NCBI GenBank assembly: GCA_025358155.1
Contig: JANYKR010000146.1
Span: 1 to 33,162, forward strand
DNA: 33,162 nucleotides
Source of the DNA: Betaproteobacteria bacterium
Lineage (GTDB): Bacteria > Pseudomonadota > Gammaproteobacteria > Burkholderiales > Burkholderiaceae_C
Direction: 5' to 3'
Position 1 is the stretch's first letter. Each line of letters starts with the position of its first letter. Made by a program: the position numbers and the translations under genes. The notes under the pieces are model-generated. The model made no database searches. It was given only the letters and a program-made list of their open reading frames with translations, and was not told the DNA's origin. Positions 1 through 33,162 of the stretch are shown here, piece by piece.

Positions 1-1
1 T

Positions 2-316
2 CGCGCCTTCAAAGACGAGTATGGCGGCTTCAAGGTCGAGACCACGCTCGGCGACGGACTTCTCGAGCTGGCCGGAGTCAAACGTCAGATGCATCCAGAT
101 AAGGTATCCACGAAAACTCGACCCTTCAAGGGCATGAAAGAGCTGCGCAGGTTGAACCACCCGGACTGCCTGCATCGCCCGGCAGGCGCTGGCATCGCTG
201 GCGCCACAATCTCAGGCGCCAGCACGGTTTGCATCGCTGGCCAGTTTGATCGGCTGGCCCAAGCCCCGCTTGCTGCAAGCCCACCCGCCAACACCCTCAC
301 AACCAGCCATGAATGA
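2..316 (+). CDS. Possible 3' end of an unrecognised gene (cut by window edge)
   Basis: An open frame enters from the left edge and stays open to a TGA at 314-316, seven bases after the ATG of the next gene. The first 40 or so codons read like real protein (mixed charged and hydrophobic residues, e.g. ETTLGDGLLELAGVKRQM). The later part is Ala/Gly/Ser/Pro-rich and crosses a perfect inverted repeat at 197-223, so it may be read-through of non-coding DNA and the true gene may be disrupted. I do not recognise the family. A transposase or other mobile-gene tail is possible but unproven. Confidence 0.27.
   Translation, partial: RAFKDEYGGFKVETTLGDGLLELAGVKRQMHPDKVSTKTRPFKGMKELRRLNHPDCLHRPAGAGIAGATISGASTVCIAGQFDRLAQAPLAASPPANTLTTSHE
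197..223. terminator. Perfect 9-bp inverted repeat (hairpin)
   Basis: GCTGGCGCC at 197-205 is the exact reverse complement of GGCGCCAGC at 215-223, with a 9-nt loop. The bases after it are acggttt, a poor T-tract. It could be a weak terminator of the gene entering from the left, or a structure upstream of the YdcF-like gene. Confidence 0.35.
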
Positions 317-1118
317 CGTGCTCATCCGATTTGGCCTCGAAACCTGGAAGCCGCTGCTCGGCCTGCTGCTGTTGCCGCCAGTGCCCTTGCTGCTGCTGGC
401 TGCACTGGGTGGGCTGTGGCTGCCGCGGCGGCGTTGGCTGGGTGGTTTGAGCCTGGGGCTGGCGTTGCTGGGCCTGTGGGCCTCGTGCACCCTGGCCGTG
501 GGCCGGGCCCTGGTCGAGCAACTGACCACCCCGCCGCCCGCGCTGGACGCCAGGCAGCGGGCCGGCCTGGTGGGTGCACCTCGCACCGCCATCGTCGTGC
601 TGGGGGCAGGCCGCAGGCTGATGGCGCCCGAGTATGGTGCGCCCGATTTGAAGCCGATGGCCCTGGAGCGTTTGCGTTACGGCCTGTGGCTGGCGCGCCA
701 GACCCGTTTGCCGATGCTCTACAGCGGCGGCGTGGGTTACGGCAGCCCGCCAGGGCCGACCGAGGCTGAAATCATGGCCCAGGTTGCGCTGCGGGACTTT
801 GGCCAGCGCCCGCGCTGGCTCGAAGACCGGTCGCGCGACACGAATGAAAACGCCAGCTTCACGGTGGACTTGCTGCGGGCCGAAGGCATCCGGCGGATCG
901 TGCTGGTGACCCATGATTTTCACCAGCGCCGCGCGCTGGCGGGGTTTGAGCGGGCCTTGAAAAACAACCTCGGCCCGACCATCGAGCTGCTGCCGGCACC
1001 GCTGGGCATGGCGCCGCCGCGCGAGATGCGCCCCTTGGATTTCTTGCCCACGGGCGAGGGTTTTGCTTTGAGCCGGCTGGCCCTGCACGAGTGGTTGGGC
1101 CGGCTCAGCGGGGCCTGA
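309..1118 (+). CDS. YdcF-like (DUF218) envelope protein
   Basis: The 269-residue protein has two hydrophobic stretches near the N-terminus (about residues 13-35 and 41-63), then a soluble DUF218/YdcF-type domain. Family hallmarks are IVVLGAG at the start of the domain, a YSGG loop, a PTEAEIM segment, the ED(R)SRDTNENA motif and VTHDFHQRRA near the C-terminus. DUF218 proteins such as SanA, ElyC and YdcF are linked to cell-envelope integrity and peptidoglycan-precursor metabolism; the reaction is not settled. I chose ATG 309 because the membrane segment follows directly; a TTG at 246 in the same frame would add 21 unsupported residues. No clear Shine-Dalgarno is visible. The gene converges on the ABC ATPase gene. 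Family call is firm, specific function is not. Confidence 0.85.
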   Translation: MNDVLIRFGLETWKPLLGLLLLPPVPLLLLAALGGLWLPRRRWLGGLSLGLALLGLWASCTLAVGRALVEQLTTPPPALDARQRAGLVGAPRTAIVVLGAGRRLMAPEYGAPDLKPMALERLRYGLWLARQTRLPMLYSGGVGYGSPPGPTEAEIMAQVALRDFGQRPRWLEDRSRDTNENASFTVDLLRAEGIRRIVLVTHDFHQRRALAGFERALKNNLGPTIELLPAPLGMAPPREMRPLDFLPTGEGFALSRLALHEWLGRLSGA

Positions 1119-1124
1119 AAATCG

Positions 1125-1139
1125 CCCCGTTTTGCGGGG
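1125..1139. terminator. Short hairpin between convergent genes
   Basis: CCCCG (1125-1129) and CGGGG (1135-1139) form a 5-bp stem in the gap between two convergent stop codons. Read on the minus strand it is followed by GCGATTTTC, read on the plus strand by TGGTT, so it could serve either direction weakly. The rest of the 1119-1223 gap shows no gene. Confidence 0.35.
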
Positions 1140-1182
1140 TGGTTCGCGCGGTGTTTCCAGCCGCAGCCCTGCGTCCGCTCGG

Positions 1183-1229
1183 CCCGTCAGCCCGCCAACC
1201 GTCAGCCCGTCAACCGTCAACCGTCAACC
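1183..1229. repeat. Degenerate tandem heptamer (CCGTCAA/CCGTCAG) array
   Basis: About six imperfect copies of CGTCAAC/CGTCAGC lie end to end. On the minus strand they read TTGACGG repeatedly, giving a series of TGA triplets, and the ABC ATPase gene stops at 1224-1226 inside the array. Copy-number change here would move the 3' end without affecting the ATPase core. Confidence 0.55.
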
Positions 1230-1916
1230 CGGCACGATGCCTGTGGCGGTAAGCCGCAGTACCCGGTCGGCGCGCGCCGCCGCCGCTACCGAGTGCGTGA
1301 CCAGCAGGCAGGCCGCGCCTTCGGCCCGGACCTGGGTGAGCAGCAGGTCGAGCATGCGTTCGGCGGTGCCGGGGTCGAGGTTGCCGGTGGGTTCGTCGGC
1401 CAGGATCAACCGGGGCCGGTGCACCAGGGCGCGGGCCAGCGCCACCCGCTGCAACTGACCGCCGGAGAGCTGCGCCGGGCTGCGCCCGCCCAGCCCGGCC
1501 AGGCCCACCGCCGTCAGCAGATTTTCAACGCGGGCCGGGTCGGGCCGGCCCAGCAGCAGCAGGGGCAGGGCGATGTTCTCGGCCACGCTGAGGTGGGGCA
1601 GCAAGTGAAAGGCCTGAAACACAAAGCCCAGCGCCTCGCGCCGCAGCCGAGCCCGGTCAGGCTCGGGCAGGCGGCGCACCTCGGCGCCGGCCAGCAACAC
1701 CTGGCCGGCGTCGGCATCGTCCAGGCCGGCGATGCAGTTCAACAGGGTGGATTTGCCCACACCCGACTCGCCGAGCAGTGCGACAAATTCTCCTGCCGCG
1801 AGTTGGAGGTCCACCCCGCTGAAGACCGGCACACCGCCGTAGCTGCGCTGCAGGCCGGTGATTTGCAGCACGGCGGCGGGGGCCGGCTGCGCTGGGCGGT
1901 CGAGCGCGGGGCTCAT
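1224..1916 (-). CDS. ABC transporter ATP-binding protein (LolD/MacB-type), no permease nearby
   Basis: A 230-residue nucleotide-binding subunit. All ATPase motifs are present: Walker A GESGVGKST (about 49-57), Q-loop FQAFHLL (about 100-106), signature LSGGQLQR (150-157), Walker B LILADEPTGNLD (170-181) and the switch histidine in VTHS. The ADEPTGNLD form and short length are typical of the LolD/MacB/FtsE group, which pair with FtsX-like permeases for lipoprotein export, efflux or division. I chose ATG 1914-1916 because AAGGAGA sits 8 nt upstream; an open frame extends back to 2066 but overlaps miaA and looks like shadow coding. It is the last gene of the miaA operon (58 nt after miaA). No permease gene lies in the window, so its partner must be encoded elsewhere. 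Confidence 0.9.
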   Translation of the reverse strand: MSPALDRPAQPAPAAVLQITGLQRSYGGVPVFSGVDLQLAAGEFVALLGESGVGKSTLLNCIAGLDDADAGQVLLAGAEVRRLPEPDRARLRREALGFVFQAFHLLPHLSVAENIALPLLLLGRPDPARVENLLTAVGLAGLGGRSPAQLSGGQLQRVALARALVHRPRLILADEPTGNLDPGTAERMLDLLLTQVRAEGAACLLVTHSVAAAARADRVLRLTATGIVPG

Positions 1917-1974
1917 CGGGTGATCTCCTTGCTGGGCATTGCGGTGGTTCGCCCTTTGGCGCGGCCGGGCGGGC

Positions 1975-2985
1975 TCATGGCCAAGGCGTGCCGGAAGTTG
2001 CCGCTTGGGCCGCCAGCAGCTCGGCCAGCGCTGACAGGCCGGTTGCGGGGCTGTCGGTGGCGTCACAGGCCAGGCTGCGGCGCGGCAGGCTGCGCAGCCA
2101 GGTGAGCTGGCGTTTGGCCAGTTGACGGGTGGCGGCGATGCCTTGCTCGCGCAGGCCGGCCAGGCCGCTGGCGCTCAAGGGCTGGCCAGGGCCGGCGGCG
2201 TCCAGCGCAGCCCAGGTCTGGCGGTAGCCCACGCAGCGCAGCGCGGGCAAGGCCGGCTGCAGATCGGGCCGGGCGTGCAGCGCGCGCACCTCGTCCACCA
2301 GGCCGGCCGCCAGCATGGCATCGAAGCGTTGGGCGATGCGCGCATGCAGCCAGGGCCGCGACAGCGGCTCCAGCGCCAGCAGCGGCAAGGCCAGCCCGGC
2401 CGCCCGGTCGCGGCCGTGAAAGTGCGACAGCGGCAGGCCGCTGAGCGTCCACACCTCCAGCGCGCGCTGGATGCGCTGCGCGTCGGTGGGCGGCAGCCGG
2501 GCGGCCGTGATCGGGTCAACCCGGGCGAGTTCGGCGTGCAAGGCGGGCCAACCGAGCTGGGCGGCGCGGGCGTCGAGTGCGGTGCGGACTGCGGCGTCGC
2601 TGCCCGGCATGGCGGCTATGCCGTCGATCAAGGCCTTGAAGTACAGCATCGTGCCGCCCACCAGCAGGGCGGTGCGGCCGCGTTGGTTGATCTCGCCGAT
2701 CAGGCGGCGTGCGTCGGCCACGAACCGCGCGGCCGAATAGGCGCCGGTCGGGTCCAGCAGGTCGATCAAATGGTGCGGCACGGCGGCGCGCTCGGCCGCG
2801 CTGGGCTTGGCGGTGCCGATGTCCAGGCCCTGGTAGACCTGGGCCGAATCGACGCTGATGATCTCGACCGGCCAGCGCGCGGCGGCGGCCAGGGCGAGGG
2901 CCGATTTGCCACTGGCGGTGGGGCCGGCCAGGCCCACGGCGCGCCAGGGTGTGGCGGGTGGGAGGTGGTCGATGCGGGCTGCCAT
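1975..2985 (-). CDS. miaA: tRNA dimethylallyltransferase
   Basis: MiaA transfers a dimethylallyl group from DMAPP to N6 of A37 in tRNAs that read U-starting codons, the first step of (ms2)i6A. The 336-residue protein shows the P-loop GPTASGKS (21-28), the family block [18 protein letters not shown], the HHLID segment, [22 protein letters not shown] and the late block [10 protein letters not shown] followed by [13 protein letters not shown]. Length is normal for the family. Start ATG 2983-2985 lies 8 nt after the stop of the MFS gene, so it is co-transcribed with mutL-side genes. The mutL/miaA linkage is conserved in many proteobacteria, though here two genes separate them. Confidence 0.97.
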
Positions 2986-2993
2986 GCCCCGTG

Positions 2994-4319
2994 TCAGGCC
3001 GCTACGGGCGCGACCTGCACCCTCTCGCCATCGCGCCGCACCAGCGTCCAGGCCACCAAGGCGGTCAGCAGCGCTGCGCTGCCCATGCCCAGTGCAAACG
3101 GCCGCACCGTGCCGTCGAGCGAGCGGCCCAGCCACAGTCCGATGCCAAAGGCCACGGCGGCGGTGACAAAACCGGCCAGCGCCGAGCTGAGCCCGGCCGC
3201 CTTCGGGAACGGCCCGACTGCGCCGGCCTGGCCACAGGGCATGTGCACGCCGTGACCCAGGGCGTAGAGCCAGACCGGCAGCATCACTGCCACGACCGAG
3301 CGGCTGTCCGTTGCGGCCAGCATGAACATCGCCGCGCCGGCGGCGAGCGAAAACCAGCCCGCCCGGCCCACTGCGCCGGCCAGGCCCAGGCGGGGGATCC
3401 AGCGCCGGCACAGCAAGGTGCCGCCGATGTAGGTGATGGAGCAACTGCTCATCACCAGCCCGGCCCAGCCGGGGGCCAGGCCCAGCACGCCGATCAGCAC
3501 AAACCCCGAGCCGGCCAGAAAGATGAACAGCCCGCCGTAACTGCAGCTCACCAGCGCGGTCCAGGCCCTGAAGCCCGGATGCCGCAAGGTGGCGCCGAGT
3601 TGGCGCAGCAGCGGCCGCAGGTGGGTGGCCGCTGGCCTTTGGAACCGGGCGGTCTCGGGCAGGCGCAGGGCGATGAAGGTGGTCAGCGCTGCTCCGGTCA
3701 CGCCCATGGCGACCACCGCAGCGCGCCAGCCGAAGTTGGCCACCAAAACACCCCCCAGGGTCGGGCTGATGATCGCCAGCAGGCCCAGACCGGTGAGGGC
3801 CCGTGCCATCACCATCGCGCCCTCGTGCGGCTCGTAGAGGTCGCGCACCATCGCCCGGGCGCAGACCACGGCGGCCGACATGCCGGCGCCTTGCAGCGCG
3901 CGCCAGGCCACCACCGCCAGCACGTTGCCCGCCAGCGCGGCACCGGCGCTGGCAGCAACGTAGAGGGCCAGGCCGGCCAGCAGCACCGGGCGCCGACCTA
4001 CCCGGTCGGCCAACGGGCCCCACACCAGCTGGGCCAGTCCAAAGGCCAGGATAAGCGCGGCCATCGTCAACTGCACCGGCGCCATCGGGGCGTGCAGGTC
4101 GGCGGCCAGGGCCGGCAGCGCGGGCAGCATCAGGTCGGTGGTGACCGGCTGCAGGCCCATCAGCAAGGCCAGCACCAGCGCGGCAAAGGCGGGCGACAGC
4201 AGCGCGGCCGGCGCGGCGGATGGTGCTGGCGTGGAGGTGGACGTGGGCGTGGGCGTGGACGTGGACGTGGACGTGGGCGCTGCCACAGCGGCGGCTGTTG
4301 CAGCGCGGCTGCCGGGCAT
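2994..4319 (-). CDS. MFS multidrug exporter, Bcr/CflA type
   Basis: A 441-residue protein with about twelve hydrophobic segments, which fits a drug:proton antiporter in the inner membrane. Bcr/CflA features are the opening after the first helix ([16 protein letters not shown]), the loop motif [14 protein letters not shown], and the [10 protein letters not shown] segment before [12 protein letters not shown]. Substrate cannot be read from sequence. The N-terminus before the first helix is an unusual Thr/Ser/Pro run (about residues 16-34) encoded by a hexanucleotide array at 4231-4278. The ATG (4317-4319) overlaps the TGA of the upstream pseudouridine synthase gene as TGATG, so translation is probably coupled. 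Eight bases separate its stop from miaA. Confidence 0.93.
4231..4278 (-). repeat. In-frame hexanucleotide tandem repeat (GTGGAC/GTGGGC)
   Basis: Eight 6-nt units in a row: GTGGAG, GTGGAC, GTGGGC, GTGGGC, GTGGAC x3, GTGGGC. On the coding (minus) strand they encode alternating Thr-Ser and Thr-Pro in the cytoplasmic N-terminus of the MFS protein. Six-base units keep the frame, so variation changes tail length rather than switching the gene off. Confidence 0.85.
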
Positions 4320-5194
4320 CAGAAGCGCTCGTCCGGCCGCAGGTAGCGCCACTGGCCGGCCGGCAGCTTGCCCAGCACCACGCTGCCGATGCGCACCCGC
4401 TTCAGGCCCAGCACCTCCAGGCCGACGAGCTCGCACATGCGGCGGATCTGGCGTTTTCGGCCCTCGCGCAGCACAAAGCGCAGCTGGTCCTCATTGGCCC
4501 AGCTGACCCGGGCCGGCTTGAGCCAGCGGCCGTCCAGCGCGAGGCCTTGGTGCAACAGGCGCATCTTGTCGGGGGGCAGCAGCGGGCTGGCGGCGCCGGC
4601 GGCGGGCTCTGGGTGGGCGGGCGGGTCCGGCAGGTTGCCGGGCAGGTGTGCCGGCTGCAGGCCCCGGGCCTGGCCGGGCACCGGCGCCGGCCGCTGGCCC
4701 GGCAGGCAGACCCGCACCAGGTATTCCTTCTCGACGTTGCTGTCCTCGCCGATGAGTTGTTTGGCGATGCGGCCGTCCTGCGTCAGCACCAGCAGGCCGG
4801 TGGAGTCGATGTCGAGCCGGCCGGCCGGCGCCAGGCCGCGCACATGGCCGTGGTGCCATTTCAGCTGCACGCTGTCCTCAGACCAGCGATTGGCCGCCGA
4901 GAACAGCACCGAGGCCGGCTGGTAGCCGTCCTCGGCCTGGCCCGAGACGTAGCCCATCGGCTTGTGCAGCAGCACCGTCACCCGTTGGGCCTGCTGCTGG
5001 CGCGCCAGCGGGTCGACGCTGATCGCGTCATCAGGCCGCACCCGTTGGCCCAGCACCGCGGGCTGGCCATTGACGTTGACCCAACCGGCCTCGATCCACT
5101 CGTCGGCCTCACGGCGTGAGGCCAGGCCGCGCTCGGCCATCACCTTGGACAGGCGCACCCCCTCGGTGGGGGCGGGATTGTTGGGGTTGGTCAT
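4319..5194 (-). CDS. 23S rRNA pseudouridine synthase, RsuA/RluB/RluF family
   Basis: A 291-residue enzyme predicted to isomerise specific uridines in rRNA. An S4 RNA-binding domain occupies residues about 12-60 ([20 protein letters not shown]), followed by the synthase domain with HKPMGYVSG (77-85) and the catalytic motif [15 protein letters not shown], Asp128 being the expected nucleophile. The C-terminal block [15 protein letters not shown] is also typical. Layout and length fit RluF better than RsuA, but the target uridine cannot be fixed. A Pro-rich insert (about residues 164-205) interrupts the synthase domain. It sits 57 nt after mutL, has its own -10-like box, and overlaps the MFS start. 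Start ATG 5192-5194 places the S4 domain correctly. Confidence 0.92.
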
Positions 5195-5201
5195 GGCGTC
5201 G

Positions 5202-5207
5202 ATTGGA
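5202..5207 (-). promoter_or_regulatory. -10-like box close to the pseudouridine synthase start
   Basis: TCCAATC on the minus strand ends 7 nt before the ATG. It fits the pattern seen at mutL, dedA, queG, pyrD, earP and pgsA but is the weakest match. No convincing -35 element is visible. It lies in the mutL to rlu gap. Confidence 0.3.
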
Positions 5208-5251
5208 TCATGGCCGGCAGGCGCCGCGCCGCAGACTGCCTGCCTCCGGGC

Positions 5252-7330
5252 TCAGCGGCCGCGCAGAAACAGGCTGTCGAGCTCGCGGGTGCTGATCTGG
5301 CGCCAGGTGGGGCGGCCGTGGTTGCACTGGTCGGCGCGCTCGGTGCGCTCCATGTCGCGCAACAGGGCGTTCATCTCCGGCAGGGTAAGTTGGCGGTTGG
5401 CGCGCACCGCGCTGTGGCAGGCCATGGTGGCCAGCAGCTCGTCGCGGGCGCGCTGCACCAGCCGCGAGCCGTCCATCTCGCCCAGGTCGGCCAGCACTGC
5501 GCGGGCCAGCGCCACCGGGTCGGCGTCGGGCAGGGCAGCAGGCCGGGCCCGCACCGCCAGCACGCCGGGTGAGAGCGGCGCCACGTCCAGCCCCAGCGCG
5601 GCCAGCGCGTCGGCCTGGGCCTCGGCCACGGCCACCTCGGTGGGGGTGGCGGCAAAAGTGGCCGGGATCAGCAAGGGCTGCGATGCCATCGGCGCATCGC
5701 TGCCGTCAGGGCGTAGCGGGGCTTGACCAGCGCGGGCTGACTTCAAGCGCTCGTAGACGATGCGCTCATGGGCGGCGTGCATGTCCACCACCACCAGGCC
5801 TTGGGCGTTTTCGGCCAGGATGTAGGCGCCGGCGAGCTGTGCCAGCGCCCGGCCCAGCGGCCAGGCGGCGGCGTTGTCGGCGGCGGAGGCGGGGTCGCCT
5901 GAAGCGGCGGCCCATGCCGGCGCGGTGGCCGTTGTTGCAGCACTTTCGGAGGATGCGGCAGCTGTGCCGGTCGCAGCGCTGGCCGCGCCCAGGCCCGCCA
6001 GCGGGGCCGCTGCGGGCCAAGCCGGTGCCGGCTCCTGGGTGTAGAGCACGGCCAGGTCTTGCAGGCCCAGCACGGTCTGGCTGTGCGGGCTGGGTGCGGA
6101 CCAGGCGTGCCGGCCGGCGGCGGGTCGGCCTGCCAGGCTGCCGCCCAGGCCAAAGCGCGCCGAGGCCGGGTCTTCGCCCGGGCCCAGGCCCAGAACGTCG
6201 GTAGGGGTCTGCCACGCTGACGGCCCGCCCACTGACCCTCCCATCAAGCCGCCTGCCGAGCCGGCCGCCGCCGGCGCCCGCGACAAGGCCAGCGCGGCCT
6301 CCACCGCGTGGCGCACCGCCTGGTGCACCTCGCGGCCGTCGCGAAAACGCACCTCGATCTTGGTCGGGTGCACGTTGACATCCACCCGGGTCGGGTCGAT
6401 CTCGATGAACAGCACCCAGCTCGGCTGGCGGTTGCCGTGCAGCACGTCATCAAAGGCCGAGCGCGCGCCGTGGCCGATGACCCGGTCGCGCACGTAGCGG
6501 CCGTTGACGTAGGCGTACTGCTGGTCGGCGCGGGCCCGGGCGGCGTCGGGCAAGCCGATGCGGCCCCACACCCGCACGCCGCTGCCGGGTCTGCCGCCCT
6601 GCTCGGTCAACAGAGCGGGCACCACGGGCAACAGCGCCCGGCTCTGGGCGATGAAGCCCTCGCCCAGCACATCGGCCAGGCGCTGTGGGGCCTCGGTGCG
6701 GCGCCATTGCTCGACCAGCTTGCCGTCGTGCCAGACCGCAAAAGCCACGTCCGGCCGGGCCAGCGCATGGCGCCGCACGGCCTCCAGGCAGTGCGCGGCT
6801 TCGGTCGCGTCGGTCTTCAAGAACTTGCGGCGTGCCGGGGTCGAGAAAAACAGCTCGCGCACCTCCACACTGGTGCCTTGGGCCCGGGCGGCGGCCATCA
6901 ACTCGCCGCTGCGCGCGTCCAGGCGCGAGGCAAACGCCGCCTCGGCGGTGCGGCTGCTGATGCTGAGGTCGGCAATCGAGGCGATGGCCGCCAGCGCCTC
7001 GCCGCGAAACCCCAGGGTCGCGACCGATTCCAGCTCTTGCAGGTTGACGATCTTGCTGGTGGCGTGGCGCTGCAGCGCCAGCACCAGTTGCTCGGGCGCG
7101 ATGCCGCAGCCGTCGTCCTCGACACTGATGCTGCGCACGCCACCGGCCAGCAGCCGCACGGTGATCTGGCGCGCACCGGCGTCGAGCGCGTTGTCCACCA
7201 GCTCCCGCACCACCGAGGCCGGCCGCTCGATCACCTCGCCCGCAGCGATCTGGCTGACCAACTCGTCGGGCAAGGCGCGGATGCTGCGCGGTGGGGTAGC
7301 GGGCGGAGCAGCGGTTGGGGCGGCAGACAT
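5252..7330 (-). CDS. mutL: DNA mismatch repair endonuclease MutL
   Basis: MutL links MutS mismatch recognition to strand incision and excision. The 692-residue protein has the GHKL ATPase domain at the N-terminus (VRELVDNALDAGA with Glu43 and Asn47, DDGCGI at 72-77, TLGFRGEAL), a Pro/Ala/Gly-rich linker around residues 350-480, and a C-terminal dimerisation domain. The C-terminal domain holds DMHAAHERIVYE (about residues 513-524), matching the metal-binding endonuclease signature DQHA(X)2E(X)4E, plus ACHSAVRAN and CNHGRPTW blocks. So, unlike E. coli MutL, this is a nicking-type MutL, consistent with an organism lacking MutH. The start ATG 7328-7330 follows a GATAAT box by 7 nt. It heads the minus-strand run ending in the ABC ATPase gene. 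Confidence 0.97.
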   Translation of the reverse strand: MSAAPTAAPPATPPRSIRALPDELVSQIAAGEVIERPASVVRELVDNALDAGARQITVRLLAGGVRSISVEDDGCGIAPEQLVLALQRHATSKIVNLQELESVATLGFRGEALAAIASIADLSISSRTAEAAFASRLDARSGELMAAARAQGTSVEVRELFFSTPARRKFLKTDATEAAHCLEAVRRHALARPDVAFAVWHDGKLVEQWRRTEAPQRLADVLGEGFIAQSRALLPVVPALLTEQGGRPGSGVRVWGRIGLPDAARARADQQYAYVNGRYVRDRVIGHGARSAFDDVLHGNRQPSWVLFIEIDPTRVDVNVHPTKIEVRFRDGREVHQAVRHAVEAALALSRAPAAAGSAGGLMGGSVGGPSAWQTPTDVLGLGPGEDPASARFGLGGSLAGRPAAGRHAWSAPSPHSQTVLGLQDLAVLYTQEPAPAWPAAAPLAGLGAASAATGTAAASSESAATTATAPAWAAASGDPASAADNAAAWPLGRALAQLAGAYILAENAQGLVVVDMHAAHERIVYERLKSARAGQAPLRPDGSDAPMASQPLLIPATFAATPTEVAVAEAQADALAALGLDVAPLSPGVLAVRARPAALPDADPVALARAVLADLGEMDGSRLVQRARDELLATMACHSAVRANRQLTLPEMNALLRDMERTERADQCNHGRPTWRQISTRELDSLFLRGR

Positions 7331-7337
7331 GGCCTTG

Positions 7338-7343
7338 ATTATC
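7338..7343 (-). promoter_or_regulatory. -10 box of mutL, 7 nt before ATG
   Basis: GATAATC on the minus strand lies 7 nt upstream of the mutL ATG. A start about 7 nt downstream of the box would make the mRNA leaderless or nearly so. The -35 region is poor (CTGCAC at 17-nt spacing). Confidence 0.5.
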
Positions 7344-7454
7344 CCGGCGCCGGCGGGCTGGTGCAGGTGGCAGTGCTCGGGCTGTCAGGCAGGTCGCGCC
7401 AGTACGGCAGGCCGCGCCGCAGCGGCTTGACGCGCCTCTGAAACAGGGCCATTG

Positions 7455-7460
7455 GATAAT
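7455..7460 (+). promoter_or_regulatory. -10 box of dedA, 8 nt before ATG
   Basis: GATAATC lies 8 nt before the dedA ATG in the 138-bp gap between divergent mutL and dedA. TTGACG at 7427-7432 is a tempting -35, but its 22-nt spacing is too long for a standard promoter. Each strand of this gap carries a GATAATC next to its gene. Confidence 0.5.
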
Positions 7461-7468
7461 CTGGTGCG

Positions 7469-8122
7469 ATGGACACCTTGATGCTGTTGATCGATTTCAT
7501 TGTTCACATCGACCGCCACCTGCGCGAGTTTGTCGATGGCTACGGCACCTGGGTTTACGCCCTGCTGTTTTTGATCATCTTTGTCGAGACCGGCCTGGTG
7601 GTGATGCCTTTCCTGCCGGGCGACTCGCTGCTGTTCGTGGCCGGTGCGCTGGCCGGCGCCGGGCTGATGAACTACCCGCTGCTGATGGCCTTGCTGCTGG
7701 TGGCGGCAGTGGCCGGCAACCAGACCAACTACGCCATCGGCCGGGCGCTGGGGCCCAAGGTGTTTGGCTGGGAGCAGTCGCGATGGTTCAATAAAAAGGC
7801 CTTTGAGCAGGCCCACGCTTTTTATGAGAAGTACGGCGGCGTGACGATCATCGCAGCCCGCTTCATGCCGTTCTTGCGCACCTTTGCGCCATTTGTGGCC
7901 GGTGTGGCGCAGATGACGCGGCGCAAGTTCAGCTTTTATGACGTGACCGGTGGTGCGCTGTGGGTGGGCAGCATCACCACCGCCGGCTACCTGTTTGGCA
8001 ACATCCCCTGGGTGGCCGCCCACCTCAGCAAGATCATCTGGGCGATGATCCTGATCCCGGGCGTGGTGATCTTGCTGGGCGCCTGGCGCTCGCGGCGCAG
8101 CGCACAGGCCAAGCCGGCCTGA
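7469..8122 (+). CDS. DedA-family inner-membrane protein
   Basis: A 217-residue DedA/SNARE-associated-type membrane protein. Members translocate undecaprenyl phosphate or phospholipids and depend on the proton gradient. Diagnostic blocks are FVETGLVVMPFLPGDSLLF (about residues 38-56), with the family acidic residue and PG pair, GNQTNYAIGR, and RFMPFLRTFAPFVAGVAQM (about 131-149), with the essential arginine. Several hydrophobic helices and a basic C-terminal tail (RSRRSAQAK) are visible. It lies on the strand opposite to its neighbours, between mutL and the amidase gene, and its stop is 17 bp from the convergent amidase stop. The particular DedA subgroup and lipid substrate cannot be told. Confidence 0.93.
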   Translation: MDTLMLLIDFIVHIDRHLREFVDGYGTWVYALLFLIIFVETGLVVMPFLPGDSLLFVAGALAGAGLMNYPLLMALLLVAAVAGNQTNYAIGRALGPKVFGWEQSRWFNKKAFEQAHAFYEKYGGVTIIAARFMPFLRTFAPFVAGVAQMTRRKFSFYDVTGGALWVGSITTAGYLFGNIPWVAAHLSKIIWAMILIPGVVILLGAWRSRRSAQAKPA

Positions 8123-8139
8123 CGCCAGCGCGGCCCGGC

Positions 8140-9570
8140 CTACAAACTCCGCTGCCGCGCCAGGGGCGGCCGGCGCGCAAAGTAGCGGCGGATGCCGGTG
8201 TGCAGCGCCTCCACCAGCTTGTCCTGGTAGCCCTCGTCGCGCAGCCGGGCCTCTTCTTCCGGGTTGGAGATAAAGGCGGTCTCGACCAGGATGCTCGGGA
8301 TGTCGGGCGCCTTGAGCACCGCAAAACCGGCCTGCTCGACGCTGCGTTTGTGCAGCGCGCCCACCTTGCCGATCAGCGCCAGCACCTCGCGGCCTATCGT
8401 CAGGCTGTCGCGGATCTGGGCGGTGGTGCTCATGTCGGCCATGGCGCGCAACACTTGGGCGTCCTTGACGCTGGCGAGATTGACGCCGCCCACGCCGTCG
8501 GCGGCGTTCTCCTTGTTCGCCATCCAGCGGGCGGCGGCGCTGGTGGCACCGGTTTCGGACAGCGCAAACACCGACGCGCCCCGCGCGGCCGGCGTAAAAA
8601 ACGCATCGGCGTGGATCGACACGAACAAGTCGGCCTGCACCCGGCGGGCCTTGCGCACCCGCTCGTGCAGCGGCACAAAGAAGTCGGCATCCCGCGTCAG
8701 CATCGCCCGCATCCCGGGCACGCTGTTGAGCCGGTCGCGCAGCTTGAGCGCTACCGCCAGCACCACGTCTTTTTCACGCAGACCGGTGGGGCCTACCGCG
8801 CCGGGGTCCTCGCCGCCGTGGCCGGGGTCGATCGCCACCACCACCAGGCGGTCGATGCTGCGCTGCTCGTCGCCGGGTAGCGCTGCCGGTGCTGCAGCCG
8901 GCGGTGTGGAATGCGGCGCCGGGCTCGACAGCGGCGGCGGGGTGGCGCCGGGCGCTGGGATGCTGGGCGGGCCGGGCTTGTCGGCGAGCAGCGGGCCCGA
9001 GGCCGGCGAGGGGGCCTTGACCGGCCGCTCGACCCGGCCGATGAACTCGCCCAGCGCGTCTTGCACGCTGCGGGCGGCCAGCGCCTCGGCACGCTCGCGG
9101 TCGCGGATCAAGGCCAGCAGCGGGTCGGGTGCCTCGGTCGGGTAGAGGTCAAACACCAGCCGGTGCTGGTAGGCCGCCACTGGCGCCAGCGTGAACTGCT
9201 GAGGAGCCACCGCCTGTTTCAGGTCGATCACCAGGCGCACCACGCGCGGCTGGTACTGGCCGACCCGCACCCCGGCGATGAACGGGTCGTCGGCGCGCAC
9301 CTTGCCCACCAGTTCACGCAGCGCGGGGCTGAGCTCGAGTGCGTCGATGTCGATCACCAGCCTGGGCGGGTTGTCGGTGAAAAACTGGCGTGCGCTCAGG
9401 GCCTGGTCGCTCTCGATCGTGACCCGGCTGTAATCCGCCGCCGGCCAGACCCGCACCGCGACGATGGCTGCGCCAAACGCCAGGTCGGCAGCACCCAGGC
9501 CCAAGGCCAGCGCGCCCATCTGCTGGAGTGCCCGGCGGCGGCTGGGTCGAGACCCGGTCGAGGCGGTCAC
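8140..9570 (-). CDS. N-acetylmuramoyl-L-alanine amidase (AmiC-like, Tat-exported)
   Basis: A periplasmic zinc amidase that cuts the glycan-peptide bond in peptidoglycan during cell separation. From a GTG start it is 476 residues: a twin-arginine signal (SRRRALQ at 10-16, then a hydrophobic stretch), an AMIN domain (about 35-165), a Pro/Ala-rich linker (about 190-235) and an Amidase_3 domain. Zinc and catalytic residues are visible: His in DPGHGGEDPGA (about 250), Glu in LREKD (about 265), His in SIHAD (about 319) and Glu in VETAF (about 428). I prefer GTG 9568-9570 because it overlaps the tsaE stop as GTGA and leaves a normal Tat n-region; a TTG at 9624 is possible. The tsaE-amidase pair matches E. 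coli tsaE-amiB. Confidence 0.93.
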   Translation of the reverse strand: MTASTGSRPSRRRALQQMGALALGLGAADLAFGAAIVAVRVWPAADYSRVTIESDQALSARQFFTDNPPRLVIDIDALELSPALRELVGKVRADDPFIAGVRVGQYQPRVVRLVIDLKQAVAPQQFTLAPVAAYQHRLVFDLYPTEAPDPLLALIRDRERAEALAARSVQDALGEFIGRVERPVKAPSPASGPLLADKPGPPSIPAPGATPPPLSSPAPHSTPPAAAPAALPGDEQRSIDRLVVVAIDPGHGGEDPGAVGPTGLREKDVVLAVALKLRDRLNSVPGMRAMLTRDADFFVPLHERVRKARRVQADLFVSIHADAFFTPAARGASVFALSETGATSAAARWMANKENAADGVGGVNLASVKDAQVLRAMADMSTTAQIRDSLTIGREVLALIGKVGALHKRSVEQAGFAVLKAPDIPSILVETAFISNPEEEARLRDEGYQDKLVEALHTGIRRYFARRPPLARQRSL

Positions 9571-10085
9571 GGCAGCAAGGCCAGGCCCAGCGGGCTGAGC
9601 GCTTGCAGGCTCACCTGCCGGCAATCTGCGTCATTCGGCCCGTCGAGCGGCGCGTCGAGAGGCGCGTCAATCGGCTCGATTTGCAAGCGCAGGTCGGGCA
9701 GGGGCAGCAGGCCGGCGGCTCGGGTCGGCCACTCCACCAGCTTCAAGCCGGGCTGCGCGAACACCTCCCGAAAGCCCGCATCCAGCCCTTCACGCGGGTC
9801 GTTGAAGCGGTAGAAATCAAAGTGAGCGGCCTCGCTGCCGTCGGCCAGCGTGTAGGGCTCCATCACGGTGTAGGTCGGGCTTTTGATGCGCCCGGTCACA
9901 CCGAGCGCCCGCAGCAAATGGCGCACCAGGGTGGTCTTGCCGGCGCCCAGCGGGCCGTGCAGCTCGATCAAGGCCTGGCCAATGCCAGGCCGCGCGGCCA
10001 GGGCCCGGGCAAAGGCCTCACAGCCAGCCTCATCGGGCCACAGCAGCTCGCGAGTTTCTAGAATCGGGCAATGGCTGTCGATCAA
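9567..10085 (-). CDS. tsaE: tRNA t6A biosynthesis ATPase TsaE
   Basis: TsaE (YjeE) is the P-loop ATPase that works with TsaB and TsaD to make t6A37 in ANN-decoding tRNAs. Visible marks: GPLGAGKT P-loop (44-51), SPTYTVMEPY, and the HFDFYRF block typical of the family, followed by LVEWPTRA. No ATG lies before the conserved region. I chose TTG 10083-10085, which gives 172 residues and a normal N-terminal segment; other TTG codons extend up to 10154. The choice makes the 5' end overlap the divergent queG start by 15 bp. The stop overlaps the amidase GTG (GTGA). The C-terminus carries a duplicated DAPLDAPLDGP run. Confidence 0.92.
   Translation of the reverse strand: MIDSHCPILETRELLWPDEAGCEAFARALAARPGIGQALIELHGPLGAGKTTLVRHLLRALGVTGRIKSPTYTVMEPYTLADGSEAAHFDFYRFNDPREGLDAGFREVFAQPGLKLVEWPTRAAGLLPLPDLRLQIEPIDAPLDAPLDGPNDADCRQVSLQALSPLGLALLP
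10059..10064 (+). promoter_or_regulatory. -10 box of queG, inside the 5' end of tsaE
   Basis: TAGAATC lies 6 nt before the queG ATG, so any transcript would be leaderless or nearly so. It sits inside the predicted tsaE coding region on the other strand. The -35 position (GGCCAC at 17-nt spacing) is poor. Confidence 0.5.
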
Positions 10086-11192
10086 GGCGTGTCGCAAGGG
10101 CAAAGCGGAGAGGCGGCGGACGGTGCCGAAAGGGCGCTTTGGGCGCAACTCCAAGGCTGGGCCAGCGCGCTGGGATTCTCACAGATCGGGGTGGCCGACG
10201 TGGACCTGAGCTCGGCCGAGCCCGGCCTGCTGGCCTGGCTGGCAGCGGGCTTTCAGGGCGACATGGCCTACATGGCCGCTCACGGCCTCAAGCGCGCCCG
10301 GCCGGCCGAGCTGGTGCCGGGCACGCTGCGGGTGATCACCGCACGCATGGACTACCTGCCCGCCAGCCAGCCCGGCGCGTGGCAAGCCACCGCCCTGGGT
10401 CGGTTGGCCGAGCCGCAGCAGGCGGTGGTTTCGCTCTACGCCCAGGGCCGCGATTACCACAAGGTCTTGCGCGCCCGGCTGCAAAAGCTGGCTGATCAGT
10501 TGCAACAAGCCGTCGGCCCGCGCGGCCACCGCGTGTTTACCGACTCCGCGCCGGTGCTGGAGGTGGAACTGGCCAGCCGCAGCGGCATCGGCTGGCGCGG
10601 CAAGCACACGCTGGCGCTGTCTCGCGAGGCCGGGTCGATGTTCTTTTTGGGTGAGATATTCATCGACCTGGCCTTGCCCCTGACAGCACCGGTGAGTGCC
10701 CACTGCGGTGAGTGCAATGCCTGCATCAGCGCCTGCCCGACCGGCGCGATCCTGGGGCCGTACCGGCTCGACGCCCGGCGCTGCATCGCCTACCTGACCA
10801 TCGAGCTCGACGGGCCCATCCCGGTGGACTTGCGTGCAGCCATCGGCAATCGAATCTACGGCTGCGACGACTGCCAGCTGGTCTGCCCCTGGAACAAGTT
10901 TGCGCAGCGCAGCCCGCTGGCCGACTTCGACACCCGCGCGTCGGTGGGCCACGCCACGCTGTTGCAGCTCTGGGCCTGGGACGAAGCCGAATTCTTGCGC
11001 CAGACCGAAGGCAGCGCCATCCGCCGCATCGGCTTCAAACGCTGGCGCCGCAACCTGGCGGTGGCCTTGGGCAATGCGTGGCGAGAGACCGGAGACGCGG
11101 CGGTGGCGCTGGCCTTGCAGGCGGCGCGGCCTGATGCCTGCGACCTGGTGGCTGAGCACATGGATTGGGCGCTGGCGCAGCGCGCGCAGTGA
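10071..11192 (+). CDS. queG: Epoxyqueuosine reductase QueG
   Basis: QueG reduces epoxyqueuosine to queuosine in tRNA, using cobalamin and two [4Fe-4S] clusters. The 373-residue protein has the N-terminal cobalamin-binding/reductase part (GFSQIGVAD, DYHKVLRARL, DSAPVLEVELA, GWRGKHTLAL) and a ferredoxin-like part with Cys212-x2-Cys215-x2-Cys218-x3-Cys222-Pro and Cys265-x2-Cys268-x3-Cys272-Pro; a further Cys in ARRCIAYL fits the eighth ligand. The GSAIRRIGFKRWRRNLAVALGN block near the C-terminus is also family-typical. Start ATG 10071 adds about 20 poorly conserved residues before the conserved region. It diverges from tsaE, as yjeS does near yjeF-yjeE in E. coli. The stop is in the same frame as the TPR remnant downstream. 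Confidence 0.96.
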   Translation: MAVDQGVSQGQSGEAADGAERALWAQLQGWASALGFSQIGVADVDLSSAEPGLLAWLAAGFQGDMAYMAAHGLKRARPAELVPGTLRVITARMDYLPASQPGAWQATALGRLAEPQQAVVSLYAQGRDYHKVLRARLQKLADQLQQAVGPRGHRVFTDSAPVLEVELASRSGIGWRGKHTLALSREAGSMFFLGEIFIDLALPLTAPVSAHCGECNACISACPTGAILGPYRLDARRCIAYLTIELDGPIPVDLRAAIGNRIYGCDDCQLVCPWNKFAQRSPLADFDTRASVGHATLLQLWAWDEAEFLRQTEGSAIRRIGFKRWRRNLAVALGNAWRETGDAAVALALQAARPDACDLVAEHMDWALAQRAQ

Positions 11193-11204
11193 GGCCTGCG
11201 TGGG

Positions 11205-11498
11205 GTGGTCAAGGGGTCTCGTCAGCCGGAGGCCATTCGGCAACTGGACCGTGCCACTGAATTGGCAGGCGACAACCCGTTTACCCACAACAACATCGGA
11301 TTGGTCTATTTCGACCTGCAGTTGTACGACAAGGTGCTGGAGCAGGCGCACAAGGCCTTCGCACTGGGCTTCACGCAATCGGCTTTGCGCGAACAACTGG
11401 AATAGGCGGGCAAGTGGTCAGAGCCGGCCCAACAGGAAGCCCGTGCGCCCGCTCCACCTGCGTCTACGGCGAGTGCGCCGTCCCAGCACAGCCCATGA
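11205..11498 (+). pseudogene. Decayed 3' end of a tetratricopeptide-repeat gene
   Basis: The frame encodes a TPR-like segment (AIRQLDRATELAGDNPF, NNIGLVYFDLQLYDKVLEQA, then HKAFALGF) and stops at TAG 11403-11405. Past that TAG the same frame continues sensibly for 30 codons (AGKWSEP, then an Ala/Pro/Ser-rich tail) to TGA 11496-11498. TAG is one transition from CAG, giving LREQLEQAGKW, a natural continuation. Only the last TPR and tail remain, with no start region, so this is a truncated remnant carrying a nonsense change. GTG 11205 is just the first start-like codon. It probably marks the edge of rearranged DNA next to queG. Confidence 0.7.
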
Positions 11499-11532
11499 TC
11501 AACGCCACCAGCCAGCTGGACCCGCACCGGGC

Positions 11533-12978
11533 TTAGCGTCCCAGAATCGACCGAACGACGGGCAGCAATACGTCGACGTTGGATCCCGTCGGCAGTGTGA
11601 GGATAGAGGAGGTCTGGTCCGTGCTGAGCCTGGGCAGGCGCGTGCACACGACTTCGGACTTCTTGAAGTTGCGGTTGATCTCCAGGGCCAGGAGCTCGGT
11701 CGCGGCCTTGGCCATGGCATATTCCGCCATCCCCTTGGGCCGCTCCTCAATGTAGACCGTGGAGGGCACATAGATCTTCACCTTGTGATCGGCCTGACTC
11801 GACTCCAGGAATTCGCACAGGGCATACAGCCTGGCCGCATAGAACTCACAGAACTCGCGGAAAAGCGCGCCGTCGAACAGGGCCGCCTTCTTGCGGAAGA
11901 TCCTGGGCGTGGCGAAGAAGAAGATCGCATCGAGGGAGTCCCATTCGATGCCTGCCGAGGCGAACTCGGCGGTCGCGAGGTCTAGGTGCACCGTCTCGGC
12001 GCGCGCCAGGGTTGATCCTTCAATCTCATGCACGATCGCCAGGGCGTCGGCCTGGCCGCTGGCGAAGCTGACCACAACGTCGCCACCGCCCGCGGCGAGG
12101 ATCTTGGCAGTGAGTTCACCCAGACCTCGTGATCCGCCGATGACCAGGGAACGGGTGCGCGCAAACTCCGCTGGCAGGACGCGACCGGACAGTTCCTTCA
12201 ACGACGGCTGCGATTGCGGCGGAGGTCGCAGGAAGGCCTTGATCTCCCCCTGCAGCACACCGCCGACGCGGATGTCAAAAAGCCGGAACCGCACGTCGTA
12301 CTTGTGAACATCGAAACTCAGTAGACGCGCGTCGGGTGGCACTGCGCCCACGTGGACATGCAGTGACGAGAAAACCGAATGCAGTCCCGGGCACACCATC
12401 CCCACGATGTAGGAATACGCGACCATGCTGGCCAGACCCTCGGCACCAAGCAGGGCATAGCTATGCGGGAAACTGGCCCGAAAATCGCCAGGGCCCAGAC
12501 GCAGCGCGTAGCGCTTGCCCTGGTGGTGCTCCGGCGGCTGGTCGAGTGCCTGGTCCCACGTTTCCAGCACCAGTACCGGGTCCGTCCCCGGCGGGCAGTC
12601 TTGCTGCCCGGTGGGCGGAGGCGTCAGGGAAGGGTCTGCCATGACCAGGGAGATCCTGGCGCACAGCAATCCATCGGCCGTGGCATCCAGGGTCCATTGG
12701 TCGGCAGGCCCTTGTTGCTGCGAGAAAACCACTTTCTCGCCCACACTGACCGGATTGTTGAAATTGCATGAGACCGATGCAACGCTGCCGGCACTCCCGG
12801 GCCGCCAATGCTCCAGTGCAGTCAGCAGAACATGGATGCCATGAACCACCTGCCGGCCGGTGATCAGGCGGCGGGCCGCCACCGGATCCATATGCATCGG
12901 GTTGACGTCACGGGAGATGCGTGCGAAGAACAACTGGTCCTCGGTCGAAAAGACCTTGTCGCCAAGTTTCAATGCCAT
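11533..12978 (-). CDS. Fused hot-dog (MaoC-like) dehydratase / short-chain dehydrogenase
   Basis: A 481-residue two-part protein. The N-terminal part resembles a MaoC/R-hydratase hot-dog domain: DVNPMHMD (24-31) and VVHG (44-47) give the usual catalytic Asp and His. Residues about 155-255 look like a second, degenerate hot-dog unit (PGLHSVFSSLHV). The C-terminal part (about 275-481) is an SDR/ketoreductase-like domain with GGSRGLG (281-287) and Tyr420-x3-Lys424. This suggests hydration/dehydration and ketoreduction of an acyl thioester, most simply the one carried by the ACP encoded two genes upstream. It is the last gene of the cassette, 5 nt after the AAC(3)-like gene. ATG 12976-12978 places the MaoC motif correctly. 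Substrate is unknown. Confidence 0.8.
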   Translation of the reverse strand: MALKLGDKVFSTEDQLFFARISRDVNPMHMDPVAARRLITGRQVVHGIHVLLTALEHWRPGSAGSVASVSCNFNNPVSVGEKVVFSQQQGPADQWTLDATADGLLCARISLVMADPSLTPPPTGQQDCPPGTDPVLVLETWDQALDQPPEHHQGKRYALRLGPGDFRASFPHSYALLGAEGLASMVAYSYIVGMVCPGLHSVFSSLHVHVGAVPPDARLLSFDVHKYDVRFRLFDIRVGGVLQGEIKAFLRPPPQSQPSLKELSGRVLPAEFARTRSLVIGGSRGLGELTAKILAAGGGDVVVSFASGQADALAIVHEIEGSTLARAETVHLDLATAEFASAGIEWDSLDAIFFFATPRIFRKKAALFDGALFREFCEFYAARLYALCEFLESSQADHKVKIYVPSTVYIEERPKGMAEYAMAKAATELLALEINRNFKKSEVVCTRLPRLSTDQTSSILTLPTGSNVDVLLPVVRSILGR

Positions 12979-12983
12979 GTCTG

Positions 12984-13889
12984 TCACGGCTTGTCGTAGA
13001 GCGTCACGCCGCGCCGTGCGGCAGCAACCAGGGCCTCGGTCACTTCGGACGCGCGGGCCGAGAACATGGGCACATCGTGGAACTTCCATTCCTGCAACTG
13101 CTCATGGTTCATGATGTCGCGGAGCTTCCAGATATTGAATTCCCACACAGGGCCGCGCCCGGAAAGGCGAGCGGAAACCTGCTCCTTGCCGTCGATCACC
13201 GTGACGATCAGATCCTGGCCGTTTCCCCGCGGAACCGGGAAATCGTTGCCCATGACACCCTCCACATGGTGCGCCTGGGTCAGGACTTGAAAGGTCTTGC
13301 CCACACCGATGATGCGTGTGTTGTGCTTTGCCATGAAGTCGAAGGGGGACCCGATGCCATTCGGGAACTCGGTGTCTTCGTGGCCCCGAATCAGGTCCTT
13401 CGCCAGCGGCCCCCATGCCGTCATGCGGTAGACCGGGTGCCTGCTCTGCACCGCCCCGGGCATGCGCCGGAACAGCTCCGTCGCCAGGCCCATCTGGGAG
13501 GGCACCCGCCGAAGGTCGAACAGCGGCCGCTTCAGGAAGGTGGCATAGGCCCCGCCGATCTCCGGGTCGCCAAAGTAGAACGCCGGCATGACCAGGGTCT
13601 TGCTCGGACCACAATAGTCCATCAACATCTTCACCAGTGCCAAGGGACTGTCGGTGAACATCGGTTGCATGTGATTGACCGAACTGTGCACCATCAGGAC
13701 GTCGAAGTCCGATCCGACACGCTGCTCCAGATGCATCCGCAGGGCGTGGGCGTCGAAGGTGCCGTGCCACCGCCGCATCAGCGGGTGGAGCTTGGTCCGC
13801 GCGGTGAAATAAGCGGAGCGCAGCGCCAGAAGGCGTTCCTGGTCCAGGTGACGAACGGCCAGGCCGGAGAGCCACTCCAGCGGGCTCAC
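12984..13889 (-). CDS. AAC(3)-family N-acyltransferase
   Basis: A 301-residue member of the aminoglycoside 3-N-acetyltransferase fold family. It shows the family opening LMVHSSVNHM (65-74), a GPSKTLVMPAF block, HPVYRMTAWGPLAKDLIRGH, PFDFM and the LTQAHHVEG segment that holds the expected catalytic His. Many chromosomal members are not resistance enzymes but move acyl groups from CoA or ACP to amines in polysaccharide or natural-product pathways. Here the neighbour is an ACP gene, whose TGA overlaps this GTG start (GTGA, 13886-13889), arguing for coupled translation and an ACP-linked donor. An open frame extends to 14024 but overlaps the ACP gene. Natural acceptor unknown; an amino sugar is my inference. 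Confidence 0.8.
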   Translation of the reverse strand: MSPLEWLSGLAVRHLDQERLLALRSAYFTARTKLHPLMRRWHGTFDAHALRMHLEQRVGSDFDVLMVHSSVNHMQPMFTDSPLALVKMLMDYCGPSKTLVMPAFYFGDPEIGGAYATFLKRPLFDLRRVPSQMGLATELFRRMPGAVQSRHPVYRMTAWGPLAKDLIRGHEDTEFPNGIGSPFDFMAKHNTRIIGVGKTFQVLTQAHHVEGVMGNDFPVPRGNGQDLIVTVIDGKEQVSARLSGRGPVWEFNIWKLRDIMNHEQLQEWKFHDVPMFSARASEVTEALVAAARRGVTLYDKP

Positions 13890-14122
13890 GGGTGGCCGTG
13901 CTCCGCCAGGTACTGCAAGATCGCAGGCACCGACACCATGTTGGGGAAATCCTCGACATCCATGAAGATGTCGAAAGCCTGCTCCAGCGCAATCATCAGG
14001 TTCACGTGGCCCATGGAATCCCACTCTGCAATGTCTTCGTTGCGAGTGCCCTGGGTAATCTTGTGCGGCGGAACCTTCAGGGTCGTTGCGATGACCGTTT
14101 GCACCTGATCAAAAATGCTCAT
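13886..14122 (-). CDS. Acyl carrier protein (dedicated)
   Basis: A 78-residue acidic four-helix carrier protein. The phosphopantetheine attachment serine is Ser36 in EWDSMGHVNLM, the usual D-S-(L/M) motif. Helix I is IFDQVQTVIATTL and the later part FDIFMDVEDFPNM is typical of ACPs in polysaccharide and FkbH-type operons rather than the housekeeping AcpP, which has DSLD. A phosphopantetheinyl transferase must come from elsewhere. ATG 14120-14122 lies 46 nt after the FkbH-like stop. The C-terminal TGA overlaps the next gene's GTG. A frame extending to 14329 only reads back into the FkbH-like gene. Confidence 0.9.
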   Translation of the reverse strand: MSIFDQVQTVIATTLKVPPHKITQGTRNEDIAEWDSMGHVNLMIALEQAFDIFMDVEDFPNMVSVPAILQYLAEHGHP

Positions 14123-14168
14123 GGGGTTTGCCTGGCAGGCTCCAAGACAGTAAAAGAAAACAGCACGA

Positions 14169-16031
14169 TCATACTTGTGCAGCCACCTTGATCGGGAACG
14201 CCGACTCCGGCTGCGGTGGGCATCGGTCGAGGGGCCAGCGGTACCTTCCGTCGGCCCCTGCCTCGAATCCCTGGTCCGGCAGAAATGTCCTGACCAGTTC
14301 GTTCTTGGCCGTCGGAAGGAAATCGGCAACGAGTTCCCTCACGCCTTGGGCAGCCAGGCGCCGCAACAGGCAATGCAGAAAGGCCGATTCTGCCTGCCGG
14401 CCGATGACACGGCACGACATCAGCAGCGTGTCGAGTTCGGCCAGGTGCCCGTCCAGCAGGCGGACCACCGCCAGGCCGGCGATGCCGCTGTTGCCGAATG
14501 TGTCCGCGAGCGCGAAGTCTGCCACCAGGCATCGGGCATCGCTGATGAATTCCTGGATCTGCTGCTCGCTGTAGCGCCGCGTCGTCAGATTGAACTGGTT
14601 GGTCTTCTGGGTCATCTGGCTGAGCCGGGCCACGTGCGCAACCTTGTCGAAGCACACCTCCATCTCCATGGCCAGCGAAACCAGGTAATCCTGCATCTCG
14701 AAACCGCTGCTTTCGACGCTCTCCTTCAACTCCCGGCGTCGGCGCTCCTGGGCATACATTTCCGTCTTCGCAAGGTCTTCAGCAGTGAGCGAAAGGACCT
14801 CCAGGCGGGCCACCTGCTCGAGGCAGCCGGGAACGTCGGTCGGCCGAGCGGGCGTCTGTATCACTTCGACCTGTGGCCAGCGCTGGCGAACGGCCGCGCA
14901 CTCATGGTCGCTGTCATCGACGAAGATGAAGGAATCGAGCCCAAGGTTGAGTTCCTCGGCCAGCGATGCGAGGTTGTCCGGCTTCGGCAGCCAGTTCACG
15001 CGCCTTGCTGCGAAGTGCGCATCGCGCAGGACTTGGTGCGGGTGCTCCCGGAGCACCTCGTCCAGATCGGCCTGGTTGTTCTTGCTGCACAGGGCCAGGA
15101 TGAAGCCGCGCTGCTGGTAATCCAGCAGCCGCCGCTGGAATGCAACAAAGGCGTTGCCGGGATAGTCCGGGCCCAGCTTGATGCCGTCTATGCCGTCCTC
15201 GCCGATCACACCACCCCACAGGGTGTTGTCGGCGTCGAGCACGATGACCTTGGCCTTGGGAAACTTCATCACCGCGCCCACACCCACCACCCGGCGCGCA
15301 AACTCTCGGGCTGCGGCCGGCGTAAACGGAAAGCGCGCGGAAAACCACAGGCGCGGATCGAAGAATGCGCTTCGACCGAATTGCTGAAGTACTTCGTCCA
15401 GATCCAGGTAGAGACACGACTGCAGCGACTCGGAAAACAAGCTGCCGATGCCAGCCTTCAGGCCAGACCACCAGCCACTCTCCGAGCGATCAGACTGGCT
15501 ATCGTAAACACCCAGGCCCGGCCCCTGCATCGCCGGCAGCACGGTCAGCACGATCTGCCCGACCTTGTGCCTGCGGAATTGCCCCACCAGACGCTCCAGC
15601 CCCGCGAGCACTTCCGTGCGCAGTTCGGCCTGCCGGGCAGGGCTGAGGCCAGCCAGCGGACGGGCAAGGTCCGGGTGCAGATCCTCACGCTGCAGCATCA
15701 GCAAGGTCACATCGGGCCGGTGGTTCACCAGCGCGGAGTTCTCCTGCGCCTGCTGCACCAGCATGCCGTAAGGCGCGTGCCAGACCTGCAGATCCAGGCC
15801 TTCCAGGCCGGCGGCCAACGTGAACCAGGGATTCAACAATTCACTGGTATACGAATGCGCAACTGCCAGGCGCAAGGAATGGGCGGCCGGGCCCAGACCG
15901 GCAAGATGGTCGGTCAGCCTCTGCGCCTCGGCGAGGCCCAGAGGCATGCGGGACGTGGCCAATGCGGCACGGATCTCCGGCCTGGTCCGACACTGCAGAA
16001 GGTCATTGAAGCTAAGTCTGGCTTTTGCCAT
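14169..16031 (-). CDS. FkbH-like HAD-superfamily protein (HAD-IIIC), probable glyceryl-ACP synthase
   Basis: A 620-residue FkbH-type protein. The N-terminal ~240 residues match the SGNH-like region found in long FkbH proteins. The HAD domain follows, with motif I DADNTLWGG (266-274), SKNN (316-319), a lysine at about 350 and VDDSDHE (371-377). A GNAT-like C-terminal part includes the typical TQKTNQFNLTTRRYS block. Characterised FkbH proteins dephosphorylate 1,3-bisphosphoglycerate and load the glyceryl group on an ACP thiol. An ACP gene follows by 46 nt, so the same role is likely, although other acyl units are made by relatives. ATG 16029-16031 follows the acyltransferase-3 stop by 19 nt. 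Family call is strong; exact product is inferred. Confidence 0.88.
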   Translation of the reverse strand: MAKARLSFNDLLQCRTRPEIRAALATSRMPLGLAEAQRLTDHLAGLGPAAHSLRLAVAHSYTSELLNPWFTLAAGLEGLDLQVWHAPYGMLVQQAQENSALVNHRPDVTLLMLQREDLHPDLARPLAGLSPARQAELRTEVLAGLERLVGQFRRHKVGQIVLTVLPAMQGPGLGVYDSQSDRSESGWWSGLKAGIGSLFSESLQSCLYLDLDEVLQQFGRSAFFDPRLWFSARFPFTPAAAREFARRVVGVGAVMKFPKAKVIVLDADNTLWGGVIGEDGIDGIKLGPDYPGNAFVAFQRRLLDYQQRGFILALCSKNNQADLDEVLREHPHQVLRDAHFAARRVNWLPKPDNLASLAEELNLGLDSFIFVDDSDHECAAVRQRWPQVEVIQTPARPTDVPGCLEQVARLEVLSLTAEDLAKTEMYAQERRRRELKESVESSGFEMQDYLVSLAMEMEVCFDKVAHVARLSQMTQKTNQFNLTTRRYSEQQIQEFISDARCLVADFALADTFGNSGIAGLAVVRLLDGHLAELDTLLMSCRVIGRQAESAFLHCLLRRLAAQGVRELVADFLPTAKNELVRTFLPDQGFEAGADGRYRWPLDRCPPQPESAFPIKVAAQV

Positions 16032-16050
16032 GCTGATTCAACCTGTCCAT

Positions 16051-17169
16051 TCAAGCAGTCTGCCTACGCCCGCCCAGCGGAGCCATTTTTTCCCAGCGCC
16101 GGAACATGGGCAACATCCAGGCGCGCAAGACATGCCGCCGATTCTCCGTAAAGTGGCCAAGCACCCCGACAGACAGCATCGTCAGCAATGTCACGGCCGC
16201 CCAGTAGGCATGCGCCTTCGGATCACCGCGCAGCACAGCGGCCCAGAACAGGAAGAGCGGCTGGTGCAGCAGGTAGAGCGTAAAAGTGTAGTTCGCGAAG
16301 AAACGAACCGGCGCGGCCACGGCCAACAGCAGGCCGCCCTGGGTGGCAAGGATGACGCGCATCCCAGCGAAGTTCGCAAACACCAGGATGCCGAGCAGGT
16401 AATCCGCTAAAAAGCGCTTGGAGAACGTGAGCTGGTAGACCAGGGAAGGCCCGATCAGAGCCTCCAGCCAGGGCTCACCCAGGCTCATGGTGTCGAAACG
16501 GTGGAACACCACGATACCGGCGGCCGACAGGACCACCAAGGCCCACGCGCTGCCGAGCGACAGGGACTGGAGCGCTCGCCACCGGTACAGCAACACACCC
16601 AACCACCATACGGGGGCGAGCAGAATCAGTTTGGGCCCGATCACCGCCATGGTCACGGCAGCAGCGATCAGGCCTTTGCGCCCGGGAAAGAACATCACCA
16701 GCGCAAACGTCACGTAATACCACCACTCATAGCAAATGGACCAGTACGGAACATTCGAAAAGCTCGTGATCGAGACCAACCACACTTCGTTGGCCATCAG
16801 CACGCTACCGGCGACACGGGTCAGGAATTGGTCGAACGGGTAATGGTAGATGGCCGGGTAGAGCGTCCGTCCGACCGCATCCAGCAGCAAAGTGACGACG
16901 ATCGCCGGGATGGCGACCGAAAACACACGGGATATCCGGCTTGCCGAGTAGTCTGCCAAGGTGGACTCCTTGGTATCGGTAATGAAGGCAATGACAAAAC
17001 CCGACAAAACGAAGAAGACGATCACTGAACTGTGGCCGTAGTTGCTGGCCGGCAGGATCGACTCGGTCAGGAAACGCTGGTTGGAATGCCACATGTAAAC
17101 CAGCAGTGCCGCGGAAAAGCGCACCAGGTCCAGGTACACCGAAAACGGACGGTTCATGGCGGCGCGCAT
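16051..17169 (-). CDS. Acyltransferase 3 family membrane protein (OafA-like)
   Basis: A 372-residue integral membrane protein of the acyltransferase-3 (OafA/WecH) family, which O-acylates, usually O-acetylates, surface sugars. The opening YLDLVRFSAALLVYMWHSNQ has the conserved Arg and His, and GHSSVIVFFVLSGFVIA is the second family block. About ten hydrophobic helices follow, ending in FANYTFTLYLLHQPLFLFW, also typical. The ATG at 17167-17169 overlaps the deacetylase TGA (TGATG), suggesting coupling; a second ATG 12 nt on (17155-17157) is a possible start. It sits between deacetylase and FkbH-like genes, so a role on the same glycan is likely. Donor and acceptor unknown. Confidence 0.88.
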   Translation of the reverse strand: MRAAMNRPFSVYLDLVRFSAALLVYMWHSNQRFLTESILPASNYGHSSVIVFFVLSGFVIAFITDTKESTLADYSASRISRVFSVAIPAIVVTLLLDAVGRTLYPAIYHYPFDQFLTRVAGSVLMANEVWLVSITSFSNVPYWSICYEWWYYVTFALVMFFPGRKGLIAAAVTMAVIGPKLILLAPVWWLGVLLYRWRALQSLSLGSAWALVVLSAAGIVVFHRFDTMSLGEPWLEALIGPSLVYQLTFSKRFLADYLLGILVFANFAGMRVILATQGGLLLAVAAPVRFFANYTFTLYLLHQPLFLFWAAVLRGDPKAHAYWAAVTLLTMLSVGVLGHFTENRRHVLRAWMLPMFRRWEKMAPLGGRRQTA

Positions 17170-18128
17170 CAGATGACCCGCCTCATGGCCTGCTCCCCGA
17201 GGCGCCACAAGGTGCCTGGCCACCGGGCGTCGGCCAACGCGGTGTCGATCGGCGCGCCAATCTTGATCGGTTCGCCAGACAGGGTGGCAGCCGTCAACCT
17301 GCCCCGGTTGTCCCCGAGGTAGCGGCACAATGCCTCGAACCGTGCAACCACGAACCGGTCGGGCTCGCTCAGACCTGGCTTGAGCATCTCGAAGTTGTGG
17401 GACAGGATGACGAAATGCGCAGCCTGGCGGGTCACGGCAGACTCGATCGCATCACGCATCTCGGCAAAACTGCAGGCGCCCACCTGCGCCGGCCGGCGTT
17501 TGCCCAGGCCGTCCCGGAAGACCGTCATCGGCAGGATACGGATCTGCTCGAATTCCAGCGGATGCAGGAAGTCGATCTTGTCGCGCAAGTCAGGCCCGCT
17601 GTGCGGCAGGACAGCATGCAGGCTGCTGTCGATGCCGATGCCGACCTGGCGCAGGGCATGGTAGGTGTCGTGGTTGCAGGCGAAACTGCCCGCACGAAAG
17701 GCGGTGACGGCGGAGCAGCCGACCTGGGCTAGCAGATCGAGGCCCATCGTCAGGAGCGCCACCTGTTCATCGAGCGTGTAGTAGGACAGGTGCTGGCGCT
17801 TGACGGTGGCGCCGACGAAGGGCAATGGGCGGATCTCGTCCGTCCACTCCGGGTGCAGGTGCAGCTGGATGTCGTGTCCACCGGCCCGGATCAGATTAAC
17901 AATCGTGGCCAGGCGGTCTACGCCAAACCGGGCGGCAAACAGGGGTTCGACGAAGAAAACGCCCTTCAAACCATGGCGGTCCAGGATCTCCAACGTCTTC
18001 GGAAGCGCATAGTCACCTTTGGGCGAGCGGCCATACACGTACCTGTCGAAGCTGGCGGGGAAACGGCGGTCCAGGTCGCTCCAACCGCCACACCAGATCT
18101 CGACGTCAAAAGTCAAATAGATTTTCAC
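17169..18128 (-). CDS. Polysaccharide-deacetylase-like (NodB/CE4-type) protein
   Basis: A 319-residue soluble protein with the beginning of a NodB/CE4 barrel: LTFDVEIWC (5-13), where Asp8 would be the motif-1 aspartate, then GHDIQLHLHPEW (84-95) with His85, His90 and His92 as likely metal ligands. Later FRAGSFACN and FVILSHNFEM fit further family motifs. No signal peptide is visible, so it may act in the cytoplasm. CE4 enzymes remove N-acetyl or related groups from sugars; this divergent group is mostly uncharacterised. The start is GTG 18126-18128, as no ATG precedes the conserved N-terminus. It is the first gene of the cassette. Deacetylation of an amino sugar before re-acylation is my inference. 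Confidence 0.78.
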   Translation of the reverse strand: MKIYLTFDVEIWCGGWSDLDRRFPASFDRYVYGRSPKGDYALPKTLEILDRHGLKGVFFVEPLFAARFGVDRLATIVNLIRAGGHDIQLHLHPEWTDEIRPLPFVGATVKRQHLSYYTLDEQVALLTMGLDLLAQVGCSAVTAFRAGSFACNHDTYHALRQVGIGIDSSLHAVLPHSGPDLRDKIDFLHPLEFEQIRILPMTVFRDGLGKRRPAQVGACSFAEMRDAIESAVTRQAAHFVILSHNFEMLKPGLSEPDRFVVARFEALCRYLGDNRGRLTAATLSGEPIKIGAPIDTALADARWPGTLWRLGEQAMRRVI

Positions 18129-18416
18129 GAAGTGTAAGACTGATCCGAAATCGCTCGATGCTCACTCGGCATCGGCTGGGCTTCATTGTGCAACGTGCAC
18201 CGCCGTTTCATCGTAACCTCCGCTGCTGTTTGTTCAGGGAATTGCCAGAAACTTCATGGTCAAGCATGTCTTGATCGGGCATTGCCGGCCGCCCAACAGT
18301 GAAATTCAGGGGCCACGCAAAATGAACCTGAGGGTGAACAATTGTATCAACTGAGCCATGGTTTTCGCATGGAGGGAACGACGTTGTCGCCGATATGGCG
18401 CGTGCTCTTGGCCGGT
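18129..18416. promoter_or_regulatory. Upstream region of the acyl cassette, with a small palindrome
   Basis: About 290 bp without a supported gene between the deacetylase start and the insertion sequence. It is visibly more AT-rich than the surroundings. GTGCA-ACG-TGCAC at 18188-18200 is a perfect small palindrome about 60 nt upstream of the GTG and could be an operator; on the minus strand CACAAT overlaps its edge as a possible -10. The half nearer the IS reads as a weak open frame without recognisable domains and might be debris of an older insertion. Confidence 0.3.
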
Positions 18417-18442
18417 CCTGATCAGTCATGAACCTCAGCCTG
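18417..18442 (+). repeat. Left terminal inverted repeat of the IS
   Basis: Matches 19436-19461 in reverse complement at 24 of 26 positions. It contains the transposase TGA (18422-18424 on the minus strand), so the gene ends inside the repeat or, if CTGATCAG is target DNA, at the junction itself. Confidence 0.8.
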
Positions 18443-19375
18443 CCCACCAATGAAGCGCTCGCGCACAGGCCGAGCGCTTGCGCCATGACCGATGAGCTCA
18501 GAGATCAGCTGCTGCAGATCGAAGCGCCGGTTGAAGCGGTAGCAGAAGGCGCCGAGGTATTGGCTGGCGTACTTGCGGAACTTGAAGGCCTTATGCGCCT
18601 CGTTGATCATCGTTTTGAGGTTACCGAGCACCGTGTTGATCCACTTGAACTGAGGCAGCTCACGCGGCTTGCGATCACCGACGACCACGTACGAGTGGGC
18701 GCAACCGGCATCGATGACACCGGCAAAGCAGTTCAGGCCGTCGCTGCGCACGTCGCAGCCGGGCAGCAAATTTCGGCGCGCCCAGTCGGTGATGGCTTGC
18801 GAAGTGAATCCGCTGAGCTGATTAATCTTGACGAACAGCGAGCGACCATCGTCGCTGGTGGACACCGCGGCCACGATGGGCACCTTGTTGGGCGATCCAC
18901 GTCCACCAACCCCAGGCCGCTCGCCGCCGAGGTAAGCGTCGTCGAGCTGAACCATGCCCTCCAGCGGGGTCTGGCTGTCACGCTCGCTCATGGTGGCCAT
19001 CAGCTTTTGGTGATCCAGCCAGTCCGTGCGGTACGAGGTACCCAAATGGCGCTTGAGCGCCAGGGCAGACAACCCGGTCTTGGCCTCGCTGATCAGATAG
19101 ATCGCCAAGAACCAAGTGCGAAGCGGCAGATTGGTGCTGTCGATCAAAGTGCCAGCGGTCAGCGAGGTCTGGTGGCGGCAGCCCCGGCACTGGAACAGCT
19201 TGCGGGCGCCGTGGCCAACGACGTAGTGTTCGGGAGCCTCGCAGCGCGCACAACGAAAGCCATGCGGCCAGCGATGCGCCGCCAGGGCTGCTGCGCACTG
19301 AACTTCGGTCCCGTAGCGGCTGAAGAAATCCGGCAGAGACATCCCGTGTTGGAACTGGACTTGGTTCATGGGCAT
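18422..19375 (-). CDS. IS1595-family transposase
   Basis: A full-length 317-residue transposase. The N-terminal zinc ribbon is visible as CARC ... CRGC (about 42-64), preceded by MSLPDFFSRYGTE, typical of this family. The catalytic DDE-type domain shows QLDDAYLGGE for the first Asp, DGLNCF for the second, and the INTVLGNLKTMI block carrying the third residue (Asn in many IS1595 members). I chose ATG 19373-19375 because GGAG lies 6 nt upstream; ATG 19367-19369 and an upstream ATG at 19424-19426 are alternatives. No frameshift or stop is seen, so the element may be active. Confidence in the family is high. Confidence 0.9.
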   Translation of the reverse strand: MPMNQVQFQHGMSLPDFFSRYGTEVQCAAALAAHRWPHGFRCARCEAPEHYVVGHGARKLFQCRGCRHQTSLTAGTLIDSTNLPLRTWFLAIYLISEAKTGLSALALKRHLGTSYRTDWLDHQKLMATMSERDSQTPLEGMVQLDDAYLGGERPGVGGRGSPNKVPIVAAVSTSDDGRSLFVKINQLSGFTSQAITDWARRNLLPGCDVRSDGLNCFAGVIDAGCAHSYVVVGDRKPRELPQFKWINTVLGNLKTMINEAHKAFKFRKYASQYLGAFCYRFNRRFDLQQLISELIGHGASARPVRERFIGGQAEVHD

Positions 19376-19435
19376 CGCTGGCTCCGGTCTGGTGACATGG
19401 GTCAGCGTACAGGGCCGGTAGCTCATAGGGCGAGC

Positions 19436-19461
19436 CAGGCTGAGCTTCGTGACTGATCAGG
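19436..19461 (-). repeat. Right terminal inverted repeat of the IS
   Basis: Reverse complement of the left end with two mismatches. It ends in CTGATCAGG; the next bases (TGGCGTCA) do not repeat the left flank (TGGCCGGT). Confidence 0.8.
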
Positions 19462-19555
19462 TGGCGTCAGGGTGCCGACGGTCGGCTGGCGGCTCGTTGC
19501 GGTCGTTCGTGTTCGCCGATTTGTCCGACCGCTTTGCCCCGGCCCGCCGTCACTC

Positions 19556-20071
19556 GATATTCGGCGCCGGGTATTCGCCCCGGCGGGCGACCATTCTTTC
19601 TTTTGGCGAAAAGAAAGAAGGCAAAGAAAGCGCTTCAATTCAATACCATGGTCATATACACGTCTTCGATCACGCCCTTGTTGACTCACTCGCCCGCCCG
19701 GCGGGCTCAAACAGAGGCGTATTTGAAGGCCCAGAACGCGCCGTCGATTTACCGACTCAGGCGGCTGCTGCTGCAAACTGCAGACCACGTGGCAGGTGCA
19801 AAAGCGTCCGCTGCCCGCCGCCCGCCGCCCGCCGTGCGTCGTGCGTCGCCAATCCAGCAGCCGCCTTTGCCGCGCCGCTGACCGGTCATCACGCCGCTTG
19901 CCAGGTGGCGCCTGTTTGAGCCCGCCCGGCGGGCGAGTCGATACTCTCCGCGATGGTTGACGTCGTGTATATCGACATGGAAACTGTTTTTCCAGACTTT
20001 TCTTTGCTGACTTTCTTTTCTAGAAAAGAAAGTTAGGCGCCCGCCGGGGCGAAACCCCGGCGCCGAATATC
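19556..20071. repeat. 516-bp nested palindromic element (REP-pair-like)
   Basis: Two ~160-bp arms in inverted orientation (19556-19714 and 19912-20071) flank a 197-bp centre. Each arm starts outside with GATATTCGGCGCCGGG, then a GCCCCGGCGGGCG block, then an A/T-rich CTTTCTTTT / AAAAGAAAG hairpin, a CATATACACG-type motif, and ends inside with CGGGCTCAAACAG. Inside the centre an 11-bp inverted repeat (19760-19770 with 19855-19865) continues the nesting. Arms match closely at both ends and loosely between. I see no credible gene inside; short frames there have no known domain. Such GC-rich plus CTTTCTTTT repeats recur between genes in Burkholderiales (from memory, not checked). Confidence 0.75.
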
Positions 20072-20146
20072 AAACAACGGCAACACCCAGCAAAGCGTGC
20101 GCTCAAAACACCTGCGATGAACAGCAGCACCGAGCCGCAGGCCGCC

Positions 20147-20180
20147 AACACCCAAGACCCAACACCCAACACCCAACACC
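20147..20180 (+). repeat. Tandem heptamer AACACCC (about five copies)
   Basis: AACACCC, AAGACCC, AACACCC, AACACCC and a partial AACACC follow one another in the gap between the palindromic element and the M20 peptidase gene. The pattern is simple-sequence slippage; no coding role is supported. Confidence 0.7.
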
Positions 20181-20200
20181 ACGGCTTGCGCCGCCGCTTT

Positions 20201-20273
20201 TGCAGCGAGCTTCAGCGCCTTCGCGTATTCGGACACCAACGTCGGCCCGTGCATGATCGGGCCGGTGTAGGTA
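20201..20273 (-). pseudogene. Possible diverged remnant of a pyrD 3' end
   Basis: Read on the minus strand this stretch gives YTGPIMHGPTLVSEYAKALK. The last residues of the intact PyrD in this window are [20 protein letters not shown]. Ten of 20 positions are identical and several others are conservative, with about 70 percent base identity over 44 nt by eye. Orientation is the same as pyrD, with the M20 gene between. It is short, so chance resemblance is quite possible. Confidence 0.2.
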
Positions 20274-20338
20274 GGCCCCGCAGTGTCGGGTGCTCGATTT
20301 GCGCGTATACCTCTGCCCCAGAGCAACCACCACCCCCT

Positions 20339-21661
20339 ATGAAAAACCAGCACCCCCTCCGCAGTACCGCTGCCAGGCTCTGCCTGCCGTTGATCGCCTT
20401 TGCACTGGCATGGCCCGAACCCGCGCTGGCGCAGACCGCGCCGCTTGCGGTCAGGGCCCAGGTGGATACGCAGTTGCAGCCTTATCTCCACACGCTGAAG
20501 AGTCTGGTGGGCATCGAGAGTGGCAGCCGCGATCTGGAAGGCTTGGCGCAGCTGGCCGGCGTGGTCGAGGCCCGGCTGAAAGCCACCGGCATGACCACAC
20601 AGCGCATGCCCACCAAAGCGCCGGATTTCCATCCACAGCTCAAAGGTGCGGTGCTGGGCGACATGGTCTATGCCACCCGCCAGGGTACGGGCAAACGCAG
20701 CGTGCTGCTCATCGCCCACATGGACACGGTGTACACCCGCGGCATGGGCGCAAAGCAGCCGTTTCGTGTCGATGGTGACCGTGCCTACGGGCTGGGCATT
20801 GCCGACGACAAGAGCGGTGTGGCACTGATCCTGCATGCCGTCGCCCTACTCGACAAGATGGGCTTCAACGACTACGCCAAGCTGGGCGTGCTGATCAATG
20901 GCGACGAGGAAATCGGCTCGCCGGGTTCGGGCGCGTTCATCACACAACTGGGCAGCGAGTACGACGCCGTGCTGTCGTTTGAAGGCGGCGGTGGTGCTGA
21001 CAGCAACTTTGTGCGCTTGGCCACCAGCAGCATCGCCATTGCGGAAATGCGCGTCACTGGCCGTGCAGCGCATGCCGGCGCCAATCCGGCGGCTGGCCGC
21101 AATGCGCTGTACGAACTGGCACACCAGATGCTGAAGACCCGTGACTTTGGCGACCCGTCCAAGGGCTTGCAGATCCACTGGACGGTGGCCAGTGCTGGCG
21201 ATTCACGCAATGTGATTCCGGCCAGCGCCATGGCCATTGGCGATGTGCGCTCGCTGACAAATCTCGACCTGGACCTGATGGAAAAGGACTTGCGCGCGGC
21301 GATTCAGAACAAGTTGATCCCCGACACCAAGATCGAATTGGACTTCTACCGCAGCCGGCCTGCATTTGTGCCCAACGAGGTGTCGCGCGTCCTGGCCAGG
21401 CACGCGCTGGCCGTGTACCAAGAGATCGGTGCCCACGACGGGCCCGCCCTCACCGCACGCGACCGCGCCACGGGCGGTGGCACCGACGCTGCGTTTGCCG
21501 GCCTGCGACCCAAGGGCGGCGTGCTCGAGAGTTTTGGCGCACGCGGCTACGGCGCGCATTCCAATGACAACGAGTACATCTTCGTCAACTCGATCATGCC
21601 CCGCCTCTACCTGGCCACGCGCATGGTCATGGACGTGGGCAGCGGCGCCGTGGCCTGGTAA
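20339..21661 (+). CDS. Secreted M20 metallopeptidase, carboxypeptidase G2-like
   Basis: A 440-residue exported zinc peptidase resembling glutamate carboxypeptidase (CPG2), which removes C-terminal glutamate from folates and peptides. The N-terminus has a Sec signal: basic start, hydrophobic CLPLIAFALA, cleavage likely after ALA-QT near residue 32. Metal-centre residues align with CPG2: His127-x-Asp129 (AHMDT), Asp156 (GIADDKSG), Glu190-Glu191 (NGDEEIGS), Glu216 (SFEGGG), and the late His in GAHSNDNEYI. The dimerisation domain (TGRAAHAGANPAAGRNAL) interrupts the catalytic domain as usual. ATG 20339 was chosen because it begins the signal peptide; a longer frame from 20117 runs through tandem repeats. 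It lies between the repeat element and convergent pyrD. Substrate is inferred. Confidence 0.9.
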   Translation: MKNQHPLRSTAARLCLPLIAFALAWPEPALAQTAPLAVRAQVDTQLQPYLHTLKSLVGIESGSRDLEGLAQLAGVVEARLKATGMTTQRMPTKAPDFHPQLKGAVLGDMVYATRQGTGKRSVLLIAHMDTVYTRGMGAKQPFRVDGDRAYGLGIADDKSGVALILHAVALLDKMGFNDYAKLGVLINGDEEIGSPGSGAFITQLGSEYDAVLSFEGGGGADSNFVRLATSSIAIAEMRVTGRAAHAGANPAAGRNALYELAHQMLKTRDFGDPSKGLQIHWTVASAGDSRNVIPASAMAIGDVRSLTNLDLDLMEKDLRAAIQNKLIPDTKIELDFYRSRPAFVPNEVSRVLARHALAVYQEIGAHDGPALTARDRATGGGTDAAFAGLRPKGGVLESFGARGYGAHSNDNEYIFVNSIMPRLYLATRMVMDVGSGAVAW

Positions 21662-21726
21662 GGCCGGCGCGCCGGAGGCGGTCAGCCCACCGGTCTGCAC
21701 CGCTTGCCGCCCGCCCGCAGCCGGAT

Positions 21727-22788
21727 TCAGCTTGCGCGTGCCTTGTTTGTCCCAGCCTTCATCAACCGCGCGGCATCGGTCACCAGAGCCGGCCCGCGGT
21801 AGATCAGGCCGGTGTAAATCTGCACCAGATCGGCCCCTGAGTCGCGTTTGGCCTGGGCATCAGCGGCGCTCATCACGCCGCCCACGCCGATGATGGGGAA
21901 GTCGGGGCCGAGTTCGCTGCGCAGCAGGCGGATCACCCGGTTGCTGGCCTCGAACACCGGCTTGCCGCTCAGGCCGCCGGCCTCGTCGGCGTGCGGCAGG
22001 CCGAGCACCGCATCGCGGGCAACGGTGGTGTTGGTGGCGATCACGCCGTCGATGCCGTTGCGTTTGAGTGTCAACGCGATCAGCCGGACTTGGGCTTCGT
22101 CCAGGTCGGGCGCGATCTTGACAAACAGCGGAACGGTCTTGCCGTGCTGCTTGGCGAGCTTGGCTTTGCGGACCTGCAGCGTGCCCAGCAGCGCGTCCAG
22201 GGCTTCTTCGCCTTGCAGCGCCCGCAGGTTCTGGGTATTCGGGCTGGAGATGTTGAGGGTGACGTAGTCGGCATGCGGGTAGACGCCGTCCAGCCCCAGC
22301 AGGTAGTCGCTGGCCGCGTCGGCCACCGGTGTGGCGGCGTTTTTGCCGATGTTCAGACCCAGGATGCCGCCACCGGCCCGAAAGCTGCGGGCCCGCTTGA
22401 CGTTGCCGATGAAGGCCGCTAGGCCGCCGTTGTTGAAACCCAGCCGGTTGATCAGCGCATCGCGCTCGGGCAGGCGGAACATCCTGGGCTTGGGGTTGCC
22501 GGGCTGGGCCTTGGGCGTGACGGTGCCCACCTCGATGAAGCCAAAGCCCATCGCGCCGAGGCCATCGATGCAACGGCCGTTCTTGTCGAGGCCCGCCGCC
22601 AGGCCGATGCGGTTGGCAAACCGCAGCCCAGCCAGCGCCACCGGGTCATCCACCCTGGGCTGCTGCCACAGACATTGCAAGGGCGTGCCCTGCAGCGCAT
22701 CGATGGCGTCCATCGTCAGGTCGTGGGCCCGCTCGGGATCGAGCCCGAACAGGAAGGGGCGGGTCAGTGCATAAGGGACAAAAGCCAT
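21727..22788 (-). CDS. pyrD: Dihydroorotate dehydrogenase (quinone), class 2
   Basis: PyrD oxidises dihydroorotate to orotate in pyrimidine synthesis, passing electrons to quinone at the inner membrane. The 353-residue protein has the class 2 N-terminal helix region ([18 protein letters not shown]), [38 protein letters not shown], the active-site block [11 protein letters not shown] with the catalytic serine, TNTT, and the FMN phosphate segment IIGVGGV. Ending [12 protein letters not shown] is typical. Length is normal. The ATG lies 7 nt after a GACAAT box and no Shine-Dalgarno is evident. It converges with the M20 gene and diverges from rpiA. Confidence 0.97.
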
Positions 22789-22795
22789 AATTCGG

Positions 22796-22801
22796 ATTGT
22801 C
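22796..22801 (-). promoter_or_regulatory. -10 box of pyrD, 7 nt before ATG
   Basis: GACAATC on the minus strand ends 7 nt upstream of the pyrD ATG. No good -35 is present at normal spacing (GCGGCC). A transcript from here would be leaderless or have a leader of very few bases. Confidence 0.45.
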
Positions 22802-22816
22802 CCAGACCGCCAGATT

Positions 22817-22882
22817 CAGGCCGCTGCCCTCAGGCCGCTATCCCAGGCCGCCACCCCAGGCCACTACCCCCAGGCCACTACC
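22817..22882 (+). repeat. Five imperfect CAGGCC(G/A)C tandem units upstream of rpiA
   Basis: Units of 12-14 nt beginning CAGGCC start at 22817, 22831, 22844, 22857 and 22871 and end 15 nt before the rpiA ATG. They also lie directly upstream of the pyrD promoter. Unit length is not constant, so replication slippage or a repeated binding site are both possible. Confidence 0.75.
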
Positions 22883-22897
22883 CAGGCGCCCCGCACC

Positions 22898-23563
22898 ATG
22901 ACCCAGGATGAACTCAAGGCCCTCGTTGGCCGCGCCGCGTTGGCGTATGTGGTGCCCGGCACGGTGGTGGGTGTGGGCACGGGCTCGACCGTCAACTGCT
23001 TCATAGCCGCGCTGGCCGAGATCAAGCACCAGATCCTGGGCGCTGTGTCGAGCTCGGTGCAGAGCACGGCACGGCTGCAGGCACTGGGCATCCCGGTGCT
23101 GGACGCGAACCAGGTCGAGCAGATACCGGTCTACATCGACGGTGCCGACGAGATCGATCACCAAGGATTCATGGTCAAGGGCGGCGGTGCAGCGCTGACG
23201 CGCGAGAAGATCGTCGCCGACCTGGCCGAGCGCTTTGTCTGCATCGCCGACGAGAGCAAGCGGGTGGCGGTGATGGGCCGGTTTCCGCTGCCCGTCGAGG
23301 TGATACCGATGGCCGCGGCGCAGGTGACACGGCGCTTTGCAGTGGCTTACGGCGGTACGGCCAGTGTGCGGCCGGGCGTGACCACCGACAACGGCAACCT
23401 GATCCTGGACGTGCGCGGTCTGGCGATCACAGACCCGCTGGCGATGGAGACCGAGATCAACCAGTGGCCGGGCGTGGTGTCGGTGGGCATCTTTGCCCGC
23501 TTGCGGGCCCGAGTCTGCCTGCTGGGCACGGCGCAGGGCGTGCAGACTTTGGTGTTTGACTGA
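22898..23563 (+). CDS. rpiA: Ribose-5-phosphate isomerase A
   Basis: RpiA interconverts ribose 5-phosphate and ribulose 5-phosphate in the pentose phosphate pathway. The 221-residue protein has the phosphate-binding block [12 protein letters not shown] (about 25-36), [14 protein letters not shown], the active-site motif DGADEID (about 83-89), [12 protein letters not shown], and PVEVIPMA; all are family hallmarks and length is standard. Start ATG 22898 lies after an unusual tandem-repeat leader with no visible Shine-Dalgarno. It diverges from pyrD and converges on mnmC. Confidence 0.97.
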
Positions 23564-23587
23564 CGGGTCCGACGGGTCCGACGGGTC
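23562..23587 (+). repeat. Three tandem GACGGGTCC units after rpiA
   Basis: The 9-nt unit GACGGGTCC occurs twice exactly and once as GACGGGTCA, starting within the rpiA stop codon. It occupies half of the 54-bp gap between convergent rpiA and mnmC. No terminator-like hairpin with a T-run was found in this gap. Confidence 0.7.
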
Positions 23588-23617
23588 AGGCTCGGGCCAC
23601 TGCGGGAGGGCGCGGCC

Positions 23618-25660
23618 TCAGCCCGTTGCAGGCGGCGGCTTGCGCCGCGCCGCGCGGGCCATGAACCGGGCCGGGTCCAGCGCGTCGAGCAATGAGGCGG
23701 GCGCCGGCACCGGGTCGCCGGTCAGCCAGGAGGCCAGCACCTCGGCGCCCAGCGCGGCTTGCGTGATGCCGCGTGAGCCGAGCGCGGTGAAGACGTAGAG
23801 CCCCGGCAGACGCGGCCACCAGCGGGGCTGGTCGAGGCGGCGACCGGCATGGTCTGACGCTCGCTCGGCGTCAGGGTCGGCGGCAGCCTGGGGTGGGGCC
23901 ACGGCGGACGCGGGCACCGGACCGAGCAGGGGCAATCGGTCGCCGCTCTGCAGCCGCCAACCGACCCGGCCCTCCAGCGAGGCCGGGTCTGCGCTGCCGG
24001 TCCAACCGCTGAGCCGCCGCAGTTGAGCCAGGTTGTGCGCATGGTCGGGCTCGCGCAGCGTCGGGTCTTTGTCGTCGGCATGGCTGCTGGCGCCGCACAG
24101 CAGACGGCCGTCGGCCAGTTGCAAGGCGTAGCCGCCATCCGTGAGTGGGCATGGCAGGGTGGGCAGGCCCTCGGTATCGGCCGGCAGCACGCTGGTCTGG
24201 CCGCGCACCCGCTGCAGCGGCCAGCTCGCCACCACGTCTGGCGCCAGTGGCGCCAGCAATTCGCCGGCTCCGCTGGCGTTGCACAGCAGCACCGCATCCA
24301 CCTCCGCCAGGCACTGGCCGGCCGCATCCAACAGGCACCAACCGTCGCTGCCTAGGGGGTGATGCAGGGCTGGCTGGGTGCCGCCTGGGGACCGGGGCTG
24401 GATTTGCGCCACCACCGCACCCCAGTGGCAGCTGACGCCCGGTGTTGCCAGCCAGGCCGCGCACAAGCCAGCGGGGGATACCCAGCCGCCACCCGGATAA
24501 AACCAGGCCGGGCCGGTACCGGCGAAGCCATGTTGCCGGACCTGGATGTAGTCGGCTGGCAGAGCCAGCTTGCTGATCAAGGCCTGCAGGGTCGCGGCGT
24601 GGGCCGACTGCTCGCCGCGCAGCAGGCCGGTGATGGCGCCATCGAGCGGCGGCTGTGCGGCTGCCGTGTCGGCATCGCGGGGCACGCTGCCGGGGACAGC
24701 GCGCAGCCAGGGCCGCAGCACACGCTCGGTGTGCAGTGCCGCAGCGCGCAGCCAGCGAGCGTGGCTGCCGTCGTGGCCGTGCACGACGCCGTGGAACAGG
24801 CCGCCCGGGTTGCCCGATGTTTCTTGGGCGCAGCCGGGTTGGCGCTCAAACACCTGCACCGCCAGGCCGCGCCGTGCCAGGGCCCGGGCCACTGCCGCCC
24901 CAGCCAACCCGGCGCCGACCACGGCCACCCTGCGGGCACCGGGCTGGGCTCGGCGGCCAGGCGGTGGCAGGGTGGCGGAATGCGGTACAAAACGGCCGTG
25001 CGTGAGGGTGCCTGTGTCCGTGTCTGTGTCGGCGACTCCATCGCTCGGCAGGGGGTCCAGCTCAAAGCCGGCGCTGCGCAGACCGTCCCGCACCGTGCTG
25101 TGGCTGTTCGCCGAGACCAGGGTGGCGCCATGGGCAGCCAGGCGGGTGAGTTGGCGCAGGCGCCAGGTGTCCCACAGCGACGGGCTGCGGGCTGCAACAA
25201 AGTCGGCCAGGTAAAACGCATCCACCTGCGCCACCCACTCGGGCAGCACCGCGTCCACCGGGCCCAGCGCCAGCAGCAGGCGCACCCGGCCGCCATCCAA
25301 CTCGATCAGGTGCAGGTCGGGGGTCAGCGGCGGCCAGGCGGCGGCCAGCGCTGCCGCCTGGGTGGCAACCGTCGAGCCGGCATGGACGCTGGCCAGGGCC
25401 TCGCGCCGGGGTGGCTGCGGCGCAATCGCCAGGTACCAGAGCTGATCGCAGCGCCGGGCGTCCTGCTGCCAGGCAGCCCAGGTCGCCAGAAACGCGTGGC
25501 CCAGGCCGAACCCGGTGTCCATCACCGCAAACCGTGCCTGATCGGCCCAGCGTCCGGGCAGGTGGCTGCCGCCCAGGTAGCGCTGTTGCGCCTGCACCAG
25601 CGCGCCGCTGCCCTGCGCGTCATCGCCTGACGGCGCCAGGCGCAGCGGACCCCAGCTCAC
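23618..25660 (-). CDS. mnmC: Bifunctional tRNA mnm5s2U methyltransferase / FAD-dependent oxidoreductase MnmC
   Basis: MnmC finishes the mnm5(s2)U wobble modification: the FAD domain removes carboxymethyl from cmnm5U and the methyltransferase domain adds a methyl from SAM. The 680-residue protein has the N-terminal MTase part (DTGFGLGHAFLATW at 48-61, DAFYLADFVAARSPSLWD at 147-164) and the C-terminal oxidoreductase with VGAGLAGAAVARAL (248-261) as the FAD-binding GxGxxG and FTALGSRGIT near the end. The linker holds a DTDTDT run from hexamer slippage (25013-25030). GTG 25658-25660 overlaps the upstream TGA as GTGA. Length matches other bifunctional MnmC. Confidence 0.93.
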   Translation of the reverse strand: MSWGPLRLAPSGDDAQGSGALVQAQQRYLGGSHLPGRWADQARFAVMDTGFGLGHAFLATWAAWQQDARRCDQLWYLAIAPQPPRREALASVHAGSTVATQAAALAAAWPPLTPDLHLIELDGGRVRLLLALGPVDAVLPEWVAQVDAFYLADFVAARSPSLWDTWRLRQLTRLAAHGATLVSANSHSTVRDGLRSAGFELDPLPSDGVADTDTDTGTLTHGRFVPHSATLPPPGRRAQPGARRVAVVGAGLAGAAVARALARRGLAVQVFERQPGCAQETSGNPGGLFHGVVHGHDGSHARWLRAAALHTERVLRPWLRAVPGSVPRDADTAAAQPPLDGAITGLLRGEQSAHAATLQALISKLALPADYIQVRQHGFAGTGPAWFYPGGGWVSPAGLCAAWLATPGVSCHWGAVVAQIQPRSPGGTQPALHHPLGSDGWCLLDAAGQCLAEVDAVLLCNASGAGELLAPLAPDVVASWPLQRVRGQTSVLPADTEGLPTLPCPLTDGGYALQLADGRLLCGASSHADDKDPTLREPDHAHNLAQLRRLSGWTGSADPASLEGRVGWRLQSGDRLPLLGPVPASAVAPPQAAADPDAERASDHAGRRLDQPRWWPRLPGLYVFTALGSRGITQAALGAEVLASWLTGDPVPAPASLLDALDPARFMARAARRKPPPATG

Positions 25661-26658
25661 GGCGCGCTGGCCGCGCCGGCGTCAGGCCCCTGCGCTTGCC
25701 GCGCCAGCCAGCGCAGCAGGGCCGGCTGGGCGGCGGTGAGGCCCCGGTAGGCCAGCACGGCATCGCTCATCGAGGCCAGGGCGTCGTGCACCCGGGCGGC
25801 TTGCTCGGGCTGGCTGAAGGCTCGGGTCAGCGGCGTGACCGTGACCAGGATCGTGAACACCGACTGCGCCGATCCTGCCCCAGCGCTGCCCGGCACCGGG
25901 ATGAAGGTCTGGCGCTCGGTGCGCCACCAGGTCTGGGCGGCCAGCGCGTCGTCGTCCAGCCCGACCTGCCAGCGTGCCGGGTCCACCCGCTGCGGATGGG
26001 CGTGCAGCCGTGGGTGGGCGGTCAAGGTCCACACGAAACGCTCCCAGCGCTCGCCACTGTCGTGAGTCACCAGGCGCAGCAACTGCGGCGCGGCGCCCGT
26101 GACCAGCCGGTTGTCGGCCACCGGGGCATGGACCTCGGCAAAGCTGCGGCCGAGCTTGTGCTCGGGCGCCCACATCGACGGCAGCGCCACCGCCAACCAG
26201 GGCAGGCTGCCGGTGGCGGCATCGAGGATCGCAAAGTCCTCGGCAAATGCCAGGCAGAGCAGCGCAGCATGGCGCCAGTCGGCCGGCAGTTGGGCCAGCA
26301 GCGGGCCGATTTCAGGCCAGCCCGTGCCGATGTCTTGCGGCTGGGCTGCAGCATCCACCGCCCAACCCAGCCCCGGTGCCTGCCAGTGCCGGCCGTCCAG
26401 CCGCAGCGCGGCCGGGTGCTCGGTGGCAGCGTGGGTGGCCAGTGCGTCCAGTGCCGGCCTGGGATCAAAGCCAGGGCTGCACAGCAGGGCCTGGCTGGAG
26501 AAGGCGCCCAACACCGCCAGCTTTTCACGCAGGTGGCGTGCCAGCCCGCGCTGCGGCGCCACGGTGGGCGTCAGCTGCGTTGCGCCGGGCGCCAGCCGGC
26601 GCAGGCCGGGCTGCATGCGGTGCGGCGTGCTGACGGCAACATCAAAGTCAAAACTCAT
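25657..26658 (-). CDS. DUF3445 / HODM-type heme-dependent oxidative N-demethylase-like protein
   Basis: A 333-residue protein of the DUF3445 family, whose best-known members are heme-dependent oxidative N-demethylase subunits. Recognisable blocks are LPSMWAPEHKLGRSFAEVHAPV (about 157-178, split here by the family Trp and His), WERFVWTLTAHPRLH, and WRTERQTFIPVP (about 249-260), the arginine-rich family motif. No signal peptide is visible. The natural substrate in bacteria of this kind is not known to me. ATG 26656-26658 was chosen over upstream in-frame codons because the conserved MSFDFDV start follows. It is co-translated with mnmC (GTGA overlap) and lies downstream of the efp terminator. 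Confidence 0.75.
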   Translation of the reverse strand: MSFDFDVAVSTPHRMQPGLRRLAPGATQLTPTVAPQRGLARHLREKLAVLGAFSSQALLCSPGFDPRPALDALATHAATEHPAALRLDGRHWQAPGLGWAVDAAAQPQDIGTGWPEIGPLLAQLPADWRHAALLCLAFAEDFAILDAATGSLPWLAVALPSMWAPEHKLGRSFAEVHAPVADNRLVTGAAPQLLRLVTHDSGERWERFVWTLTAHPRLHAHPQRVDPARWQVGLDDDALAAQTWWRTERQTFIPVPGSAGAGSAQSVFTILVTVTPLTRAFSQPEQAARVHDALASMSDAVLAYRGLTAAQPALLRWLARQAQGPDAGAASAP

Positions 26659-26700
26659 GGGCAGAACGGTAGCACCCCAGCGCGACGCGGGCCGGCCATG

Positions 26701-26722
26701 AAAAAGGGCACCGAAGTGCCCT
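26701..26722 (-). terminator. Intrinsic terminator of efp
   Basis: On the minus strand GGGCAC-TTCG-GTGCCC is followed at once by TTTTT: a 6-bp GC stem, a stable UUCG-type loop and a T-run. It lies about 66 nt past the efp stop, and it separates efp from the DUF3445 gene. It is the clearest terminator in the window. Confidence 0.93.
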
Positions 26723-26787
26723 GTTGCCGATTTCGGGGGGTCGGGATGCACGCAACACCACGATCCCCACGACCTTGGCAGCGCCCC

Positions 26788-27342
26788 TCACACCCGCTTG
26801 CGGTACTCGTGGGTACGGGTATCGATTTCGATCTTGTCGCCCTGGGCCACAAAGATGGGCACCGGGATGTCGAAGCCGGTGGAAATCTTGGCCGGCTTGA
26901 GCACCTTGCCCGAGGTGTCGCCCTTGACGGCCGGCTCGGTCCAGGTCACTTCACGCACCAGCGAGGTGGGCAGTTCGACCGAGATCGCCTTGCTGTCGTA
27001 GAACACCACCTCAACCGGCATCGCGTCTTCGAGGTAGTTGATCGCGTCGCCCATGTTCTCGGCCTCGACCTCGAACTGGTTGTACTCGCTGTCCATGAAG
27101 ACGTACATCGGGTCGGCAAAGTAGGTGTAGGTGCAATCCTTCTTGTCGAGGATCACCTGGTCCATCTTGTCGTCGGCCTTGAACACCAGTTCGGTGGCCT
27201 GGTTGTTGAGCAGGCTCTTCAACTTCATGCGCACAGTGGCGGAATTGCGGCCACCGCGTGAATATTCAGTCTTGAGCACAACCCAAGGCTGCTTGTCCTG
27301 CATGATGACGTTGCCGGCGCGGATTTCTTGAGCGATTTTCAT
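26788..27342 (-). CDS. efp: Elongation factor P, arginine-32 type
   Basis: EF-P rescues ribosomes stalled at polyproline. The 184-residue protein has the KOW-like N-terminal domain and two OB domains. The tip loop reads SRGGRNSA, putting arginine at position 32; this is the site that EarP rhamnosylates in betaproteobacteria and pseudomonads, where other bacteria carry a modified lysine. [23 protein letters not shown] is the C-terminal OB signature. Downstream is a strong terminator, and earP is the next gene upstream in the same direction, 259 bp away. ATG 27340-27342 gives the standard N-terminus [12 protein letters not shown]. Confidence 0.97.
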
Positions 27343-27601
27343 GGGGGTCCCGTACGTGTTGTCTCGTGTGGTCTCGTGTGGTCTGGTCTGGCTGCTCGTG
27401 GTGGGCGCTGCTGGCCCGATTTACCTGATCCAGACTTCGCCCGGCGGCAAGCCGTGGCTGTCAGATGAGAGCAAAGCCTTGGATTTTAGCGCGCTCGTGG
27501 GTGTGCCCAGCAATCGGTATCACCGCAGTCGTTCAACGGGCGGCGGCGCAGTGGGCCAGCGCATGGGGCTGTTGCGAGCGCTGAACCGGGGGCTGAACGG
27601 G
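27343..27601 (-). promoter_or_regulatory. efp leader and promoter region
   Basis: This 259-bp gap between earP and efp holds TAAAATC at 27488-27482 on the minus strand as a plausible -10 (TTGCTG at 19-nt spacing is the best -35), which would give efp a leader of about 130 nt, in contrast to the near-leaderless genes around it. Close to the ATG the plus strand shows the 10-mer GTCTCGTGTG twice in tandem (27361-27380) followed by GTCTGGTCTG. The plus-strand open frame through here looks like chance. Confidence 0.45.
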
Positions 27602-28777
27602 TCAGGATTGCATCCGGGGGCGGATGGCTGTTGGCGTGAGGCTCGGCTGCTTGAGCGCCACAAAGTGCATCAACTCGCTGCACAAATCCCAGGGCGGCAA
27701 GGTCGGTGACTGGAGCCGGCGGCGCCAGTCGGCGTGCAGCCGGCACCAGTCTGGCCAGTCTGGCAGCGCAGCGGGCAAGGGCCCCATGCCGTTGAAAGCC
27801 AGGAACACCGCCCGTACCGCGCCCGCCAGTGCCAGCGGCTGGCCGGTGAGGTACACGTCGAGAAAAGCCTCCAGCTTGGAGCCGTGGGCGCCGTCATGCT
27901 GAGGGTAGATTTGCCAGACGAAGGGCGCACTTGCGGCGCATTGGGCACGCACAAACGAGTCCTCGCCGCGCACCAGGTTCAGGTCGGCAGCGGCCAGCAA
28001 CAGGTCAAAATCGGTTTGCGGCAGGTAGGGCAAGTCGATCAGCCGCAGGTGTGCAGGCAAGGCTGCTGCGTGCTGCAAGGCCCGCAACCGGGCCTGCGCC
28101 GGGCCGGGTGGCAGCCAAAGCAGCGTGGCTCGTGGTGCCAATGCCTGCAGCAGCGCGGGCAGGGCCGGGTTGTCGTAGCAGAACACGGTGATCGCCCGCT
28201 CGCCGGGTGCGGCGGCCCAGCCCCGGGCAGCGACCCAGGCACGGGCTCGGGCGCTTGCGGCCAGGTCTGGCGTGGCCGGATCGACCACCGCACCCGCTAC
28301 CCACCCCGCCCCAGGCAGACCCGCCTGACACTGCAACAGCCCGCCTGTGGCAGCGCTGAAACCGGGGTAGAAAAACCACTTTTGCAAGCCGGCACCCGGC
28401 CCGGCAAATTGCGGTGAAACCAGCCCGTGCGAGCGCTCGACGTAGGGTTCGGCGCTCAGGTATTCGAGGTTGATCCAGACCGGCGCAGGCCGGGCCGCCG
28501 CCATGCGGGCCACAAACCTGTCCGGTGGCGCGCAGCCGAAGGCCTCGACCACCACCTCGCCCGGCCTGAGGTCGGGCGCAGGGTCGGTCCAGCCTGTCAC
28601 CTGCACACCCGGCGTGCCGCCCTGCAAAGCGCCCGGCGCCATCCAGGCCAGCGCCGCAGTGTCGTCGGTCCACAGCCGCACTTGCTGGCCCCGCCGGCCC
28701 AACTCGGCAGCCAGCCGCCAGCACACGCCAATGTCGCCGAAATTGTCTATGACGCGGCAAAAGAGGTCCCAAACCAT
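27602..28777 (-). CDS. earP: EF-P arginine-32 rhamnosyltransferase EarP
   Basis: EarP attaches rhamnose from dTDP-L-rhamnose to Arg32 of EF-P with inversion. The 391-residue protein begins MVWDLFCRVIDNFGDIGVCW; Asp11 and Asp15 line up with the two catalytic aspartates, and Glu272 in VRGEDSFVRAQ with the conserved glutamate. INLEYLSAE, the RSHGL segment, FFYPGFSAATGG, and FVWQIYPQHDGAHGSKL are also characteristic of this GT-B family. The chosen ATG 28775-28777 gives the standard N-terminus; a frame to 29032 overlaps uvrC. It lies upstream of efp on the same strand and diverges from uvrC. The dTDP-rhamnose genes are not in the window. Confidence 0.95.
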   Translation of the reverse strand: MVWDLFCRVIDNFGDIGVCWRLAAELGRRGQQVRLWTDDTAALAWMAPGALQGGTPGVQVTGWTDPAPDLRPGEVVVEAFGCAPPDRFVARMAAARPAPVWINLEYLSAEPYVERSHGLVSPQFAGPGAGLQKWFFYPGFSAATGGLLQCQAGLPGAGWVAGAVVDPATPDLAASARARAWVAARGWAAAPGERAITVFCYDNPALPALLQALAPRATLLWLPPGPAQARLRALQHAAALPAHLRLIDLPYLPQTDFDLLLAAADLNLVRGEDSFVRAQCAASAPFVWQIYPQHDGAHGSKLEAFLDVYLTGQPLALAGAVRAVFLAFNGMGPLPAALPDWPDWCRLHADWRRRLQSPTLPPWDLCSELMHFVALKQPSLTPTAIRPRMQS

Positions 28778-28783
28778 GGTCTG

Positions 28784-28789
28784 ATTATT
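28784..28789 (-). promoter_or_regulatory. -10 box of earP, 6 nt before ATG
   Basis: AATAATC on the minus strand lies 6 nt upstream of the earP ATG, in the 70-bp divergent gap with uvrC. The -35 position (AGGCCG) is poor. CAGAATCC at 28819-28824 on the plus strand is a similar box for uvrC, about 23 nt before its ATG. Confidence 0.5.
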
Positions 28790-28847
28790 GGCCGCGCGTG
28801 ACCCGCCGGCCTGGACGGCAGAATCCACTACCGACCTGATTGCCCCC

Positions 28848-31070
28848 ATGCCCGACCCTGTTGACCCGCTCGATCCCGCGCTGACTGGCCTGAGTGCCGG
28901 GGCGACTGACGCCTTGCCCGACAGAAACGCCGACACCAACGCCGACACAAACGCCCCCACAAACGCCCCCACAAACGCCGACACCAAAACCGACACCAAA
29001 GCCGCCACGACCGTCGCCGCCAACGCTGGCAACGCCGACCCAGCAGCCGACCCCGCAGCCGACAGCCTGCGCCAGCGCCTGATGCTCGAAGTGGCCGCCT
29101 TGCCGACGCTGCCCGGCGTCTACCGCTACTTTGATGCGCAGGACGGCGTGTTGTACGTCGGCAAGGCCATCAACCTCAAGCGGCGGGTTGCCAGCTACTT
29201 TCAGAAAGACCACGGCGGCGGCCGAATCGGCCACATGGTGGGCCGCATCGCCCGGATCGAGACCACGGTGGTGCGCACCGAGGCCGAGGCCTTGCTGCTC
29301 GAAAACAACCTGATCAAGGCGCTGGCGCCCAGGTACAACATCCTGTTCCGCGACGACAAGAGCTACCCCTACCTCAAGCTGGCCCGCCACCCGTTTCCGC
29401 GCATCAGCTACTACCGGGGCGCGATCGACCGCAAGCACACCTACTTCGGCCCCTACCCCGGCAGCTGGGCAGTCAAAGAGACCATCCTGCTGCTGCAAAA
29501 GGTGTTCCGGCTGCGCACCTGCGAAGACACGGTCTACGCCAACCGCTCCCGGCCCTGCCTGCTGTACCAGATCCGCCGCTGCTCTGCGCCGTGCGTAGGC
29601 CTGGTCTCGGCGGCCGACTACCGGCGCGATGTGTCGCAAGCCGAGCGCTTTTTGCTGGGCGCGACCGACGAGGTACTCGGCTTGCTGCAGCAACAAATGA
29701 TGCGGTTTTCAGACGCGCTTGAGTTTGAGCGTGCGGCCGATGTGCGCAACCAGATCAGTGCGCTGTCGACCGTGCTGCACCAGCAGACCATGGACGAGAG
29801 CAGCCTGCAGTCACGCGACCGTGATGTTGACGTGCTGGCGGTGCGGGTACAGGGCGGCCGGGCCTGCGTCAACCTGGCGATGGTGCGTGGCGGCCGCCAT
29901 CTGGGCGACCGGGCCTACTTTCCGGCCCATGTCGACGATGCGGTGGCCCTGAGTTCGGCACAGGCCGATGAACGGCCGGAGCTGGCGTCGATCGAGCAGC
30001 AGGTGCTCGAAGCCTTCATCGCCCAGCACTACCTGGGTGTGGCGCCGCCCGGTTTGCTGGTGCTGAGCCACGCCGTCTCGCCAGCGCTGTTGGCGGCGCT
30101 GAGCGAGCAGACCGGCGCCCGGCTCAATGCCCAGCATCAGCCCCGGGAGCAGCGCAAGACCTGGCTGGAGATGGCCGAGAAGGGCGCGCAGATCGCCCTG
30201 GCCCGGCTGCTGGCCGAAGAGGGCAGCCAGCGTGAACGCACCCGCGCCCTGGTCGAGGCGCTGGACCTGGCGGTCGAAGACCTCGACACGCTGCGCATCG
30301 AGTGCTTCGACATCAGCCACACCGCCGGCGAGGCAACGCAAGCCAGCTGCGTGGTCTACGAGAACCATGCGATGCGGCCCGCCGAGTACCGGCGCTACAA
30401 CATCGAGGGCATCATCGGCGGCGATGACTACGCTGCAATGCGCCAGGTGCTGATGCGCCGCTATGCCAAGGTGGCCGAGGCGCGGGTGGCGGCCCAGTTG
30501 TCGGGCAGCGAGGCCGCGTCGCCCCAGGGTGGGCCCGCGTCGGGCGCAGCGCGGCCCGAGGGCATCGTGCTGGCGGGCGACGGCGCTGGGCCGGGCGCGG
30601 GCCGCATGGCCAAAGGACTGCGTCTGCCCGACCTGGTTCTGGTGGACGGCGGCCGGGGCCAGGTCAGCATGGCGCGTGAGGTGTTCAAGACGCTGGGGCT
30701 GGACTTGTCGCTGATCGTCGGCGTCGAAAAAGGCGAGGGCCGCAAGGTCGGGTTGGAGGACCTGGTGTTTGCCGATGGCCGCGACAAGGTCTACCTCGGC
30801 CACGACTCGGCCGCGCTGATGCTGGTGGCCCAGATCCGTGATGAGGCGCACCGCTTTGCCATCACCGGCATGCGCGCCAAGCGGGCCAGTGTGCGCACCG
30901 GTGGCAGCCGGATCGAGGACATCGCCGGCGTCGGCCCCAAAAAACGCGCCAGCCTGCTGCAGCGGTTTGGCGGACTGCGCGGCGTGGCAGCGGCCAGCGT
31001 CGAAGAGTTGCGCAGCGTCGACGGCATCTCGCCCGATCTGGCTGAAGCCATCTACCTGGCCTTGCGTTAG
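28848..31070 (+). CDS. uvrC: Excinuclease ABC subunit C
   Basis: UvrC makes both incisions in nucleotide excision repair. From ATG 28848 it is 740 residues: a low-complexity N-terminal extension (about 1-78), a GIY-YIG nuclease ([18 protein letters not shown] at about 90-107), a cysteine-bearing linker ([14 protein letters not shown]), the UVR motif ([14 protein letters not shown]), the RNase H-like nuclease ([11 protein letters not shown] and LVDGGRGQ) and C-terminal helix-hairpin-helix repeats ([19 protein letters not shown]). Between the two nuclease halves is a Gly/Ala/Pro-rich insert near 30505-30610. The conserved protein begins at about residue 79, where ATG 29082 is an alternative start; the extension is encoded by 12-nt repeats. 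Length without it is normal. Confidence 0.95.
28926..29009 (+). repeat. In-frame 12-nt tandem repeat at the uvrC 5' end
   Basis: Seven imperfect 12-nt units of the type AACGCCGACACC/AACGCCCCCACA follow one another. They encode Asn-Ala-Asp/Pro-Thr repeats ahead of the GIY-YIG domain. Units keep the frame, so copy-number change only alters extension length. Confidence 0.85.
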
Positions 31071-31105
31071 GCGCGTGGGCGGCATCCACGTCATCGGCCG
31101 TCCTG

Positions 31106-31111
31106 CACAAT
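31106..31111 (+). promoter_or_regulatory. -10-like box of pgsA, 6 nt before ATG
   Basis: CACAATC ends 6 nt before the pgsA ATG, 36 nt after the uvrC stop. No good -35 lies upstream. It repeats the pattern seen at mutL, dedA, queG, pyrD and earP. Confidence 0.42.
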
Positions 31112-31117
31112 CGCCCC

Positions 31118-31684
31118 ATGTTCCTCACGCTGCCGACACTGCTGACCTGGGCCCGTATCGCGGCGATCCCGTTGATCGTCGGCGTGTTCTACCTGCCGCT
31201 GGCTGAGGCCACCCGCAACCTGCTGGCCACCGTGATGTTCGTTGTGTTTGCCGCCACCGATTGGCTTGACGGCTGGCTGGCGCGCCGGCTCAACCAGACC
31301 TCGGCATTTGGTGCATTTCTAGACCCGGTGGCCGACAAGATCCTGGTCTGTGCGGCGCTGCTGGTGCTGGTCAAGCTCGACCGGGTGGATGTGCTGATCG
31401 CGCTGGTGATCATCGGCCGCGAGATTGCGATCTCGTCGCTGCGCGAATGGATGGCGCAAATCGGGGCCTCCGGCAGCGTGGCGGTGCACATGCTGGGCAA
31501 GTTCAAGACGGCTGCCCAGATGACGGCTATCCCGTTTCTGCTCTACCACGGGATGTTGTTCGGGCTGATCGACACCCAGTTCTGGGGCACCGCGCTGATC
31601 CTCATCGCCGCCGTGCTGACCATCTGGTCGATGGTGTACTACCTCAAGCGCGCATTGCCTGAAATCCGGGCCAAGGCGCGGTGA
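31118..31684 (+). CDS. pgsA: CDP-diacylglycerol-glycerol-3-phosphate 3-phosphatidyltransferase
   Basis: PgsA makes phosphatidylglycerol phosphate, the committed step to phosphatidylglycerol and cardiolipin, in the inner membrane. The 188-residue protein carries the exact CDP-alcohol phosphotransferase signature D-G-x2-A-R-x8-G-x3-D-x3-D at Asp51, Gly52, Ala55, Arg56, Gly65, Asp69 and Asp73. The start TLPTLLTWARIAAIPLIV and the block IIGREIAISSLREWMA are typical of PgsA, and several hydrophobic helices are visible. uvrC-pgsA adjacency is common in proteobacteria. The TGA overlaps the following GTG (GTGA). Confidence 0.96.
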   Translation: MFLTLPTLLTWARIAAIPLIVGVFYLPLAEATRNLLATVMFVVFAATDWLDGWLARRLNQTSAFGAFLDPVADKILVCAALLVLVKLDRVDVLIALVIIGREIAISSLREWMAQIGASGSVAVHMLGKFKTAAQMTAIPFLLYHGMLFGLIDTQFWGTALILIAAVLTIWSMVYYLKRALPEIRAKAR

Positions 31685-32586
31685 GTGCTGCCGGCACCGG
31701 CGCTGCCGGATCGGCGCGCCAGCAGGCCGGGCTGGCAGCGATGCCCTGGGTGTTTGTCGGCGTCTGGAGCACCGGATTTGTGGTGGCCCGGCTGGCCATG
31801 CCGCATGCGCCGCCGCTCGGCTTCTTGAGCTGGCGCTACGCGTTTTCGCTGCTCGCCTTTGGCCTCTGGATCGCCGTGGCCCGCGTGCCCTGGCCACGCG
31901 GCCGGGCGCAGTGGGGCCATCTGGCGGTGAGCGGCGTGTTGATGCATGCGGGCTACCTGAGCGGCGTGTGGGCTGCTGTCAAGGCCGGCATCCCTGCCGG
32001 CACGGTGGCCCTGATCGTCGGCCTGCAGCCGCTGTTGACGGCGCTGTGGGTCAGCGGCCGGGGTCAGCACCGGGTTGCGCCGCTGCAGTGGCTGGGCTTG
32101 GGCCTGGGCTTGGCCGGACTGCTGCTGGTGGTCTGGCCCAAGCTGGGCCGGGGCGAGGTGACGGTTTTCAACTTGGGCCTGTCCGGACTGGCCTTGCTCT
32201 CCATCACGGTGGGCACGCTTTACCAGAAGCGCCATGTGCTGCCGGGCGATGTGCGCACGGCCAGCTTTATCCAACTGGCCGCTGCGCTGGCGCTGACAGC
32301 GCCGCTGGCCTGGCTGGAGCCTGGCAGCCTGCAGTGGCAGCCCGAACTGGTGGTGGCGCTGGTTTGGTCGGTGCTGGGCCTGACGCTAGGCGCGAGTTCG
32401 TTGCTGTTCATGCTGATACAGCGCGGTGCCGCGACCCGGGTCACCAGTTTGTTTTACCTGGTGCCGCCCTGCACCGCCGTGCTGGCCTGGTTGCTGTTTG
32501 ACGAGCGCATGACTCCCCTGGCCTGGGCCGGCATGGCGCTTTGCGCGCTGGGCGTGGGCCTGGCGCTGCGTGCGGATCGGGCCTGA
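31681..32586 (+). CDS. EamA/DMT-family membrane transporter
   Basis: A 301-residue drug/metabolite transporter with about ten hydrophobic helices in two EamA repeats. The first repeat starts at VFVGVWSTGFVVARLAMP and ends near GLLLVVWPKL; the second ends with SLFYLVPPCTAVLAWLLFDE, a family-typical segment before the last helix. Such proteins often export amino acids, nucleobases or other metabolites; the substrate cannot be read from sequence. GTG 31681 overlaps the pgsA TGA as GTGA, so it is translationally coupled to pgsA. The first ~20 residues are Ala/Gly-rich and poorly conserved, so ATG 31741 is a possible alternative. Confidence 0.9.
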   Translation: MSAAGTGAAGSARQQAGLAAMPWVFVGVWSTGFVVARLAMPHAPPLGFLSWRYAFSLLAFGLWIAVARVPWPRGRAQWGHLAVSGVLMHAGYLSGVWAAVKAGIPAGTVALIVGLQPLLTALWVSGRGQHRVAPLQWLGLGLGLAGLLLVVWPKLGRGEVTVFNLGLSGLALLSITVGTLYQKRHVLPGDVRTASFIQLAAALALTAPLAWLEPGSLQWQPELVVALVWSVLGLTLGASSLLFMLIQRGAATRVTSLFYLVPPCTAVLAWLLFDERMTPLAWAGMALCALGVGLALRADRA

Positions 32587-32628
32587 ACTCGCGGGCTCAC
32601 GCAACGCCGGTCGGCCAGCGCTGCCGGT

Positions 32629-32645
32629 CCCCCGAATCCCGGGGG
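32629..32645. terminator. GC hairpin after the EamA gene
   Basis: CCCCCG (32629-32634) and CGGGGG (32640-32645) pair around a 5-nt loop, 43 nt after the stop. No T-run follows, so it is a weak terminator candidate. Confidence 0.3.
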
Positions 32646-32671
32646 GTGCCTGCGCTAAACCCTGGGTTGGC

Positions 32672-32701
32672 TTGACACCGGCGCAAGGCCACGGCTGTAA
32701 T
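32672..32701 (+). promoter_or_regulatory. Sigma-70-type promoter of the HU gene
   Basis: A perfect -35 TTGACA (32672-32677) is followed after 18 nt by TGTAAT (32696-32701). This is the best promoter in the window. A start near 32708 would give a leader of about 100 nt before the GTG start, unlike the near-leaderless genes. Confidence 0.75.
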
Positions 32702-32805
32702 CAAGCCGGACTCGCCGCTGTGAGCAAACAGCACTGGCAGGGTCCGGGGAGGCGCTGTGACCCAGCCCAAACACCACACCAAGACCCATACCCAAAAGGC
32801 AATCC

Positions 32806-33078
32806 GTGAACAAAGCCGAGCTGATCGACCACATTGCTGTTCAGGCCGACCTCTCCAAGGCTGCTGCTACCCGGGCGCTTGAAGCTCTGGTGGACGGCGT
32901 CAAACACAGCCTCAAGAACTGCGAGAGTGTGTCTATCGTAGGATTTGGCACCTTTACCGTCAGCAAGCGGCTGGCGCGTGCCGGCCGAAACCCGCGCACC
33001 GGCGCCGAGATCAAGATCAAGGCCGCCAAGGTGCCCAAGTTCCGCGCCGGCAAAGGTCTGAAAGATTTTGTGAACTGA
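32806..33078 (+). CDS. hupB: DNA-binding protein HU
   Basis: HU bends DNA and shapes the nucleoid. The 90-residue protein begins [18 protein letters not shown] and has the dimerisation helices, the [13 protein letters not shown] turn, the arm around [16 protein letters not shown] with the DNA-intercalating proline, and [15 protein letters not shown] at the end, all HU hallmarks. The N-terminus and arm fit the HU-beta type. The start is GTG 32806, with AAAAGG about 6-7 nt upstream as Shine-Dalgarno. In many betaproteobacteria hupB follows lon; here it follows an EamA transporter gene. A strong promoter lies 100 nt upstream. Confidence 0.95.
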
Positions 33079-33090
33079 GCGCCCGCACGG

Positions 33091-33104
33091 GCCCCGGACG
33101 GGGC
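33091..33104 (+). terminator. Short GC hairpin after HU
   Basis: GCCCCG (33091-33096) and CGGGGC (33099-33104) can pair, 12 nt past the HU stop. The loop is very tight and no T-run follows within the window, so the call is weak. The remaining bases to the window end show no gene. Confidence 0.3.
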
Positions 33105-33162
33105 TGTGGCTGGCGCGGGTCAGAACTCGGCACCCGCAGGCGGGCTGAACCGGGCTGGCAGC

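Follow-up and report, generated by a model that had tools for sequence, protein, structure and literature searches.

A recurrent six-gene cassette centered on an FkbH-family protein and an acyl carrier protein, with a predicted role in polysaccharide acylation

Enzymes of the FkbH family take glyceryl from 1,3-bisphosphoglycerate and load it onto an acyl carrier protein (ACP), and FkbH together with an ACP is sufficient to form glyceryl-ACP. This loading is used in the biosynthesis of tetronates, of methoxymalonyl-ACP of the FK506 type, and of the starter units of FR901464 and oocydin. Carrier-dependent N-acylation is also found on the amino sugars of glycans, as in the tetronyl-perosamine of Vibrio cholerae O1 and the 3-hydroxybutyryl-viosamine of Pseudomonas flagellin, which to our knowledge are produced with other acyl-making enzymes, involving neither FkbH nor a hot-dog/SDR fusion protein (HD-SDR). 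Characterized AAC(3) enzymes use acetyl-CoA as their donor, as do acyltransferase family 3 (AT3) enzymes in general, and CE4 deacetylases have a metal site with HxxxH spacing. The chemistry of the exopolysaccharides associated with exosortase A (XrtA/PEP-CTERM) is, as far as we know, poorly defined.

Here, we analyze a six-gene cassette in a Betaproteobacteria bacterium. The stretch of DNA studied, referred to as the window, spans 33,162 nt of contig JANYKR010000146.1 (GCA_025358155.1), and coordinates are forward-strand positions. Like the known glyceryl-ACP systems, the cassette has an FkbH domain (TIGR01686) beside a discrete ACP, with the HAD residues conserved, but it contains no ketosynthase or FkbG/I/K-type genes; in their stead are a deacetylase, an HD-SDR, and a transferase of the AAC(3) fold. 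It resembles the Vibrio and Pseudomonas systems in that a small hydroxyacyl group is predicted to be readied on a carrier and transferred to an amino sugar within a surface glycan. We found no described system with such a gene set in the open-access library that we searched, and our analysis turns this unexplained set into a chemical prediction. Should it prove correct, a loading step familiar from polyketide antibiotics would supply polysaccharide decoration as well, and lactyl or glyceryl groups would have a general source in the core module. The cassette also offers an entry point to XrtA/PEP-CTERM exopolysaccharide chemistry.

Gene arrangement and protein assignments

All six genes lie on the minus strand, running from 18128 down to 11533, and are separated, from the deacetylase to the HD-SDR, by −1, +19, +46, −4, and −4 nt, which agrees with the co-directional, closely spaced arrangement (−4 to +46 nt) and the positions given in a preliminary description of this DNA. 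The six reading frames are all open, and a combined ORF and profile search revealed no ketosynthase or other assembly-line gene within the cassette.

The FkbH protein (14169..16031; 620 aa, with a HAD-IIIC domain) is the proposed glyceryl-ACP synthase. It scores 273.6 bits against TIGR01686, above the curated cut-off of 146.65, and the sole solved relative found is BF1531 (3slr). Its HAD motif is intact, and D266, D268, T270, D372, D373, and C540, the last of which we assume to be the loading cysteine, are conserved at 100% in 58 aligned sequences. The ACP (13886..14122; 78 aa) carries Ser36 in the motif WDSMGH. It reaches 18.3 bits against PF00550, under the cut-off of 20.8, and up to 39 bits against NCBIfam ACP models, all under their cut-offs; W34-D35-S36 is invariant in 56/56 aligned sequences, these having been picked by an ACP profile. 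Both proteins, assigned earlier from the letters of the sequence, keep their key residues across the 58 FkbH and 56 ACP sequences.

The HD-SDR (11533..12987; 484 aa, GTG start) joins a MaoC-type hot-dog dehydratase region to a FabG-like SDR. The former scores 41 bits against PF01575 (cut-off 27) and can be aligned to the (R)-specific enoyl-CoA hydratase 1iq6 via the D-x-N-P-x-H motif, while the latter scores 25.6 bits against PF00106, just below the cut-off of 26.6, and has the nucleotide loop GGSRGLG and a Ser-Tyr-Lys set. In 68 sequences, D27, N29, P30, H32, D34, S409, and K427 are invariant and Y423 is kept in at least 90%, with the proviso that part of the D-x-N-P-x-H motif doubled as a search pattern. 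The structural model (pLDDT 93.8, pTM 0.91) matches FabG-like SDRs in Foldseek, along with a small number of hot-dog proteins.

Next to the ACP gene, which it overlaps by 4 nt, lies the gene for an AAC(3)-fold (Antibiotic_NAT) N-acyltransferase (12984..13889; 301 aa, GTG start). The protein scores 108 bits against PF02522 (cut-off 25), and its closest solved relatives are 7lap and FrbF (3sma); H207 aligns with the histidine of the FrbF motif TSFHLAE and is invariant in 12/12 sequences. It thus shares its Pfam family and a conserved catalytic histidine region with the AAC(3)/FrbF N-acyltransferases, but differs from them in its ACP- and deacetylase-linked context and in falling far under the cut-offs of all five NCBIfam AAC(3) models matched (at best 58.5 bits against 270). 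An assignment as an aminoglycoside-resistance enzyme was accordingly rejected, and only the fold family is retained.

The remaining two proteins are of types that act on glycans. The deacetylase (17169..18128; 319 aa, GTG start) is a divergent CE4/NodB-like polysaccharide deacetylase, scoring 17.8 bits against PF01522 (cut-off 23.1) and 20.4 bits against TIGR03006 (cut-off 276.2). The fold predicted by AlphaFold (pLDDT 85.4) matches that of CE4 deacetylases, the best Foldseek hits being the deacetylases 3rxz (E = 2e-9), ArnD 8t0j (E = 2e-8), and HP0310 3qbu. D8, H90, H92, R145, and H244 are invariant in 12/12 aligned sequences; all of these except R145 are candidate metal-site residues, with a spacing unlike the HxxxH of CE4 enzymes. 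AT3 (16051..17169; 372 aa, with a possible later ATG at 17157) is of the membrane O-acyltransferase type and scores 66.7 bits against PF01757 (cut-off 31).

Recurrence of the cassette and its core

The preliminary description treated the six genes as one cassette, a reading that would fail if they never co-occurred elsewhere. We compared 80 related loci, each of which has an HD-SDR by construction of the search, and found all six families together in 7 and at least five in 11; the cassette also recurs in genome G803. Gene order and orientation are identical at one locus, L028, from the same genome as L020. Across the 11 loci with at least five families, the window proteins are matched at identities of 51–72% for AAC(3), 48–66% for FkbH, 34–62% for the ACP, 33–51% for HD-SDR, 44–68% for AT3 (7 loci), and 29–68% for the deacetylase (10 loci), whose counterparts in L026, L032, L064, and L027 reach just 29–30%. 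Given these homologous loci, sequence comparison indicates that the array is no chance assembly. The co-occurrence counts exceed the number of independent events, because the relatives are not independent of one another, and the AAC(3)-type HD-SDRs split between two separate clades, so the whole set need not have a single origin.

Judged by gene content, the core of the cassette is FkbH, ACP, and HD-SDR. Of the 46 loci in which the HD-SDR is flanked by 5 kb or more on either side (full loci), 40 contain FkbH and 34 an ACP, and an Ensifer megasynthase carries HD-SDR (15–503), FkbH (526–1049), ACP (1159–1220), and KS (1265–1634) in a single chain, which bears out the proposed tie between the HD-SDR and the FkbH–ACP pair. 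Both FkbH genes of the bacterium's own genome adjoin an HD-SDR. The 21 genomes of the genus yielded six FkbH matches, five with an HD-SDR alongside and the sixth (G680) adjoined by a frame encoding a separate MaoC+SDR fusion. The core module occurs in several phyla and elsewhere bears other transferase-like genes, for example, GNAT, MBOAT, and WcbI; 16 of the 40 full loci with FkbH lack all four transferase types of our panel. On this comparative evidence, the HD-SDR is the widespread signature and the transferase the variable part.

The deacetylase accompanies the AAC(3)-fold transferase in 11/11 AAC(3) loci, inside the extracted stretch in ten and at the end of the same contig in one (L027), which supports the view that the two go together. 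Within the 46 full loci, their co-occurrence gives the table 8/1/0/37 (Fisher p = 3e-8, scored before completion of L027).

Proposed pathway and its alternatives

We propose that the cassette builds a small hydroxyacyl group on its dedicated ACP and uses it to replace the N-acetyl group of a surface-polysaccharide sugar, a five-step reading that we put forward tentatively, at somewhat less than even chances. From family knowledge and the intact residues, FkbH would dephosphorylate 1,3-bisphosphoglycerate and leave glyceryl on Ser36 of the ACP. The hot-dog domain of the HD-SDR may then dehydrate glyceryl-ACP to enolpyruvyl/pyruvyl-ACP, which the SDR domain would reduce to lactyl-ACP. The CE4-like enzyme would N-deacetylate a HexNAc, and the AAC(3)-fold enzyme would N-acylate the freed amine with the acyl-ACP as donor; in a dispensable fifth step, AT3 may O-acylate across the membrane. 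By chemical logic the carrier-bound three-carbon acid is probably lactate, and glyceryl or pyruvyl would also suit these genes. A table in PMC7901079 lists formation of D-lactate-ACP from 1,3-bisphosphoglycerate for FkbH.

Alternatively, the transferred group could be glyceryl itself, giving an N-glyceryl glycan, with the HD-SDR serving in a side reaction, in proofreading, or in adjusting stereochemistry. The two proteins that suffice for glyceryl-ACP are both apparently intact, and in our order sample an HD-SDR at the E 1e-20 level was found near just 4 of the 10 FkbH genes scoring over the cut-off and near none of the other six, so an FkbH product is useful elsewhere without it. However, the retention of both HD-SDR catalytic sets and the Ensifer fusion to FkbH–ACP point to a required step, and we regard this alternative as unlikely; the presence of an HD-SDR in all 80 loci, being a product of the search, does not count against it.

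It is distinctly unlikely, in our estimate, that the acyl-ACP instead feeds O-acylation at the membrane by AT3 or by an MBOAT nearby, with the AAC(3)-fold enzyme acting on an unrelated substrate with acetyl-CoA. MBOAT matches, at a low threshold of 70 bits, do occur in 19/80 loci and 13/46 full loci, and AT3 in 7/11 AAC(3) loci. AT3 is nevertheless missing from the other 4/11, its usual donor is acetyl-CoA, and the AAC(3) gene, besides overlapping that of the ACP in the window, adjoins it in nine listed loci (L026, L028, L031, L032, L056, L058, L064, L083, and L084); the constant company of the deacetylase also suits an N-acyl swap.

A broader version of the lactyl proposal, which we hold more tentatively than the five-step reading itself, is that FkbH, ACP, and HD-SDR constitute a portable lactyl-ACP synthase running on 1,3-bisphosphoglycerate and NADPH, the HD-SDR being a stand-alone glyceryl-to-lactyl converter. 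Such a module could serve polyketide starters as well as N- and O-lactylation of polysaccharides, including the XrtA/PEP-CTERM polymer, with a lineage-specific terminal transferase (AAC(3), GNAT, MBOAT, or WcbI).

Association with XrtA and the setting of the window copy

XrtA is found above the cut-off in 9 of the 11 AAC(3)-type genomes and in the bacterium's own genome, that is, in 10/12, counts that carry no background rate for XrtA; L064 and L083 are the two AAC(3)-type genomes with no match. Marker genes of XrtA exopolysaccharide loci (TIGR03100, TIGR03101, TIGR03108, and TIGR03109) accompany the cassette in 5/11 AAC(3) loci and none do so in the other 6/11. In the bacterium's own genome, XrtA is encoded on contig C33 (348.3 bits, cut-off 208), which also carries the second FkbH–ACP–HD-SDR set, a sister of the window module, and there is another match below the cut-off on C42. 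Unlike these loci, the window cassette lies on a separate contig (C268), with no XrtA beside it, and 0/6 of its proteins exceed the cut-off for any NCBIfam XrtA family. The usual target of the cassette is probably the XrtA-associated exopolysaccharide, and the earlier suggestion that it decorates a glycan made elsewhere is compatible with this association.

The same data bear on a further alternative, in which the cassette serves to produce or tailor a polyketide-like, soluble secondary metabolite and not a glycan. HD-SDR, FkbH, and ACP are also found in PKS/NRPS settings (an Ensifer and a Streptomyces plasmid), but the absence of assembly-line genes from the cassette, the glycan-type deacetylase and AT3, and the XrtA counts make this very unlikely. 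In the preliminary interpretation, the conserved set, the FkbH and ACP residues, the pairings of HD-SDR with FkbH–ACP and of deacetylase with AAC(3), and the fit to glycan decoration find support in the comparisons, and product, donor, and acceptor keep the status of predictions. Our analysis adds to it the association with XrtA, a second module within this genome, the HD-SDR as a signature with a varying transferase, and the displaced look of the window copy.

The window copy seems to have moved out of an XrtA-type locus. Its G+C content is 0.625, against 0.712 in the left and 0.683 in the right flank; its edges hold an IS1595 element, a multicopy repeat, and a broken TPR-like gene; and no cassette lies next to queG in 7/7 congeners. 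A consensus search found no sigma-70-like site in 11150–18500, where shuffled sequences average 1.3. One might conclude that this copy is no more than a passenger, displaced, expressed poorly, or in decay, of a family functional elsewhere, which we consider very unlikely given its six open frames and intact key residues, the promoter scan being a consensus search only. The IS1595-family element (18417..19461, minus strand) has 26-nt terminal inverted repeats that are 92% complementary, scores 91 bits against PF12762 and 169 bits against NF033547, and has one match in the bacterium's own genome. Between queG and the cassette, the truncated, stop-interrupted tail of the TPR-like gene (11193..11413, plus strand) serves as a junction marker. 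It matches a gene at L020 (58% identity by tblastn; 76.9% over 91 nt by blastn, E = 6e-15), whose product scores 21.8 bits against PF00515 (TPR_1; cut-off 27.8) and which follows this same six-gene operon immediately downstream, in convergent orientation.

The cassette genes and the HD-SDR protein

The preliminary description listed six co-directional, closely packed genes, and the reading frames confirm both points. On the minus strand, from 18128 down to 11533, lie genes for a deacetylase, an AT3 protein, FkbH, an ACP, an AAC(3)-fold protein and HD-SDR (a MaoC-type hot-dog dehydratase region fused to a FabG-like SDR), with spacings of -1, +19, +46, -4 and -4 nt. In profile searches, curated cut-offs are exceeded by FkbH, AT3, AAC(3) and the MaoC half of HD-SDR. 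The ACP, deacetylase and SDR profiles score below their cut-offs, a shortfall covered by other evidence: Ser36 of the ACP is invariant in 56 of 56 aligned sequences, the predicted deacetylase structure resembles CE4 deacetylases in a Foldseek search, and the structure model of HD-SDR (pLDDT 93.8, pTM 0.91) retrieves FabG-like reductases.

This model has two helix-and-sheet halves, interpreted as a double hot-dog, and after them a Rossmann domain. Foldseek searches with the model return FabG-like SDRs together with a small number of hot-dog proteins, 4v12 among them, and since the longest target among the 50 matches listed, of 1559 at E 0.001, has at most 337 residues, none of these 50 displays the full architecture. 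Conservation was assessed in an alignment (A2) of 68 HD-SDR sequences, from the window and 67 related loci; five of the 80 loci studied gave no full-length HD-SDR (L033, L061, L092, L096 and L097), and eight further loci lie outside the alignment. The first half carries a D-x-N-P-x-H-x-D motif that aligns with 1iq6, an (R)-specific enoyl-CoA hydratase, and is kept in 68 of 68 sequences, an invariance that partly reflects selection because part of the motif served as scan pattern. In the SDR, S409 and K427 never vary, and Y423 is present in at least 90% of the sequences.

Three other roles for the cassette were considered and rejected. A methoxymalonyl- or hydroxymalonyl-ACP pathway is disfavored because reading frames and profiles reveal no FkbG/I/K-type genes in the cassette, aminoglycoside resistance because the AAC(3) score falls far under the resistance cut-offs, and a defence island because none of the six proteins has a PADLOC match at E 0.001.

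Recurrence of the cassette and its core module

Relatives were collected by scanning genome contigs with ten aligned HD-SDRs, and the best 80 loci of at least 176 relatives were searched with a panel of profile models (HMMs) built in this analysis. All six families occur in seven of these 80 loci (L028, L029, L031, L032, L064 and L083, plus L027 if its contig end is included); L031 comes from Pseudaquabacterium terrae. Four more have five families, lacking AT3 (L026, L056, L058 and L084), so that 11 of the 80 hold at least five. The HMMs derive partly from genomes within the 80 (L009 is judged to be the same as L026, L020 as L028, L022 as L030, and L023 as L032), and the panel matches of L026, L028, L030 and L032 are therefore expected by construction. 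In G748 (L020), a genome of the same family, the six genes stand in identical order and orientation with 49–72% identity, and G803 (L021) is an additional genome with all six families. Recurrence and module membership are demonstrated, and the cassette is a conserved set rather than a chance array. HD-SDR itself is rare, being present in four of 300 genomes of the order and five of 200 of the family (E 1e-20; both counts include the window's own genome). When 398 genomes of the phylum were searched for the AAC(3) fold (E 1e-45), only the window's own gene was recovered; the relatives came through the HD-SDR scan.

The set has a core of FkbH, ACP and HD-SDR. Among the 46 loci in which HD-SDR is flanked on both sides by 5 kb or more ("full" loci, drawn from the best 80 of at least 176), FkbH is found in 40 and ACP in 34 by our own thresholds, and the stop-to-stop frames of FkbH and HD-SDR lie 0 to 5282 nt apart. 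Six full loci lack FkbH (L040, L052, L093, L098, L101 and L104); three of them still have an ACP or MBOAT match, and the neighbors in the remaining three appear unrelated on inspection by eye. The converse does not hold, however: across 150 genomes of the order, HD-SDR is nearby (E 1e-20) for only four of ten FkbH genes above the cut-off. Within the genus, six FkbH matches are spread over five of 21 genomes, and five of these six matches adjoin HD-SDR. The sixth, accompanied by an ACP (L132, contig C22 of G680, 6073–10540), adjoins another frame, of 794 aa, that joins a MaoC domain (71.5 bits) to an SDR (180 bits), a variant of this pairing. As a separate observation, the neighborhoods of L045 and L052 are closely alike although their MAG labels read Asaia bogorensis and Nitrosovibrio, respectively, and one of the labels may be a binning error.

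The strongest functional link of HD-SDR to FkbH is a fusion on the Ensifer canadensis plasmid pT173a (L106, 1301–16375), where one megasynthase chain begins with HD-SDR (residues 15–503), FkbH (526–1049), a carrier protein (1159–1220) and a ketosynthase (1265–1634), and is followed by an NRPS gene. On a Streptomyces plasmid, HD-SDR, ACP and FkbH lie within a PKS neighborhood. Because of the co-location, the Ensifer fusion and the Streptomyces PKS context, the acyl group loaded by FkbH is most likely the substrate on which HD-SDR acts.

The transferase accompanying this core varies. AAC(3) is present in 11 of the 80 loci (best 80 of at least 176), in ten of them with a deacetylase inside the stretch; in the eleventh, L027, a 30% identical deacetylase lies at the end of the same contig. 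No full locus has a deacetylase without AAC(3) (table 8/1/0/37; Fisher p 3e-8, a value inflated by shared ancestry), and the only such case in the 80, L097, is on a contig that ends just inside HD-SDR. A deacetylase found together with an N-acyltransferase points to the exchange of one N-acyl group for another on a HexNAc. In other modules the transferase-like genes are of the GNAT, MBOAT or WcbI type, and a four-transferase panel applied to the 40 FkbH-bearing full loci found at least one type in 24 and none in 16. In a tree of 77 HD-SDRs, AAC(3)-type rows fall into two separated clades with at least three label changes: one comprises Burkholderiales-like genomes and includes L030, which lacks AAC(3), and the other comprises Nitrosomonas and Gammaproteobacteria.

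Association with exosortase A and the proposed chemistry

The window's own genome encodes exosortase A (XrtA) of the PEP-CTERM exopolysaccharide system on contig C33 (348.3 bits against a cut-off of 208), and about 21 kb away is a second FkbH-ACP-HD-SDR set (10101–13862 of L008, which spans C33 30000–48543), whose HD-SDR is 32% identical to that of the window and belongs to a different clade. Adjoining this second module are a GNAT-like gene, a fused XrtA-associated hydrolase 2/1 protein whose score exceeds both cut-offs, and a gene resembling amidotransferases that scores under the TIGR03108 cut-off. XrtA exceeds its cut-off in nine of the 11 AAC(3)-type scan genomes searched, or ten of 12 counting the window's own, and is unmatched in those of L064 and L083; these figures describe an association rather than an enrichment. 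XrtA-locus markers occur inside five of the 11 AAC(3) loci (L027, L028, L029, L031 and L032) and in none of the other six. The markers were checked against NCBIfam in L008, L020, L021 and L022, and elsewhere are matches of our own models. In L069, L077, L099 and L100, a second small, weakly ACP-like frame (scores of 24–29) lies at about 11245–11607, between the GNAT-like gene and the XrtA hydrolase genes.

For the pathway as a whole, we infer loading, conversion, transfer and acceptor as follows. Glyceryl-ACP would be dehydrated in the manner of MaoC to enolpyruvyl/pyruvyl-ACP, which the SDR would reduce to lactyl-ACP. A pathway-reconstruction table in PMC7901079 lists FkbH as leading from 1,3-bpg to D-lactate-ACP. 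Lactyl-ACP is the most likely product, serving N-acylation of a de-N-acetylated exopolysaccharide sugar, and the earlier idea of a decorating module that acts on a glycan made elsewhere fits this scheme. The open-access literature searched contains no description of such a system, a weak negative given that most subscription papers lie outside it, and no paper joining FkbH with flagellin glycosylation, O-antigen or exosortase, or with bryostatin and lactate. The papers there that mention FkbH together with polysaccharide and ACP do not deal with glycans.

Origin of the copy in the window

The G+C content of the cassette is 0.625, against 0.712 in the left flank and 0.683 in the right. Starting 288 nt upstream of the first cassette gene is an IS1595 element that has inverted repeats of 26 nt and one match in the genome. 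Beside it, at 19462–20160, is a repeat of about 700 bp built of nested inverted repeats (arms 19483–19589 and 20038–20144, plus three inner pairs), with at least 40 full or partial genome matches (self and inverted self included) of up to 97% identity, several at contig ends. Possibly this repeat is a non-autonomous mobile element. On the other side, directly after queG, lies the broken, stop-interrupted tail of a TPR-like gene (11193–11413); in L020 the related gene lies next to the same operon and convergent with it.

The genes mutL, amiC, tsaE and queG stay together in seven congeneric stretches, none of which matches any of the six cassette proteins (E 1e-3). Right of the cassette, the window has M20 peptidase, pyrD and rpiA genes, and these were likewise not found in the seven stretches, so the cassette was not simply inserted into an interval that is conserved apart from it. 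A phage and a plasmid were both considered as the vehicle and rejected: viral contigs yielded no confirmed HD-SDR relative, and the eight plasmid records with HD-SDR relatives, three of which were examined, all show less than 60% identity. The best reading is that a block was cut from an XrtA-type locus and landed in the window, with further rearrangement. The housekeeping part of the window also encodes EarP, the EF-P rhamnosyltransferase, at 27602–29032 (PF10093, 351.6 bits).
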